From the IMG/VR virus record IMGVR_UViG_3300011114_000862, positions 1 to 58,600 of that record: a DNA stretch of 58,600 bases; one strand, written 5' to 3'. The DNA is from a virus. The translations under genes and the position numbers were made by a program. The notes under the pieces were generated by a model. It saw nothing but the letters and a program-made list of their open reading frames with translations, had not been told where the DNA came from and did no database searches. Positions within the stretch are counted from its first letter, which is position 1; the number at the start of each line of letters is the position of its first letter. Positions 1 through 58,600 of the stretch are shown piece by piece.

Positions 1-151
1 GTTTAATACTCTTATTATACCTTGTTTAATACTCTTATTATACCTTGTTTAATACTCTTATTATACCTTGTTTAATACTCTTATTATACCTTGTTTAATA
101 CTCTTATTATACCTTGTTTAATACTCTTATTATACCTTGTTTAATACTCTA
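1..151. repeat. Tandem 23-bp direct repeat array
   Basis: Six complete copies of a 23-base unit (it begins gtttaatactc and ends atacctt) run head to tail from base 1 to 138. A partial seventh copy starts at 139 and degenerates after about 12 bases. The array begins exactly at the window edge, so its full copy number is unknown. No ORF uses it. It could be an iteron-like element, a replication-slippage product, or a contig-end artefact. Confidence 0.85.
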
Positions 152-605
152 TTTTCTTGTCGTCTAAGGCGGTATAAGAATACCACAGCACTGTATAATT
201 GTCAATACCCCCAGTAAAACCTACATATTTCCCACATAAATCACATAAATCACATAGATTTGAAATTATTATAAATAATAACATCTAAGATATTCATAGA
301 GCAGCACTTGAACTCTCCTACGGGACCAAGAGGTAACAATCTGACAGGGTAGACGAGATACTTTATATAATAACAAGAGGGAGTTAGTACGCGGTCTCCG
401 GCTCAATAAAATCGTTGGTATAACAAGGTTATATCAGTAATCAGTCTAAGTGATAACAATACAGTTGTAGTTAATAAAGCAAAAGACCCCCTTAGTGGTC
501 TGATAGAAACTCTTTTCTAAAATCATATAGAATAGAGTGATTTTGTTGTATCATCATATATTCCTTTACGATTGACATACACAATAAATTGTGCTATTGT
601 TCGTC

Positions 606-628
606 ATGTAATACTTCGTGTATTACAT
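606..628. other. Perfect 9-bp hairpin with TTCGT loop
   Basis: ATGTAATAC at 606-614 pairs perfectly with GTATTACAT at 620-628 around a five-base TTCGT loop. No T-run follows, so it is not a classical intrinsic terminator. It contains the first ACTTCGT copy of the array. Confidence 0.6.
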
Positions 629-823
629 TTTACATTTCACAATTCACTTCGTTATTATGTCAGTAAATATCTCATAAACTTCGTTATTCAATTATACCGA
701 GGTTTTACTTCGTGTATCTTCAAGTAATTTATATACTTACTTCGTTATACTGACAAATACTTAGTATTGGATTACAATGAAAGATTGGTCTTTAATGGTT
801 AGATATCAAATAACAAAAAGTAT

Positions 824-856
824 CATACCCTAGGGGGGTATAGTAATTCTAATCAA
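824..856. repeat. 33-bp repeat with CCCTAGGG palindrome, copy 1
   Basis: A 33-base element with the palindromic core ATACCC-TAGGG-GGGTAT (825-841), followed by an AATTCTAATCAA tail. It matches the copy at 970-1002 at 32 of 33 bases. Two near-identical copies 146 bases apart, each with a dyad centre, resemble paired operator or binding sites. Confidence 0.7.
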
Positions 857-969
857 TCGGAGCAGTTAACACTTCGTGTATGTTATCCATAAGGTATTCT
901 AATGCCCCTCACAGTTTGTGTTAGTATTAGAAAATATTATTATATCTAACAGTCCATTCTTAATTATCA

Positions 970-1002
970 CATACCCTAGGGGGGTATGGTAATTCTAATC
1001 AA
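970..1002. repeat. 33-bp repeat with CCCTAGGG palindrome, copy 2
   Basis: Second copy of the element at 824-856, with one difference (G instead of A just after the palindrome). Its palindromic core is at 971-987. The G-run core is striking in such an AT-rich genome, which argues that it is kept by selection or was duplicated recently. Confidence 0.7.
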
Positions 1003-1038
1003 ACAGTAGTGTGTATAAACTAGCACGAACACTTCGTT

Positions 1039-1070
1039 ATTACAATTAAACAGTGGTGTTTAATTGTAAT
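1039..1070. other. 13-bp perfect inverted repeat with AGTGGT loop
   Basis: ATTACAATTAAAC (1039-1051) and GTTTAATTGTAAT (1058-1070) are perfectly complementary around the six-base loop AGTGGT. A second, imperfect hairpin with a similar GTTGGT loop follows around 1103-1124. There is no U-tract, so these look like RNA structural elements or binding sites, not terminators. Confidence 0.6.
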
Positions 1071-1303
1071 TGACAGTTATATTGTATTGTTGATGATTGT
1101 TATTATAAACCGTTGGTGGTTATAAAAACGCGGGTCCCTTGTAAGCTATAAACCTTCACCTGAGAGAGTGTTAATATCAAAGACATTAAAAAAATTTTTC
1201 AGATTACAAAATCAACTAAAAAACCATTTTAGTATAAAAAAATTTTACAAGTAAAAAATCAAATTAAATATATAAAACTCAGGGCACAAACAACAAGAGA
1301 ATT

Positions 1304-1456
1304 ATGAAATTAGAGTTCGACGAATATGAGAGAGATATTCTCATAGAAACCATTCAACATAGGTTAGAGACAGATGAGGATTTAATTCTCTCAGAGAGTA
1401 GAAAGGACGAAATACAAGAACTACTTCGTAAAATAGAAGAAGATGAATACTTATGA
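1304..1456 (+). CDS. Small hypothetical protein, 50 aa
   Basis: ATG-started ORF of 50 residues, beginning MKLEFDEYERD and ending in a charged helix-like EIQELLRKIEEDEYL segment. It is acidic and probably fully alpha-helical. The upstream AACAAGAGA gives a modest ribosome site. Its end overlaps the next small ORF by 14 bases in another frame, a typical phage coupling arrangement that supports both being real. No family recognised. Confidence 0.55.
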   Translation: MKLEFDEYERDILIETIQHRLETDEDLILSESRKDEIQELLRKIEEDEYL

Positions 1457-1604
1457 TGTATCAGTAAAGGGAAGAAAAGTTTTAACCGAGGTTGCATCAC
1501 ATAAACTTGAAGATGAATTAAAAATACTTCGAGGGATAGTATGGACCACGGGTGGATCTAATGAAGATATACAAGTCACAATAAATAATCCAACCACTAC
1601 TTGA
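1443..1604 (+). CDS. Small hypothetical protein, 53 aa
   Basis: 53-residue ORF starting MNTYDVSVKG at an ATG inside the preceding small gene. It has a VSVKGRKV strand-like start, a KLEDELKILRG helix and a WTTGGSNEDIQV segment, suggesting a small alpha/beta fold. Overlap with the upstream ORF suggests translational coupling. Its stop lies just before the promoter-like box at 1612. No family recognised. Confidence 0.5.
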   Translation: MNTYDVSVKGRKVLTEVASHKLEDELKILRGIVWTTGGSNEDIQVTINNPTTT

Positions 1605-1611
1605 CTTGGGG

Positions 1612-1620
1612 TGGTATAAT
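1612..1620 (+). promoter_or_regulatory. Extended -10 promoter candidate
   Basis: TGGTATAAT at 1612-1620 is a perfect TATAAT with the TGn extended -10 element, 28 bases before the glycosyltransferase-like start at 1648. No -35 lies at the usual spacing; a TTGACT at 1601 is only 8 bases upstream of the -10. Confidence 0.4.
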
Positions 1621-1647
1621 ATATTAGTAATACGAAAAAGAAAATTT

Positions 1648-2403
1648 ATGGCAAAAGGATTTACAGTAAAAGCAAAGGCACCTGAGGTAGCAAAATCTTC
1701 CGAGGGTGATTTCAATTTAGCAGAAGCAAAGGAAAGAATTCGAGGGAAGTCAATAGTATTTTGTCTTCCTGGTCGTGGGGTATCATATACTTATTTGAAA
1801 AGTTTTGTTCAATTATGTTTTGATATAGTACAATCAGGAGCAAGCATTCAGATTTCACAAGATTATTCATCGATGGTAAATTTTGCCCGATGTAAGTGTT
1901 TAGGAGCAAATGTTCTCAGAGGACCTAAGCAGAAACCTTGGGATGGGAAATTACAGTATGATTATCAATTATGGATTGATAGTGATATTGTATTTGATAC
2001 CGAGAAGTTTTATCGTCTTGTAGCTATGGATAAAGACATTGCAGCAGGATGGTATTGTACAGAAGATGGACACACTACTTCAGTTGCTCATTGGTTGGAA
2101 GAAGAGGATTTTAGAGGTAATGGAGGAGTAATGAATCATGAAACCTTAGATAGTATTCAGAAGAGACGGAAGCCATTTACAGTAGATTATACTGGATTTG
2201 GATGGGTACTTATTAAGAATGGTGTATTTGAGAATCTAGAATATCCTTGGTTTGCACCTAAGATGCAAGTCTTTGAATCTGGTGAGGTTCAAGATATGTG
2301 TGGAGAGGATGTATCATTCTGTTTAGATGCAAAGGATGCAGGATATGAAATTTGGTGTGACCCACAGATTCGTGTAGGACATGAGAAGACTAGAGTACTT
2401 TGA
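1648..2403 (+). CDS. Glycosyltransferase-like protein (GT-A type)
   Basis: 251-residue protein resembling nucleotide-diphospho-sugar transferases of the GT-A fold. Visible features are an N-terminal beta-strand and loop (SIVFCLPGRG), a helix (YLKSFVQLCFDI), the metal-binding type motif WIDSDIVF near residue 110, a central TGFGWVLIKNGVFE, and the late ED pair in MCGEDVSFCLDAKDAG followed by VGHEK, matching the acceptor and catalytic layout of family 2-like enzymes. The ORF could extend upstream to 1606, but the ATG at 1648 begins the natural MAKGFTVKAK sequence and lies just after the promoter-like box. T4-like cyanophages often carry such genes. The substrate (DNA base, protein or host glycan) cannot be told. 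Confidence 0.65.
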   Translation: MAKGFTVKAKAPEVAKSSEGDFNLAEAKERIRGKSIVFCLPGRGVSYTYLKSFVQLCFDIVQSGASIQISQDYSSMVNFARCKCLGANVLRGPKQKPWDGKLQYDYQLWIDSDIVFDTEKFYRLVAMDKDIAAGWYCTEDGHTTSVAHWLEEEDFRGNGGVMNHETLDSIQKRRKPFTVDYTGFGWVLIKNGVFENLEYPWFAPKMQVFESGEVQDMCGEDVSFCLDAKDAGYEIWCDPQIRVGHEKTRVL

Positions 2404-2534
2404 AGTTGTTACACAATTTAATATGAGTATTATCGTCTAAACGAAATATATCTCATTATATCTTGTTATAATTTCAAATAATGTTAAAAGATATAACTTT
2501 GAAATTATTCAAACTACTGATATAATACTTAGAT

Positions 2535-2577
2535 AAATCTCTAAGGAATTTCGAAAGAGTTTTCTTAGAGATTTTCT
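2535..2577 (+). terminator. Intrinsic terminator-like hairpin
   Basis: AAATCTCTAAG (2535-2545) pairs perfectly with CTTAGAGATTT (2564-2574) around an 18-base loop that itself contains TTTCGAAA. A short T-rich tail follows. It lies about 130 bases after the glycosyltransferase-like gene. Confidence 0.55.
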
Positions 2578-2580
2578 ATT

Positions 2581-2718
2581 ATGAGATTTATGTGCGTTCT
2601 TATGAACCTTATGAACCTTATGAACCTTATGAACCTTATGAACCTTATGAACCTTATGTGCGTTCCTAACCTTAAAACACTGGAGAAGACAAATGAACAA
2701 AAAGGGATTAAAACTTGA
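2581..2718 (+). CDS. Possible 45-aa leader peptide with MNL repeats
   Basis: ORF beginning MRFMCVL, followed by six MNL triplets encoded by a 9-base tandem repeat, then MCVPNLKTLEK to a TGA inside the next gene. The repeat length is a multiple of three, so frame is kept whatever the copy number. It overlaps the downstream small basic gene by 26 bases in a different frame, which would permit translational coupling. No ribosome site is obvious, and it may simply be a by-product of the DNA repeat. Confidence 0.25.
   Translation: MRFMCVLMNLMNLMNLMNLMNLMNLMCVPNLKTLEKTNEQKGIKT
2602..2655. repeat. Six tandem copies of a 9-bp unit (atgaacctt)
   Basis: Six perfect copies of ATGAACCTT from 2602 to 2655. 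A TGTGCGTTC direct repeat flanks the block on each side (2591-2599 and 2657-2665). The flanking repeat suggests expansion by slippage between two original copies. Copy number probably varies between isolates. Confidence 0.85.
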
Positions 2719-2821
2719 TATTATTACAAAGAATACTAGGCAAGGTAGTGGTAAGAATACTAAATATGCATCAACTAGTAGAAACAAATCGAGAAAAAAA
2801 TATAGAGGTCAAGGACGATAG
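2693..2821 (+). CDS. Small basic protein, 42 aa
   Basis: 42-residue, strongly basic protein (MNKKGLKLDIITKNTRQGSG, then an Arg/Lys/Gly-rich C-terminus with RNKSRKKYRGQGR). A good ribosome site, GGAG at 2682-2685, lies 7 bases before the ATG, and a strong intrinsic terminator follows at 2851, so it forms a self-contained transcription unit. The composition suggests nucleic acid or ribosome binding. Small RQGS/KYRGQG proteins of this sort are, as I recall, common in cyanophages. Function unknown. Confidence 0.65.
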   Translation: MNKKGLKLDIITKNTRQGSGKNTKYASTSRNKSRKKYRGQGR

Positions 2822-2850
2822 CAATATTTAAATCTAACTATTAAAATATG

Positions 2851-2878
2851 AACCCATCTTAACTAGATGGGTTTTTTT
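2851..2878 (+). terminator. Strong intrinsic terminator
   Basis: AACCCATCT (2851-2859) and AGATGGGTT (2865-2873) form a perfect 9-bp stem with a 5-base loop, followed by a T-run through 2878. It ends the unit of the small basic protein. Confidence 0.9.
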
Positions 2879-2883
2879 AATTA

Positions 2884-2891
2884 AATAAATA
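2884..2891 (+). promoter_or_regulatory. Late-promoter-like box (AATAAATA)
   Basis: AATAAATA directly after the terminator and about 25-32 bases before speD fits the T4-type late promoter (consensus TATAAATA). In DNA this AT-rich such boxes also occur by chance. Confidence 0.35.
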
Positions 2892-2915
2892 ACAAATATA
2901 GGAGTTTTATGTAAA

Positions 2916-3257
2916 TTGGATAAATTCTCAATGGGGACTCATCTACTATTAGAAATATATGATGTTGATCATACACTTCTAAATTTACCATCCCCACTGC
3001 TAAGAGTACTGCATGATAGTATTACTCGTGCTAAAATGACAATTTTGAATACTTTTATTCATAGTTTTGATCCTCAAGGATTAACTATAGTAATTGTTCT
3101 TTCAGAAAGTCATTGCTCTTTACATTCTTGGCCTGAACGTGGATGTGTAGCAATTGATGTATATACTTGTGGAGAAGGTAATCCAAAAATTATTGCAATT
3201 GAATTGTTAAAGTATTTCAATTCGAATAATTATCATCTTAGAGAATTAGAAAGATAG
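2916..3257 (+). CDS. speD: S-adenosylmethionine decarboxylase, SpeD-like
   Basis: 113-residue pyruvoyl-dependent AdoMet decarboxylase of the short bacterial class, which makes the aminopropyl donor for spermidine. It is a known auxiliary metabolic gene of T4-like cyanophages. The N-terminal GTHLLLEIYDVD is typical. The self-cleavage site is the Glu-Ser in LSESH, with conserved catalytic His in SLHSWPE and Cys in YTCGEG, so the enzyme looks functional. Start is uncertain: TTG at 2916 lies 11 bases after GGAG; an ATG at 2909 is followed at once by TAA; the next in-frame ATG, at 2931, would give MGTHLLLE and has no ribosome site. A polyamine role in DNA packaging or host metabolism is inferred from the family. 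Confidence 0.88.
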   Translation: MDKFSMGTHLLLEIYDVDHTLLNLPSPLLRVLHDSITRAKMTILNTFIHSFDPQGLTIVIVLSESHCSLHSWPERGCVAIDVYTCGEGNPKIIAIELLKYFNSNNYHLRELER

Positions 3258-3264
3258 ATAGTGT

Positions 3265-3286
3265 AAGGAGATGGAACCTCCTTTTC
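3265..3286 (+). terminator. Weak intrinsic terminator after speD
   Basis: AAGGAG (3265-3270) pairs with CTCCTT (3278-3283) around a 7-base loop, followed by TTC. The stem is short and the U-tract brief. Confidence 0.4.
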
Positions 3287-3325
3287 TAAAAGTTCTTAAT
3301 ATAGAACCTATTAAGAGAGATTACA

Positions 3326-3589
3326 ATGGCAAATTTACCCGTAGATAGAGATTCAAATTACATGAAGAGTATGTGGGGAACCACTAGACTAATAACTGAT
3401 TATTATACAGATGATAAGAAAGTTATTCAGGAAGTTTTACATGATCTTGCTCCTCCTCATAAATTATATAAACAGAATGAACTTCATGAAAAAATTCGTA
3501 ATGATGTAGATTATGATGATTGGGAATATGGTACTGAACCAGTTTATAATATTAACACTAAATCAGATAAAACTACAATAATAATGTAA
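3326..3589 (+). CDS. Hypothetical protein, 87 aa
   Basis: 87-residue ORF starting MANLPVDRDSNYMKSMWGTTR with AGAGAG upstream as ribosome site. Mixed charge with an aromatic acidic stretch (VDYDDWEYGTEPVY) and no signal peptide or membrane segment. It sits between speD and the baseplate genes, and a late-promoter-like box overlaps its stop. No family recognised; a small virion-associated protein is possible from position alone. Confidence 0.6.
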   Translation: MANLPVDRDSNYMKSMWGTTRLITDYYTDDKKVIQEVLHDLAPPHKLYKQNELHEKIRNDVDYDDWEYGTEPVYNINTKSDKTTIIM

Positions 3590-3596
3590 ATAAATA
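3589..3596 (+). promoter_or_regulatory. Late-promoter-like box (AATAAATA)
   Basis: AATAAATA overlaps the stop of the preceding gene and lies 26 bases before the gp25 start, a good distance for a T4-type late promoter. A second TATAAATA at 3615-3622 directly abuts the ATG and is too close to serve gp25. Confidence 0.45.
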
Positions 3597-3622
3597 TTAT
3601 TGATTCAACTCAATTATAAATA

Positions 3623-4024
3623 ATGGCACTTCGGATCTCAAGATCTTTTAAAGATATTAGTTTATCTTTTACTAGACATCCAATTACAAATGATATTTCT
3701 ATCTTGAAAAATGAAGATGCCATTAAAAAATCAGTTATGAATTTGGTGAAAACACAACTAGGTGAAAGATTTTTTAATAGTATATTGGGATCTTCAGTAT
3801 CGAATTCACTTTTCGAATTACATTCAGATGAGATCTCTATTATTTTAGATACTGAGATTAAAACTTTATTAGAAAATTTTGAATCTAGAGTTAAATTACT
3901 TGAATTTAGTATTACTTCCACTGAAGATGCACATGAGTTAGAAGTTTATATCTCATATGAGATTATTGGACAACCAATTCCTACTCAAAATATAGAGTTT
4001 ATTTTACAGCCAACTAGAGTTTAA
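3623..4024 (+). CDS. 25: Baseplate wedge protein gp25
   Basis: 133-residue homologue of T4 gp25, the small lysozyme-like-fold wedge protein that joins gp6 and gp53 in the baseplate and helps start the sheath. The N-terminal FKDISLSFTRHPITNDI and following LKNEDAIKKSVMNLVKTQLGERFF are the classical gp25 signature. Length is close to T4 (132 aa). Two bases separate its stop from gp6, as expected for co-translated baseplate partners. Confidence 0.92.
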   Translation: MALRISRSFKDISLSFTRHPITNDISILKNEDAIKKSVMNLVKTQLGERFFNSILGSSVSNSLFELHSDEISIILDTEIKTLLENFESRVKLLEFSITSTEDAHELEVYISYEIIGQPIPTQNIEFILQPTRV

Positions 4025-4026
4025 TA

Positions 4027-5916
4027 ATGTCTCTCAATCAATTTACAAATTTAGATTTTAATAATCTAAAAACTCAACTTAAAGATTATTTAAGATCTAA
4101 TAGTAATTTCACTGATTTTGATTTTGAAGGTTCAAATTTCTCTGTGCTGGTTGATATATTAGCATATAATAGTTACATAAATTCATTTAATGCCAATATG
4201 GCAGTCAATGAATCTTTTTTAGATAGTGCAACTTTAAGAGAAAATGTAGTTTCATTAGTTAGGAATATTGGATATGTTCCTAGATCTAAACGATCTGCAG
4301 TTGCAAAAGTTTCTTTTACAGTTGATGTATCTACATTTGAATATAGACCTAAGACGATTACACTCAAATCTGGAGTTGTAGCATTAGGTTCAGTTCAAAA
4401 TGGAAATTATATATTTTCAATTCCCGATGATATTGTACAGAAAGTAGATAATGATGGTATTGCTTATTTTACAGATATTTCAATATATGAGGGATCACTA
4501 CTAACAAAGACTTTTGTAGTGGATAATACAAATCCTAGGCAGACATTTATACTTCCAAATCCAAGTATTGATACTACAACAATTAGAGTTTCGGTTACAG
4601 GAACATCTAAAGAAAAGTATGAATTATATCAAAATATATTTAAAGTAGATTCAAATTCAAAATTATTTTTAATTCAAGAAATTGAAGATGAAAAATATCA
4701 AATTCTTTTTGGTGATAATATTATAGGTAAAAAACCAATAAATGGAAGTTCAATATTAACTTCATATATTGTAACCAATGGTGCTTCTGCAAATGGTGCA
4801 TATAGATTCACTTTTTCAGGAATATTGAAAGATAATACTGACACAACCGTAACTAGTGGAATATCCATACTGCAGACATTATCTTCAGCAGCAAATGGAG
4901 ATGATATTGAATCCACAGAATCTGTTAAATATCTTGCACCTAGAGTATATTCATCACAATATAGAGCAGTAACTGCAAATGATTATAAAGGACTTATACC
5001 ATTCTTATTCTCAAATGTAGAGTCTGTTGTTGCATATGGAGGAGAGGAATTAAATCCTCCAGAATATGGAAAGGTATATATTGCAATTAAACCTAGACAA
5101 GGATATTTCATTTCAGAGATTACTAAAACAGATATTAAGAGAAAATTAAAAGATTACTCTATTGCAGGAATTAAACCTGAAATAGTTGATTTAAAATATC
5201 TATATGTAGAGTTAGATATTACTGCATATTATAATTCAAATCTAACATCATCTTCGGCAAATGTTATAACTAAGGTTCGCAATACTATAGACGCATATAG
5301 CAATTCAACTGATGTAAATAGTTTTGCAGGAAGATTTAAATATAGTAAAGTTTGTGGATTAATTGATAATTCAGATATATCAATCACATCAAACATAACA
5401 AAAGTTAAAATGAGAAGAAATCTAATACCAACTTTAAATAAAGTTGCAATATATGAATTATGTTTTGGAAATGAATTTCATGTATCTAAGAAAAATTCAA
5501 TCGATGGTAATGGATACAATATTAAGTCAAGTGGATTTACAATTGATGGAAATCTCAATACTCTGTATATGAGTGATGTACCAATAAATAGTACTACTGG
5601 AACAGTATTCTTTTTTAAACTTGAAGGTGGAATTCCAGTAACAGTAATTGCAAATGCAGGAACTGTTTATTATCCAAATGGTGAGATTATATTAAATGCA
5701 ATAACATTTACAAGTTCTGTAAGAGAAAATGGAATTGAAGTTCAGGCAATTCCTGAGTCAAATGATGTCATTGGAACTAAGGATACATACTTAGAAATAG
5801 ATAATTCAAATATTAATATAACTACTATTGAAGATATCATATCATCCGGAGAAAATCTAGCCGCAACTAGATATATCACAACATCAAGTTACACTAACGA
5901 AAATTATATAAGATAA
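4027..5916 (+). CDS. 6: Baseplate wedge protein gp6
   Basis: 629-residue homologue of T4 gp6 (660 aa), which forms the inner ring of the baseplate and binds gp25 and gp7. The N-terminal segment with NFSVLVDILAYNSYINSF and NESFLDSATLRENVVSL is the highly conserved baseplate J-like helical region. A central beta-rich part and YGKVYIAIKPRQGYFIS follow. The order gp25-gp6-gp7 is conserved in T4-like phages. Its stop is one base from the next ATG. Confidence 0.93.
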   Translation: MSLNQFTNLDFNNLKTQLKDYLRSNSNFTDFDFEGSNFSVLVDILAYNSYINSFNANMAVNESFLDSATLRENVVSLVRNIGYVPRSKRSAVAKVSFTVDVSTFEYRPKTITLKSGVVALGSVQNGNYIFSIPDDIVQKVDNDGIAYFTDISIYEGSLLTKTFVVDNTNPRQTFILPNPSIDTTTIRVSVTGTSKEKYELYQNIFKVDSNSKLFLIQEIEDEKYQILFGDNIIGKKPINGSSILTSYIVTNGASANGAYRFTFSGILKDNTDTTVTSGISILQTLSSAANGDDIESTESVKYLAPRVYSSQYRAVTANDYKGLIPFLFSNVESVVAYGGEELNPPEYGKVYIAIKPRQGYFISEITKTDIKRKLKDYSIAGIKPEIVDLKYLYVELDITAYYNSNLTSSSANVITKVRNTIDAYSNSTDVNSFAGRFKYSKVCGLIDNSDISITSNITKVKMRRNLIPTLNKVAIYELCFGNEFHVSKKNSIDGNGYNIKSSGFTIDGNLNTLYMSDVPINSTTGTVFFFKLEGGIPVTVIANAGTVYYPNGEIILNAITFTSSVRENGIEVQAIPESNDVIGTKDTYLEIDNSNINITTIEDIISSGENLAATRYITTSSYTNENYIR

Positions 5917-5917
5917 T

Positions 5918-8900
5918 ATGTCAGATATCCAAAAGGTAAAAATTTCAAATATTATTGAAAATCAGATACCAAGTTTTCTAAATGAAGATTCACCGTTGTT
6001 TAGAGAATTTCTAGAGCAATATTATATTTCATTGGAACATGAAACTGGCACATTTGATGTAATAACTAATCTTCCACAATATAAAAGTATTAGTAATTTT
6101 AATACTATAACTATTGGAGGGTCATTATTCATTAAAAGTACAAGTGCGACTTTAGATCCATCTACTCCAAATACTATAGTTGGAATTGATACATCTAAAC
6201 TTACACTGAATGATATTATAGAACCTATAGATTCTTACATACTTCCAAATACAGCTATATCTTCTATTGGGGATAATTCTATAGAAATTAGTAGGAATCA
6301 TTTAGTTTCTTCTGAAATTTCTACTATAGAGATTGGAGTAGTTACACAATACTGCAAATTAACTTCAAATGTTAGTGCTTTTGATACAGTTATAAATGTG
6401 AATACTACTGTAGGATTCCCCGATACCTATGGATTGCTTAAAATTGATGATGAAATAATTACCTATAAAGGAAAAACTGATACTTCTTTTACAGAATGTG
6501 TAAGAGGTTTTAGTGGAATATCAAATCTACAAAAAACATTATCTACAGAAGAACTTGAGTTCAACTCAACTTCTACCTCCGATCATTTACAAATTTCAAG
6601 TTCAACAAATCTTCCAAATCAAGTAATAAATTTAAATATAGAATTTTATCAAAAATTATTTGAAAAATTTAAATATCAATTTCTACCTGGATTTGAAAAT
6701 AGAGAATTTTATCCAGATTTAAATTTACAAAATATATTATCAAAAGCAAAAGACTTTTATATTTCAAAAGGAACTGATATTTCTTTTAAAATTTTATTCA
6801 ATATTCTTTTTGGTAAGCAAGTAACAGTAATAAAACCTCAAGATTATCTGTTTAGAACATCAGATAATTTATATTTCAAGACTAAAAATATTTTAGTCAA
6901 ACATATTGATGGAAATTTAGATTTATCTAAAATAAAAGGAAAAACTCTATATCAAGATATATCCACCACAGAAATTGCTAGTGGATCAATTTACAATATA
7001 GAAGTTAGACCTACAGATGATGGGCAGATTTATGAAATTTCATTAGATTACTCATCTACAATCTCTAATTTTAATGTAACTGGAACCACTTATATTTCAG
7101 AAAATGTCAGCACTAATTCAAATGTATTAACTGTAGATTCTACTGTTGGATTTTCTAAATCAGGAACAGTTTTAATTTATTCTGAGGATTTATCTTACAC
7201 AAAAACATTAACTTATACTGACAAAACTAATAATCAATTCTTAGGTGTATCTGGAATTGATATACCATTAAAGTATAATTATAAAGTTATATATAATGAT
7301 TTTGCATATTTGTATGATGATAATTCAGAAAAAGTAACATTCCAAATTATCACTGTAATTACTGATATTAATGTTTCTCCATCTTCAAATTTAAGAGTTG
7401 GTGATAAAGTATCACTTCTAGGAATTGGGAAAGATCTATCCGATATTAATGAATTCAATACTTGGATTTATAATATTCCTGTAACTCATAATATAAAAAA
7501 AGTTATTAAAATTGCACCAACAATCTGGGAAATTTCATTTTATGATGACATACAATTCTATTATGATGACAGTGTTATATTAACTAATCCAGATGATGTT
7601 AATGATACTGAAATAAAGTTGAATATATCTCCTAAAAATTTAAATACAATCTTAGTTTCCACTGGATTAGATATTTCCAGTAAAACATTGGTTAAAAAAG
7701 TTATCAGAAAGGGTTCAACTAATTATAATAAATTTTCAGAAATTAATTCATATACTGCAAATATTCAAAATGCGTATATTGATAATAGTTCGAATAATAT
7801 GTATGTAATGTCATCTGGAATTCCAGATTATGAAATACTAAGTCGTGAGAAATTAGTATATTTAACTACAGATGCATCTCCCACAGGACTAACTAATATA
7901 ATCAATACTGTTGATGAAAATGGAGTTGAATGTAGACATTATTTTTATAATGGTGAGCAAGTAAAATTCATTCCATCATCTAATTCTAAAATAGGTCTAT
8001 CTACCGGTACATATTACATTAAAATTATTGGAAGTTATCCAGACAGTAAGCAGATAAGTTTAACATATAGTCAATCACAACTATTTAATGAGAATTACAT
8101 AGATTTAATTTCTAGTACTGGAGTATCTTCTAGTGGATATATTGTAAAGAAAAATTATGAAAATAAAATATTAAAGCATCAGAAATTATTCAAAAAAATT
8201 AATTTAGTCAAAAATAATATAAACTATCAAAGTAAAACCGAAAGATCTATCAATAATAGAGAAGTTGGTATATTGGTTAATGGTATAGAATTATACTCTC
8301 CTACATTATATGATGAAAATATTTACTATGGAGCATTAGATTCAGTTTTTATATCAGATTCTGGTTCAAATTATGATGTAATCAACAAACCAAATGTAGA
8401 AATATTAGATTTAGATAAAAATTTAAATCCCATAGGATCTGGAGCAGATATTATTCTAAATGTATCTGGATCTATAGAACGAGTTGAAGTAACTACTCCC
8501 GGTTACAATTATGTTTTACCACCAGATATAACCTTAGTTGGAGGGAATGGATCTGGTGCAATATTAGAATCCAATTTAGTTTCGTCAAATGTAATTTCTG
8601 GATTTAGGGGTGATGCTGATGGCATTAATGTTAATGAAATAACTTTCATTGATAATCATAATTTCAATAATGGAGAAGAGGTAGTATATGATTCAAACTC
8701 AAATTCAAACATATCACCACTATCACATAATTCAAGATACTTTGTAGGTGTTATTTCGAATAAAGTAGTTCAATTATACAATAATAATAATGTTGGTATT
8801 AATACCATAAATTTTGTTGGATTTAGTTCTGGATTCCATTATTTCAAATCAGTTTTAAGTAGAAATACTGTTAGTGAAATTAAAGTTATATCTAAAGGTG

Positions 8901-11900
8901 TAGATTATGCAAATAAATCAGTAGTAGTTCCATCCATATTATCTTATAATAATGAAGATAATGGAATTAATACTTTTGATGATTATATTTTTGCAAAAAA
9001 TCATAATTTTAAAAGTGGAGATGATATTGTATATTCTACAACTGGAACTGCAATTGTTGGTTTAGCAACAACCACAACTTATATTTCAACAGTATTGGAC
9101 AATGACAGATTTAAGTTATCTGAAGTAGGAATAGGAATAACTTATAAATCTAATTATGAAAATAAAAAATATGTAAAGTTACAAACTCTAGGTACTGAAG
9201 AACATACCTTTGCATATCCACCTATCCAATTGTTAATCAATAATATCTCCAAATCTGGAACATATATTGAACCAGTTTTAAATCCAGTAGTATTAGGACA
9301 ACTTGATAGTGTTTTTATAAAAAATGTAGGAAGTAAGTATGGAACTCCAGATATTATAAATTTCCATAGACGACCTGATATTATCATATCTAATGTTAAA
9401 TCTGAATGTATATTGAAGCCTGTAATTTCAAATGGAGAAATTATCGATGTTCATATTCTAAATTCTGGAGTGGGGTATGACAGTACTGTAGATATTACAG
9501 TTATCGGAGATGGATTATTTGCAGATATTCGTGCAACTATAATATCTGGAAGAGTTGATTCCATTGATATTAAAAATGGTGGAGTTGGTTATATACAATC
9601 AACTACACAGTTACGTGTTTCCAACAGAGGAGTTGGTGGAAAATTAATTGCAAATGTTAAGAATTGGCAATTGAATCAAATAGAAAAAAATAAAGGATTT
9701 ATAAATTCAGATGATGATGGATACCTAATTCCAAATATAAATGAAGACTATGGATTGAAATATATTCATTTTTACTTACCGAAAGTACTTCGTAAAAAAA
9801 TAAATGATAATATTGATTTAAATGGAGTTGAAAATCCAACCAATGCATCACCTATAGTTGGATGGGCATATGATGGTTCCCCAATCTATGGTCCATATAT
9901 TAAAGAAAATGGCATTGTACGCAAAATTGAATCCAGTTACAATTTAATTCCTACATTAGTATCTACAGATTTGCGTCCAAATTTCTATAATGGATTTTTC
10001 ATTCAAGATTATCAATATTTTGAAAATAATGGAGATTTGGATAGAAATAATGGAAAATTTATTGTTAATTCAGATTTCCCAAATGGAACTTATGCCTATT
10101 TCTGTACTCTAGATACTAATACAAATGTTCCAAAATATCCATATATCGTAGGAAAATATTTTAAAAATGATGTAGAGTTAGATAACTATAACCCGATTAT
10201 AAATCAAGATGATAGTTTAAACGTAATAGATATTTTAACAAGAAATATTTCACCATATTATGCAAATTCTAATACTTCAAATTATAATCCAATTAAACCA
10301 ATCTATAAAAAGTATAGTCAAGAATTTACAGTTAAAGAAACATTAAAATCTGGAATTGATAATATATCAATTTATATTTCTGGAGATAATTATAAAGTAG
10401 GAGATACTTTAGAATTTGACCATTCAACCAGTGGGGGTCAAGATGCTTCAGCATCAATCTCTAGAATTTCTGGGGTGGGGATGTCTTCCTTTAATATTGG
10501 TATTACTACAATATCACCCATAAAATTCTCAAATTCTGGAAATAATATAACTGCAATATCAACTTCACCTCATAATTTACAAAATGGTAGAATAGTTAAT
10601 ATAACTGGAATATCATCGTTCAATTTTTCATATTTAGAAGGATTTAAATTTATTTTTGTCCCCTCAGCAAAAACTGGAATAACCTCACATATATTACCAC
10701 CAACACTTCCAGTTGGAATAGCAACATTTATACCAGTAACTTCTACAGTTGGATTTGTAGTTGGTGATTTTATAGGTATTACTACTTCAAATAATACTCA
10801 AGAAATTGCTCAAATAACCAATGTCTCTATACCAGAATCTAGATTATATGTAGAACGATTATCTAATATTCATAGTGGTATATGTACTGTAGGAGTTACT
10901 ACAATTACATTATTACCTAGAAGTTTTGTTTTTGCAGAACGAGTAACTTCTCCTATTAAAATTAATAAAGAATTCCCATTACATTTTGATCCAAATTACC
11001 ACATTGCATATGGAAATTCACCTAAAAATTACAATCTTCCAGTAACAAATCCAGTAGTAAATGTAAGTATTCCCCAACAAGCAATATACATCCCAAATCA
11101 CAATTTGAATACTGGAGATTCAATATTATATGGAATAGGTCCTGCTAAAGTTGGGATTGGATTATCTGCATCTGCAACATATGGAGGAACACCATTTAAT
11201 CTGACTGATAATCAATTAGTATATGCAGTAAAACTAGATAAAGATTTTCTAGGAATATCTACACAAGGACCAGTAGGAATTACTACGTTATTCTTTATTG
11301 ATAAACCCAATTATGGTTACCATAGTATAACTAAAGTATCACCAAATGTAGTTGGAGTTGTAGAAAATTATGCAATAAATGTAGGTACTACCAAATCGCA
11401 CGGATTGGAAACTGGTGATAAGGTTAGATTTAATCTCAATTTTAATGAAACTCAAAATATAAAATTTAAATATGATTCCATTAATAGGAAAATAACTTCA
11501 GATGAAACAAGTCTCAATTCTAGTCAGGTAAATGTAGGAGTAAATACTTATTCTACAATTTATATTCCAGAACATCCATTTAATGATGGAGATAAAATAG
11601 TATATAATGTTGGTATTGGATCAACTGTTGGAGGATTGATTAATAGTCAATCATATTATGTTTTGACTAATCAAATAGATTATATAAGGTTGTGTCAGTA
11701 TTACTCTGATGTGAAAGTAGGTACTTCTATAAGTTTCACCTCCCAAGGTACTAACGATCATACATTATCTAAAATAAATCCACAAATTAATTCGGTAGAT
11801 AATAATAATATTGAATTCGATTTATCTGATACGAGTCTAGTAGATTCCGAGTTGATAATTTATAAAGATATTAATTTTGAAAATGAGTTGGAAACTTATA

Positions 11901-14900
11901 AATTACAATCATCCAGTGCTCCTGCAGGAACAACTGGATCCACATTAACCATATTAATTGATGAAACTACACCTAAAACTTTATATTACAATCTAGTGAG
12001 TACTTCTCCAAGTTCTCTTAAAATTCAAATATCATCAGATATAGATGTAATCCATAGGAACCAAATAAATATTTCAAAGAGTAATTTAGTTGAAGACTTT
12101 CCAATAATATCAACTGGAACAACAGCATTTGAGATAAATTTACATAAAAAACCCAATTTCCATACATTAAGTATATCTGGATTATCTACTGTTAAGTATG
12201 ATACAGATTCACTTAATGTATTAGGACCAATCTCCGAATTTAAAATTTCAAATAGTGGTAAAAATTATTTTAAAGTGCCTAGAATTTCTAAAATTAATTC
12301 TAGACTGGGAACTGGATCTATACTTAGAGCAAAATCATCAACTATTGGAAAAATAAAAACTTTAGATATAACTAAAAATGGATATGATTACCCATCAGAT
12401 ATTACATTAAAACCTCAGTTCAATGTACCCATATTATGTGAAATAAATGACATTTTTAGAGTTAATAATATTGAAATTGTTACAGGTGGATCTGGATATA
12501 ATGTTGCCCCAATATTAAAAGTTATTGGTAATGATACCATCAAGTTATCTGCTAAACTTACAGGTGGGGTAGTATCTCAGGTAATTGTAGATCAAAATAC
12601 TAATGATTTAAACCAACCTTTAGAAATTGTAACTTTAAAAAATTCAAATGGATATGATATCGATTCTATTACTGTATCTGGGAATATAGTTACATTAGAA
12701 TTAATCAATTCAGATCCAAGATTATTCCCATTAAGTGGTACATTTCCATTTAATCTTGGAGATGAAATTTTTGTTGAGAATTGTAGAATTTCACCATTGT
12801 CAGTAACAACAGCAGGCGTTACTACATTATATGATAATTATAATTCTAAAGATTATGGGTATATATTCTATACCGTTATTGCAGTCGATTCAGTAAGTTG
12901 TACTGTATCTTACAGTATGTCTGGGGTAAAATCTGGACTCAATTTGGGAACTTATTCAAATGTAAGTGGATATGGAAATGTAATAAACAAAAAAAATATA
13001 GCACAATTTAAAATGAATATAATTGATGATCTCAATTATATTTCAAATGAGAAGGTAACTACTCCAACATTCTCTGCAAATGTTATGGAGAATGGATGGG
13101 ATAATGATACTAACCAACTGAGATTATATAATACTAAAGGTGAATTGGTAGTTGGGGATAATTTACTAGGTGAATTGTCTAGATTGAATGGAGTGATAGT
13201 TAATACCACTACATTTGATTTACATGGTTCTATTGGAAGCAGTACCAATAAAATTTCGTATCTAGATGACAATACGGGATTTTTAAACGATGATCGACAA
13301 GTTCTATCTGATAATGACTATTATCAGAAATTCTCATATTCACTACAAAGTTCAGTATCCTACACAGAATGGAGAGAATCTATACATTCATTAGTTCATC
13401 CTTCAGGGTTTAAGTCTTTCTCAAATCTAGAAATATTTGAGAAATCTCAATCTATGAGTCCAAAATTAAGTCAAAATACCAGAGGAATCTTGATTAATAT
13501 TGATAATTTATCATCTATGTACAATAGATATAATTTTTCTATGGTCACTGAAGATGAATTGCTACCAGATGGTTCCATAGAAAGAATAGTATTTCCAGAT
13601 GCAGTAAGTTTAAAACCATATATTCTAAACCAAACTAATAAAGTTATATCAATTGATGATATAAGTGATAATTTTAATGGAAATAATAATTTAATAGTTA
13701 TTGCAAATTTAATAGCATCTTTTGATTCTAATGATTTAAATATAATTGGAATTTCTACTATTGGATTACAAATAAATGATCATTTAGATTTTTCACCATA
13801 CTTATCTCCAACTGATACTTATATCACTAATATAGGAGTATCTAATGTTGGAATTAATATTCCACATAAAGTTAAAACTGGAATTCAAACTTCATCAGTT
13901 ATTGTTAGAAGAAAAATTAATAATAGTCAAACTGTTGGTATTTCGTCTTTCAAATTAACAAATAATGGGACTTCACTATTCTATCATGAATTTGATTCAA
14001 CTGGAATTTCATCAGTAGTAAATTTAATTGATAACAAATTTACAATTACAAATCACAATTTCCAAACTGGTCAAAAAATCATATATGATGTTGGAACTGG
14101 AACTTCTATAGGAATTGAAACTTCATCTACATTACTTTTTGGTGATGTTTTAATGCAAGTTGGAGTAAGTACGGGTACTGCAATTTATGAAAATGGGTAT
14201 AATTCAGCAATAAGTTCCCAAATTACTGGAATATCTACAAATACCATCGGATCTCCAACATTAAGTTATGGATTAATTTCACCATACTTAGATGGAATTT
14301 CATCTGGAATAGGAACTGGTGCTAAATTTAGTGTTATTATTATATACAATTCAGGAAATCCAATATCAACATCAATAGTTTTGAGAGAAGGTGGATCTGG
14401 GTATTCAATTGGAGATACAGTTTCAATTGCAGGTACTTATTTGGGAGGATCATCTCCTACAAATGATCTATCATTTGTAGTTACTATTGTAGCAGGAACA
14501 CAAATTATTAGTGGAGTAAATTCATCTTATACTAATATTCCAGGTTATAATTTAATAGGAAGTGGAAGTAATGCTACATTCAATGTCTCTAGAAATTCTG
14601 TTGGTATTGCTACAACAATTGCAGTAAATGTTGGGGGTAAGTATTATACATTATCTGATGTAATTGGAATTTCTGGAACTTATATTGGTGGAACTAATCC
14701 CACAGATAATCTATATTTCTCACCAACAGATTTAGGTTCTGACATATTACCACCAACTTTATATGTCAATAAAATTGATTCAAATAATTTTAGAGTTTTG
14801 GCAAATGCTGGTGGATCTGAGCTCAATTTAACTTCATATGGAATAGGAACTCATTCATTTGTAGAAGAAATACCAAATACAAATACCACAATATTAATTG

Positions 14901-17900
14901 ATAATATTATTCAGAGTCCAATTTATAATCGCAATCTTACATATACACTTTCAAGTAATGTTGGAATTGGAAGTACTGTAATTTATTTAAATTCAGGAAT
15001 ATCATCATTATCATCTATAGATTTACTAAAGATAGACTCTGAGATATTTAAAATTGAATCTTTAGGTATAGGTGCATCCAATGCAGTAGGGGTCTATAGA
15101 GCATCCTTAGGTACGGTAGAAACCTCACATACCACATCAACTACCGTCAATGTACTTAGGGGGGATTACAATGTCATCAAGGACATTATACACTTCAATT
15201 CACCACCATATGGTGGAATATCATATGGTGAGATATCAAAATTATCTGGAAATGTAGTCACATCTCAACCTCTATATGTAAAATCATCTTTCCAAGGTAG
15301 AGTGTATTCTAGAAGTTTCTCATATAACACTACACTAAACGATAAAAATATTATTCTTGATGATATTTCTACTCAATTTACAGGTGAAAATACTATAGTT
15401 GGAGTATATACTGGAACATTAGATTCAACCATATTAAAATCTATAACTGGAATTATTACAACAGGAATTAATATTGGAGATGTAATAACTGAAAAAGCAT
15501 CTTACATATTACCTAGTACATATATAACTTCCATTGGAATTGGTAGTATTACTATAAATAAATCACATTTAATTTCATCGGGAATCTCAACAACAGATTT
15601 GGATATTACTAGATCTACATATAAATTAACTACTAGTAGTTCCAATGTAATCGGAATTTATACCAATACAAATTCCTCAGTAGATATTAACAATAATCCA
15701 GTAGTATTAATTAACAATATATACCAAATTCCTGGTAAAGATTATATAATTGACACTCCAAATCAAAATACAATTAAATTTATTAGTGGTACTCCAAATT
15801 CAGGTAAAATAGTAAGAGTTGGTATTCAAACTGGAGTTGGATATCAATTGTTGGTTGGTGCAGCAGCAACAGTATCAGTATCCATTGCTGGAACTATTTC
15901 ACAGATATCCCTAAATGGATTTGGTTCTGGATATAGGATTGCTCCAAATATAACCTTAAATTCTTCTGTTGGTAGTGGTGCAAGTTTCACATCTACAATT
16001 GGTTTAGGTGGAACTATAACATCTATAGGAATTATCAATCCTGGTATAGGATATACAGATTCACCTCTCCCAAGTGTAATTATTGATCCACCATTACCAT
16101 ATAACAGACTCAATTTAGACTATATTTCTGGAATTTCTACTGGAAGTGGAACTGGAGCAAAAGTTTCAGTGCAAATCAGTTCAAATTCTGAGATTTCACA
16201 ATTTAATATAGATTCAAATGGAATTGGATATAAAGTTGGAGATTTATTGGATGTAGTTGGTATTGCAACTGATCCAACATCAACATCATTTACACCATTT
16301 AGAATTAATGTCCTAGAGGTATTAAATGATAAATTTAGTGCATATTATCCAGGACAATTTGTACTTTTTGATGATATTTCCTCACTTTTCAATGGAGTTA
16401 GGAAGAAATTCCGTATATTTGAAACTCAAAATGGAGTTACTAGTGTAGTTTCACTCAAATCAGATGTGGGATCTGACTTAGATTTACAGAATAATTTATT
16501 TATTTTCATTAATGATGTATTACAAACTCCAAATGAAGCATATACATTTAATACTTCTAGAATTACATTTACAGAGGCACCCAAATCAAATTCCAAATGT
16601 AGTATTCTATACTATAGGGGATCAAGTTTAGATGTTAATGAGGTTATTCCTCCTAGTACTATAAAAGAAGGTGACGAAGTTCAAATTGATGAAAATATTA
16701 ATGATTTATACGATAGATCTCAATTTGATAGAACTGTTAAGCAAATTATATCCTCAGATAGTTTAGATACTTTTAATTATACTGGATTTGGTATAGATGC
16801 AGATCCAACAAAATATAGACCATTACATTGGAAAAAACAGACTTATGATAAAATTATCAATGGTGTATTATATTCCAAATCTAGACCAGATTTACATTCT
16901 AGACCTACACCAATATCAACAATAATAAAAGATATTATTGAAACTGATGATGAGATTTATGTTGATAATGCATTCCCACTATTTACCAATATCGATAATA
17001 TATCAGAAGAAAATAATGATGTCGTAATATCGGAAGATATTGATAAAACTCCTGCTTCTGCAATAATAACAATCAGTCCAACATCAACTTCAATATCAAG
17101 TATATCCATATTAAACTCAGGTTCGGGATATATAAATACTCCCTCAATTTCAATTTCTTCTAGTAAAATTTCAACAAAGGATCCAATTTATAATTGGATT
17201 AGTATCTCCGGCATTTCAACATATCAAAATGTGAAATCATTATCATATAATACTCAATTAGTTTCAGTTGGAACTAGTTGTTTCGTTGCAGTTAGTGCAG
17301 ATGGTACATATTGGATTCCAAAACTTACTCCATATGCAACTTCTATTGATTTTAATGATGTAACCCATGATGGATTAGGTAATTTTATAATTTGTGGAAC
17401 TTCCGCAAATATTGTTAGAAATTATGGAACTTCAAATATATACACTTGGTATAAATTTGATCTAAAATCATCAACATTAGATCCACTTGGAAATAAAGTT
17501 CTAGGTATTAGTACTTATTCTGGCAATTTCAATGGAATAACATATTTCAAATTAAATAAAAGTTTAATTGCTGTCGGGTCCAGTGGAGGTCTATTCTCAT
17601 CTGTTGGGGTAGGGTTAACATACTTTACAGAAACCTATAATCCATTGGGGACATCTATAACATTAAATTCAGTAACTAATAATACTACCACTATTGTTGC
17701 AGTTGGAAATAGTGGTTCAATAATATATTCAACAAATTCTGAAAACTGGACTGAAGTATTATCAGTTCCAACAACTAATAATTTAAATAAAGTTATTTGG
17801 GATGGTAATAGATTTATTGCTGTTGGTGATAGTGGTACAATTATCAGTTCCAATGATGGAATTTCAGGATGGTCTAATATTACGAGTGGATTAGTAGTTA

Positions 17901-18775
17901 ATATTAATGGTATTAGATATTATAATAATTTATATATTGCTCTTATCAATTCTTCTGATATATTATATTCTTCAGATTTAATCAATTGGACTTACAGAAT
18001 TACAAATCAAACAAACAATATAAATGATTATATATTTATAAATGATGTCTCAATAGGTGTAGGAAATTCCGGTACATTAATGTATGCTACTCCAATATTT
18101 AATAGAGCAACTGGAATTGCATCTGTATCTTCAGGTATAGTTACTTCAATAACAGTTACAAATGCTGGGTTTGGATATTCTAGTTCAAATCCACCATCAA
18201 TTATTATATCTTCGGAACCTCCAAAAGTTGAAAAATTATTCTCAATAAAAGCAATTGGAGATTTTGGAAATATAACTAAGATTTCAGTTGGGGGAACAAC
18301 CTTAGATTTTACTCTAAAATCTGAAACTTATGATAATTCCACTTTAGGTATCGGATATTCATCATTAAATATTTTTGGAATTCAAAATAGTCAACTATCA
18401 GTTGGAGATTATTTCGTAATTCAAAATAGTAATTCAGTTTGCAGTCATGCACTTACTTGCATCAACAAATTTGACAATAGTGTAGTTGGAACTGCAACTT
18501 CATTTATAGATGGAGTTTATATTGTAGGTGATGTAACTCCAGTAGTTTCTGGAATAATTACCGTTACCTGCTATTTCCAGAGACAACCTGGGGGTGGAAA
18601 TATTAATGTTAATGTCGGTTCTAATAGTTATTGTGGAACTTATTCCTGGGGTAAAATATATGATTTTGAAGATAGATCAAGAAAAACACCAGTTAGTTTT
18701 AGTATAAGTTCCAATGATAGTTTGGTCGGTTTGACAACTTCACCAAAATTATACCGAACTAAACAATTGATATAA
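5918..18775 (+). CDS. 7: Giant gp7-like baseplate wedge / tail structural protein, 4285 aa
   Basis: A 12.9-kb intact ORF starting MSDIQKVKISNIIENQIPSF, the gp7-like N-terminus of cyanophages, directly after gp6. T4 gp7 is 1032 aa, so this is about four times longer. The extra length is mostly modular beta-rich sequence. It includes an IDDEIITYKG...CVRG module near residues 145-215; at least seven H-x-F/L-x-x-G-[DQE] repeats (about residues 911, 1026, 1550, 1725, 1826, 1884, 2710); a YHYH-domain-like block at about 1300-1410 (VGWAYDGSPIYGPY, FPNGTYAYF); many GSGY-type repeats; and a beta-propeller-like region at about 3760-4055 (FIAVGDSGTIISS, ILYSSDLINWT). No frameshift is visible. It probably connects the wedge to peripheral adhesin domains; gp7 identity rests on position and the N-terminus. 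Confidence 0.8.
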   Translation: MSDIQKVKISNIIENQIPSFLNEDSPLFREFLEQYYISLEHETGTFDVITNLPQYKSISNFNTITIGGSLFIKSTSATLDPSTPNTIVGIDTSKLTLNDIIEPIDSYILPNTAISSIGDNSIEISRNHLVSSEISTIEIGVVTQYCKLTSNVSAFDTVINVNTTVGFPDTYGLLKIDDEIITYKGKTDTSFTECVRGFSGISNLQKTLSTEELEFNSTSTSDHLQISSSTNLPNQVINLNIEFYQKLFEKFKYQFLPGFENREFYPDLNLQNILSKAKDFYISKGTDISFKILFNILFGKQVTVIKPQDYLFRTSDNLYFKTKNILVKHIDGNLDLSKIKGKTLYQDISTTEIASGSIYNIEVRPTDDGQIYEISLDYSSTISNFNVTGTTYISENVSTNSNVLTVDSTVGFSKSGTVLIYSEDLSYTKTLTYTDKTNNQFLGVSGIDIPLKYNYKVIYNDFAYLYDDNSEKVTFQIITVITDINVSPSSNLRVGDKVSLLGIGKDLSDINEFNTWIYNIPVTHNIKKVIKIAPTIWEISFYDDIQFYYDDSVILTNPDDVNDTEIKLNISPKNLNTILVSTGLDISSKTLVKKVIRKGSTNYNKFSEINSYTANIQNAYIDNSSNNMYVMSSGIPDYEILSREKLVYLTTDASPTGLTNIINTVDENGVECRHYFYNGEQVKFIPSSNSKIGLSTGTYYIKIIGSYPDSKQISLTYSQSQLFNENYIDLISSTGVSSSGYIVKKNYENKILKHQKLFKKINLVKNNINYQSKTERSINNREVGILVNGIELYSPTLYDENIYYGALDSVFISDSGSNYDVINKPNVEILDLDKNLNPIGSGADIILNVSGSIERVEVTTPGYNYVLPPDITLVGGNGSGAILESNLVSSNVISGFRGDADGINVNEITFIDNHNFNNGEEVVYDSNSNSNISPLSHNSRYFVGVISNKVVQLYNNNNVGINTINFVGFSSGFHYFKSVLSRNTVSEIKVISKGVDYANKSVVVPSILSYNNEDNGINTFDDYIFAKNHNFKSGDDIVYSTTGTAIVGLATTTTYISTVLDNDRFKLSEVGIGITYKSNYENKKYVKLQTLGTEEHTFAYPPIQLLINNISKSGTYIEPVLNPVVLGQLDSVFIKNVGSKYGTPDIINFHRRPDIIISNVKSECILKPVISNGEIIDVHILNSGVGYDSTVDITVIGDGLFADIRATIISGRVDSIDIKNGGVGYIQSTTQLRVSNRGVGGKLIANVKNWQLNQIEKNKGFINSDDDGYLIPNINEDYGLKYIHFYLPKVLRKKINDNIDLNGVENPTNASPIVGWAYDGSPIYGPYIKENGIVRKIESSYNLIPTLVSTDLRPNFYNGFFIQDYQYFENNGDLDRNNGKFIVNSDFPNGTYAYFCTLDTNTNVPKYPYIVGKYFKNDVELDNYNPIINQDDSLNVIDILTRNISPYYANSNTSNYNPIKPIYKKYSQEFTVKETLKSGIDNISIYISGDNYKVGDTLEFDHSTSGGQDASASISRISGVGMSSFNIGITTISPIKFSNSGNNITAISTSPHNLQNGRIVNITGISSFNFSYLEGFKFIFVPSAKTGITSHILPPTLPVGIATFIPVTSTVGFVVGDFIGITTSNNTQEIAQITNVSIPESRLYVERLSNIHSGICTVGVTTITLLPRSFVFAERVTSPIKINKEFPLHFDPNYHIAYGNSPKNYNLPVTNPVVNVSIPQQAIYIPNHNLNTGDSILYGIGPAKVGIGLSASATYGGTPFNLTDNQLVYAVKLDKDFLGISTQGPVGITTLFFIDKPNYGYHSITKVSPNVVGVVENYAINVGTTKSHGLETGDKVRFNLNFNETQNIKFKYDSINRKITSDETSLNSSQVNVGVNTYSTIYIPEHPFNDGDKIVYNVGIGSTVGGLINSQSYYVLTNQIDYIRLCQYYSDVKVGTSISFTSQGTNDHTLSKINPQINSVDNNNIEFDLSDTSLVDSELIIYKDINFENELETYKLQSSSAPAGTTGSTLTILIDETTPKTLYYNLVSTSPSSLKIQISSDIDVIHRNQINISKSNLVEDFPIISTGTTAFEINLHKKPNFHTLSISGLSTVKYDTDSLNVLGPISEFKISNSGKNYFKVPRISKINSRLGTGSILRAKSSTIGKIKTLDITKNGYDYPSDITLKPQFNVPILCEINDIFRVNNIEIVTGGSGYNVAPILKVIGNDTIKLSAKLTGGVVSQVIVDQNTNDLNQPLEIVTLKNSNGYDIDSITVSGNIVTLELINSDPRLFPLSGTFPFNLGDEIFVENCRISPLSVTTAGVTTLYDNYNSKDYGYIFYTVIAVDSVSCTVSYSMSGVKSGLNLGTYSNVSGYGNVINKKNIAQFKMNIIDDLNYISNEKVTTPTFSANVMENGWDNDTNQLRLYNTKGELVVGDNLLGELSRLNGVIVNTTTFDLHGSIGSSTNKISYLDDNTGFLNDDRQVLSDNDYYQKFSYSLQSSVSYTEWRESIHSLVHPSGFKSFSNLEIFEKSQSMSPKLSQNTRGILINIDNLSSMYNRYNFSMVTEDELLPDGSIERIVFPDAVSLKPYILNQTNKVISIDDISDNFNGNNNLIVIANLIASFDSNDLNIIGISTIGLQINDHLDFSPYLSPTDTYITNIGVSNVGINIPHKVKTGIQTSSVIVRRKINNSQTVGISSFKLTNNGTSLFYHEFDSTGISSVVNLIDNKFTITNHNFQTGQKIIYDVGTGTSIGIETSSTLLFGDVLMQVGVSTGTAIYENGYNSAISSQITGISTNTIGSPTLSYGLISPYLDGISSGIGTGAKFSVIIIYNSGNPISTSIVLREGGSGYSIGDTVSIAGTYLGGSSPTNDLSFVVTIVAGTQIISGVNSSYTNIPGYNLIGSGSNATFNVSRNSVGIATTIAVNVGGKYYTLSDVIGISGTYIGGTNPTDNLYFSPTDLGSDILPPTLYVNKIDSNNFRVLANAGGSELNLTSYGIGTHSFVEEIPNTNTTILIDNIIQSPIYNRNLTYTLSSNVGIGSTVIYLNSGISSLSSIDLLKIDSEIFKIESLGIGASNAVGVYRASLGTVETSHTTSTTVNVLRGDYNVIKDIIHFNSPPYGGISYGEISKLSGNVVTSQPLYVKSSFQGRVYSRSFSYNTTLNDKNIILDDISTQFTGENTIVGVYTGTLDSTILKSITGIITTGINIGDVITEKASYILPSTYITSIGIGSITINKSHLISSGISTTDLDITRSTYKLTTSSSNVIGIYTNTNSSVDINNNPVVLINNIYQIPGKDYIIDTPNQNTIKFISGTPNSGKIVRVGIQTGVGYQLLVGAAATVSVSIAGTISQISLNGFGSGYRIAPNITLNSSVGSGASFTSTIGLGGTITSIGIINPGIGYTDSPLPSVIIDPPLPYNRLNLDYISGISTGSGTGAKVSVQISSNSEISQFNIDSNGIGYKVGDLLDVVGIATDPTSTSFTPFRINVLEVLNDKFSAYYPGQFVLFDDISSLFNGVRKKFRIFETQNGVTSVVSLKSDVGSDLDLQNNLFIFINDVLQTPNEAYTFNTSRITFTEAPKSNSKCSILYYRGSSLDVNEVIPPSTIKEGDEVQIDENINDLYDRSQFDRTVKQIISSDSLDTFNYTGFGIDADPTKYRPLHWKKQTYDKIINGVLYSKSRPDLHSRPTPISTIIKDIIETDDEIYVDNAFPLFTNIDNISEENNDVVISEDIDKTPASAIITISPTSTSISSISILNSGSGYINTPSISISSSKISTKDPIYNWISISGISTYQNVKSLSYNTQLVSVGTSCFVAVSADGTYWIPKLTPYATSIDFNDVTHDGLGNFIICGTSANIVRNYGTSNIYTWYKFDLKSSTLDPLGNKVLGISTYSGNFNGITYFKLNKSLIAVGSSGGLFSSVGVGLTYFTETYNPLGTSITLNSVTNNTTTIVAVGNSGSIIYSTNSENWTEVLSVPTTNNLNKVIWDGNRFIAVGDSGTIISSNDGISGWSNITSGLVVNINGIRYYNNLYIALINSSDILYSSDLINWTYRITNQTNNINDYIFINDVSIGVGNSGTLMYATPIFNRATGIASVSSGIVTSITVTNAGFGYSSSNPPSIIISSEPPKVEKLFSIKAIGDFGNITKISVGGTTLDFTLKSETYDNSTLGIGYSSLNIFGIQNSQLSVGDYFVIQNSNSVCSHALTCINKFDNSVVGTATSFIDGVYIVGDVTPVVSGIITVTCYFQRQPGGGNINVNVGSNSYCGTYSWGKIYDFEDRSRKTPVSFSISSNDSLVGLTTSPKLYRTKQLI

Positions 18776-18804
18776 TTTTTATGATATATAAACATTAAAT
18801 TAGT

Positions 18805-18816
18805 GATAAATAAATA
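18805..18816 (+). promoter_or_regulatory. Late-promoter-like boxes
   Basis: GATAAATA (18805-18812) and an overlapping AATAAATA (18809-18816) lie about 20-31 bases before the gp8 start, in the only sizeable gap between gp7 and gp8. Confidence 0.4.
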
Positions 18817-18835
18817 AAACAATCCGTAAGAGTAG

Positions 18836-20395
18836 ATGTCTGCAATTATAACTGATCAATTTAGAGTATTGAATGCTGAAAATTTTATAAAAAGTTTCAC
18901 TTCTATTGGATCAACTACAAATTACTATACTTTTATTGGACAACCCAATTCAATCAACCCACAGGCAAATGGAGATGTTAATTGGGGAACTGGACCATCC
19001 CCTACAGATGGATTTGAAGAAGAATCTAAAATAAAAGAAACAATATTGTCCTTAAAGAAAATAAATCCTACAAGTGATTTAAGGCGTGTTGTGAGGAAAT
19101 TAGAATGGGTAGCAGGAACTACCTATGAAATGTATAGGCATGATTATACAATTTATAAAAATTCACCAAATGGTTCTGTAAGTTTATATAATGCAAATTA
19201 TTATGTAATAAATGAAGATTTGAGGGTGTATATATGTCTTCAAAATGGAACAAGTGCAAGTTATCCAAACGGCAGTCCATCATATGATAAACCAGAATTT
19301 GTAGATTTAGAACCTAGAGTGGCCGGTTCTAGTGGTGATGGATACATATGGAAATACCTATTTACAATTAAACCAAAAGATTTAGTCAAATTTGACAGTA
19401 TTGAATATATTCCAGTTCCTGAAAATTGGGGTACTGAGGGTGAATCTATAGAAATTAAAAATAATGCTATAGATGGTAAAATTGAAATAGTAACTGTAAC
19501 CAACACTGGTACTGGATATTCACCAGCTATGAATTATAAAAATATTCCAATTTTGGGTGATGGAACTGGTGGTAAAGTTACCATAACAGTGGATTCATTA
19601 GGTAAAGTTAGTGAAATTTTTGTTACAGATGGTGGAAGTGGATATACTAAAGGTATAATTCAATTCAATCCAGGATCTCCAGGAATTCCAAATACTTTAA
19701 CTAATACTGGAAGTATTGCACAATTTGATGTTATAATCCCACCAAAAGGTGGGCATGGATATAATATTTATAGAGAACTTGGTGCATACAGAGTATTACT
19801 ATATACGAGATTCTCAACTGATGAAACAAATCCCGATACTATCATTGGGAATGATTTTGCAAGAATTGGAATTTTGAAAAATCCAACAGTATTGGGGAGT
19901 GATGTTCAGATATTAAATACCAATGAAGTAAGTGGATTGAAGGCATTAAAACTTTCAGGTATCACTACTCAGACTACATATGGTATAGATTCAATAATAA
20001 CACAAACTATTGGAACTGGAGTTACCTCAATTGGATATGTTGCTGCTTGGGATAATGTTACTGGAATATTGAAATATTATCAACCTGTAGGACTAGCTAC
20101 GAATGCAGTTGGATATAAGATTAATCCATTTACATCAAGTGTTACATCGGGAGGTTCTCTTCAAATCAATGGAACTTCTATAATTGGACCAAATTTGAGT
20201 ATAGATAATACTTTTAATAATAATACTACCGTAATAAATAATAAGACATATCAATTAGGTTCTAATTTTATTTCTGGTATTAGTTCAGAAGAATATAATA
20301 AAAAATCTGGTGAATTAATCTATATTGATAATAGGCAACCTATACCTAGATCTACAAGTCAAAAAGAAGATATTAAAATTGTTCTGGAGTTTTAA
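18836..20395 (+). CDS. 8: Baseplate wedge protein gp8
   Basis: 519-residue homologue of gp8 (T4: 334 aa), which in T4 forms a dimer in the wedge and binds gp7, gp10 and gp6. The start MSAIITDQFRVLNAENF and YYTFIGQPNSINP, then RRVVRKLEWVAGTTYEMYRHDY and GDGYIWKYLFTIKP, form the gp8 signature seen in marine T4-like phages. An insertion of two GTGY/GSGY beta repeats around residues 225-275 explains the larger size and is shared with neighbouring tail proteins. AAGAG about 8 bases before the ATG is a fair ribosome site. Confidence 0.9.
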   Translation: MSAIITDQFRVLNAENFIKSFTSIGSTTNYYTFIGQPNSINPQANGDVNWGTGPSPTDGFEEESKIKETILSLKKINPTSDLRRVVRKLEWVAGTTYEMYRHDYTIYKNSPNGSVSLYNANYYVINEDLRVYICLQNGTSASYPNGSPSYDKPEFVDLEPRVAGSSGDGYIWKYLFTIKPKDLVKFDSIEYIPVPENWGTEGESIEIKNNAIDGKIEIVTVTNTGTGYSPAMNYKNIPILGDGTGGKVTITVDSLGKVSEIFVTDGGSGYTKGIIQFNPGSPGIPNTLTNTGSIAQFDVIIPPKGGHGYNIYRELGAYRVLLYTRFSTDETNPDTIIGNDFARIGILKNPTVLGSDVQILNTNEVSGLKALKLSGITTQTTYGIDSIITQTIGTGVTSIGYVAAWDNVTGILKYYQPVGLATNAVGYKINPFTSSVTSGGSLQINGTSIIGPNLSIDNTFNNNTTVINNKTYQLGSNFISGISSEEYNKKSGELIYIDNRQPIPRSTSQKEDIKIVLEF

Positions 20396-20401
20396 AGAAA
20401 A

Positions 20402-23400
20402 ATGCCTCAAAATACTAACTTAAATATTTCTCCATATTTTGATGATTTTGACGAAAATAATGATTACTATAAAGTATTATTTAAACCTGCAGTTTCAGTA
20501 CAAACTAGGGAATTAATTACTTTACAATCAATATTACAAAATCAGATAGAAAAATTTGGTAGGCATTTTTTTGAAGATGGTGCTATGGTTATCCCGGGTC
20601 AAGTGGGATATGATTCAAATTATCACTCAGTAGAAATTGATTCTACACATTTGGGAATACCAGTTTCAATTTACATATCACAATTAGTTGGAAAAAATAT
20701 TCAAGGTCAATCTAGTGGGGTTACTGCCACAGTAGATAATATTATAACAGATCTACAATCTGAGAGATCTAACTTTACACTTTATGTAAAATACACTGCA
20801 TCTGGAAAATCTGGGCAATCTGTATTTAAAGATGGAGAAAATATAATAACTTTAGATAATATAGATTATGGAATTTCATCTATACAATCTAATAACACAA
20901 TAGCAACTACTATCCTTTCAAATTCTACCTCAACTGGATCTGTTGCAAAGATATCACAAGGTGTTTATTTTATAAGAGGATTTTTTGTATCAGTCCAAGG
21001 TGAGTCTATAATTTTAGATCAATATACTAACACACCTTCATATAGAATTGGGTTAGAAATTCAAGAAGAAATAGCAATAGCATCCAACGATAATCTGGAT
21101 TTATTTGATAATGCACAAGGATTTGCAAACTATACTGCACCTGGTGCAGATAGATTGAGAATTAAAACCACCCTAATAAAAAAATTATTAACTGATACAG
21201 TAGATACAAATTTTATAGAATTATTACAAGTAGAAAATGGTGAAATCAAGAAATATATAAAAACCACACAGTATAGTTACATTAAAGATGAATTAGCTAG
21301 AAGAACATATGACGAATCTGGAAATTATTCCGTAACCCCATTCCAGTTAACAATAAGAGAATCACTAGATAATTTAATTGGAAATAATGGAATATATGAT
21401 CAAACCCAAACTACTTCTGCAGGAAATACTCCATCAGATGACTTGGGAGTTATTACGATTAGTCCTGGAAAAGGGTATGTTAAAGGATATGAAATTGAAA
21501 CAATAACCACTGGTGCTTTAGATTTTAAAAAACCACGAGATACCTCTACATTATCAAACACTAATATTCCATTTACTGTTGGAACTCAATTACGAGTAAA
21601 TAATATTTTTGGGTCTGTTAATTTGGGATTAGGAACTGGAACTAGTATTGATTTATTGGATAGGAGAACTACACTATCTGGAGTAAATACCGCAAGTAAA
21701 ATTGGAACTGCTAAGTTATACGACTTCACTCCATATTCATATGATAGCACATATCCAACTAAACATGAATTTGAAATTTCACTATTTGATATACAAACAT
21801 ATTCTAAATTAACTTTAAATTCCAATATAACAATTTCACCCTCTGCATTTATAGAAGGAACTAGAAGTAATGCTAATGGTTATCTTGCAGTTGGAGGTGC
21901 ATCAACTTCAATTTTAAATCTATATCAAGTTGCTGGGCAATTTATTAAAAATGAACCTATACGAATAAATGGATCCGATACCTATACCTCTGCAGGTATA
22001 ATTCAAAAATATACCGTCAGTAATTTTTATGATTATAACATAGATGATATAAAGCAATTATATCATCTACCATCAAGTGGTATAGGTACATTTAAATGTG
22101 ATACCAAATTATCCAAATCTACACTAATAACTGATGCGGGAACTGCATTTACAATCTATCCTTCATATTCCCTGGGACCTGTTATTAGTTGTGGAAATCA
22201 AGATTTTACAAAGAAAGTTAGAGTTGGTGATATATTGTCATATACTAAACCTGGAGAAACAATACCAACATATAACCGAGTAACTAACGTTGGTATTCAA
22301 CTGGCAGGAATTTATGTTGAAAATGTTCCTAGTGTATCTGGTATATGCTCAGGTATAATGTATTCTTCAAATACTACATTTACAGATCTTAAGAGAGTAT
22401 CCCCAGAAGTCTTAAACTTAGATCAGACATATTTATATTCAAAATTAAGTAAGAATAATATAAAAAGACTAGATTTATCCAATTCTACAATACAAATTAA
22501 TAGAAGTTACAATGAAACCATATCAAGTAATACTTTCTATAAAATATTTGAAACTGATCCAGATTTAACTCCAGTAAATTGGAATTCTGCTGCATACTCT
22601 ATCACCTATAAAAATACTGGAACAGTTGAAATTTTAGATAGTAGTAGATTTAAAATAATTGGTACAGGGGTATCATTTTCAGGATTAACTGAAACTGGTC
22701 CAGCAATTATAACTACCACATACACAAAATCAAAACCTGCAGTTAGGAAAAAGTCATTTTCTAGATGTTCATCATTAACCATATCCAGATCATCAAATGT
22801 ATCTTCTGGACTTGGTGCTGGTACTATAGATGACGGATTGACATATAATACAGTATATGGAACTAGAGTTCAGGATAAAGAAATATCATTAAATGTATGT
22901 GATGTAAGTTCAGTTTTGGGTATTTTTGAATCTACTACTCAAAATGATCCAAATCCACCAAGTATAATATTTGATACTTTATCTGCAGATATCTCAGGAT
23001 TTGTTAGAGGTGAGTTATTAGTGGGTTCCGTTAGTGGTGCCGTAGCATCATATATTGAATCTTCAGGTTTAAATAGTGCATATATTGTGTATAGAAATAC
23101 TAATGTATTTACAGTTGGAGAAGATATAACTTCAAGTGAAACTAAAATTACTGGTGTTATAAATTCTATATCTGATGGAGATATTGATATTACTGGTAAT
23201 TATATTTTTAATGATGGGCAGAGACTTGAGTATCTAGATTACTCAAGAATAACCAGGAAATCTACAGCATCAGCACCATTGAAAAAATTAAAGATAATTT
23301 TTAACAATTATACTATATCCAGTTCAGATTCTGGAGATTTTGTTGGAGTGAATTCTTATGATATAGAACGATATAATAATGATATAAGAACTATAAATGA

Positions 23401-26400
23401 TATTAGAATTACTGATATTATAGATGCAAGACCTAGAGTTAGTACATATTCACTAGCAAGTACAAATTCCCCATTTGAATATACTTCTAGAGATTTCACT
23501 GGATCTACAAACTCAAGTCCTCATATTTTACCAAAAGAACAGAACTTCATATTGTCGTATGATTACTATCTACCAAGAATTGATACATTAGCATTAACTA
23601 AAGATGGTGATTTCAAGATAACATACGGAGTATCTGCAGATATTCCATCTGAACCTGCATTACTTCCAAGTGATTCGATGAAGATTGCAACAATCACATC
23701 TCCGTCATATCTATATCATGTAACGGATTCTAAGATTAATTATGAATCTAATAAGAGATATACGATGAAGGACATTGGAAATCTAGAAACTAGATTGACT
23801 AATGTTGAATATACTACTGCATTAAATCAATTGGAACAACATGTTAGATCTACCCCAGATGTAGATCCTACAACAAAGTTATCGAGATTCCAATCTGGAT
23901 TCTTTGTAGATAACTTTAGAGATTTGGAATCTTGTGATATTAAAGATCCAGAATTTAGGGCGGCAATAAATCCACAAACTGGTGTAATGAGACCACAACA
24001 TTATACAACTTGGATAAATTTACTTTTAGGGACAGATACTGCATTGGGAGCAGATCCAACATTATTTGATGTCAGATTTGCAAATGATTTTTCTGGATCC
24101 GGTGGAAGAGTTCGAAGAACTGGCAATACAATATCAATTGATTATACTGATGTTCTACATAATCAAAATTTATATGCTTCTGATCATTTAGGTACAGGGG
24201 TAGGATTACAAGTTAATGAATTTGCAATCCAAAATTGGATTGGATATTTAGAATTAAAACCAAATGAAGATATTTGGTTTGAAAGTCCTATCAATGATAA
24301 TGATGATACAAATGCAACATATAGACCGCAAATAATGGAATCTTGGGATTTATCTAGATATAACTCTCCAGAACCAGATATGTTTATGAGACCCATGAAC
24401 ATTGAAACTGTAGGTAAAAATTTAAAACCATATCAACAATATTATTGTTATGTAGATAACATCAATATGACAGATTACTTTATTCCAAAAATTTTAGAAA
24501 TTTCTAGTATAAACAATACTGCTTTTCAAATAGGAGAAACTGTTGTTGGATATAATGATGCTGGAACTCGTTCCATTAGATTTAGAGTTGCACATCCACA
24601 ACATAAATTTGGACCATATAACAACCCCACAGTAAAATATGTTGCAATACCATATGGATCTGCATCGTCTCCTGTCCAATCATCTACTTCATATACATCT
24701 TCTGCCACGTATTTGAATATAGATACTGCAAGTTTAGCAGAAAAATGTATTCCTGAGTATTGGGGATCTATCGAACCTAATATGAGATTAATTGGTGAAA
24801 CTAGTGGAGCATTAGCAAAGGTATCAAATAATAGAATTATTGCAAGTGGAGGTGGTGAAATTGTAGGATGCATATTTATCCCAGATTTTAATTTAGATCC
24901 AAGATATAGATTCCCAATATCAACTAAAACTATTTTGTTTAGTATTGATCCTGTTTTTGGATTCAATTCCAGACATGAAAATACTGCAAGAGCAAACTTC
25001 TTCCTCACAGATAAATATAGTCCATACATTAAAGCAAATAAACTTCCAAGCAATTTGGAAAATGATACTGGAATAGCACAAGTATTTGATATACAAGCAA
25101 ATAATGGAGTATTTTTAACTAAATGTGATCTATATTTTAAGAAAAATGCAACATCAACCGTAGGTGTAACTATTACTGTTGAGATTAGGGAAGTTGAAAA
25201 TGGAACTCCTACAAATAAAGTAGTAGAGTACTCAAGAACCAGTTTAAATCAATCTAATGTATCAATTACTGGACCAACTACATTTACATTTGGATCATTG
25301 GTATATCTTGAACCTGGAAAATCATATGCAATAGTTGTATTGACTGAAGATAGTGGATATGAGGTTGCAACTTCAAGAATTGGTTCTCAAAATACAATGT
25401 CTGGTGGAGGAAAAGTTCCCAATGTTATTCCTAAACTTGGATCATTGTTTAAAACTCAAAGTGGAACGACTTGGCAAGAAGTTCCTACAGATAAACTAAC
25501 ATATACATTATATCGAGCATCATTTAAATCTGATATTGATGCAGTAGTTAGATTTTTCAATCCCCAGTTAAATGTTGGAAATAACCAAAAAGTTTCTCTA
25601 AAATCTAATCCAATAACTTCATATTCTAGAAAATTACTAGTTGGATTATCTTCTACATATTCATCTACAATTGGAATTAGTATTGGGTCTAATATCAAAC
25701 AGGTTGGGAATACTAATTTCAGTGGTGTATTGAGTGGTTTGGTTGGTCCGATAGGAATTAGTTCGACATTATCAATTACCAATGTTGGAACAGGATATAC
25801 TGTAGGATTGACTACATACTTAAATATTCCAGTAGAATCTATATCTGGAACTGGAAATGGGGCTAGAATTAACTTAACTATCAATAATAGTGTAGCAACA
25901 GGTGCAGTAGTTACTCAAGGTGGGTCTGGATATACTGTAGGAGATGATTTAATAGTAAATAATGTATATACTTCAGGAATAGGTAAAGGTATAATTTTAA
26001 CTATTCCAAATAGTGTTGGAGTTATAACTTCATTCAATTCATTAGTTATTTCTGATGTTAAACATAGACTTAAACCCTCTGGAGATATAACTTATACAAA
26101 TATATCAGGAACATCAACATTAATTGGTTCCAGTTCTGGAACTGGAGTCACATCTACAGTATTAACTGATGGATTACATTTTAAAGTAACTCATACAAAT
26201 CATGGAATGTATGAAAATAATGCTCATATAGAATTAAGTAGAATTTGTAGTGATGTGCAATCTACAATTCTAACAATTGACACATTACCAACAGTGACCC
26301 TAACTACCATTCCAGTTGGTAATGTGGGAATATTAACATCCTTTGAAGGATTGCCCGTCAGTGCTGCCAATACTGGATATATAAGAATTAGTCAAGAAAT

Positions 26401-27571
26401 AATTTCATATACTGGATTGACTGCATCTTCAGGTGCTGGAGATTTGACTGGAATTGTTAGGGGTATTGATGATACTGCTGCAGGAAATAGAGGGTATGCT
26501 AAAAATACTCCAATATACAAATATGAAATGAATGGAGTCTCCCTTAGAAGAATTAATAAAGTTCATACATTAATTGATACTAACATCACTAATTATCCAA
26601 CAGAATTAGATAATTATCATATAAAAATAGATAGATCGAATCCTACTGTAGGGTTGATTAGAGATGGTTCCACTGCAGATCCAGAATTATATTTCAATAC
26701 CACAAAAACAGGTGGTTCTACTGCTATTAAGATTGCGGGGCAATATAAATTGCAAGATGCAAAATCTTCACAAAACATACATTATCAATATGCAACACCT
26801 ATTGTTAAAAATTTAACTCCAAATTCAACATCTATTCAGTCTAGAATAAGAACTATTAGTGCTACTAGTGTCAATGGAACTGAAACTCCATATGTAGATA
26901 TGGGGTATGAAGATGTACCACTAAATCCATTTTATTATTGGGCTTTCAACACACCAAGAACTATTTTAAATAAACGAAATGAACTACTATATCTCCCAAG
27001 TCCAGAAATAGCAAAATCATTTACTCTAGATTTAGTATTAAACTCCAACGATGAGAGAGTTTCTCCAATTATTGATTTAAATAGAGTTGGAGTTTGGCTA
27101 ACTACTGATCGTTCTAATAGACCAATTGAAAACTTTATAGATGATTATAGAGTAAATAGTCTTACTGATGATCCACATGCAGCAATTTATATATCAAAAC
27201 CTGTAAAATTAACAACTAATGCTGATAAATTGAAAGTTATATATGATGCAGCATTAGCTCCAGAAGCAGATGTTAGAGTTTTATATAAATTATTCAGATC
27301 AGATTTACCATCTAGTAGTCAAATTTGGCAACTATTCCCAGGATACGACAATAGAGATAGTTTGGGAAATACTATCGATAGAAGTTTAAACGATGGAACT
27401 TCTGATATCAATATCACCCAGGATCCAGATTTGAGTATATTTAATGAATATACACATTCAGAAACTAATCTCTCACCATTCACTGGATTTCAGATTAAAA
27501 TTATAATGTCATCTGCAGAGCAAGGATTCAATATTAGAATTAAAAATCTCAGAGTGATTGCAACTATATGA
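20402..27571 (+). CDS. DUF4815 baseplate/tail structural protein, 2389 aa
   Basis: Very large virion protein starting MPQNTNLNISPYFDDFDENN, followed by YYKVLFKPAVSVQTREL and FGRHFFEDGAMVIPG, the signature of DUF4815 proteins of T4-like cyanophages. These lie after gp8 and probably fill the role of gp10-type baseplate periphery or fibre attachment proteins. The C-terminal third carries modules shared with gp7: a GTGY/GSGY pair (about residues 1790-1850), a NHGMYENNAHI repeat near 1929 and an ISQEIISYTG...GIVRG module near 1995-2022. The start is 7 bases after the gp8 stop; the stop overlaps the next gene (ATGA). The precise baseplate position is inferred. Confidence 0.82.
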   Translation: MPQNTNLNISPYFDDFDENNDYYKVLFKPAVSVQTRELITLQSILQNQIEKFGRHFFEDGAMVIPGQVGYDSNYHSVEIDSTHLGIPVSIYISQLVGKNIQGQSSGVTATVDNIITDLQSERSNFTLYVKYTASGKSGQSVFKDGENIITLDNIDYGISSIQSNNTIATTILSNSTSTGSVAKISQGVYFIRGFFVSVQGESIILDQYTNTPSYRIGLEIQEEIAIASNDNLDLFDNAQGFANYTAPGADRLRIKTTLIKKLLTDTVDTNFIELLQVENGEIKKYIKTTQYSYIKDELARRTYDESGNYSVTPFQLTIRESLDNLIGNNGIYDQTQTTSAGNTPSDDLGVITISPGKGYVKGYEIETITTGALDFKKPRDTSTLSNTNIPFTVGTQLRVNNIFGSVNLGLGTGTSIDLLDRRTTLSGVNTASKIGTAKLYDFTPYSYDSTYPTKHEFEISLFDIQTYSKLTLNSNITISPSAFIEGTRSNANGYLAVGGASTSILNLYQVAGQFIKNEPIRINGSDTYTSAGIIQKYTVSNFYDYNIDDIKQLYHLPSSGIGTFKCDTKLSKSTLITDAGTAFTIYPSYSLGPVISCGNQDFTKKVRVGDILSYTKPGETIPTYNRVTNVGIQLAGIYVENVPSVSGICSGIMYSSNTTFTDLKRVSPEVLNLDQTYLYSKLSKNNIKRLDLSNSTIQINRSYNETISSNTFYKIFETDPDLTPVNWNSAAYSITYKNTGTVEILDSSRFKIIGTGVSFSGLTETGPAIITTTYTKSKPAVRKKSFSRCSSLTISRSSNVSSGLGAGTIDDGLTYNTVYGTRVQDKEISLNVCDVSSVLGIFESTTQNDPNPPSIIFDTLSADISGFVRGELLVGSVSGAVASYIESSGLNSAYIVYRNTNVFTVGEDITSSETKITGVINSISDGDIDITGNYIFNDGQRLEYLDYSRITRKSTASAPLKKLKIIFNNYTISSSDSGDFVGVNSYDIERYNNDIRTINDIRITDIIDARPRVSTYSLASTNSPFEYTSRDFTGSTNSSPHILPKEQNFILSYDYYLPRIDTLALTKDGDFKITYGVSADIPSEPALLPSDSMKIATITSPSYLYHVTDSKINYESNKRYTMKDIGNLETRLTNVEYTTALNQLEQHVRSTPDVDPTTKLSRFQSGFFVDNFRDLESCDIKDPEFRAAINPQTGVMRPQHYTTWINLLLGTDTALGADPTLFDVRFANDFSGSGGRVRRTGNTISIDYTDVLHNQNLYASDHLGTGVGLQVNEFAIQNWIGYLELKPNEDIWFESPINDNDDTNATYRPQIMESWDLSRYNSPEPDMFMRPMNIETVGKNLKPYQQYYCYVDNINMTDYFIPKILEISSINNTAFQIGETVVGYNDAGTRSIRFRVAHPQHKFGPYNNPTVKYVAIPYGSASSPVQSSTSYTSSATYLNIDTASLAEKCIPEYWGSIEPNMRLIGETSGALAKVSNNRIIASGGGEIVGCIFIPDFNLDPRYRFPISTKTILFSIDPVFGFNSRHENTARANFFLTDKYSPYIKANKLPSNLENDTGIAQVFDIQANNGVFLTKCDLYFKKNATSTVGVTITVEIREVENGTPTNKVVEYSRTSLNQSNVSITGPTTFTFGSLVYLEPGKSYAIVVLTEDSGYEVATSRIGSQNTMSGGGKVPNVIPKLGSLFKTQSGTTWQEVPTDKLTYTLYRASFKSDIDAVVRFFNPQLNVGNNQKVSLKSNPITSYSRKLLVGLSSTYSSTIGISIGSNIKQVGNTNFSGVLSGLVGPIGISSTLSITNVGTGYTVGLTTYLNIPVESISGTGNGARINLTINNSVATGAVVTQGGSGYTVGDDLIVNNVYTSGIGKGIILTIPNSVGVITSFNSLVISDVKHRLKPSGDITYTNISGTSTLIGSSSGTGVTSTVLTDGLHFKVTHTNHGMYENNAHIELSRICSDVQSTILTIDTLPTVTLTTIPVGNVGILTSFEGLPVSAANTGYIRISQEIISYTGLTASSGAGDLTGIVRGIDDTAAGNRGYAKNTPIYKYEMNGVSLRRINKVHTLIDTNITNYPTELDNYHIKIDRSNPTVGLIRDGSTADPELYFNTTKTGGSTAIKIAGQYKLQDAKSSQNIHYQYATPIVKNLTPNSTSIQSRIRTISATSVNGTETPYVDMGYEDVPLNPFYYWAFNTPRTILNKRNELLYLPSPEIAKSFTLDLVLNSNDERVSPIIDLNRVGVWLTTDRSNRPIENFIDDYRVNSLTDDPHAAIYISKPVKLTTNADKLKVIYDAALAPEADVRVLYKLFRSDLPSSSQIWQLFPGYDNRDSLGNTIDRSLNDGTSDINITQDPDLSIFNEYTHSETNLSPFTGFQIKIIMSSAEQGFNIRIKNLRVIATI

Positions 27572-27765
27572 TACCAGTAAAGGGACATATTGGTCTATAC
27601 CGAGATGAATATAGTGGAGCAATCGTAAATTGCTCCACAGAAGAATTTGATAATTATATCATTTTAAAAAAAGCAAAATTAGAAGAAAAAAATGAAATTG
27701 AATTATTAAAAAATGAAATTAAAGAATTGCAAAAATTAGTATATCAATTAGTAAATAATAAATAA
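27568..27765 (+). CDS. Small coiled-coil protein, 65 aa
   Basis: 65-residue protein beginning MIPVKGHIGLYRDEYSGAIVN, with a C-terminal coiled coil (EEKNEIELLKNEIKELQKLV). It overlaps the DUF4815 stop by four bases, so it is translationally coupled, and lies directly before gp13. A small gene with this N-terminal pattern is, from memory, a regular neighbour of gp13 in cyanophages. The helix could oligomerise or bind a tail protein. Function unknown. Confidence 0.7.
   Translation: MIPVKGHIGLYRDEYSGAIVNCSTEEFDNYIILKKAKLEEKNEIELLKNEIKELQKLVYQLVNNK
27757..27764 (+). promoter_or_regulatory. Late-promoter-like box (AATAAATA)
   Basis: AATAAATA overlaps the end of the small coiled-coil gene, 19-26 bases before the gp13 start. 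Confidence 0.35.
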
Positions 27766-27782
27766 AAATAAAGTACAAAAAT

Positions 27783-28598
27783 ATGGCACAACCAGCTTCC
27801 AGGCAAGAACTTCTAGATTATTGTTTAAGAAGACTTGGTTATCCAGTATTAGAAATAAATGTAGATGATGAACAATTAAATGATCGTTTAGATGATGCTT
27901 TACAATATTTCCACGAAAGGCATTTTGATGGTATTGAAAGAGTATTTTTAAAACATAAATTATCAACTGCAGAAAAAAATATAATATTGACTCAACCTGC
28001 ATATACAACTGCAACATCTGCAGTTGGAATAACATCTGCACTTATAGAGGAACCTCAAAATTTCATTCCTCTTCCGGATACTGTAATTGGTGTTAATATG
28101 GTGTTCAAATCGGATGCAAATACCATCACTAGTGGTATGTTTAATATTAAATATCAAATATTTTTGAATGATTTATATTATTATGGAGCATTAGATTTAT
28201 TAAATTATGCTATGACTAAAACATATCTTGAGGATATTAGTCGTATCATAACTTCAGATGTTCAATTAAGATTTAATAAAAAGCAACATAGACTTTATCT
28301 AGATATAGATTGGAAATTAGTGGGTGATAATACTTATATTATACTTGATTGTTATCGTATAGTTGATCCTGCAAACTTTACAGCAGTATATAATGATTCT
28401 TGGTTGAAAAAATATTTGACTGCTACAATTAAAAAACAATGGGGAGAAAATATCACTAAATTTAATGGAGTTCAACTTCCAGGTGGAATAACATTGAATG
28501 GTGAAAAAATTTATATGGAAGCTGTACGAGAACTAGAAGAAATTGAGAAGCAACTTAAGGATGAATATGAGTTGCCTCCAATGGGTCTTATCGGTTAA
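27783..28598 (+). CDS. 13: Neck protein gp13
   Basis: 271-residue homologue of T4 gp13 (309 aa), the head-completion neck protein that forms a ring under the portal and, with gp14, makes filled heads competent for tails. The N-terminus MAQPASRQELLDYCLRRLGYP, then DDEQLNDRLDDALQYFHERHFDG, is the standard gp13 signature, and the C-terminal WLKKYLTATIKKQWGEN with LPGGITLNGEKIY is also conserved. gp14 follows after 15 bases. Confidence 0.93.
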   Translation: MAQPASRQELLDYCLRRLGYPVLEINVDDEQLNDRLDDALQYFHERHFDGIERVFLKHKLSTAEKNIILTQPAYTTATSAVGITSALIEEPQNFIPLPDTVIGVNMVFKSDANTITSGMFNIKYQIFLNDLYYYGALDLLNYAMTKTYLEDISRIITSDVQLRFNKKQHRLYLDIDWKLVGDNTYIILDCYRIVDPANFTAVYNDSWLKKYLTATIKKQWGENITKFNGVQLPGGITLNGEKIYMEAVRELEEIEKQLKDEYELPPMGLIG

Positions 28599-28613
28599 TG
28601 GAGTAATATTTTA

Positions 28614-29981
28614 ATGTTAAATCCTTATTTTTTACACGGTTCAAAATCTGAACAAGGATTAATTCAAGATTTAGTTAATGAGCAGTTGAGAATGTTTGGG
28701 CAAGAAATCATCTATATGCCAAGACAATATATTACAGATAAAACAGTTATACGAGACTTAATAGTTTCAAAATTTGAGACTGGTATTCCAATTGAAGCTT
28801 ATCTATCAAATTCAGATGGATTTGGTGGTCAAGGTGATATATTATCTAAATTTGGAGTTAGAAGTACTGATGAGATTACACTAATTATCTCTAAGGAACG
28901 ATATGAACTCAGTATATTACCACTGATATCAAAAATACCTTCTAGGAAAGGAGCACAACGACCACAGGAAGGGGATTTGATATATTTTCCATTGGATAAT
29001 GGATTATTTGAAATCAAATATGTAGAAGGAAAAAGACCATTTTATCAATTGAATAATTTGTATGTGTATGAATTACGATGTGAATTATTCGAATATGAGG
29101 ATGAAATTATAGATACTGGAATTTCAGATGTTGATATTAACATACAAGAATTTGGATATATTCAAACTCTAAATATGATCCCCTCTAATGCTACTCCAGC
29201 AGTCATTACGGTTTCCCTTGCTTCAACTACAAATTCTAAATCAATCCAGTACATAGATATACTAAATGGTGGTTATGGATTTAAAACAACTCCATCAATA
29301 AAAATTACACCATCACCTAGTGGTGGAATGGATGCCTCTGCAGTTGCAATAATGACTAGTAGAGGTTCAAATACATCTATCAGTAAAGTATTAATTACGA
29401 ATCCAGGAGTGGGATATACAGTTCCACCATTAATAACTATACTATCTTCAACTGGATCTGGATTTATAGGAACTGCTATCTTATCTAGTGGAGTATTGGG
29501 TCCTACTATAATAACTTCAGGTGGAGTTGGATATTCCACAATTCCATCAATTTATATATCACCATCACCAACTGGACAGAATGCCCAGGCAACTGCTGTA
29601 CTAAATTCTACTGGAATTGTTACTTCTATTAGATACTCCAATTGTGGTGCAGGTTACACTATAAGTCCTAATATAACAATTACATCTCCAATTGGAATAT
29701 CTACAGGAACTTATACTTTTAATGAAGTTGTAACTGGATCTAAGACTGGAACTAGTGCATATGTAAAAGAGTGGAATTCTAATACTAAAGTTCTTAAGAT
29801 TTCTATAATAGATGGTAATTTTGTCATAGGTGAAACACTTGTAGGTGTGGGGGGAAGTTATACCATATATTCAATTCAAAAGGATGATATATACGACACA
29901 TATGCAGAAAACGATCAAATTGAGATAGAAGCAGATAATGTAATAGACTTTAGTGAAAGAAATCCATTTGGAGAATTATAA
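28614..29981 (+). CDS. 14: Neck protein gp14 with inserted beta repeats
   Basis: 455-residue gp14 homologue (T4: 256 aa). The N-terminal half (MLNPYFLHGSKSEQGLIQDL, FGQEIIYMPRQYI, EAYLSNSDGFGGQGDILSKFG) and the short C-terminal YAENDQIEIEADNVIDFSERNPFGE are clear gp14. Between them, residues about 218-360 hold four GxGY-type beta repeats (GGYGFKTTPSI, NPGVGYTVPP, GGVGYSTIPSI, NCGAGYTISP) of the kind seen in the large tail proteins, plus a GTSAYVKEWNS segment. The inserted part probably projects from the neck. Confidence 0.92.
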   Translation: MLNPYFLHGSKSEQGLIQDLVNEQLRMFGQEIIYMPRQYITDKTVIRDLIVSKFETGIPIEAYLSNSDGFGGQGDILSKFGVRSTDEITLIISKERYELSILPLISKIPSRKGAQRPQEGDLIYFPLDNGLFEIKYVEGKRPFYQLNNLYVYELRCELFEYEDEIIDTGISDVDINIQEFGYIQTLNMIPSNATPAVITVSLASTTNSKSIQYIDILNGGYGFKTTPSIKITPSPSGGMDASAVAIMTSRGSNTSISKVLITNPGVGYTVPPLITILSSTGSGFIGTAILSSGVLGPTIITSGGVGYSTIPSIYISPSPTGQNAQATAVLNSTGIVTSIRYSNCGAGYTISPNITITSPIGISTGTYTFNEVVTGSKTGTSAYVKEWNSNTKVLKISIIDGNFVIGETLVGVGGSYTIYSIQKDDIYDTYAENDQIEIEADNVIDFSERNPFGEL

Positions 29982-30011
29982 ACAATGAAAAATTTATAAT
30001 TATACAATATT

Positions 30012-30019
30012 CATAAATA
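30012..30019 (+). promoter_or_regulatory. Late-promoter-like box (CATAAATA)
   Basis: CATAAATA lies 23-30 bases before the chosen gp15 start, in the gap after gp14. Confidence 0.4.
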
Positions 30020-30041
30020 ATTTGGGGAATTGTATTTAATT

Positions 30042-31097
30042 ATGTTTGGAACATACTCCTACCATCAAATAATCCGAAAGGTTGTAATGTCTTTCGGGAC
30101 GATGTTTAATGACATTTATATTGAGCATCAAGATGAGAGTAATAATGAATTTAGTACGATAAAAGTACCATTAGCATATGGTCCAATACAAAAATTTCTT
30201 GCTAAAATAGAACAAAAACCAGATTCAAGAAAAAGAGTCGCAATAACACTCCCAAGGATGTCATTTGAAGTTGGGCAACTTTCATATGATTCATCTAGAA
30301 AAAGTTCAACTCTACAAACATTTAAAGCACTTGCAGGTTCTAATAATACTCCTACAAATGTATATATGCCGGTCCCATATAATCTTCCATTAGAATTATC
30401 TATTGCTACAAAATATAATGACGATATGTTTCAAATTGTTGAACAAATTATTCCGTATTTTAGACCTGAATATAATTTAACAGTAGATTTAGTATCGTCA
30501 ATAGGAGAGATGAAAGATATTCCAATTATTTTACAAAGTGTTGGTCCATTCCAAGATAACTACGAAGGTGATTATGATAGTCGTAGATTCATTACTTGTA
30601 CTTTACAGTTTGTAGCAAAAATATATTTCTATGGTGCAATTCCATCTGGAGATAATGACAAATTTATTAAAAAAGTTACAGTTGATTATTATACAGATAC
30701 TAATACACATAATGCATCACGAGAATTAAGATACACTGTAACTCCAAGATCCATTAGGGACTACGATAATGACCAAACTACAACAATTGCTGAAAATATA
30801 AATACTACAATAACTCAATTTAATGTATCGGATGCTACATCTTTAGTGGAGAATACTTATATTACTATAGGAACTGAAGAGATGTATATCCAATCTATTG
30901 TAGGGAATACTATAAAAGTATTAAGGGGACAAGATAAAACTACCGCTATAATACATGAAGATGGTGATGCAATAAATGTAATAAATTCTGTGGATAATGA
31001 ATTGATAACTCCACCTGATGAATTTGGATTTGATGAAGAACGATTTGATTTTGGTGACGGTAGAATTTATAGTCCAACTAAGGGAGTAGATGTATGA
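30042..31097 (+). CDS. 15: Tail sheath terminator gp15
   Basis: 351-residue homologue of T4 gp15 (272 aa), the hexameric tail terminator that caps and stabilises the sheath and docks to the neck. The start MFGTYSYHQIIRKVVMSFGTMFNDI aligns with the T4 N-terminus (MFGYFYN, then an internal Met), so the ATG at 30042 is preferred over the TTG at 30030 and the ATG at 30087, although the latter has a better ribosome site. YNDDMFQIVEQIIPYFRPEYN is a hallmark. An extra C-terminal module (TYITIGTEEMYIQSI...VLRG, about residues 246-312) is absent from T4 and resembles modules in gp7 and the DUF4815 protein. Confidence 0.92.
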   Translation: MFGTYSYHQIIRKVVMSFGTMFNDIYIEHQDESNNEFSTIKVPLAYGPIQKFLAKIEQKPDSRKRVAITLPRMSFEVGQLSYDSSRKSSTLQTFKALAGSNNTPTNVYMPVPYNLPLELSIATKYNDDMFQIVEQIIPYFRPEYNLTVDLVSSIGEMKDIPIILQSVGPFQDNYEGDYDSRRFITCTLQFVAKIYFYGAIPSGDNDKFIKKVTVDYYTDTNTHNASRELRYTVTPRSIRDYDNDQTTTIAENINTTITQFNVSDATSLVENTYITIGTEEMYIQSIVGNTIKVLRGQDKTTAIIHEDGDAINVINSVDNELITPPDEFGFDEERFDFGDGRIYSPTKGVDV

Positions 31098-31519
31098 CTG
31101 GAAAATTTGATCACATAGAAGAAGCATTAGATATAGATGTCACAACTATATCTAAAGAGTATATTAAGGATACTCGTCAAGAAATAAAAAGACCTATAGG
31201 GTTAGATGAAATTGAAGGTGATAGTAGATATACTAGAGACAATCTCTATGATTTAGTTGAAAAAGGGCAAAATGCAATATACGAAATGTTAGAAATTGCA
31301 AAACAAACGCAAAAAGCAAGAGACTTTGAAGTTGTTGGGCAGTTAATTAAATGTGTGGGTGATGTTTCCGATAAATTATTGGATCTTCAAAGTAAAAAGA
31401 AAAAATTAAAAGAGGAAGATACTGCATCTAAAATTACAAATAATACTACAAATGCACTCTTTGTAGGATCGACTGCAGATTTGCAAAAGTTTTTAAAAGA
31501 AAGTATGAAATCTAAATAA
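31094..31519 (+). CDS. 16: Terminase small subunit gp16
   Basis: 141-residue homologue of T4 gp16 (164 aa), the ring-forming DNA recognition subunit that stimulates gp17. The central coiled-coil region (DNLYDLVEKGQNAIYEMLEIAKQTQKARDFEVVGQLIKCVGDVSDKLL) is the conserved oligomerisation core. The start overlaps the gp15 stop by four bases (ATGA). Position before gp17 is conserved, although two small genes lie between. Confidence 0.92.
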   Translation: MTGKFDHIEEALDIDVTTISKEYIKDTRQEIKRPIGLDEIEGDSRYTRDNLYDLVEKGQNAIYEMLEIAKQTQKARDFEVVGQLIKCVGDVSDKLLDLQSKKKKLKEEDTASKITNNTTNALFVGSTADLQKFLKESMKSK

Positions 31520-31527
31520 TTAAAAAA

Positions 31528-32058
31528 ATGAAAACATTCTCAGAATTTCAGACTACTTCAGGAAAACTTAAAGGACATGATACTCCAGAACAGATATCAA
31601 AAAAATATAATGTTGGTATCAAATCAATTTTAAAGCAACTTAAAATGGGAATTGGGGTTGAAAGGGAACATAGTATCAATAAGGATATTGATACTGATCT
31701 TGCTCTTCACCATTTAGGAGAATTTCCAGATTATTATACTCGTTTAAAAAAATTAGAATTTCAAGCAAAAAAGAAATTAAATAAAGATTTAACTAAAAAG
31801 AAAGATAAATTAGAAGAACAGTATACTACGATACAGAGTAGAGGTTCAACTTATAATATAATCTTAACTTGGAAAGGTAATCCAATAAATATTCAAATAT
31901 TCTTTCCACAACTAAAAAGACCAACGAGGGTTGAAGTGAAACGAGAAGTCGATAAAATCTATCCAGGAGCAAATTTGATATCATTTATACCCTCATATAA
32001 GGATCCAACTAAACCATTCCTATTTGCCGGAGACTGCAATGAACCCAGAAGATATTGA
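31528..32058 (+). CDS. DUF5661-like protein, 176 aa
   Basis: 176-residue protein with an N-terminal DUF5661-like stretch: HDTPEQISKKYNVGIKSILKQLKMGIGVEREH, then DTDLALHHLGEFPDYYTRLKKLE. The C-terminal part (STYNIILTWKGNPINIQIFFPQ...VKREVDKIYPGA) is an added alpha/beta domain. The first residues MKTFSEF resemble the capsid-targeting leader of T4 internal proteins (MKTYQEF), though no gp21-type cleavage site follows. Proteins of this type recur in marine phages among packaging and head genes. It could be packaged in the head; function not known. Its end overlaps the next gene by 20 bases. Confidence 0.7.
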   Translation: MKTFSEFQTTSGKLKGHDTPEQISKKYNVGIKSILKQLKMGIGVEREHSINKDIDTDLALHHLGEFPDYYTRLKKLEFQAKKKLNKDLTKKKDKLEEQYTTIQSRGSTYNIILTWKGNPINIQIFFPQLKRPTRVEVKREVDKIYPGANLISFIPSYKDPTKPFLFAGDCNEPRRY

Positions 32059-32218
32059 ATTGAGAAATCTCAGTAAGATTTTTGAATATGAGAGGTTATC
32101 TAGAGAACTTGATGAATGTGAAAATATAAGTTCATTGAGACAGGTTGCAAAATCATATATTAAATTACACCTAAGTACTTTAGAAATAATTACAGAATTA
32201 AAAATTCCGATAGAATAA
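32039..32218 (+). CDS. Small conserved protein upstream of gp17, 59 aa
   Basis: 59-residue helical protein (MNPEDIELRNLSKIFEYERLSRELDECENI...LRQVAKSYIKLHLSTLEII). The ATG at 32039 is preferred to the upstream TTG at 32024 because GGAG at 32029-32032 lies 6 bases before it and the family pattern begins MNPEDI. It ends in a TAATG overlap with gp17. A gene of this kind regularly precedes gp17 in cyanophages, as I recall. Tight coupling suggests a packaging accessory role; unproven. Confidence 0.72.
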   Translation: MNPEDIELRNLSKIFEYERLSRELDECENISSLRQVAKSYIKLHLSTLEIITELKIPIE

Positions 32219-34920
32219 TGGCTGCAGATCAATATCTAGGAAATCCTCATCTTAAAAGAGCTAACACTAAAATAGAGTTTAGTGCGGATCATATTCAAGA
32301 ATTCATTAAATGTAAAAATGATCCGGTATATTTTTGTAAAAATTATGTAAAAATTGTAAGTTTAGATGATGGTGTAGTTCCTTTCAATATGCGGAAGTTT
32401 CAAGATAAACTTATTAAGAGATTTCATAAGCATCGTTTCAATATCTGCAAAATGCCTAGGCAGTGTGGAAAGGCATTATCTTTAGATACTCCTATTCCAA
32501 CTCCAAGTGGTTGGACAACTATGGGGGAAGTAAAGGTAGGTGACGAAATCCTATCTATAAAAGGAACTCCAACAATCGTCACTTTTAAGACAGATGTGAT
32601 GTATGACCACGATTGCTATAAAATATACTTTGATAATGGAGAAGAAATAATAGCAGATGCTGAGCATTTATGGGAAGTAAATAGTTCTTATTGGAGAAAT
32701 GGAAAGAAAGTAGTAACAACACAAGATATAGCAAAAGTTTATGAATCTAAAAATAAAAATAAGAGAGATAAGGAAGTAAAAGGTGCTTACTTTATAGATA
32801 TAAGTCTACCTCTAAATGTAGAACAAGATATAGAATTAAATATAGATCCATATCTTTTAGGGGTATGGTTGGGAGATGGGCATTCTAGTGATGGTAGAAT
32901 TATTGCTCATAAAGATGATTTTGAATATTATAAGACAAAAATAGAGATTGAGTATGAAAGAACTGATAATAACTGTATCAGATTTAAGATTTACAACTTA
33001 AAGAATAAGTTAAAAGATAGTAATCTATTAAAAAATAAACATATACCCCAAGAATATTTAAGAGCATCTTATAATCAAAGATTAGAACTCCTTCGTGGTC
33101 TTATGGATACTGGTGGAAGTGTTAAAAAGGGCACTAAATCATTTGAGTTTTATCAAAAAAACTATGAGTTAATATTACAGGTTGTTGAACTATTATCCAC
33201 ATTAGGAATAAAGTCAAAGGTACGACATAAGAAAATAAATGATTGTTATTATTATACTATTTCATTTACATCTACAGAAGTAATATTTAATCTTCCTAGA
33301 AAGATAACCTCAACAAAAAATAATAACACATCTAGACCTCAAGAAAAAAGACATTATATACAAAATATAGAAAATGTAGAAAGTGTTCCAGTAGCTTGCA
33401 TACAAGTCAATAGTGAAGATCACTTATTCTTATGTGGTAGAACATTTATCCCAACCCACAATACAACTACAGTTACTTCATATCTATTACATTATATAAT
33501 ATTTAATGATAATGTTAATATTGCTATATTGGCAAATAAAGCACAAACTGCAAAAGATATTTTAGGTAAACTTCAACTTGCCTATGAGAATTTACCCAAA
33601 TGGATGCAGCATGGGGTAAAGATATGGAATAAGGCATCACTAGAACTTGATAATGGTTCTAAAATTCTTGCTGCATCAACTTCAACCTCTGCAGTTCGAG
33701 GTGGTGCATATAATATTATTGTATTAGATGAATTTGCATTCATTCCAAATCAAATAGCAGAAGATTTTTTCAGTTCGGTATATCCAACCATTACATCTGG
33801 TCAAAATACTAAAGTTATTATAATTTCAACCCCAAAGGGTATGAATATGTTTTATAAACTTTGGACTGATGCAGAACGAGGTAAAAATGAATATGTACCA
33901 ACTGAAGTCCATTGGTCTGAAGTTCCAGGACGAGATCAAAAGTGGAAAGAACAGACTATTGCAAATACTTCTAAGGAACAATTTCAACAAGAATTTGAAT
34001 GTGATTTTCTTGGTTCTAGTGATACTCTAGTCAGTGCATCAAAATTAAAATGTTTAATATATGATGATCCAATAAAAAGAAGCAATGGTCTTGATGTATA
34101 TGTAAATCCAAAATCAGATCACAATTATCTTATGACTGTAGATGTATCAAGAGGTACGGAAAAGGATTATCATGCGTTTATATTATATGATATAACAAAT
34201 ATACCATATACAATCGCAGCAAAGTATAGGAATAATGAATTGACGCCTATGTTATATCCAGAGATAATATATCAAATAGCAGTAGCATATAATAATTCAT
34301 ATGTTTTAGTTGAAGTTAATGATATTGGTGAACAAATAGCAAAAGAATTACACTTCGATTTAGAATATGATAATTTATTAATGTGTTCTATGAGAGGTAG
34401 GGCAGGACAACTTGTTGGACAACAATTTTCTGGGAAAAAATCTCAACTTGGAATAAAAATGTCCAAACAAGTAAAACGAATAGGATGTTCAAATCTTAAA
34501 ACTATCATAGAGGATGATAAATTACTAATAAGGGATTATGAAATAATTAGTGAATTAACTACATTCATCTCTAAAAATGGATCGTTTGAAGCTGAGCAAG
34601 GATGTAATGATGACTTAGCAATGTGTTTAGTTATATTTTCATGGCTGATAGTTCAAGATTATTTTAAAGATATGACGAACAATGATGTTCGTAAACGAAT
34701 TTATGAAGAACAAAAAGATCAAATTGATCAAGATATGGCTCCATTTGGATTTATTTTGAATGGTATGGATGATGAAGAACAGGAAACTGTAGATAAAAAT
34801 ACCGGAGATAGGTGGTTATCTATTGATGCTAAAGAGCAGGATGGATTACTTAATTCTGAAAAGTGGAATACTGATGAATATGGAGATGTATCCACATTAT
34901 GGGAATATAGTAATTATTGA
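32218..34920 (+). CDS. 17: Terminase large subunit gp17, intein-containing
   Basis: 900-residue precursor; removal of a 330-residue intein (residues 86-415) leaves 570 aa, in line with gp17 (T4: 610). gp17 is the packaging ATPase and headful nuclease at the portal. Exteins: N-terminal YFCKNYVKIVSLDDG, the Walker A formed only after splicing (RQCGK + TTTVTSY), Walker B IIVLDEFAFIP, then IISTPKGMNMFY (motif III type). The nuclease domain has catalytic-type acidic residues in MTVDVSRGTEKDYHA and VEVNDIGE. The unspliced precursor cannot be an active ATPase because the P-loop is split. The start overlaps the previous stop. Confidence 0.95.
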   Translation: MAADQYLGNPHLKRANTKIEFSADHIQEFIKCKNDPVYFCKNYVKIVSLDDGVVPFNMRKFQDKLIKRFHKHRFNICKMPRQCGKALSLDTPIPTPSGWTTMGEVKVGDEILSIKGTPTIVTFKTDVMYDHDCYKIYFDNGEEIIADAEHLWEVNSSYWRNGKKVVTTQDIAKVYESKNKNKRDKEVKGAYFIDISLPLNVEQDIELNIDPYLLGVWLGDGHSSDGRIIAHKDDFEYYKTKIEIEYERTDNNCIRFKIYNLKNKLKDSNLLKNKHIPQEYLRASYNQRLELLRGLMDTGGSVKKGTKSFEFYQKNYELILQVVELLSTLGIKSKVRHKKINDCYYYTISFTSTEVIFNLPRKITSTKNNNTSRPQEKRHYIQNIENVESVPVACIQVNSEDHLFLCGRTFIPTHNTTTVTSYLLHYIIFNDNVNIAILANKAQTAKDILGKLQLAYENLPKWMQHGVKIWNKASLELDNGSKILAASTSTSAVRGGAYNIIVLDEFAFIPNQIAEDFFSSVYPTITSGQNTKVIIISTPKGMNMFYKLWTDAERGKNEYVPTEVHWSEVPGRDQKWKEQTIANTSKEQFQQEFECDFLGSSDTLVSASKLKCLIYDDPIKRSNGLDVYVNPKSDHNYLMTVDVSRGTEKDYHAFILYDITNIPYTIAAKYRNNELTPMLYPEIIYQIAVAYNNSYVLVEVNDIGEQIAKELHFDLEYDNLLMCSMRGRAGQLVGQQFSGKKSQLGIKMSKQVKRIGCSNLKTIIEDDKLLIRDYEIISELTTFISKNGSFEAEQGCNDDLAMCLVIFSWLIVQDYFKDMTNNDVRKRIYEEQKDQIDQDMAPFGFILNGMDDEEQETVDKNTGDRWLSIDAKEQDGLLNSEKWNTDEYGDVSTLWEYSNY
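32473..33462 (+). mobile_element. Class 3-type intein with LAGLIDADG domain in gp17
   Basis: 330-residue intein inserted in the P-loop between GK and T. The first residue is Ala (ALSLDTPIPTPSGW), not Cys or Ser. The Trp-Cys-Thr triplet that defines class 3 inteins is present: Trp67 in DAEHLWEV (block B), Cys309 in VACIQV (block F) and Thr328 in the terminal PTHN. The C-terminal Asn330 is followed by Thr as +1 residue. The homing endonuclease has LLGVWLGDG (Asp135 intact) and LRGLMDTGG, where the second catalytic Asp is Gly214. Splicing therefore looks competent while DNA cleavage is probably impaired. Confidence 0.92.
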
Positions 34921-34936
34921 GATAATTCTTTTATTT

Positions 34937-34944
34937 TATAAATA
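34937..34944 (+). promoter_or_regulatory. Late promoter candidate (TATAAATA)
   Basis: Perfect T4-type TATAAATA in the 61-base gap between gp17 and gp18, 38-45 bases before the gp18 start. The gap also holds the ribosome site AAGAGGT at about 34970. Confidence 0.55.
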
Positions 34945-34981
34945 CCTTTAGAGAAAATAGACTTCTTCAAGAGGTAAACAG

Positions 34982-37147
34982 ATGGCGGTAAATTTAGTGT
35001 CTCCCGGTATTTTAACCAGAGAGGTTGATTTAACTTTAGGACGAATTCAAACTACTAATGTAAATGTAGGAGTTATTGCTGGACCTTTTGAAAAGGGTCC
35101 AATAAATCAACCTATATTGATTAAAAGTGAAAAAGAACTTTTAAGTATTTTTGGAAAGCCTGTTACTAAAGACTTTCAATCTGAATATTGGCTATCTGCA
35201 GCATCATATTTATCATATGGTGGTCATTTAAGAGTAATTAGAACAAGTAGCACTGAATTAAGAAATGCAAATATTGGTGTTTCCACCGCTAATGTTTCAT
35301 CTTTAGTTATAAATTCAAAGGATGATTTTGAAATAAACTATCCTGATGTATCTAATTGGTATTTTGCATCCAGAAATGCAGGTTCTTGGGCAAATAAAGT
35401 TAAAGTTTGTGTAATAGATAATTTTGCCGATCAAATTATCTCTGGAATTAACACTACAAGTTTGGTTTCGATTGGTGTTACCGTTGGGTATGGAGTAACT
35501 CAATCATTAAGTGGTCGCACTGTGAATGTAGGAACTTCAGTAACTACATATACAACTGAATATATTAGAGGTTTGATTACTGGAATTGGTAATAGTGAGA
35601 TTTATATAAAAATTACTGATATGATATCTCCAAATACTGGAATATCATCTCCAATAGAATATAAAATACCAGGTTCAACATCAGGAAATGCATACTCATT
35701 TGTAGGTACTGGAACCACTATCAACATTGTTAATTCATCAGGTATTACTACTGCAACATTAACATCTGCTACTGTTTCAGATTGGTATAATCAACAAACT
35801 TTAGGATTGACTAATTCTACAGTATATTGGAAAAATATTGCTAATAAACCTGGAACCTCAACATATGCAGCAGATAGGAATTCTAAAAATGATGAACTTC
35901 ATGTAGTTGTAATTGATGATTCAGGTTCAGTTAGTGGAATTGTTGGGAATCTATTAGAGAAATTCACTTTCCTAACTAAATCTACTGATGGAAAATCAAT
36001 TCCATCTGAAAATATATACTATAAAAATTATTTAACCAATAATTCGAATTATATCTACCCTGGAAAAGTTTTATACTCATCTGCACCTTCTAAATTAATT
36101 CCAACTGTAGGTAATGTTTCACAATTTACCACTACAACTGGAAATTGGGGTCAAGAAACCTCCAATATTGCATTCGCACCAGTAGGTAGTATATCATATA
36201 GTCTTACCGGTGGGGTAGATTATTCTGGAGTGGGTGGATATTCTGCAACATTAAGTAATATTATATCATCATACCAAGTAGTTTTAGACAAACCTGAGTT
36301 AAATATAAATTATTTAATTGGTGGTCCATCTGGAATCACAAAATATGAATCCCAATCTAAGGCAAACTCAATATTAGCAATTGCTGAAAGTAGAAAGGAT
36401 TGTGTTGCTGTAATATCTCCATTCCGAGGAAGTGTGATTGGTAATTCTAATTCAGATGTACAAACTGCAGATATTATAGATTTCTTTGAAGGTGTTCAAT
36501 CGAGTTCTTATGGTATTCTCGATAGTGGATATAAGTATGTTTTTGATAGATTTAATAATAAATTTGAATATATCCCATGTAATGCAGATGTTGCTGGTTT
36601 ATTAGCAAGAACTGCATCTGAAAGATATCCTTGGTTCTCACCTGCAGGAACTTCTAGAGGTTCTTTGAAAAATGCAATTAAGTTAGCATACAATCCAAAT
36701 AATAGTCAGCGTGATGACTTATACACTAAGAGAATTAATCCTATTATAACTACAAAAGATAGTGGAATAATATTATTTGGAGATAAAACTGCATTAAGTA
36801 GTTCCTCCGCATTTGATAGAATTAATGTTAGACAATTATTCCTAGTTCTAGAAGATACTATTGAAAATTCTGCAAGACAGCAATTATTTGAATTTAATGA
36901 CGAAATTACAAGAATTAACTTTGTAAATATTATAGATCCATATCTCCGTGATGTACAATCAAAACGAGGTATTACTGAATATTTAATAGTTTGTGATGAA
37001 TCCAATAATACTCCAGAGATAATTGACAATAATGAGTTTAAAGCTGACATTTATGTAAAACCTGCAAGATCAATTAACTTTATTGGATTAACTTTTGTTG
37101 CTACTCGTACTGGACTCAACTTCTCTGAAGTTGTGGGTACTGTTTAA
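34982..37147 (+). CDS. 18: Tail sheath protein gp18
   Basis: 721-residue contractile sheath protein (T4: 659). The start MAVNLVSPGILTREVDLTLG, then NVGVIAGPFEKGPINQPILI, is the conserved sheath N-terminal domain. The C-terminal domain with DLYTKRINPIITTKDSGIILFGDKTAL, INVRQLFLVLEDTIENSARQ and RGITEYLIVCDESNNTPEII provides the interlocking core. The middle (about residues 170-370) is variable and beta-rich, probably surface-exposed on the tail. A good ribosome site precedes it. Confidence 0.96.
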   Translation: MAVNLVSPGILTREVDLTLGRIQTTNVNVGVIAGPFEKGPINQPILIKSEKELLSIFGKPVTKDFQSEYWLSAASYLSYGGHLRVIRTSSTELRNANIGVSTANVSSLVINSKDDFEINYPDVSNWYFASRNAGSWANKVKVCVIDNFADQIISGINTTSLVSIGVTVGYGVTQSLSGRTVNVGTSVTTYTTEYIRGLITGIGNSEIYIKITDMISPNTGISSPIEYKIPGSTSGNAYSFVGTGTTINIVNSSGITTATLTSATVSDWYNQQTLGLTNSTVYWKNIANKPGTSTYAADRNSKNDELHVVVIDDSGSVSGIVGNLLEKFTFLTKSTDGKSIPSENIYYKNYLTNNSNYIYPGKVLYSSAPSKLIPTVGNVSQFTTTTGNWGQETSNIAFAPVGSISYSLTGGVDYSGVGGYSATLSNIISSYQVVLDKPELNINYLIGGPSGITKYESQSKANSILAIAESRKDCVAVISPFRGSVIGNSNSDVQTADIIDFFEGVQSSSYGILDSGYKYVFDRFNNKFEYIPCNADVAGLLARTASERYPWFSPAGTSRGSLKNAIKLAYNPNNSQRDDLYTKRINPIITTKDSGIILFGDKTALSSSSAFDRINVRQLFLVLEDTIENSARQQLFEFNDEITRINFVNIIDPYLRDVQSKRGITEYLIVCDESNNTPEIIDNNEFKADIYVKPARSINFIGLTFVATRTGLNFSEVVGTV

Positions 37148-37176
37148 TTTAAAAATTTATTTCTAGGAGTAATCAG

Positions 37177-37881
37177 ATGCCTAAGTTTAACGAAAGAACT
37201 TTACTTAATTTTAGATCCCAATTAGCAGGAGGTGGTGCTAGATCCAACCTATTTGAGTGTGCTTTGCAATTTCCAGTTCTAGATGGTGATGCTACTGCCA
37301 ATTTAAATAATAATGATAATTTAACAAAATCACGATTTTTCATAAAATCAACTCAAATTCCTAGTTCATCTATAGGAACTATAAATGTTCCATTTAGAGG
37401 TAGAAATTTAAAAGTTGCAGGAGATAGAACATTTGAACCCTGGACTATTACAGTTATTAATGATACTGACTTCACCCTTAGGCATACTTTTGAAACATGG
37501 ATGAATTTCATCAATAGACATGGAGATAATGCAGGAATAATAAATCCTGCTTCATATCAGACAAATATGGATGTTATGCAACTATCCAGATCTGCTGATA
37601 ATAATACCATCCCATCCGGATCTGGAAATGCTACTATCACTCCAAATACGAACTCTAGGTCCAGTACTGATAAGAACTATGGAATTTTAAGACAATATAG
37701 ATTCTATGGAGTGTATCCTTCAGATGTAAGTACAATTGAATTATCTTATGATAGTGCCGATACAATTCAGGAATTTTCAGTAACTTTCCAAACTCAATAT
37801 TGGGATGTTGTTGCTCCTGGTGACAATAATCAAGGTACTATTAATACTGGTAATATTATTGCTTCTTCACAACTAACCTAA
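37177..37881 (+). CDS. 19: Tail tube protein gp19
   Basis: 234-residue tail tube subunit, stacked as hexamers inside the sheath. T4 gp19 is 163 aa; cyanophage versions are longer. LFECALQFPVLD, FFIKSTQIPSSSIGTINVPFRGRNLKVAGDRTFEPWTITVINDTDF, FETWMNFINRHGDN and QEFSVTFQTQYWDVV are typical of the T4-like tube family. The ribosome site TAGGAG lies about 8 bases upstream. gp20 follows after 29 bases. Confidence 0.95.
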   Translation: MPKFNERTLLNFRSQLAGGGARSNLFECALQFPVLDGDATANLNNNDNLTKSRFFIKSTQIPSSSIGTINVPFRGRNLKVAGDRTFEPWTITVINDTDFTLRHTFETWMNFINRHGDNAGIINPASYQTNMDVMQLSRSADNNTIPSGSGNATITPNTNSRSSTDKNYGILRQYRFYGVYPSDVSTIELSYDSADTIQEFSVTFQTQYWDVVAPGDNNQGTINTGNIIASSQLT

Positions 37882-37910
37882 ATAATACACTACTCATAAA
37901 ATTGTGATTA

Positions 37911-39599
37911 ATGGCTAAATTATTTGGTTTTAAGATTGAAGATACTGGAGATAGTAAGAATAGTAAAATATTATCTCCAGTTCCACCCAATAATGAAGAT
38001 AGTTCTGATTATTATATAACTAGTGGTTTTTATGGGCAATATGTAGATATTGAGGGTGTTTATAAAAATGAGGCAGATTTAGTTAGAAGATATCGAGAGA
38101 TGTCTTTGCAACCAGAATGTGATAGTGCTATAGAAGATATTATAAATGAGGCTATTGTATCAGATTTAAATGATAGTCCTGTTCAAATAGAATTATCAAA
38201 TCTTCCAGCATCAGATAAATTAAAAGAGGTAATAAGAAAAGAATTTAAATATCTAAAAGAAATGATGGACTTCGATAAGAAGGCTCATGAGATATTTAGA
38301 AATTGGTATATTGATGGACGAATATTTTATCATAAGGTTATAGATATATCTAATCCAGAAGATGGAATTAAAGAAGTACGATATATTGATCCTCTGAAAA
38401 TAAAATATATACGAAAACTTAAAAAAACTCAACAAAGCACTCTTGCTAAACAAGTAAGATCAATGCTTTCAGATAGGGATATTAACGATCAAACCAATCC
38501 AGAAATTGAGGAATATTATTTATATGACCCAAATGTAGGATATTCTGCTACAAAAACAAATACTCAAACAAGTTTTAGTGCAGGATCTCAAGCAATTAAA
38601 ATAACTAAAGATTCTATTGTTTTTATTACATCTGGACTTGTAGATAGAAATAGACAAACAGTACTATCATATCTACATAAAGCAATTAAATCTCTCAATC
38701 AACTACGAATGATTGAAGATAGTTTGGTGATTTATAGACTATCCCGTGCTCCAGAAAGAAGAATTTTCTATATTGATGTCGGAAATCTTCCAAAGATTAA
38801 AGCTGAACAGTATATGCGAGATACGATGAATAGATATCGTAATAAATTAGTATATAATGCAGATACTGGTGAAATTAAGGATGATAGGAAATATATGGCT
38901 ATGCTTGAGGACTACTGGTTACCTCGTCGTGAAGGTGGAAGAGGTACTGAAGTAACTACACTTGCTGGAGGGCAGAATTTAGGAGAGTTAAGTGATATTG
39001 AATACTTCCAAAAGAAATTATACAAATCTTTAGGAGTACCATCAACTCGGTTAGATAGTGGTGGTGGATTTAATCTTGGAAGATCATCTGAAATTTTGAG
39101 AGATGAACTAAAATTCACAAGATTTGTAGGGAGATTGAGAAAAAGATTTTCTCAAATATTTATAGATTTACTTAAGACTCAACTTATTTTAAAAAATATT
39201 GTTACGATAGATGATTGGGAAAGATTAAACGATCACATTCAATTTAATTTCTTATATGATAATCATTTTTCAGATCTAAAGAAAAATGAAATAATGAACG
39301 ATAAGTTGGGAGTGGTTGCTGCAATGGATCCATACCTAGGTCGTTACTTTTCTGCAGATTATGTAAGACGAACTATACTTGGTCAGTCTGATAGTGAAAT
39401 TATTGAAATAGATCAACAAATTCAAAAAGAAATTGAAGAAGGTATAATTCCAGATCCAAAATCTATGATGCAACCTAATATAGATGCTCAACAATTAAGT
39501 CAAGTGGGACAAGTTGGGGGTGAAACTTTAGGGGCACCTATGAAAGAACCTGGAGTATCTGATACCAGTACTTCAGCTCCAGAAACTGGACAGATATAA
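37911..39599 (+). CDS. 20: Portal protein gp20
   Basis: 562-residue portal vertex protein (T4: 524), a dodecameric ring through which DNA is packaged and ejected. It is the usual marker gene for cyanomyoviruses. Diagnostic stretches include LVRRYREMSLQPECDSAIEDIINEAIV, WYIDGRIFYHKVID, YIDPLKIKYIRKL, LNQLRMIEDSLVIYRLSRAPERRIFYIDVGNLPK, DYWLPRREGGRGTEVTTLAGG and FQKKLYKSLGVPSTRL. The C-terminal 40 residues are low-complexity (Gln, Gly, Pro, Thr). A late-promoter-like box overlaps its stop. Confidence 0.97.
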   Translation: MAKLFGFKIEDTGDSKNSKILSPVPPNNEDSSDYYITSGFYGQYVDIEGVYKNEADLVRRYREMSLQPECDSAIEDIINEAIVSDLNDSPVQIELSNLPASDKLKEVIRKEFKYLKEMMDFDKKAHEIFRNWYIDGRIFYHKVIDISNPEDGIKEVRYIDPLKIKYIRKLKKTQQSTLAKQVRSMLSDRDINDQTNPEIEEYYLYDPNVGYSATKTNTQTSFSAGSQAIKITKDSIVFITSGLVDRNRQTVLSYLHKAIKSLNQLRMIEDSLVIYRLSRAPERRIFYIDVGNLPKIKAEQYMRDTMNRYRNKLVYNADTGEIKDDRKYMAMLEDYWLPRREGGRGTEVTTLAGGQNLGELSDIEYFQKKLYKSLGVPSTRLDSGGGFNLGRSSEILRDELKFTRFVGRLRKRFSQIFIDLLKTQLILKNIVTIDDWERLNDHIQFNFLYDNHFSDLKKNEIMNDKLGVVAAMDPYLGRYFSADYVRRTILGQSDSEIIEIDQQIQKEIEEGIIPDPKSMMQPNIDAQQLSQVGQVGGETLGAPMKEPGVSDTSTSAPETGQI

Positions 39600-39602
39600 A
39601 TA
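39595..39602 (+). promoter_or_regulatory. Late promoter candidate (TATAAATA)
   Basis: Perfect TATAAATA spanning the gp20 stop codon, 26-33 bases before the gp67-like start. Confidence 0.5.
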
Positions 39603-39627
39603 ACCACGAATAGTATATTTAAATTGT

Positions 39628-39795
39628 ATGGAAAATTTAGTAAGTATGATTATTTCTGATGAAAGTCCTGCAGAAATAAGCGACAAAATTAAAGAGATAC
39701 TTTACACCAAAGCAGCAGAAAATGTAGATACACTTAAACCTTATATTGCTTCTGCATTATTTGGAGAAGATGATGTGGATTATGAAGATGCATGA
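39628..39795 (+). CDS. 67: Prohead core protein gp67-like, 55 aa
   Basis: 55-residue protein (MENLVSMIISDESPAEISDK ... VDTLKPYIASALFGEDDVDYEDA). Position straight after the portal gene, small size, amphipathic helix and acidic C-terminus match T4 gp67 (pip), a prohead core protein that is degraded by gp21. It is shorter than T4 gp67 (80 aa) and sequence similarity is modest, so identity rests on context and pattern. The last 33 bases are repeated about 740 bases downstream. It overlaps the next gene by 14 bases. Confidence 0.68.
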   Translation: MENLVSMIISDESPAEISDKIKEILYTKAAENVDTLKPYIASALFGEDDVDYEDA

Positions 39796-40477
39796 TGAAG
39801 GATATATGGCAAGAAGTGAATTCGATACAATTATCAAGGCAGTTTCTTTATTGAGAAAAAATATAAAAAAAGGAAATCAACAACTTCCTGCCTGGGTTCA
39901 ATCAAAAATAACAAAGGCAACAGATTATATCGATACTGCCGCAGATTATCTTAATAGTGATGAAGAAGTATCTGAGGCATGTTGGGACGGATATACTGCA
40001 AAAGGTATGAAGAAAAAGGGTAAAAAAATGGTTCCAAACTGTGTTCCTACAAATGAGCAAGTAAGTGATACATCTACTCCCCAAGAAACGTTTGATAGAC
40101 AAGTTAATGCCACAACAGGATTACCCCCAGAACTTAAAATAAAAGTTCTTTCATCTGCCGCCAAACTTCATCCGGCAGCAAAAAAAACCTTCGAGTCCTT
40201 TATGGTCGAAGCATCTGCTACCTGGCAAAGAAAAGAAGGTAAAAATCCTGAAGGTGGTTTAAATGCTGCTGGAGTTGCTTCTTATAGAAGACAAAATCCA
40301 GGATCAAAATTACAAACTGCCGTTACAACAAAACCCTCAAAATTAAAACCAGGATCTAAAGATGCCAAGCGTAGAAAATCATTCTGCGCACGTATGGGAG
40401 GAGTAGATGGACCTATGAAAGATGAAAAAGGGCGCCCAACCAGAAAAGCATTGGCACTAAGGAAGTGGAATTGTTAG
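39782..40477 (+). CDS. Modular basic head-associated protein (DUF6321-like C-terminus), 231 aa
   Basis: Three modules. First, HDEGYMARSEFDTIIKAV...LPAWVQSKITKATDYIDTAADYL, a helical domain frequent in marine phages. Second, a short EACWDGYTAKGMKKKGKKMVPNCV motif. Third, a basic C-terminal domain, SATWQRKEGKNPEGGLNAAG...SFCARMGGVDGPM...RKALALRKWNC, matching DUF6321. TFESFMVEASA before the last module resembles the capsid-targeting and cleavage consensus of T4 internal proteins, so gp21 might release the basic domain in the head. Start choice: the ATG at 39782 keeps the whole first module; 39806 has a closer AAGG. The ORF is open further upstream to 39746, but that part overlaps gp67. Confidence 0.7.
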   Translation: MKMHDEGYMARSEFDTIIKAVSLLRKNIKKGNQQLPAWVQSKITKATDYIDTAADYLNSDEEVSEACWDGYTAKGMKKKGKKMVPNCVPTNEQVSDTSTPQETFDRQVNATTGLPPELKIKVLSSAAKLHPAAKKTFESFMVEASATWQRKEGKNPEGGLNAAGVASYRRQNPGSKLQTAVTTKPSKLKPGSKDAKRRKSFCARMGGVDGPMKDEKGRPTRKALALRKWNC

Positions 40478-40478
40478 T

Positions 40479-40535
40479 ATGGAAATTGAAGATATTATTT
40501 TAAAAGAAGATGATGTGGATTATGAAGATGCATGA
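40479..40535 (+). pseudogene. Remnant duplicate of the gp67-like C-terminus
   Basis: An 18-codon ORF (MEIEDIILKEDDVDYEDA) whose last ten codons are almost the same as the gp67-like C-terminus (GEDDVDYEDA). Bases 40505-40537 equal 39765-39797. It looks like the residue of a tandem duplication, with too little left to fold as a core protein. Confidence 0.5.
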
Positions 40536-40537
40536 TG
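40505..40537 (+). repeat. 33-bp direct repeat of 39765-39797
   Basis: Exact 33-base copy of the end of the gp67-like gene, offset by 740 bases. After a one-base insertion the match resumes with AAGGATAT. Both copies lie across the junction between an acidic tail and the start of an EGY...SEF protein. Confidence 0.8.
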
Positions 40538-40699
40538 GAAGGATATTCTGATTTATCTGAGTTCTTTTCTATTGTAGAAAAGGCAAAAAGTGAAAAGAAA
40601 CATAAAAAAGAACAATTCAAGTCCAAAGATGACTTGGAATACAACGGCAAGTACAGCATTAACCCAATCGGGTGGAACTCAATGCACGGCACAAATTAA
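40532..40699 (+). CDS. Truncated paralogue of the 39782 protein N-terminus, 55 aa
   Basis: 55-residue ORF (MMEGYSDLSEFFSIVEKAKSEKKHKKEQFKSK ...) whose first residues parallel EGYMARSEFDTIIKAV of the gene at 39782. It is lysine-rich. It follows the gp67-tail remnant exactly as the 39782 gene follows gp67, so it is probably the second half of a partial tandem duplication. It overlaps the next ORF by about 70 bases, an overlap long enough to doubt that both are translated in full. Confidence 0.4.
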   Translation: MMEGYSDLSEFFSIVEKAKSEKKHKKEQFKSKDDLEYNGKYSINPIGWNSMHGTN

Positions 40700-40835
40700 A
40701 GGAACTATCAGGATAACTGTTGCTGGAACAATTATTCCACAAGTATCTCTAGAAAATGCTGCTGCTGGTATAGTTCAACCGAACTCATATTTTAAAGTAA
40801 GTAGAATAGGTTCTGCAACCACTTCATATAATTAA
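40629..40835 (+). CDS. Small virion-type beta domain protein, 68 aa
   Basis: 68 residues from the ATG at 40629 (MTWNTTASTALTQSGGTQ ...). The core TAQIKGTIRITVAGTIIPQVSLENAAAGIVQPNSYFKVSRIG resembles a C-terminal beta domain that in cyanophages is usually part of larger virion proteins; here it stands alone. A GTG start at 40590 would add 13 basic residues. Probably a decoration or fibre-tip type domain; it may act with the protein encoded at 40922. Function inferred only. Confidence 0.5.
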   Translation: MTWNTTASTALTQSGGTQCTAQIKGTIRITVAGTIIPQVSLENAAAGIVQPNSYFKVSRIGSATTSYN

Positions 40836-40890
40836 TATGAAAATTGAACGAAAACATATATCTAATAATGTTATTGGGAAATTGTAAAGT

Positions 40891-40898
40891 AATAAATA
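40891..40898 (+). promoter_or_regulatory. Late-promoter-like box (AATAAATA)
   Basis: AATAAATA in the 86-base gap before the gene at 40922, 24-31 bases from its start. Confidence 0.4.
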
Positions 40899-40921
40899 AC
40901 TAATATAACTACTGAAACATA

Positions 40922-41491
40922 ATGTCTGCATATAATATAGTACAAAAACTTCCAAATTTAGATAATATTTCTATTGGAGGTATTAGTACTTCAGTTCCAA
41001 TTGCATTGAAATCTGGATATTTAAGGATATTACCAGAAGCAAATGCTTATATTGAACTTGGTTATTCACCTGGAGTAAGTTCTACAACTTCTAGTTTGTG
41101 GGTTTTGGGTGGAACTGAAGTAATTCTAAAGGAAATAGTTCGTTCCCAACCTGCAGTTGGAGTGCAAACTGGTACAACTACAGATGTAATATTTGCAGGT
41201 GGTACCGGATGTTCTTTTAATGTTGGTGATTATGTGGAATTGAGTGGATTTTTACCAGTAGGAATTAATACTAATTTTGCACAAGTTGCTACTGTAGATA
41301 CCAATACATCATATAATGGACTACATGGAACTAAAATGTCTATTGTATGGGATACTTCATCAATAGTTGGAGTTATTACTAATACTAGTGGAAATGTTAG
41401 AAAAACAATAAAAGTTGCCGCACTTAATGCAAGTAGTGGATTAAATACTATACACATTACAGAAGTTCAAGTCGTATCCAATTTTAGCTAA
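40922..41491 (+). CDS. Hypothetical virion protein, 189 aa
   Basis: 189-residue beta-rich protein without Cys-rich, membrane or signal features (MSAYNIVQKLPNLDNISIGG ... ITEVQVVSNFS). Segments such as GYLRILPEANAYIELGYSPG and CSFNVGDYVELSGFLP, and a low lysine content, resemble head decoration or fibre proteins. It lies between the head core genes and gp21, overlaps the gp21 start (TAATG), and has its own late-promoter-like box. I do not recognise a named family. Confidence 0.65.
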   Translation: MSAYNIVQKLPNLDNISIGGISTSVPIALKSGYLRILPEANAYIELGYSPGVSSTTSSLWVLGGTEVILKEIVRSQPAVGVQTGTTTDVIFAGGTGCSFNVGDYVELSGFLPVGINTNFAQVATVDTNTSYNGLHGTKMSIVWDTSSIVGVITNTSGNVRKTIKVAALNASSGLNTIHITEVQVVSNFS

Positions 41492-42141
41492 TGAAACTCA
41501 TCACAGAAGAAATCGAACAAGTAGAAGTTATCGTTGAGAATATCAACGGTAAGAAGTCATTATTTATTGAGGGAGTTTTCCTTCAAGGAGATGTGTGCAA
41601 TCGAAATAAAAGAATGTATCCAATGGATACATTACGAATGGGTGTAAAATTATATAATGAAAATTATCTTATTCCAGGAAGAGCAGTTGGAGAACTTGGA
41701 CATCCTCAAGGTCCATCTATTAATTTAGATAGAGTTTCTCATAAAATCGTATCATTAAAAGAACAAGGAAGCAATTTTGTAGGTAGAGCTAAAATCTTAA
41801 CCTCATTACCTATGGGTAAAATTGCTGCTGGTCTTTATGAGGAAGGTGTGAAATTAGGAGTATCTTCCCGTGGAGTAGGATCACTTTGTCCTACAACTGA
41901 AGGTTATAGTGTTGTTGGTGAAGATTTTATGCTTTCAACTGCTGCAGACATAGTTCATGATCCTTCTGCACCTAATGCATTTGTAAATGGTATACTTGAA
42001 GGAGTAGATTGGATATACGATTCTACTCATAATGAATGGTTATTAGATTCCACTAAAAAGAAAATAAATCGATTGGTTGAGAGTAGACAATTGGAAGAAA
42101 AAAAATTAGAATTATTTAATGAATTTTTGAGTCTACTATAA
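41491..42141 (+). CDS. 21: Prohead protease gp21
   Basis: 216-residue homologue of the T4 gp21 prohead protease (212 aa), a herpesvirus-fold serine protease (peptidase family S78/U9) that cleaves core and shell proteins after (L/I)xE. FIEGVFLQGDVCNRNKRMYP, the catalytic His region GRAVGELGHPQGPSINLDRVSH, and the Ser region GVKLGVSSRGVGSL are all present. Its predicted substrates here are the gp67-like protein, gp22, gp23 and the MKTFREFIDES protein just downstream. Confidence 0.95.
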   Translation: MKLITEEIEQVEVIVENINGKKSLFIEGVFLQGDVCNRNKRMYPMDTLRMGVKLYNENYLIPGRAVGELGHPQGPSINLDRVSHKIVSLKEQGSNFVGRAKILTSLPMGKIAAGLYEEGVKLGVSSRGVGSLCPTTEGYSVVGEDFMLSTAADIVHDPSAPNAFVNGILEGVDWIYDSTHNEWLLDSTKKKINRLVESRQLEEKKLELFNEFLSLL

Positions 42142-42152
42142 TAAAATTACAA

Positions 42153-42458
42153 ATGAAGACTTTTAGAGAGTTTATTGATGAGAGTTCTGCAACTCAAAGA
42201 GTTATAAGTAGGGCTATTGATATTATTAAAAACACTTCAATTGAAAGAAATCCTGAAAAAATTCACACATATATAAATTTAATTAGAAAATCCAGAGAAA
42301 GGCTTCCAAAAGAACCAGAAAGTAGAGAGCATAGAAAAGATAAATTTTTAGAGCCTACTTATAGATTAAGTCCAGAAGAAATAAAGAATAATCCCCCAAC
42401 CCCAACTAAAAATCCAAAAAAATTGAGAAAACAAAGATCCTTGGGTGAATTATTATAA
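42153..42458 (+). CDS. Candidate capsid-targeted internal protein, 101 aa
   Basis: 101-residue, basic, proline-rich protein beginning MKTFREFIDESSATQR. This matches the T4 capsid-targeting sequence (MKTYQEFIAEA) of internal proteins, which gp21 removes after an IxE site; here IDE precedes Ser-Ser. The remainder is helical at first (VISRAIDIIKNTSIE), then rich in Lys, Arg, Pro and Glu (SRERLPKEPESREHRKDKF; PTPTKNPKKLRKQRS). It lies between gp21 and gp22, the right place for a core passenger. It could be co-ejected with DNA. No homologue with known function is recognised. Confidence 0.6.
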   Translation: MKTFREFIDESSATQRVISRAIDIIKNTSIERNPEKIHTYINLIRKSRERLPKEPESREHRKDKFLEPTYRLSPEEIKNNPPTPTKNPKKLRKQRSLGELL

Positions 42459-42479
42459 AATAACATAAAATATAAAAAA

Positions 42480-42487
42480 TATAAATA
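42480..42487 (+). promoter_or_regulatory. Late promoter candidate (TATAAATA)
   Basis: Perfect TATAAATA, 37-44 bases before the gp22 start in an 65-base gap. Scaffold and capsid genes need strong late expression. Confidence 0.55.
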
Positions 42488-42523
42488 AACATAGATTTAA
42501 TAAAGGTAAATCGGAGAGTTCAA

Positions 42524-43762
42524 ATGTCTCGTGGTAAAAACTTACAAGAAATGGAAGTAGGCACTAAACAATCTAAAACTGCTGTAAATGCTGGTGCAAG
42601 AGCAGGAGACCCAATTTCCAAATTGACTACAGGCATTCCTGATGGTCAAACTGATACTTGGGAAGATTTAGGTGGTCCTACCCCAGATAATTATACTAAT
42701 GATCCGGAGGGTCCTGCAAAATTAAAGGACCCTGCGGCAAGATTGAGCACAGTATCTAATGTTGTTAACAAAAGAGCTAGAAAAGCAGATCCAATGCCCC
42801 ATTTAAAATCTGGAGTTAAGGAATCTTCTGAAGATGATGAAGAATATGAAGTAGAATATGATGAGGAAGATGAATCTGAAGTAGTTTCAGAAGAATCTGA
42901 AGATGAAGATGAAGATGAAGATCTTAGCAAAAAATTTCCTAGAAAAAAATCTAAGAAAGGTGCTAAGGAAAATGAAGATGAAGATGAAGATCCTGAAGAT
43001 GAATCTGTAAAAGAACAATTTCAACAGATTGAATCTCAAATTGAAGAAGATGTGCAAGCACTTCTTTCAAATGAAGAACTCTCCGAAGAATTTAAGTTCA
43101 AAGCAAAAACTGTTTTTGAAGCAGCATTGAATGCTAGAACTGAACAGATTGAGGAAGCCATTATTTGTAAATATGAAATACAACTTCAAGAAGAAATTCT
43201 TGAAGTTGCTGAAGTACTCGAACAACGCATCGATGCTTATTTGGAATATGTTGCTGAAGAATGGATTTCCGAGAACGAACTTGCTATCGAGCAAGGACTT
43301 CGTTCTCAAATGACTGAAAGTTTCCTTGTAAATCTCAAAAATCTTTTTGAAGATCATTATGTAACAATCCCTGAAGAGAGATATAATGTACTAGAAGATA
43401 TGGTAGGCAAACTTGATGATATGGAGACTAAACTCAACGAGCAAATTAAAACTAATGTTGCTCTTAATAAAAGACTAGCAGAGTCAGTTACCAATGTAAT
43501 TTTAGGTGAAATTTCTGAAGGTCTAGCACTTTCTCAGAAAGACAAGCTCGCTTCTCTTGCTGAAAATGTTGAGTTTGATGGTGAAGCAGAATATCGTGAG
43601 AAATTAGTTGCACTGAAGGAATCTTATTTCCAAGGTAAAACTGGTACTCATAGAAATACTCAAGACTATCTGGTAGAAGATACATCTATTGAATATAATG
43701 CACCACCTAGTGGAACCATGGGTATCTATCTAAATGCTCTTGAAAGAATTTCCAAAAAGTGA
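42524..43762 (+). CDS. 22: Prohead scaffold protein gp22
   Basis: 412-residue scaffold protein (T4: 269 aa), the main prohead core component, digested by gp21 during maturation. After a conserved-looking N-terminal stretch (TKQSKTAVNAGARAGDPISK; TDTWEDLGGPTPDNY) comes a very acidic, Ser/Glu/Asp-rich segment (about residues 100-165), then long coiled-coil helices with YLEYVAEEWISENELAIEQGLRSQMTESFLVNLKNLFEDHYVTIPEE and YNVLEDMVGKLDDMETKLNEQIKTNVALNKRL, typical of cyanophage gp22. gp23 lies 60 bases downstream. Confidence 0.93.
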   Translation: MSRGKNLQEMEVGTKQSKTAVNAGARAGDPISKLTTGIPDGQTDTWEDLGGPTPDNYTNDPEGPAKLKDPAARLSTVSNVVNKRARKADPMPHLKSGVKESSEDDEEYEVEYDEEDESEVVSEESEDEDEDEDLSKKFPRKKSKKGAKENEDEDEDPEDESVKEQFQQIESQIEEDVQALLSNEELSEEFKFKAKTVFEAALNARTEQIEEAIICKYEIQLQEEILEVAEVLEQRIDAYLEYVAEEWISENELAIEQGLRSQMTESFLVNLKNLFEDHYVTIPEERYNVLEDMVGKLDDMETKLNEQIKTNVALNKRLAESVTNVILGEISEGLALSQKDKLASLAENVEFDGEAEYREKLVALKESYFQGKTGTHRNTQDYLVEDTSIEYNAPPSGTMGIYLNALERISKK

Positions 43763-43771
43763 TTTTTTAAT

Positions 43772-43779
43772 CATAAATT
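43772..43779 (+). promoter_or_regulatory. Weak late-promoter-like box (CATAAATT)
   Basis: CATAAATT, one mismatch to NATAAATA, in the gp22-gp23 gap and 44-51 bases before gp23. gp23 should have a strong late promoter, and no better box is visible in this gap. Confidence 0.3.
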
Positions 43780-43822
43780 AATCAAACTAACAAACAATTT
43801 TTAACCAAAAGAGGTAAAACAA

Positions 43823-45232
43823 ATGCAAATGTTCAACGCAGAGCATCTGCAGGATAAGTGGGCTCCAATTCTTGATTATAGAGGTACTACTCCTATTCAA
43901 GATTCTCATCGTAGAGCTGTAACTGCTATCCTGTTAGAAAATCAAGAACAAGCTCTTAGAGAGGAAAGAGAATTCCTTTCAGAATCACCAACAGTGAATA
44001 CTGATCCAGGTGGAACTGGTTCTGCTGGATTTAGTTATGGTGCTAGTGCAGCAGGTCCAGTAGCAGGTTTCGATCCTGTTCTAATTAGTCTTATTCGTCG
44101 TTCAATGCCAAACTTGGTCGCATATGACCTAGCAGGTGTTCAACCAATGAATAGTCCAGTAAGTCTCATTTTCGCAATGAGATCTAGATATGTAAATCAA
44201 TCTGGACCTGAAACTTTCTACAATGAAGTTGATACCTCATTCTCAGGACAAAATTCTGGATTCGGTCATACTTCATATCCTGGATACACTGGCGGACCTT
44301 CAGATAATGTAGGTTTCGGTACTACTGCGCAATCCGGATCCAATCCTGGATTACTCAATGCAAGCCCCGTTGGTAATTATCAAGTAGGACAGGGTATGTC
44401 CACTGCTCAAGCTGAATCTCTTGGAGATGGTGCAGTAGGTAATCAGTTTAATGAAATGGCTCTCAGTATTGAGAGAATTTCAGTTACCGCAAAGTCTAGA
44501 GCACTGAAGGCAGAATATAGTTTAGAACTCGCACAAGACCTTAAGGCAATTCACGGTCTTAATGCAGAAGCTGAACTTGCTAATATCCTTAGCACTGAAA
44601 TTCTTGCTGAAATTAACCGTGAAGTTATTCGTACCTTGTATCTAATTGCAGAACCTGGTGCTCAAAATAACGTAGCAACTCCTGGGATATTTGACTTAGA
44701 TATCGACTCCAACGGTCGTTGGTCTGTTGAGAAATTCAAAGGTCTTATCTTCCAAATTGAAAGAGATGCTAACCTAATCGCACAAAGAACTCGTAGAGGG
44801 AAGGGTAATATCATCATGTGTTCTGCAGACGTTGCTTCTGCCCTATCACATGCAGGTATTCTTGACTATACCCCTGCTCTAAACGCCAATCTAAATGTTG
44901 ATGATACCGGTAATACTTTTGCTGGTGTTCTTCAAGGTAAGTTTAAGGTTTATATTGACCCATATTCTGCTAATAACTCTGATACTCAGTATTATGTTGC
45001 AGGTTATAAGGGTTCTTCCCCTTATGATGCTGGACTATTCTATTGTCCTTATGTACCTCTCCAAATGGTTCGTGCCGTTGGTGAGAATTCCTTCCAACCA
45101 AAAATCGGGTTCAAGACTCGTTATGGTATTGTTGCTAATCCATTTGCTGAAGGACTCAATTCCGGTCAAGGAAGACTTAATAAGAATTCCAACACCTACT
45201 ACAAGAGAACTCTTGTTAAGAATCTAATGTGA
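43823..45232 (+). CDS. 23: Major capsid protein gp23
   Basis: 469-residue capsid protein. It starts MQMFNAEHLQDKWAPILD; the propeptide ends at FLSE, a gp21 LxE site after residue 54, leaving a mature chain that begins SPTVNTDPGG. Signatures: RRSMPNLVAYDLAGVQPMNSPVSLIFAMRSRYV, FNEMALSIERISVTAKSRALKAEYSLELAQDLKAIHGLNAEAELANILSTEI and GFKTRYGIVANPFAEG. Codon choice shows more C-ending codons than the neighbours, as expected of the most expressed gene. AAGAGGT is the ribosome site. A strong terminator follows. Confidence 0.97.
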   Translation: MQMFNAEHLQDKWAPILDYRGTTPIQDSHRRAVTAILLENQEQALREEREFLSESPTVNTDPGGTGSAGFSYGASAAGPVAGFDPVLISLIRRSMPNLVAYDLAGVQPMNSPVSLIFAMRSRYVNQSGPETFYNEVDTSFSGQNSGFGHTSYPGYTGGPSDNVGFGTTAQSGSNPGLLNASPVGNYQVGQGMSTAQAESLGDGAVGNQFNEMALSIERISVTAKSRALKAEYSLELAQDLKAIHGLNAEAELANILSTEILAEINREVIRTLYLIAEPGAQNNVATPGIFDLDIDSNGRWSVEKFKGLIFQIERDANLIAQRTRRGKGNIIMCSADVASALSHAGILDYTPALNANLNVDDTGNTFAGVLQGKFKVYIDPYSANNSDTQYYVAGYKGSSPYDAGLFYCPYVPLQMVRAVGENSFQPKIGFKTRYGIVANPFAEGLNSGQGRLNKNSNTYYKRTLVKNLM

Positions 45233-45255
45233 TCTTTATTTAAAGATTATAACTC

Positions 45256-45279
45256 AAGGACCCGAAAGGGTCCTTTTTT
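45256..45279 (+). terminator. Strong intrinsic terminator after gp23
   Basis: AAGGACCC (45256-45263), GAAA tetraloop, GGGTCCTT (45268-45275) and a T-run. A perfect 8-bp GC-containing stem with a stable GNRA loop. Confidence 0.92.
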
Positions 45280-45318
45280 ATTGGAAATTTTACTCCAAAT
45301 ATCACATAAATTAAGTCA

Positions 45319-45326
45319 AATAAATA
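45319..45326 (+). promoter_or_regulatory. Late-promoter-like box (AATAAATA)
   Basis: AATAAATA after the gp23 terminator and 25-32 bases before the gp3-like start, where a new promoter is required if the terminator is efficient. Confidence 0.45.
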
Positions 45327-45350
45327 TTAACGTTAGTGATACTAATATAA

Positions 45351-45893
45351 ATGACTCAAACTCCCTGGACAAGACAGATAGAAAATAGAAATTTCTTATC
45401 TCCGGTAGGATTTAAATTTAATCTTACTAAAAAACCAAAAATAGATTTCTTTTGCAATTCTGCAAATATTCCTGGAATTAATATGGGAGTTGCGATGCAA
45501 CCAAATTACCTTAGACCACTACCAGTTCCAGGAGATATACTATCATATGAGGATTTAACAATACGATTTAATGTAGATGAAGATATGGTGAATTACTTGG
45601 AAGTTTATAATTGGTTGGTGCAATATGGATTTCCATTCAGTAGAACTCAATATCAATCACTATTAACTGAAGATACAATAAATCCAGGAACTCAGACTGC
45701 AATCTCAGGAATGTCCGATGCATCATTACTAATCTACACTAGTAATTACAATCCAAACATTGAAGTAAATTTTAAAGATATATTTCCAGTATCATTAAGT
45801 ACCATTAATTTCGATACAACTTTAACTGATATTAGATATGTAACTGCAGAAGCCACTTTCAAATATACCATATATGATATAATAAAACTATAA
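45351..45893 (+). CDS. 3: Tail tube terminator gp3-like protein, 180 aa
   Basis: 180-residue protein (MTQTPWTRQIENRNFLSPVG ...) with FKFNLTKKPKIDFFCNSANIPGINMGVAMQPNYLRPLPVPGDILSYEDLTIRFNVDEDMVNYLEVYNWLVQYGFP, a tube-like fold pattern (compare gp19: soluble IP..., then FE..., then a W segment). The slot between gp23 and uvsY holds gp3 in cyanophages as I recall, and T4 gp3 is of similar length (176 aa). gp3 caps the tail tube and stabilises the tail. A minor tube-like baseplate protein is the alternative. Confidence 0.7.
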   Translation: MTQTPWTRQIENRNFLSPVGFKFNLTKKPKIDFFCNSANIPGINMGVAMQPNYLRPLPVPGDILSYEDLTIRFNVDEDMVNYLEVYNWLVQYGFPFSRTQYQSLLTEDTINPGTQTAISGMSDASLLIYTSNYNPNIEVNFKDIFPVSLSTINFDTTLTDIRYVTAEATFKYTIYDIIKL

Positions 45894-45908
45894 CTCATTA
45901 CATTTTTT

Positions 45909-46337
45909 ATGAATATAAATGAAATTGAAAATCTTTGGGAAGAAGATTCAAAACTTGACCCAGATAATTTACATTTAGAAAGTCTAAAAATTCCATCATT
46001 ACATTCTAAATATCATAAAATATACAATAATTTAATACTTCTAAAAAAAATGGAGGATAATAAATTATCAGAACTGTCAAAGGAAAAGTGGTTATATTAT
46101 TCAGGAAAGGCATCAGTAGAAGTATATAAGGGAAATCCATTTGACCATAGAGTAATTAAACAGGATTTGGACAAATATTTAAGTTCAGATTTAGATTTAT
46201 TAAAACTCAAAACCAAAATCGATTACTATAATTTAATGATTGAATATTTGGAAAGTATTATAAAAACAATACATAATCGAACATTTGTTATAAAAAATGC
46301 AATAGATGTGATGAAATTTACTGCGGGATTTGACTAA
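45909..46337 (+). CDS. uvsY: Recombination mediator UvsY
   Basis: 142-residue homologue of T4 UvsY (137 aa), which loads UvsX recombinase on gp32-coated single-stranded DNA. The start MNINEIENLWEEDSKLDPDNL, then SLKIPSLHSKYHKIYNNL and the YLESIIKTIHNRTFVIKNAIDVMKFTAG end, are diagnostic. Its TAA overlaps the uvsW ATG (TAATG), as in other T4-like genomes. Confidence 0.95.
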   Translation: MNINEIENLWEEDSKLDPDNLHLESLKIPSLHSKYHKIYNNLILLKKMEDNKLSELSKEKWLYYSGKASVEVYKGNPFDHRVIKQDLDKYLSSDLDLLKLKTKIDYYNLMIEYLESIIKTIHNRTFVIKNAIDVMKFTAGFD

Positions 46338-47818
46338 TGGAACCTAATGTTATCATTTCTAAAAAAAATGAAGCTTATCTAAAACTTACATGTGATCCTC
46401 ATATTTTATATGAATTGTCACCATACTTCACATTTGAAGTTCCAAGTGCCAAATTTATGAAAGGAAACAAATATAAAAGATGGGATGGGCAAATTCACCT
46501 ATTGAATGTTCATAATGGAGAGATTTATGTAGGTCTTCTTGATAAATTAATTGAGAAAATAAAATCACATGAATATACTTATGAATTTAAAGATAATAAA
46601 ATATATGGATTACCATATGAGGAAAATGAATTAATTTCATATGAAGGAGTAAAGGAGTATATGTCGTCTATTATTAATTCAAAATATACCCCTCGTGATT
46701 ATCAAATTGATGCAGTAACGGATGCATTAAAATATAATAGAAAGTTATTAATTTCACCTACATCTTCTGGAAAGAGTATGATGATTTATGCTATAACTAG
46801 ATATTATACTCATAAAAATTATAATACTTTAATTATTGTTCCAACGACTTCTTTAGTCGAACAGTTACATAAAGATTTTGAAGATTACGGATGGATTTCT
46901 GATGAGTATGTTCATAAAATATATTCAGGAAGGGAGAAAATAACTAATAAGCAAGTTACAATTTCTACATATCAGAGTATATACGATATGGAGAAAAGTT
47001 ACTTCAATAATTTTGATGTTGTAATTGTTGATGAAGCCCATCAAGCAAAAAGTAAATCTATAACTGGCATTTTAAACAAAATGTTAGATACTAAATATCG
47101 ATTTGGATTTACTGGAACATTAGATGGTTCTCAAACCAATAAGTGGGTCCTTGAAGGTCTTTTTGGTCCATCATATAAGGTAACTCGTACAGATGAGTTA
47201 ATGAGGCAGGGAAGCATCGCACAACTACAAATTGAAGTGATAATTCTACAGCATACTGGAAGAAATTTTCAAGAATATAATGATGAAATTGAATATTTAA
47301 TTTCACATGAAAAAAGAAATAATTTTATAAAAAATTTAGCATTAGATTTAAAAGGTAATACTCTAATTCTTTATAGTAGGGTAGAAACCCACGGTTGCAT
47401 ATTATATGAACTTATAAATAATGATGTATCAGATGAACGAAAAGTATTTTTTGTTCATGGTGGAGTTGATGCTGAAGAACGTGAAAAAATACGAGAAATT
47501 ACTGAGAATGAGACTAATGCTATCATTATTGCATCTTATGGTGTTTTCAGTACAGGAGTTTCCATCCGTAATCTACACAACTTGATTTTTGCAAGTCCTT
47601 CCAAATCCAGAATACGTAATCTTCAAAGTATTGGAAGAATTCTTAGAAAATCCAATACTAAAAATGAAGCAATATTATATGATATTTCAGATGATATAAC
47701 TTACAATTCCCGAAAGAATTATACATTAAAGCATCTAATAGAACGAATTAAAATATATACCGAAGAAAATTTCAATTACATAATACACAAAATTAATTTT
47801 AAAGATAAACATGGATGA
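46337..47818 (+). CDS. uvsW: RNA-DNA and DNA helicase UvsW
   Basis: 493-residue SF2 helicase (T4: 503) that unwinds R-loops and branched DNA, shutting origin replication and favouring recombination-dependent replication. The N-terminal substrate-recognition domain includes KRWDGQIHLLN. The helicase core has PRDYQIDAV (Q-motif type), Walker A SPTSSGKSMM, VPTTSLVEQL (Ia), DEAH (VIVDEAHQAKS), FTGTLDG (III), TLILYSRVETHG (IV), SYGVFSTGVSIRNL (V) and QSIGRILRKS (VI). All motifs look intact. Confidence 0.96.
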   Translation: MEPNVIISKKNEAYLKLTCDPHILYELSPYFTFEVPSAKFMKGNKYKRWDGQIHLLNVHNGEIYVGLLDKLIEKIKSHEYTYEFKDNKIYGLPYEENELISYEGVKEYMSSIINSKYTPRDYQIDAVTDALKYNRKLLISPTSSGKSMMIYAITRYYTHKNYNTLIIVPTTSLVEQLHKDFEDYGWISDEYVHKIYSGREKITNKQVTISTYQSIYDMEKSYFNNFDVVIVDEAHQAKSKSITGILNKMLDTKYRFGFTGTLDGSQTNKWVLEGLFGPSYKVTRTDELMRQGSIAQLQIEVIILQHTGRNFQEYNDEIEYLISHEKRNNFIKNLALDLKGNTLILYSRVETHGCILYELINNDVSDERKVFFVHGGVDAEEREKIREITENETNAIIIASYGVFSTGVSIRNLHNLIFASPSKSRIRNLQSIGRILRKSNTKNEAILYDISDDITYNSRKNYTLKHLIERIKIYTEENFNYIIHKINFKDKHG

Positions 47819-48239
47819 AGAATTTTATGCAGTATTAAAATTAGTATCTGGAGAGGAGATATTTTCAAAAATATCCTATGCAGATGAAGATGATAGAGTA
47901 TTGGTAATCTTAGATTATCCAATCACTATTGAAACAGTTGTTATTCCAAAAGTAAATGTTCCAGTTGCTAAAGTTCAACCTTGGATAAAATTATCGGAAG
48001 ACACAATGTATATAATGACATTAGATAAAATTATTACTATGACAGAATGTGATGATAATACTTTGATTAGGATGCATAAAAAATATGTAAAAGAATTCAA
48101 TAAACGATCTAATGGTATAGATGATACTAATGAGATTAAGATAACAGAGAATATGGGATATGTATCTACAGTATCTGATGCTAGAATATCTTTAGAAAAA
48201 CTTTATCATTCTTCAACTTCTAATAATACTTTTGAATAA
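47811..48239 (+). CDS. Hypothetical LSm-like phage protein, 142 aa
   Basis: 142-residue protein starting MDEEFYAVLKLVSGEEIFSKI, overlapping the uvsW end by 8 bases. The N-terminal half is a row of beta strands (YAVLKLVSGEEIF; VLVILDYPITIETV; WIKLSEDTMYIMTLDKIITM), like a small Sm-like barrel. The C-terminal half is charged and partly disordered. Its middle part resembles the protein encoded at 57517, upstream of gp43. A gene in this slot is common in cyanophages. The Sm-like fold is an inference from strand pattern only. Confidence 0.6.
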   Translation: MDEEFYAVLKLVSGEEIFSKISYADEDDRVLVILDYPITIETVVIPKVNVPVAKVQPWIKLSEDTMYIMTLDKIITMTECDDNTLIRMHKKYVKEFNKRSNGIDDTNEIKITENMGYVSTVSDARISLEKLYHSSTSNNTFE

Positions 48240-48241
48240 TT

Positions 48242-48437
48242 ATAAATCTTACCCTTCGGGTAAGTCCTACGGATTATCTTAAATTAAGATATTATACCAT
48301 AATAAGACGGCAACCAACCCAATGTTCCTACAGATTATCTAAGTTCTTTATTACTAAAGAAGTTTCTCAAACTCCACAGAAATATTTTAGTGAGGTTTAG
48401 GTAAATTGTCAAGAGTATAAATACTCAACTTTAAAAA
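48242..48437 (+). other. Structured intergenic region before gp55
   Basis: About 200 bases with three dyads: CTTACCC/GGGTAAG (48248-48264) with a 3-base loop, ATCTTAA/TTAAGAT near 48277, and TTCTTTA/TAAAGAA (48344-48361) with a TTAC loop. None has a strong U-tract. The region also holds the palindrome GAGTATAAATACTC at 48414-48427. No ORF is visible. It is the largest gap in the replication block and may carry the regulation of gp55. Confidence 0.5.
48417..48424 (+). promoter_or_regulatory. Late promoter candidate within a palindrome (TATAAATA)
   Basis: Perfect TATAAATA inside GAGTATAAATACTC (48414-48427), 65-72 bases before gp55. If real, the late sigma factor would feed its own late transcription. 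Confidence 0.4.
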
Positions 48438-48466
48438 TTGACTATAGGTGTTTGTAAGACTAGTAT
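48438..48466 (+). promoter_or_regulatory. Sigma70-like promoter for gp55
   Basis: TTGACT at 48438-48443, 17-base spacer, TAGTAT at 48461-48466 (4 of 6 to consensus), 22 bases before the gp55 start. A host-type early promoter is expected for the sigma factor gene. Confidence 0.5.
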
Positions 48467-48488
48467 TAATCAAAACTAAACATATAAA

Positions 48489-49901
48489 ATGAACAAAAAA
48501 CAAAAGAATATCCATTATGTAAATAATAAGGAATTCCATGAAGCATTAGTTGTCTATAAGAAAAAGATTGAAGATGCCAAAATAAAAGGACTCAATAAAC
48601 CAAAGATACCAAATTATCTTGGAGATTGTTTTTTAAAAATTGCTACTCACCTTTCATATCGTCCAAATTTTGTAAATTATATGTATCGTGACGACATGAT
48701 CAGTGATGGGGTAGAAAATTGTTTACATCGTTCAACTATTGTTCCAACAATTGAATATGGACCAGTTGAAATACAAACTCTTGTAGGGAAGGAAGCTACA
48801 GTTTGTTGTAAAGATGGGATGTGGAGGAAAGCCATAGGGAAGTCCTATGGAAAGCAAATGCTTTATGAGTATGGATTTGCTTCTTTTAATATTCCAGCAG
48901 ATGAAGTATTTTTAAAGGTAATTGCGACCGAAAATCATAGATGGTATGTAAAGAGCCGAAGAAATAATAAAAGAACTTTAGATAGACTTAATGTTGTAGT
49001 TGATGATTTAAGAATTGGAGATTGTTTAGAACATTCTCCCTCTGAAATTAATTTAGATAGAACCGGAGTTCTTCACGGATTATTATATGGAGATGGTTCA
49101 GGCCATAAGGATACAGTTTATGGAAATCCAGTTGCTATAACTCAAGGGTCAAAATACGCAAGAATAAGAGTATGTAAGCAAGATTTAGTTCAACAAGAAA
49201 TAATTGAATTACTTGAAGAGTTTGGATATCATCCAACATATCCAAAATCAGCTAATGGAGACCCTTGTTATTATCTTGGAAAACTCCCATATGTTAAGGA
49301 TTTACCATTCACAACAGACCCAGAATATATTGCTGGGTTTATTTACGGGTGGTGGTTAGCCGATGGAAGTAAAACCACTCTATCCAAGAGACTTCAAATT
49401 AGCACTTCAAATGAAAGTGCCGCACAGTGGTTGTTGGAATATTCGTGCTATGCTGGGTATCTTGTTATCGCACATAGAATAAAAGAAAGGTGTGCGGGGG
49501 ATGGTTCATATGAAAATGGAAAACCATTACACGTAATTACTTTAGCTAAACCTGAAGAATATGAAGCAAAGGTTAGATATATTAAAGAATATGGAGAAGA
49601 TGAAGTTTTTTGTTTAGAGGAACCTGAAACTAATAGTTTTGTTTTAGGAAATGGACTTCTGACGGGAAATTGTTTAACTTACATTCATAATTTTGACACT
49701 GAAAGAACTAATCCTTTTGCATATTTTACTCAAATTGTATATTATGCGTTTCTACGTCGTATAAGTAGAGAAAAGAAGCAAGTAGAGATTAAAGAAAAAC
49801 TTTTGGAAAGAAGTTCATTTGAAGAAGTTTTTACAGCAGATGAAAATTATAATGTTTCTGAATATAATGCTATTAAGGATGCTATACATTTAAAATATTA
49901 A
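48489..49901 (+). CDS. 55: Late sigma factor gp55, intein-containing
   Basis: 470-residue precursor; without the 317-residue intein (residues 78-394) the product is 153 aa, near the size of cyanophage gp55 (T4: 185). gp55 directs host RNA polymerase to TATAAATA late promoters together with gp33 and the gp45 clamp. N-extein: FHEALVVYKKKIEDAKIKGL, YLGDCFLKIATHLSYRPNFVNYMYRDDMISDGVEN. C-extein: CLTYIHNFDTERTNPFAYFTQIVYYAFLRRISREKKQ. Joined they give the sigma region 2-like DGVENC...YIHNFD...NPFAYFTQIVYYAFLRRI of T4 gp55. No ribosome site is evident before the ATG. Interruption of the sigma core means the precursor should be inactive. Confidence 0.93.
   Translation: MNKKQKNIHYVNNKEFHEALVVYKKKIEDAKIKGLNKPKIPNYLGDCFLKIATHLSYRPNFVNYMYRDDMISDGVENCLHRSTIVPTIEYGPVEIQTLVGKEATVCCKDGMWRKAIGKSYGKQMLYEYGFASFNIPADEVFLKVIATENHRWYVKSRRNNKRTLDRLNVVVDDLRIGDCLEHSPSEINLDRTGVLHGLLYGDGSGHKDTVYGNPVAITQGSKYARIRVCKQDLVQQEIIELLEEFGYHPTYPKSANGDPCYYLGKLPYVKDLPFTTDPEYIAGFIYGWWLADGSKTTLSKRLQISTSNESAAQWLLEYSCYAGYLVIAHRIKERCAGDGSYENGKPLHVITLAKPEEYEAKVRYIKEYGEDEVFCLEEPETNSFVLGNGLLTGNCLTYIHNFDTERTNPFAYFTQIVYYAFLRRISREKKQVEIKEKLLERSSFEEVFTADENYNVSEYNAIKDAIHLKY
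48720..49670 (+). mobile_element. Cys1 intein with LAGLIDADG domain in gp55
   Basis: 317-residue intein starting Cys (CLHRSTIVPTIEYGPVEIQTL; block A) with block B IATENHRWYV (Thr-x-x-His), two LAGLIDADG motifs (GLLYGDGS with Asp125 and IAGFIYGWWLADGS with Asp215), block F EVFCLEEPETNSFVL and block G NGLLTGN followed by Cys. The penultimate residue is Gly, not the usual His, a variant I recall from phage and ribonucleotide reductase inteins. Both endonuclease acidic residues are kept, so homing may be active. Insertion is between VEN and CLTYIHNF of the sigma factor. Confidence 0.93.
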
Positions 49902-49916
49902 ATTTGGAAATATATT

Positions 49917-50966
49917 ATGCAAATAGGTTTGATAACAGATACTCATTTCTCTTTTAAAAAATCAAATAAAATATTTCATCAATACTTCAAGCAATTTTAT
50001 GATGAAATATTTTTTCCTACCTTAGAAGACCTACAAATACAATCTATAATACATTTGGGGGATGCTTTTGATAATCGTAAGGGGGTGGATTACTGGGGAC
50101 TAGAGTGGGCACAGAGAGTGGTTTATGATAGACTTCAGGATATGAATATTGAAGTCTATCAGATTGGTGGAAATCATGATTGCTCATATAAAGACACTAA
50201 TAAAATTAATGCTATTGATACTTTATTGAGAGATTATGATAATGTTATAAAAATTACTGAACCCAAAGAAATGATAATTGGAAATACTGCTTCAGTTATG
50301 GTTCCTTGGATTTGTAAAGAAAATGAAGAACGAACATTTAATTTATTAGAAAATTCTCAAGCTAGAGTTGTATTTGGTCATTTAGAACTTACGGGATTTA
50401 CTTTATTTCCAGGGCAAGTTCAAAATCATGGAATGAGTGTTGAAAAATTTAAAAAATTTGACAGAGTATTTTCTGGGCATTATCATACTCGCAGTACTGA
50501 TGGTAAAGTTTTCTATCTTGGAAATCCATATCAGATGTTTTGGTCAGATGTTGATGATGTTAGAGGATTTCATATATTTGATACTGAGACATATGAACTT
50601 AAATTTATAAAAAATCCATATAATATATTTGAAAGAATTTATTATTCTGATACTGTGGATACTGATTTTGATTTTTCTATAGTTGAGAATAAAATAGTAA
50701 AAGTTGTAGTAAAAGAAAGAAATAATCAAATAAAATATGATAAATTTATTTCTGAAATTCTAAAGAAAAATATTATTGATCTAAAAGTAGTTGAGATTAT
50801 TGATATAAATCAAAATAAAGTTGATCTTACTGAGGATGATGGTGAGGATACATTAAGTACTTTGGATAAATATTTGGAAAAAGTAGAAATTAATTTAGAT
50901 AAAACTATGATTAAAAAAATACTTCATGATACCTATAAAGAAGCTTTGGAGTTGGAGATGTCGTAG
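49917..50966 (+). CDS. 47: Recombination nuclease subunit gp47 (Mre11-like)
   Basis: 349-residue homologue of T4 gp47 (339 aa), the Mre11/SbcD-type nuclease that with gp46 resects DNA ends. Metallophosphatase motifs are in order: LITDTHFSF, IIHLGDAFDNR, IGGNHDC, VFGHLELTG and FSGHYHTRS. The C-terminal part is the capping and gp46-binding region. The position after gp55 and before gp46 is standard for cyanophages. Confidence 0.96.
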   Translation: MQIGLITDTHFSFKKSNKIFHQYFKQFYDEIFFPTLEDLQIQSIIHLGDAFDNRKGVDYWGLEWAQRVVYDRLQDMNIEVYQIGGNHDCSYKDTNKINAIDTLLRDYDNVIKITEPKEMIIGNTASVMVPWICKENEERTFNLLENSQARVVFGHLELTGFTLFPGQVQNHGMSVEKFKKFDRVFSGHYHTRSTDGKVFYLGNPYQMFWSDVDDVRGFHIFDTETYELKFIKNPYNIFERIYYSDTVDTDFDFSIVENKIVKVVVKERNNQIKYDKFISEILKKNIIDLKVVEIIDINQNKVDLTEDDGEDTLSTLDKYLEKVEINLDKTMIKKILHDTYKEALELEMS

Positions 50967-51251
50967 ATGTACATGTTATCACTATCGGAGAAGTCTGAAG
51001 AGGGAGCCTTTGCGATTATTGATTGTGATGGTGAGAAAGTTTTAGTCTTTTTTGAGGAAGAGGAAGATGCGGAAAGATATGGGGGACTTCTAGAAGCTGA
51101 TGGATATCCAGAAATGGAAGTGGTAGAAGTTAATGATGAAAATGCTGTTAAAACTTGCGAATTGTATAATTACAATTATACTGTAGTGAAATCTGATTAC
51201 CTTGTAATACCACCTAAAGAAGATGTTGCTTTTTCAAAAAATAAAATTTAA
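50967..51251 (+). CDS. DUF3110-like protein, 94 aa
   Basis: 94-residue acidic protein (MYMLSLSEKSEEGAFAIIDCDGEKVLVFFEEEEDAERYGGLLEADGYPEMEVVEV ...). The layout, strand, DGEKVLVFFEEEEDAERY, DGYPEMEVVEV, resembles the DUF3110 family of cyanobacteria and cyanophages, which supports a cyanobacterial host. It begins right after the gp47 stop and overlaps gp46 by 29 bases. Function unknown. Confidence 0.72.
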   Translation: MYMLSLSEKSEEGAFAIIDCDGEKVLVFFEEEEDAERYGGLLEADGYPEMEVVEVNDENAVKTCELYNYNYTVVKSDYLVIPPKEDVAFSKNKI

Positions 51252-52935
51252 AAATTTTCTAAGTACTGGGCATCAAATTACAGAGGTAAACTTTGTAGAT
51301 AGTAGAACTACTTTGATAAAAGGAACTAATGGTGAGGGTAAGAGTTCTATATTTTCTGCGTTAATTTTTTCACTTTATGGTAAATCTAATCGTAAAACAA
51401 ATAAAATTCAATTAGTAAATAGTGTAAATAAAAAAGATTGTTTGGTAGAAGTTGAGTTTGAAACTAGAGGATCACAATATAAAATTGTACGGGGAATTTC
51501 TCCAAATATTTTTGAAATTTGGATTGATGGTAAATTACAAAATCAAGATGCAAATAGTAAAGATCAACAAAAATTTTTAGAAGAGAATATTTTAAAAATG
51601 TCTATGAAGACATTTAATCAAGTTGTATTATTGGGAAGTAATAATTTTATTCCATTTATGCAACTTTCAGCACAAGATAGAAGGGATTTGGTGGAGGAAT
51701 TATTAGATATTAAAATTTTTTCAACCATGAATAATATCTTAAAAGAAAAAATAAAAAATATTGAAAGAAAGTTAAATGAAAATATAATTAATAAATCTAC
51801 TATTCAAGATAAAATTGAAATGCAGACTGAGTTTATTAAAACACTCACAAATAATAGTGAAGAAATTATTCAAAATTATAGAAATAAAATTGATGATATT
51901 GAAAATGAGATAGATTTGTTGAATTCATTGAATGGGGATATGGCATCATCTATTAATGATGAGAGAGTTAAATTAGATGAGATTTCATTTTCTGAAAAAA
52001 AATTAAAGCAATTATCTGGAATTTCTGGAAAGTTGGAGATGAAGACTTCATTTCTTCAAGAAGAAGTAGATTTCTTTAATAAAAATGAGATATGTCCAAC
52101 TTGTAAGCAAAATTTACAAGTTGAATTTAGAAATGAAAAAGTTAAATATCTTGAAAATGAACTTCAAAATTTAGAAAATGGATTTCTTGAACTCCAAACT
52201 GCTATTAAGGATGAGGAGGAACGAGAGAATGTGGTTAAAGATATAACATCTAAAATTTCTAAAATAACTACTAAAATAACTACAAATAATTCTCAAATTT
52301 CTCAATATTCTAGGCAGAGGAAATCTTTAGAAAATGAGATTGATGAACTTACGGATAAAATAAAAAATCAAAGTGTAGAGAAAAAAATTCTCAGTAAATT
52401 GATAAAAGATGACAATAAATTAGACAAAGAATTATTGAAATGTAAAGAAGCAATTCAATATTTTGAATTTTCTCATATTTTAATGAAAGATAATGGTATT
52501 AAATCTAAAATTATGGAAAAATATATTCCATTAATTAATCAAAAAATTAATACTTATCTTCAAATGATGGATTTTTATATTAATTTTACTTTAGATGGAG
52601 AGTTTAAGGAAACTATTAGAACACCAATTCATGAAGATTTTACATATAGTTCTTTCAGTGAAGGGGAGAAGTCTAGAATAAATCTAAGTCTTATTTTATG
52701 TTGGAGAGAAATTGCAAGAATGAAAAATTCAGTTAACTGTAATTTGATATTATTTGATGAAACTTTAGATAGTTCTTTAGACCAATCTGGAATTAGTGAT
52801 TTTCTTAGAATTATCAATCATGTGATAGTTGATGCTAATGTTTTTGTAATTTCTCATCGTGATGGATTTGAAGATAATTTTGATAAAATATTAGAAGTTA
52901 AAAAAGTAAATGGATTTTCTAAAATTTTTACTTGA
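51223..52935 (+). CDS. 46: Recombination ATPase subunit gp46 (Rad50-like)
   Basis: 570-residue SMC-like ATPase (T4: 560), partner of gp47. Walker A GTNGEGKSSIFSAL, Q-loop region FNQVVLLGSNNFIPFMQLSAQDRRD, two coiled-coil arms around the zinc hook CPTC (residues about 292-295), the signature FSEGEKSRINLS, Walker B NLILFDETLDSSLD and the His switch VISHRDGF. All look intact. The -35 box of the next promoter overlaps its TGA stop. Confidence 0.96.
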   Translation: MLLFQKIKFKNFLSTGHQITEVNFVDSRTTLIKGTNGEGKSSIFSALIFSLYGKSNRKTNKIQLVNSVNKKDCLVEVEFETRGSQYKIVRGISPNIFEIWIDGKLQNQDANSKDQQKFLEENILKMSMKTFNQVVLLGSNNFIPFMQLSAQDRRDLVEELLDIKIFSTMNNILKEKIKNIERKLNENIINKSTIQDKIEMQTEFIKTLTNNSEEIIQNYRNKIDDIENEIDLLNSLNGDMASSINDERVKLDEISFSEKKLKQLSGISGKLEMKTSFLQEEVDFFNKNEICPTCKQNLQVEFRNEKVKYLENELQNLENGFLELQTAIKDEEERENVVKDITSKISKITTKITTNNSQISQYSRQRKSLENEIDELTDKIKNQSVEKKILSKLIKDDNKLDKELLKCKEAIQYFEFSHILMKDNGIKSKIMEKYIPLINQKINTYLQMMDFYINFTLDGEFKETIRTPIHEDFTYSSFSEGEKSRINLSLILCWREIARMKNSVNCNLILFDETLDSSLDQSGISDFLRIINHVIVDANVFVISHRDGFEDNFDKILEVKKVNGFSKIFT

Positions 52936-52960
52936 CTTTTTTGAAAATATAGACTATATT
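52932..52960 (+). promoter_or_regulatory. Sigma70-like promoter before the gp45 cluster
   Basis: TTGACT (52932-52937), exact 17-base spacer, TATATT (52955-52960): 5 of 6 matches in each box. It overlaps the gp46 stop codon and lies 32 bases before the next gene, so it would drive clamp and clamp-loader genes by unmodified host polymerase. Confidence 0.65.
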
Positions 52961-52991
52961 GTGATTTGAAATTATCTCGTGATTTACAAAT

Positions 52992-53513
52992 ATGTCTGAA
53001 ATTCCAGAAAAGTCAAGAAAAATTAATGATTACAGTATAAATTCCTCTGATGCAGTAACATTTATTGGAAGTAATCTTCCTGGGGGTTCGTATAATAATT
53101 ATTGGGATGATGATGGGTTTAGTTGGACTGGAAATCCATATGCATATTCTTCTGATAATGTAGTATTCAACCCTACATCAGAAGTTAAAGTACAGGATAC
53201 TTCTAAGAATACTAATGGTTTCTGGAAGTATAGTGAAGATGAGACTTTAAAGGTAGTGGAACAATACCTCTCAAGTACTTATCATGGTCATTATACTTCG
53301 GAAAATTCTAAAGTTCAGGTTCTTGATATTATTGAAGCAATTGGAGATGGTGTTCCATTTTGTCGGGATAATCTAATTAAGTATTCTTCCCGTTTTGGTA
53401 AGAAAAACGGAACATCTAAACTTGACGCACTAAAGATTATCCACTACGCTATTCTTCTATACCATTTCTCTGGATTTCATACCGAAACTAAAAATAATAA
53501 TGAAACTTACTGA
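52992..53513 (+). CDS. DUF3310-like protein, 173 aa
   Basis: 173-residue protein whose C-terminal half (STYHGHYTSENSKVQVLDIIEAIGDGVPFCRDNLIKYSSRFGKKNGTSKLDALKIIHYAILLYHF) follows the DUF3310 pattern, HYxxxxxQvxDxxE...FcxxNxIKYxxRxGkKdg...D..Ka..Y, often annotated as a phage nucleotide kinase-like family. The N-terminal part (INSSDAVTFIGSNLPGGSYNNYWDDDGFSWTG) is extra and glycine/asparagine-rich. It overlaps gp45 by 14 bases. A role in nucleotide metabolism or replication is inferred from family and context only. Confidence 0.65.
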   Translation: MSEIPEKSRKINDYSINSSDAVTFIGSNLPGGSYNNYWDDDGFSWTGNPYAYSSDNVVFNPTSEVKVQDTSKNTNGFWKYSEDETLKVVEQYLSSTYHGHYTSENSKVQVLDIIEAIGDGVPFCRDNLIKYSSRFGKKNGTSKLDALKIIHYAILLYHFSGFHTETKNNNETY

Positions 53514-54168
53514 AAACACTATATCAATTTTAAAGAATTTTGCATCTATTAATCCAAGTATATATATCCGTAAAGGTAATATTATTCGTACTATTGCTAT
53601 GTCTGGACATATTGCAGCATCTGCAAAAGTTTCCGAAAAATTTGAAACCGAATTTGCTATTTATGATTTAAATCAGTTTCTAAATGGACTGAAGTTATAT
53701 GATAATCCACAATTAGAATTCTCAGATAATAACTATGTTTTAGTGAAGCAAGGTTCTCATACCATTAAATATTTTCTTACTGAACCCGAATTAATTTTTT
53801 CATCAGAAGATCGAGATATTATTCTTCCATCTAAAGATGTAAAGTTCCAAATTGAAGAACTTGAGTTTGATAAACTCATTCGATCTTCTGCTGTTTTAGG
53901 ATTACCCGATCTTTCAATTATTGGTGAAGACGGAGTTATAAAACTCATTGTTAGGCAGAAGGAAAATGTAACTTCAAATAAAGTCTCAATTGAAGTTGGT
54001 GAGACTGATGAGGACTTTTCTTTAAATTTTAAGATTGAAAATTTAAAGATTATACCTGGATCATATGAAGTAATTATTTCTAGAGAGTTACTGGCGCAAT
54101 TTACAAATAAAAATATAGATTTAACTTATTTTATTGGTCTTGAAAGTGATAGTTCCTTTACATCTTAA
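53500..54168 (+). CDS. 45: Sliding clamp gp45
   Basis: 222-residue homologue of the T4 gp45 trimeric clamp (228 aa), processivity factor for gp43 and mobile activator of late transcription with gp55/gp33. MKLTENTISILKNFASINPSIYIRKGNIIRTIAMSGHIAASAKV is the conserved first domain, and DLSIIGEDGVIKLIVRQKEN starts the second. The ATG overlaps the DUF3310-like stop region, indicating coupling. Confidence 0.94.
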   Translation: MKLTENTISILKNFASINPSIYIRKGNIIRTIAMSGHIAASAKVSEKFETEFAIYDLNQFLNGLKLYDNPQLEFSDNNYVLVKQGSHTIKYFLTEPELIFSSEDRDIILPSKDVKFQIEELEFDKLIRSSAVLGLPDLSIIGEDGVIKLIVRQKENVTSNKVSIEVGETDEDFSLNFKIENLKIIPGSYEVIISRELLAQFTNKNIDLTYFIGLESDSSFTS

Positions 54169-54177
54169 TTTTATATT

Positions 54178-54378
54178 ATGACTGAAAGAGCACAGAAAGT
54201 GATGAGTGAAATTTGGGATGCAAGAAATACTACTTGTGATACTGAACAAAAACTTGTAGCAACAATACTTCGGATTACAAGTGAAAATATAATTTTCTAT
54301 AATACCCAGAATAATTTGGTAGTATTATGTAAAGAAGATTTATTAAATCTTGCTAATGAATTAGAGGAAATTTCTTGA
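54178..54378 (+). CDS. Small hypothetical protein, 66 aa
   Basis: 66-residue protein (MTERAQKVMSEIWDARNTTC ... CKEDLLNLANELEEIS) with two helices around a short beta pair (ENIIFYNTQNNLVVL). It lies between gp45 and the next gene in one run of tightly packed frames, ending in a TTGA overlap with the next start. A small gene at this place occurs in other cyanophages as I recall. Function unknown. Confidence 0.62.
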   Translation: MTERAQKVMSEIWDARNTTCDTEQKLVATILRITSENIIFYNTQNNLVVLCKEDLLNLANELEEIS

Positions 54379-54902
54379 ATATATTCGTTGTCGATAAATG
54401 TCCCGCAAAGTCTGCTCAGCAACTACCTGATAGATATACCGTGAAGATGCCTGTAGAGACGGCACAAATGGTCTCCATCATATATTCTAAGTGGTACTAT
54501 GATTGGGGAACTATTTCTAAGAAAGATGGTTCTCCATATAATACCAAAAAAGGTTCTCATAGAAATCATCCCTGCACCAAATGGGCTGCAGATAATCACT
54601 ACAATCTTGCCTGGTTGATTGCACACGGAATACATTTATGCTTTGAGTACGAACATAGGTATCAGAAACGACACTCTTGTTTGAATACTATGGAAGAAGC
54701 AATGGTAATCTTTCATAATAATGCTAAGATTTCCATTGCCGAACATATCAATGTAAAAGAATTTGTTCGTGCTATGCCAGATGAATATAAACTTGATAAT
54801 ACTATTGATACCTTTACTGCTTATAAGATGTATGTTGCATCTAAACCTTGGGTGTGTGATAATTATCTTCGCCGTCCAGAAACTAAACCTGATTGGATTT
54901 AA
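54375..54902 (+). CDS. Conserved phage protein of unknown function, 175 aa
   Basis: 175-residue protein beginning at TTG (54375), which overlaps the upstream TGA. The N-terminal NIFVVDKCPAKSAQQLPDRYTVKMPVETAQMVS follows a pattern (D-x-[CD]-P-x-x-[CS]-A-x-x-x-x-D-[KR]-[HY]-x-V-K-M-x-x-E-[ST]-A-Q) that I recall from many phage and bacterial hypothetical proteins. NHPCTKWAADNHYNLAWLIAHGIHLCFEYEHRY is a second conserved block with several His and Trp. No later ATG would keep the first block, so TTG is favoured. The conserved Asp, Cys and His residues suggest an enzyme, but none is identified. Confidence 0.68.
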   Translation: MNIFVVDKCPAKSAQQLPDRYTVKMPVETAQMVSIIYSKWYYDWGTISKKDGSPYNTKKGSHRNHPCTKWAADNHYNLAWLIAHGIHLCFEYEHRYQKRHSCLNTMEEAMVIFHNNAKISIAEHINVKEFVRAMPDEYKLDNTIDTFTAYKMYVASKPWVCDNYLRRPETKPDWI

Positions 54903-54904
54903 TT

Positions 54905-55846
54905 ATGCGAAATGAATTCTTGTTCGTTGAAAAATACGCGCCAAAGAAAATTGAAGATTGTATTCTACCCAAAACACTAAAGGAGTTTTTTACTGATATT
55001 AGAAATTCTAAAGAAGTCCCTAATCTCATATTATCCGGACCTCCTGGGATTGGTAAGACCTCCACTATTAAGGCACTTGCAAATGAATTGGATATGGATT
55101 TTATGATGATTAATGGATCTGAGGAGGGTAGGTTCTTAGATACTATTAGAAATAAAGTTCAATCTTATGCTTCCACTGTATCTTTGATGAATACTGGAAA
55201 AAAAATTCTCCTGATTGATGAGGCTGATAATGTAACTCATGATTGTCAAATGGCACTTCGAGGTGCAATTGAAAAACTTCAAAAAAATTGTATTTTTATA
55301 TTTACATGCAATTATAAAAACAAACTTGTACCACCTCTACATTCTAGATGTTCTATTTTAGATTTTACCATTCCACCAAAAGAGAAACCTAAACTTGCTA
55401 CGGAATTTTACGAGAGAATTGTATATATTCTTAATTCTGAGACAATTGAATATGAGACTAAAGTTTTAGTAGAGTTAGTTCGTAAATATTTTCCAGATTT
55501 CCGTAGAACATTAAATGAATTACAACGATATTCCACTAAAGGAAAGTTGGATATCAGTTCAATTGCTTTAGTATCAAATGCAAATGTAGTGGAATTGGTT
55601 GGTCATTTAAAAAGTAAAAACTTCTCAGAAGTTCGTAAATGGGTTGTTCATAATTTAGATAATGATATAAGTAGAATATTTCGTCAGATTTATGAAGAAC
55701 TCTATAACTCTGCAGTTCCCGATACACTTCCCTCTGGAATTTTAATATTATCAAAGTATCAGTATCAATCTTCATTTTGTATGGATCAAGAGATAAATCT
55801 TATTGCATGTCTGACTGAAATTATGTGTGAGGTTGAATTTAAATGA
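54905..55846 (+). CDS. 44: Clamp loader large subunit gp44
   Basis: 313-residue AAA+ ATPase (T4: 319) that forms the 4:1 loader with gp62. FLFVEKYAPKKIEDCILP, Walker A LILSGPPGIGKTSTIKAL, Walker B ILLIDEADNV, sensor 1 FIFTCNYKNKL and the SRC arginine finger LHSRCSILDF are all present. The ATG at 54905 is chosen rather than the TTG at 54893, because MRNEFLFVEKYAP is the natural start. It ends in an ATGA overlap with the next gene. Confidence 0.96.
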   Translation: MRNEFLFVEKYAPKKIEDCILPKTLKEFFTDIRNSKEVPNLILSGPPGIGKTSTIKALANELDMDFMMINGSEEGRFLDTIRNKVQSYASTVSLMNTGKKILLIDEADNVTHDCQMALRGAIEKLQKNCIFIFTCNYKNKLVPPLHSRCSILDFTIPPKEKPKLATEFYERIVYILNSETIEYETKVLVELVRKYFPDFRRTLNELQRYSTKGKLDISSIALVSNANVVELVGHLKSKNFSEVRKWVVHNLDNDISRIFRQIYEELYNSAVPDTLPSGILILSKYQYQSSFCMDQEINLIACLTEIMCEVEFK

Positions 55847-56040
55847 AATTTAACTATGAGAAATTGAAATATCCTTATGTGAAGACAACTCCAGAAAATG
55901 TAAAAGAGGCAAATGATGCACTTTTTACATCCAAGATGAACCTTCCAGAAGCAGCAAAACACTGTGGGATGACAAATAAGGAAATGAAACTAACTTTTTT
56001 TGAGTATCTAAAATACAATAAACCAGATTATGACTTATGA
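55843..56040 (+). CDS. Small conserved protein between gp44 and gp62, 65 aa
   Basis: 65-residue protein (MKFNYEKLKYPYVKTTPENV ... NKPDYDL). The helical region LPEAAKHCGMTNKEMKLTFFEYLKY looks like a small helix-turn-helix-type unit (compare repressor-like AAKHCGMTNKEM). It overlaps gp44 (ATGA) and gp62 (11 bases), so the three are co-translated. Similar genes lie here in other cyanophages as I recall. A regulatory or DNA-binding role is only a guess. Confidence 0.66.
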   Translation: MKFNYEKLKYPYVKTTPENVKEANDALFTSKMNLPEAAKHCGMTNKEMKLTFFEYLKYNKPDYDL

Positions 56041-56413
56041 ATTGAAGGATTGGATGAATTCAATCAATCAGACAAAGATTAACCTAATGGACGAAGACCC
56101 AGATTCAAAAAAAGATTATAAACCTTATATAATCAATCGATGTTTATCTGGAGAACTTGATTGTATAATGTATGTAAATGAAATGAATCTTAATAATTCT
56201 TTAGATAAAGACATGCAGTATTCATTTTATCTAAATAGTTTGAGGAAAAGGAAGAGGTATTCTCCCTGGATCTATAAAGATAAGATAGTAGATTTAGAAT
56301 GTGTTAAGAATTACTATGGATATAGTAATGAAAAAGCATCTCAAGCATTGAAAATTTTATCAAAAGATCAAATTGATTACATAAAAACTAAACTTGATAT
56401 CGGTGGAATGTGA
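56030..56413 (+). CDS. 62: Clamp loader small subunit gp62
   Basis: 127-residue protein (T4 gp62: 187 aa; cyanophage versions are shorter). LKDWMNSINQTKINLMDEDPDSKKDYKPYIINRCLSGELDCIMYVNEMN matches the gp62 N-terminal domain, and QYSFYLNSLRKRKRYSPWIYKDKI is also typical. It anchors the gp44 tetramer and holds the clamp. The stop overlaps the regA start region. Confidence 0.93.
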   Translation: MTYELKDWMNSINQTKINLMDEDPDSKKDYKPYIINRCLSGELDCIMYVNEMNLNNSLDKDMQYSFYLNSLRKRKRYSPWIYKDKIVDLECVKNYYGYSNEKASQALKILSKDQIDYIKTKLDIGGM

Positions 56414-56415
56414 AA

Positions 56416-56850
56416 ATGACTAATGAACCCCAAGTACAATGGACACCATCTTTGATGGTTGAAGTTTTATTAAATGAACCTGATGATTTCTTAAAGGTTC
56501 GTGAAACTTTAACTCGTATTGGTGTAGTTTCTAGAAAGGAAAAGAAATTATACCAATCAGTACATATTTTACATAAACAAGGTAAATATTATCTTACTCA
56601 TTTTAAGGAATTATTTGCTCTTGATGGTAAATTTGCCAATATTACAGTAAATGATATTCAGAGAAGGAACCGTATTACGCAACTCATATCCGATTGGGGA
56701 TTGGTAACTATTGTATATCCTGAGCAGGTTGTGGATATTGCTCCTTTAAATCAAATAAAAGTTATTGCATTTCGTGAGAAGGGAGAATGGCAACTCGAAT
56801 CTAAATATAATATAGGTAAAAAAAATAAGATTGAAGTTGAGGAGAAATAA
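56416..56850 (+). CDS. regA: Translational repressor RegA
   Basis: 144-residue homologue of T4 RegA (122 aa), an RNA-binding protein that blocks ribosome sites of early mRNAs. The core MVEVLLNEPDDFLKVRETLTRIGVVSRKEKKLYQSVHILHKQGKYYLTHFKELFALDGK aligns well with T4. An N-terminal extension of about 13 residues and an acidic tail (KIEVEEK) are extra. The ATG at 56416 has GGTGGA 8 bases upstream; GTG at 56410 and the internal ATG at 56455, which matches the T4 start, are alternatives. An intrinsic terminator follows. Confidence 0.93.
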   Translation: MTNEPQVQWTPSLMVEVLLNEPDDFLKVRETLTRIGVVSRKEKKLYQSVHILHKQGKYYLTHFKELFALDGKFANITVNDIQRRNRITQLISDWGLVTIVYPEQVVDIAPLNQIKVIAFREKGEWQLESKYNIGKKNKIEVEEK

Positions 56851-56865
56851 TTCGTAAAACCGAAC

Positions 56866-56898
56866 AAAAAAGGGAGTATTCACTATACTCCCTTTTTT
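56866..56898 (+). terminator. Strong intrinsic terminator after regA
   Basis: AAAAAAGGGAGTAT (56866-56879) and ATACTCCCTTTTTT (56885-56898) are perfectly complementary around TCACT. The A- and T-runs make it potentially bidirectional. Confidence 0.92.
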
Positions 56899-56972
56899 AA
56901 TGAGTATTGATATATAATTATGGAAATGTCTATATGAATTTCCAATTATACCGATGCTTAAAGAGGTCAATT

Positions 56973-57404
56973 ATGTCTATTGTCAAATATAACACTTCAA
57001 ATATTGCGAAGTTTCTAGAGGATATTGATAAATTAACTATTGGAATGGAACCTTGGTTTGGTAGGTTCGATACTTTAAATTCCAATACAAACTATCCTCC
57101 TTATAATGTTTTAGATTTAGGTGACGGTCGCAAACGACTAGAATTAGCATTAGCTGGATTTTCTCGGACTGATGTTGAAGTCTATACTGAGAAGAATTTA
57201 CTTACAGTTTCTGCAAAAAAAGAAGATAAACCTGATGATAACTATCATCATCAAGGATTAGCAAGACGAGCATTCACTAGGTCTTGGTCAATTTCAGATG
57301 ATGTTAGGGTAGATGATGTTAAATTTATAGATGGATTATTAACAATTGATTTATCTACAATTGTTCCAGAGCATCAGAGGAAGAAAATTTATAATATTTT
57401 CTAA
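56973..57404 (+). CDS. hsp20: Small heat shock protein Hsp20
   Basis: 143-residue alpha-crystallin family chaperone, common in T4-like cyanophages near gp43. The start MSIVKYNTSNIAKFLEDIDK has AGAGG 6 bases upstream and is preferred to an open frame back to 56907. WFGRFD, then NYPPYNVLDLGDGRKRLELALAGFSRTDVEVYTEKNLLTVSAKK, then RAFTRSWSISDDVRVDDVKFIDGLLTIDL is the crystallin domain. The C-terminal tail is short, without a clear I-x-I motif. It likely protects proteins during virion assembly or photosynthetic stress; that is inference. Confidence 0.92.
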   Translation: MSIVKYNTSNIAKFLEDIDKLTIGMEPWFGRFDTLNSNTNYPPYNVLDLGDGRKRLELALAGFSRTDVEVYTEKNLLTVSAKKEDKPDDNYHHQGLARRAFTRSWSISDDVRVDDVKFIDGLLTIDLSTIVPEHQRKKIYNIF

Positions 57405-57438
57405 ATAATATTGCTACCCCTCTAATTATTGTTGCCGC

Positions 57439-57483
57439 ATAGGTCGTCCCTGGTCAAATCAGGATTGACGACCTATTTTTTTT
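57439..57483 (+). terminator. Intrinsic terminator after hsp20
   Basis: ATAGGTCGTC (57439-57448) pairs with GACGACCTAT (57467-57476), with an inner CCTG/CAGG stem in the loop, followed by seven T. The second arm overlaps the -35 box of the next promoter. Confidence 0.9.
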
Positions 57484-57493
57484 GTGCTATAAT
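57465..57493 (+). promoter_or_regulatory. Strong sigma70-like promoter before the gp43 cluster
   Basis: TTGACG (57465-57470), exact 17-base spacer, TATAAT (57488-57493) with TGn just before it (extended -10). The closest match to a full host promoter in this window; it should drive the gene at 57517 and gp43. Confidence 0.8.
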
Positions 57494-57516
57494 AATAAAA
57501 ATATTTTGAGGTTGAT

Positions 57517-57828
57517 ATGGTAGAAGGATTAGTTCTTACTGATGGGGTAGTATTGATTTCACAAGTAGTTCAAGTTGTAGTTGATTTTGGGGAACCTAAT
57601 TGTAAATTAATTGATCCTTATGTAATTGATACTGAGACTTTATATTTGCAAAGATGGATGGGGGAAGTCACTGAACAGACATCATTTATGATGAGTTCAG
57701 ATAATATATTAACAATATTTCAACCTAAACTTAGATTTGTAGATGAATATAGACAATTGAATGGTATCACAGAAGAATTAACTGAACCAGATGAAGTTGA
57801 AGATGATGAAGATGGAGACGGATATTGA
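57517..57828 (+). CDS. Hypothetical LSm-like protein upstream of gp43, 103 aa
   Basis: 103-residue protein (MVEGLVLTDGVVLISQVVQV ... DEVEDDEDGDGY). A beta-strand series with LVLTDGVVLISQVVQVVVDFGEPNCKLIDPYVI and LQRWMGEVTEQTSFMMSSDNILTIFQPK is followed by a very acidic tail. The strand order and the W...T...M..D.I.TI block resemble the protein encoded at 47811, so they may be paralogues. A small gene with an acidic tail regularly precedes gp43 in cyanophages as I recall. TTGAGG is the likely ribosome site. Function unknown. Confidence 0.62.
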   Translation: MVEGLVLTDGVVLISQVVQVVVDFGEPNCKLIDPYVIDTETLYLQRWMGEVTEQTSFMMSSDNILTIFQPKLRFVDEYRQLNGITEELTEPDEVEDDEDGDGY

Positions 57829-58600
57829 AATTTTATACATCAGTATTCCAAAAATTTGATAAACTTTTAGTCCGGGGATATGAAGATGGAATAAAATTTA
57901 AAGATGAAGTGGAGTATTATCCAACATTATATGTTCCTAGCAAAAAAGTAAGTAAATATAAAACTCTAGATGATAAGAATGTAGAACCAATTAGACCTGG
58001 TACTATGAAAGAATGTAGGGAGTTTTATAAAAAATATAAAGATGTAGATGGATTTAATATCTATGGTATGGAGAATTATGCTCTACAATATATTTCAGAC
58101 GAATACTTAGAGGATCAGATAATCTATGACATATCTAAAATTAAAATTGTAATAATTGATATTGAAGTTTGTTCTGAATATGGATTTCCTAATGTTTTTG
58201 ATTGTGCTGAGGAGATGTTAGCAATCTCTTTGCAGGATTTTAATACCAAACACATAACTACTTTTGGAGTTAAACCTTATGAAAATGATAGGGATGATGT
58301 AACATACATCCTATGTAATGGTGAGGAGGATCTATTTAATAAATTTTTAGATTTTTGGGAAGCAGATTTTCCAGATATTGTAACTGGGTGGAATAACTCT
58401 CTATATGATATTCCATATATTATGGGAAGACTTAATAGAATTATGGGAGAACCTAATACTAGAAGACTTTCTCCATGGAAACATGTAAAGGTTAAAGAAG
58501 TTGAAATTACAGGTAGAACTTATATTCTAGGTGAAATTGCAGGGGTTGCGATTATAGATTATCTAGAAATTTATAATAAATTTACTTATGAGAATAGGGA
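57825..58600 (+). CDS. 43: DNA polymerase gp43 (N-terminal part)
   Basis: Family B replicative polymerase with 3'-5' exonuclease; only the first 258 codons are inside the window. The start is TTG at 57825, overlapping the upstream TGA (TTGA), giving MKFYTSVFQKFDKLLVRGYEDG. The T4-like segments DEVEYYPTLYVPSKKVSKYKTLDDKNVEPI and YALQYISDEYLEDQIIYD follow. The exonuclease motif I is IIDIEVCSE (Asp and Glu present) and motif II TGWNNSLYDIPYI. IIDYLEIYNKFTYEN ends the window. gp43 is truncated only by the window edge. Confidence 0.95.
   Translation, partial: MKFYTSVFQKFDKLLVRGYEDGIKFKDEVEYYPTLYVPSKKVSKYKTLDDKNVEPIRPGTMKECREFYKKYKDVDGFNIYGMENYALQYISDEYLEDQIIYDISKIKIVIIDIEVCSEYGFPNVFDCAEEMLAISLQDFNTKHITTFGVKPYENDRDDVTYILCNGEEDLFNKFLDFWEADFPDIVTGWNNSLYDIPYIMGRLNRIMGEPNTRRLSPWKHVKVKEVEITGRTYILGEIAGVAIIDYLEIYNKFTYENR

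Follow-up and report, generated by a model that had tools for sequence, protein, structure and literature searches.

The gene of the T4-type late sigma factor gp55 is interrupted by a 317-residue insert whose identity as an intein is strongly supported and far beyond chance. The gene lies in the window, by which we mean the whole 58.6-kb virus record analysed here (30% G+C), and the best explanation of the data taken as a whole is, with high confidence, a bifunctional homing intein in gp55, predicted both to splice and to act as an endonuclease. The window's major head protein shares 75% identity with its counterpart in Prochlorococcus phage P-SSM2, which at the sequence level places the window among the marine-type, T4-like phages of the cyanophage group. 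By eye, a helicase-like ORF lies upstream of gp55, and the ORFs downstream of it resemble a phosphoesterase-type nuclease subunit and a gp46-like ATPase; PHROG places a clamp loader nearby as well. Such a gene order around gp55 is familiar from T4-like phages. The features of the interrupted gene are as follows.

48489-49901, + strand: gp55 precursor ORF, 470 aa
48489-48719, + strand: N-extein, 77 aa, sigma-region-2-like domain ending ...DDMISDGVEN (PHROG_234 match; 7d7c_F alignment)
48720-49670, + strand: intein, 317 aa, precursor residues 78-394, Hint splicing domain with embedded LAGLIDADG endonuclease (profiles, fold, alignment A2)
48720-48722, + strand: Cys1 of the intein (TGT), candidate first nucleophile in a class 1 reading (invariant in A2)
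48927-48944, + strand: block B, TENHRW, with Thr70 (B:7), His73 (B:10) and Trp75 (B:12) (all three invariant in A2)
49068-49106, + strand: LAGLIDADG motif 1 (block C), VLHGLLYGDGSGH, Asp125 (G124-D125-G126 invariant in A2)
49326-49367, + strand: LAGLIDADG motif 2 (block E), YIAGFIYGWWLADG, Asp215 (Pfam LAGLIDADG_3 above cut-off; D215 invariant)
49605-49655, + strand: block F, VFCLEEPETNSFVLGNG, Cys298 (F:4), alternative first nucleophile in a class 3 reading (C298 invariant in A2)
49656-49670, + strand: block G, LLTGN, with Thr315 (G:5), Gly316 (G:6) and Asn317, predicted to cyclise (NCBIfam intein_Cterm; T315-G316-N317 invariant in A2)
49671-49901, + strand: C-extein, 76 aa plus stop, from the +1 Cys, CLTYIHNF..., promoter-contact part and C-terminal tail (phrog_12791; 7d7c_F alignment)

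The AAT codon of Asn317 ends at 49670 and the TGT codon of the +1 Cys occupies 49671-49673, while the two LAGLIDADG motifs read LHGLLYGDG (D125) and IAGFIYGWWLADG (D215), both aspartates being invariant among 13 aligned members. Coordinates and anatomy are exactly those of the initial annotation, which had described a 317-residue intein at 48720-49670 with Cys1, a Thr-x-x-His block B, two LAGLIDADG motifs and an Asn-Cys junction. Its list of motifs, right about Cys1 and Thr-x-x-His, had passed over Cys298 at F:4, the Trp-Cys-Thr triad and the replacement of the penultimate His by Gly316.

The insert has the properties of an intein, namely an in-frame position within a conserved protein, flanks that rejoin cleanly, the residues of blocks A, B, F and G, and a Hint fold, and it has those of a homing endonuclease, with two LAGLIDADG motifs bearing the catalytic Asp and an I-DmoI/PI-SceI-like fold. 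By itself it passes the cut-offs of NCBIfam intein_Cterm (20.3 vs 15.6 bits) and Pfam LAGLIDADG_3 (27.7 vs 22.5 bits). The host gene is identified by PHROG_234, ‘late sigma transcription factor’, which matches the whole ORF (E=3e-55) in two stretches, the best at 3-80, and by phrog_12791, which spans the C-flank (388-450, E=4.5e-14); the proposal that a T4-type late sigma factor is the interrupted protein is thus borne out by profiles on both the flanks and the insert. When the flanks are joined, as had been suggested, gp55 is restored: the resulting 153-aa protein matches T4 gp55 in PDB 7d7c (E=9e-17), aligns gap-free over the junction with an intein-free relative (L014, 82% identical), and has D69, D73 and E76 at the positions of T4 E70, D74 and E77. 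The spliced junction (residues 77 + 395) reads ...DGVENCLTYIHNF.... Intein-bearing relatives, interrupted at exactly this place, exist alongside intein-free ones, and the insert resembles Hint and LAGLIDADG domains in both profile and fold comparisons. We also noticed that AAATTGTTTA is shared at both junctions, and treated it as incidental, since other members share just the N-C codons and a few bases.

To the profile evidence the predicted fold can be added. An AlphaFold model of the intein with alignment A2 (13 inteins) as input reached a pLDDT of 85.3 and a pTM of 0.86, and in Foldseek its top match was PI-SceI (E=1.9e-12), followed by TliVMA, PI-PfuI, the DnaB/DnaE mini-inteins and the free-standing I-DmoI. 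Since the model matches all of these, the Hint and LAGLIDADG modules are both complete as modeled. PI-SceI, the yeast VMA intein, is the best fold match, likewise joining a Hint domain to a pseudo-symmetric LAGLIDADG domain, but is just 11-14% identical to the gp55 intein; it is also longer, with an extra DNA-recognition region. A PDB search with the single intein sequence returned chance matches only, whereas the A2 profile search did find inteins. The AlphaFold model of the whole 470-aa precursor (pLDDT 39) was too poor for use.

The position of the intein has a predictable consequence for gp55. In T4, helix H3 of gp55 touches the clamp helices of RNA polymerase via E70, D74 and E77, and F86, H95, Y97 and T99, further along, line promoter DNA pockets (PMC7892883). 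In the 7d7c alignment the intein falls between the equivalents of T4 gp55 A78 and S79, one residue past E77, leaving the polymerase-contact residues on one side and most of the promoter-contact residues on the other. Because it breaks the RNA-polymerase-binding helix, the 470-aa precursor should, judging from the T4 structure, be inactive as a sigma factor until spliced. The consensus of the empty site, D-G-[IV]-E-N|C, is present in nearly all intein-free relatives, with N-C in 71 of 72 readable loci.

Thirteen other IMG/VR contigs carry this intein at the identical codon; they give nine further distinct sequences and include two very different gp55s. These are L003-L012, plus L153, L170 and L150 with more distant gp55s; L153 and L170 are 40-57% identical to the window in the exteins and 47-58% in the intein. 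An assembly error or chimera might be suspected, since the window is an IMG/VR-type record of an uncultured virus, but with the frame open and the arrangement repeated in this many contigs such an origin is exceedingly improbable. In L150 (reverse strand) an in-frame TAA lies inside the intein, upstream of block F, while the frame of its relative L170 is open; the L150 allele is broken, or its sequence contains an error. Intein-free gp55 alleles, which the initial annotation had proposed to look for in related phages, were found in L014-L022 and in the 72 readable loci. None of the 522 INPHARED records matching the precursor carries the intein, as none covers 80% of the query; among the 120 matches listed the spans equal the length of the uninterrupted gene, and a different intein is possible in unlisted records. 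Judged by match length, the best 80 of at least 595 gp55 loci in IMG/VR carry no intein, in a ranking that favours uninterrupted genes. The gp55 intein is therefore rare and sporadic. No description of an intein in gp55 was found in the literature searched, a search with InBase and subscription literature outside it, which together with the 522 records agrees with the earlier remark that no such intein was known. As far as could be searched, gp55 is a new insertion site, occupied by new members of a known intein type, and it adds a gene of the transcription programme to the known phage intein hosts.

Comparison of inteins with their exteins indicates that the element moves. L005 and L010 have exteins 99% identical and inteins 74% identical, and L003 and L005 have exteins 65% identical and inteins 85% identical. 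In AU tests on protein each alignment rejects the tree of the other partner, the intein alignment at p=0.002 and the extein alignment at p=1.6e-5, and on DNA the corresponding values are p=0.0016 and p=1e-6, for seven sequences and a short extein of 179 columns. Nei-Gojobori dN/dS of the intein is ~0.04-0.22, the values being approximate with synonymous sites near saturation. The incongruent trees, the purifying selection and the invariant LAGLIDADG Asp indicate, at the level of sequence comparison, a mobile, functional homing element moving between gp55 alleles. Were the intein instead decayed, splicing would be lost, and gp55 would be dead or act as a fusion, or another sigma factor would be used. 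The His-to-Gly change at the penultimate position, which could slow Asn cyclisation, and the TAA of L150 would fit such decay. Against it, catalytic residues are invariant down to 33% identity, purifying selection on the intein is strong and the exteins are conserved, polymerase-contact acidic residues included. Gly at the penultimate position is moreover known in phage inteins, and in the Bethlehem RDF intein changing it to His made precursor accumulate (PMC5050341). We therefore regard decay as very unlikely.

For a functional homing intein, we propose that one 470-aa precursor is translated, from which the Hint domain would excise itself and ligate residues 77 and 395 to give the 153-aa gp55. 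The embedded LAGLIDADG endonuclease would cleave empty gp55 genes of co-infecting phages at the D-G-[IV]-E-N|C codons, and repair after cleavage would copy the intein into the empty allele. The conserved site, the existence of empty alleles and the horizontal movement fit such cleavage, though indirectly. The intein's persistence would follow from an essential site that tolerates little mutation; gp55 is essential in T4.

The initial annotation had gone further, proposing that splicing gates the switch to late transcription. The part of this claim that stands is that splicing, given the site, must come before gp55 function; that its timing or conditions matter is supported by no evidence, and horizontal movement, sporadic presence and endonuclease conservation are what a mobile element predicts, so that the proposal is half supported. 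A regulated gate would mean that the intein has been domesticated as a conditional splicing switch, responding to redox, temperature or infection stage, that times late transcription. There is a precedent in the class 3 M. smegmatis DnaBi1, in which oxidation of the block F Cys, the equivalent of Cys298, halts splicing reversibly (PMC6195587). A member of the family also sits in the gp44 clamp loader, and in T4 late transcription is driven by the sliding clamp (PMC7892883). On these grounds one could imagine conditional splicing, for example redox control via Cys298, that times or blocks the late switch in a probably photosynthetic host, with the gp44 intein on the same pathway, although we see only a slim chance of this. 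A gate is unlikely because the intein is absent from the 522 phage records and the best 80 IMG/VR loci described above, the closest phages do without it, it moves horizontally with its endonuclease motifs kept, and the same family occupies unrelated metabolic genes. On the evidence, the intein looks like a mobile parasite of the gp55 gene and not like a purpose-built switch. Cys30, considered as a redox-trap partner, is shared throughout the gp55 group of the window yet missing from the L153 and NrdJ inteins, and was rejected as too weak a candidate. Short, structurally understood and with intein-free alleles in relatives, gp55 would allow a clean test of whether an intein delays a viral stage switch.

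The family signature comprises Cys1, Thr B:7, His B:10, Trp B:12, Cys F:4, Thr G:5, Gly G:6, Asn G:7 (with one exception, Gln in P318) and a +1 Cys. The gp55 intein accordingly has all the class 1 residues (Cys1, Thr B:7, His B:10) together with the class 3 triad (Trp B:12, Cys F:4, Thr G:5). Tori and Perler, in 2011, are said to have tested some Cys1/Ser1 inteins that have this triad. Most likely, splicing would start at Cys1 as in class 1, and Cys298 would occupy the place that Asp usually takes in block F. This is favoured because Cys1 and Thr B:7 are invariant (Cys1 in A2 and in 24/24 family inteins outside the class 3 panel), the A2 profile matches DnaE (class 1) inteins only in the PDB, and the canonical class 3 TerL/DnaB inteins, the window's own TerL intein included, form a separate clade (100/100), in a tree where class 1 is thinly sampled, by one phage intein, and where the class 3 comparison set consists of TerL/DnaB relatives.

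In a class 3 mechanism, Cys298 would attack the N-terminal junction and Cys1 would be dispensable, which we consider possible but doubtful. Trp-Cys-Thr, the signature of class 3, is invariant across the family, and Cys1/Ser1 is not required in such inteins (PMC5222942). However, Cys1 and Thr B:7, which are invariant as well, are generally absent from class 3 inteins (PMC6195587, PMC3196547), so the gp55 intein fails the general class 3 rule of no Cys1/Ser1, and the +1 residue, usually Ser/Thr in class 3 (PMC5222942), is Cys. Cys is the second most common residue at F:4 across inteins overall (PMC4031507), and some class 1 inteins have it there too (PMC3196547). Nor is Thr G:5 diagnostic of class 3, because the SPbeta NrdE intein, with Cys1 and the same Thr-Gly-Asn end, has Asp at F:4. 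Class 3 inteins (mycobacterial DnaB-1; TerL) resemble the gp55 intein in Trp B:12, Cys F:4 and Thr G:5, and many have LAGLIDADG, but their first residue is Ala/Gly, their block B usually has Asp and their C-terminal junction reads Thr-His-Asn|Thr, whereas the gp55 intein has Cys1, Thr in block B, and Thr-Gly-Asn|Cys. A firm class 3 label from Trp-Cys-Thr was rejected given Cys1 and Thr B:7, the position outside the class 3 clade and the DnaE matches. The hybrid class 1/class 3 signature of the family would be useful for tracing the origin of class 3 splicing.

Relatives 37-48% identical to the gp55 intein were found in class II ribonucleotide reductase (RNR), the gp44 clamp loader and the DNA primase zinc finger, and the extein junction is N|C in all family members (gp55, gp44, NrdJ, NrdD, primase). 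The phage or prophage NrdJ inteins (L013, which is the same as L043, a Magnetospirillum molischianum contig; L016, L044, L154, L166 and L167) are 44-47% identical over the whole intein and share the two-motif endonuclease, the N|C insertion, Cys1, TxxHxW, Cys F:4 and Thr-Gly-Asn|Cys, but their host protein differs, with exteins unrelated to sigma factors. The gp44 (L132, L140, L141, L151) and primase (L033, L034, L036) inteins have the same catalytic signature and N|C in different exteins, and a description of these was likewise not found in the literature searched. Less similar members occupy NrdJ at a second position (L037, Thermobifida phage P318) or lie in the NrdD of the cultured Klebsiella phage FBKp34 and Vibrio phage V6Aob, the NrdD inteins having the same catalytic signature at ~24-26% identity in an anaerobic RNR extein. 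The gp55 inteins group together (SH-aLRT/UFBoot 94.7/74 for whole inteins, 95.4/94 for splicing domains) within an RNR-rich set, and this nesting suggests a jump from RNR-type hosts to gp55. Introns and inteins are known to cluster in phage RNR genes (PMC3653736). We propose that the gp55 intein descends from a family with its centre in phage class II RNR, from which members would have moved to gp55, gp44 and primase. The inteins of L044, L132, L033, L153 and L170 mostly fall below the cut-offs of the Pfam and NCBIfam intein models, and because standard profiles detect the family so poorly, automatic annotation would likely often miss its inserts.

The gp44 intein is inserted at FASN|CSFIFTCN (L132:499-2337, L140, L141, L151); the window's own gp44 is empty, with N-C at the corresponding place. 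The primase relative (L033, L034 and L036, near 4001-4885) sits in the zinc-binding motif, at YCHN|C. A second intein of the window, 330 aa long (32473-33462, + strand), lies in the TerL gp17 ORF (32218-34920), within Walker A (QCGK|TTT). It has the canonical class 3 features Ala1, DAEHLW, the block F Cys and THN|T, is 68% identical to that of Synechococcus phage B23 and is of a known kind, similar inteins matching 574 phage records. A single ORF of 4285 aa (5918-18775, + strand) contains a YHYH domain (PF14240) and, below threshold, matches a baseplate wedge. By eye only, the intergenic stretch upstream of gp55 (48240-48488) seems to contain a hairpin (ACCCTTCGGGT), along with repeats of a CCTAC(G/A)GATTATCT motif.
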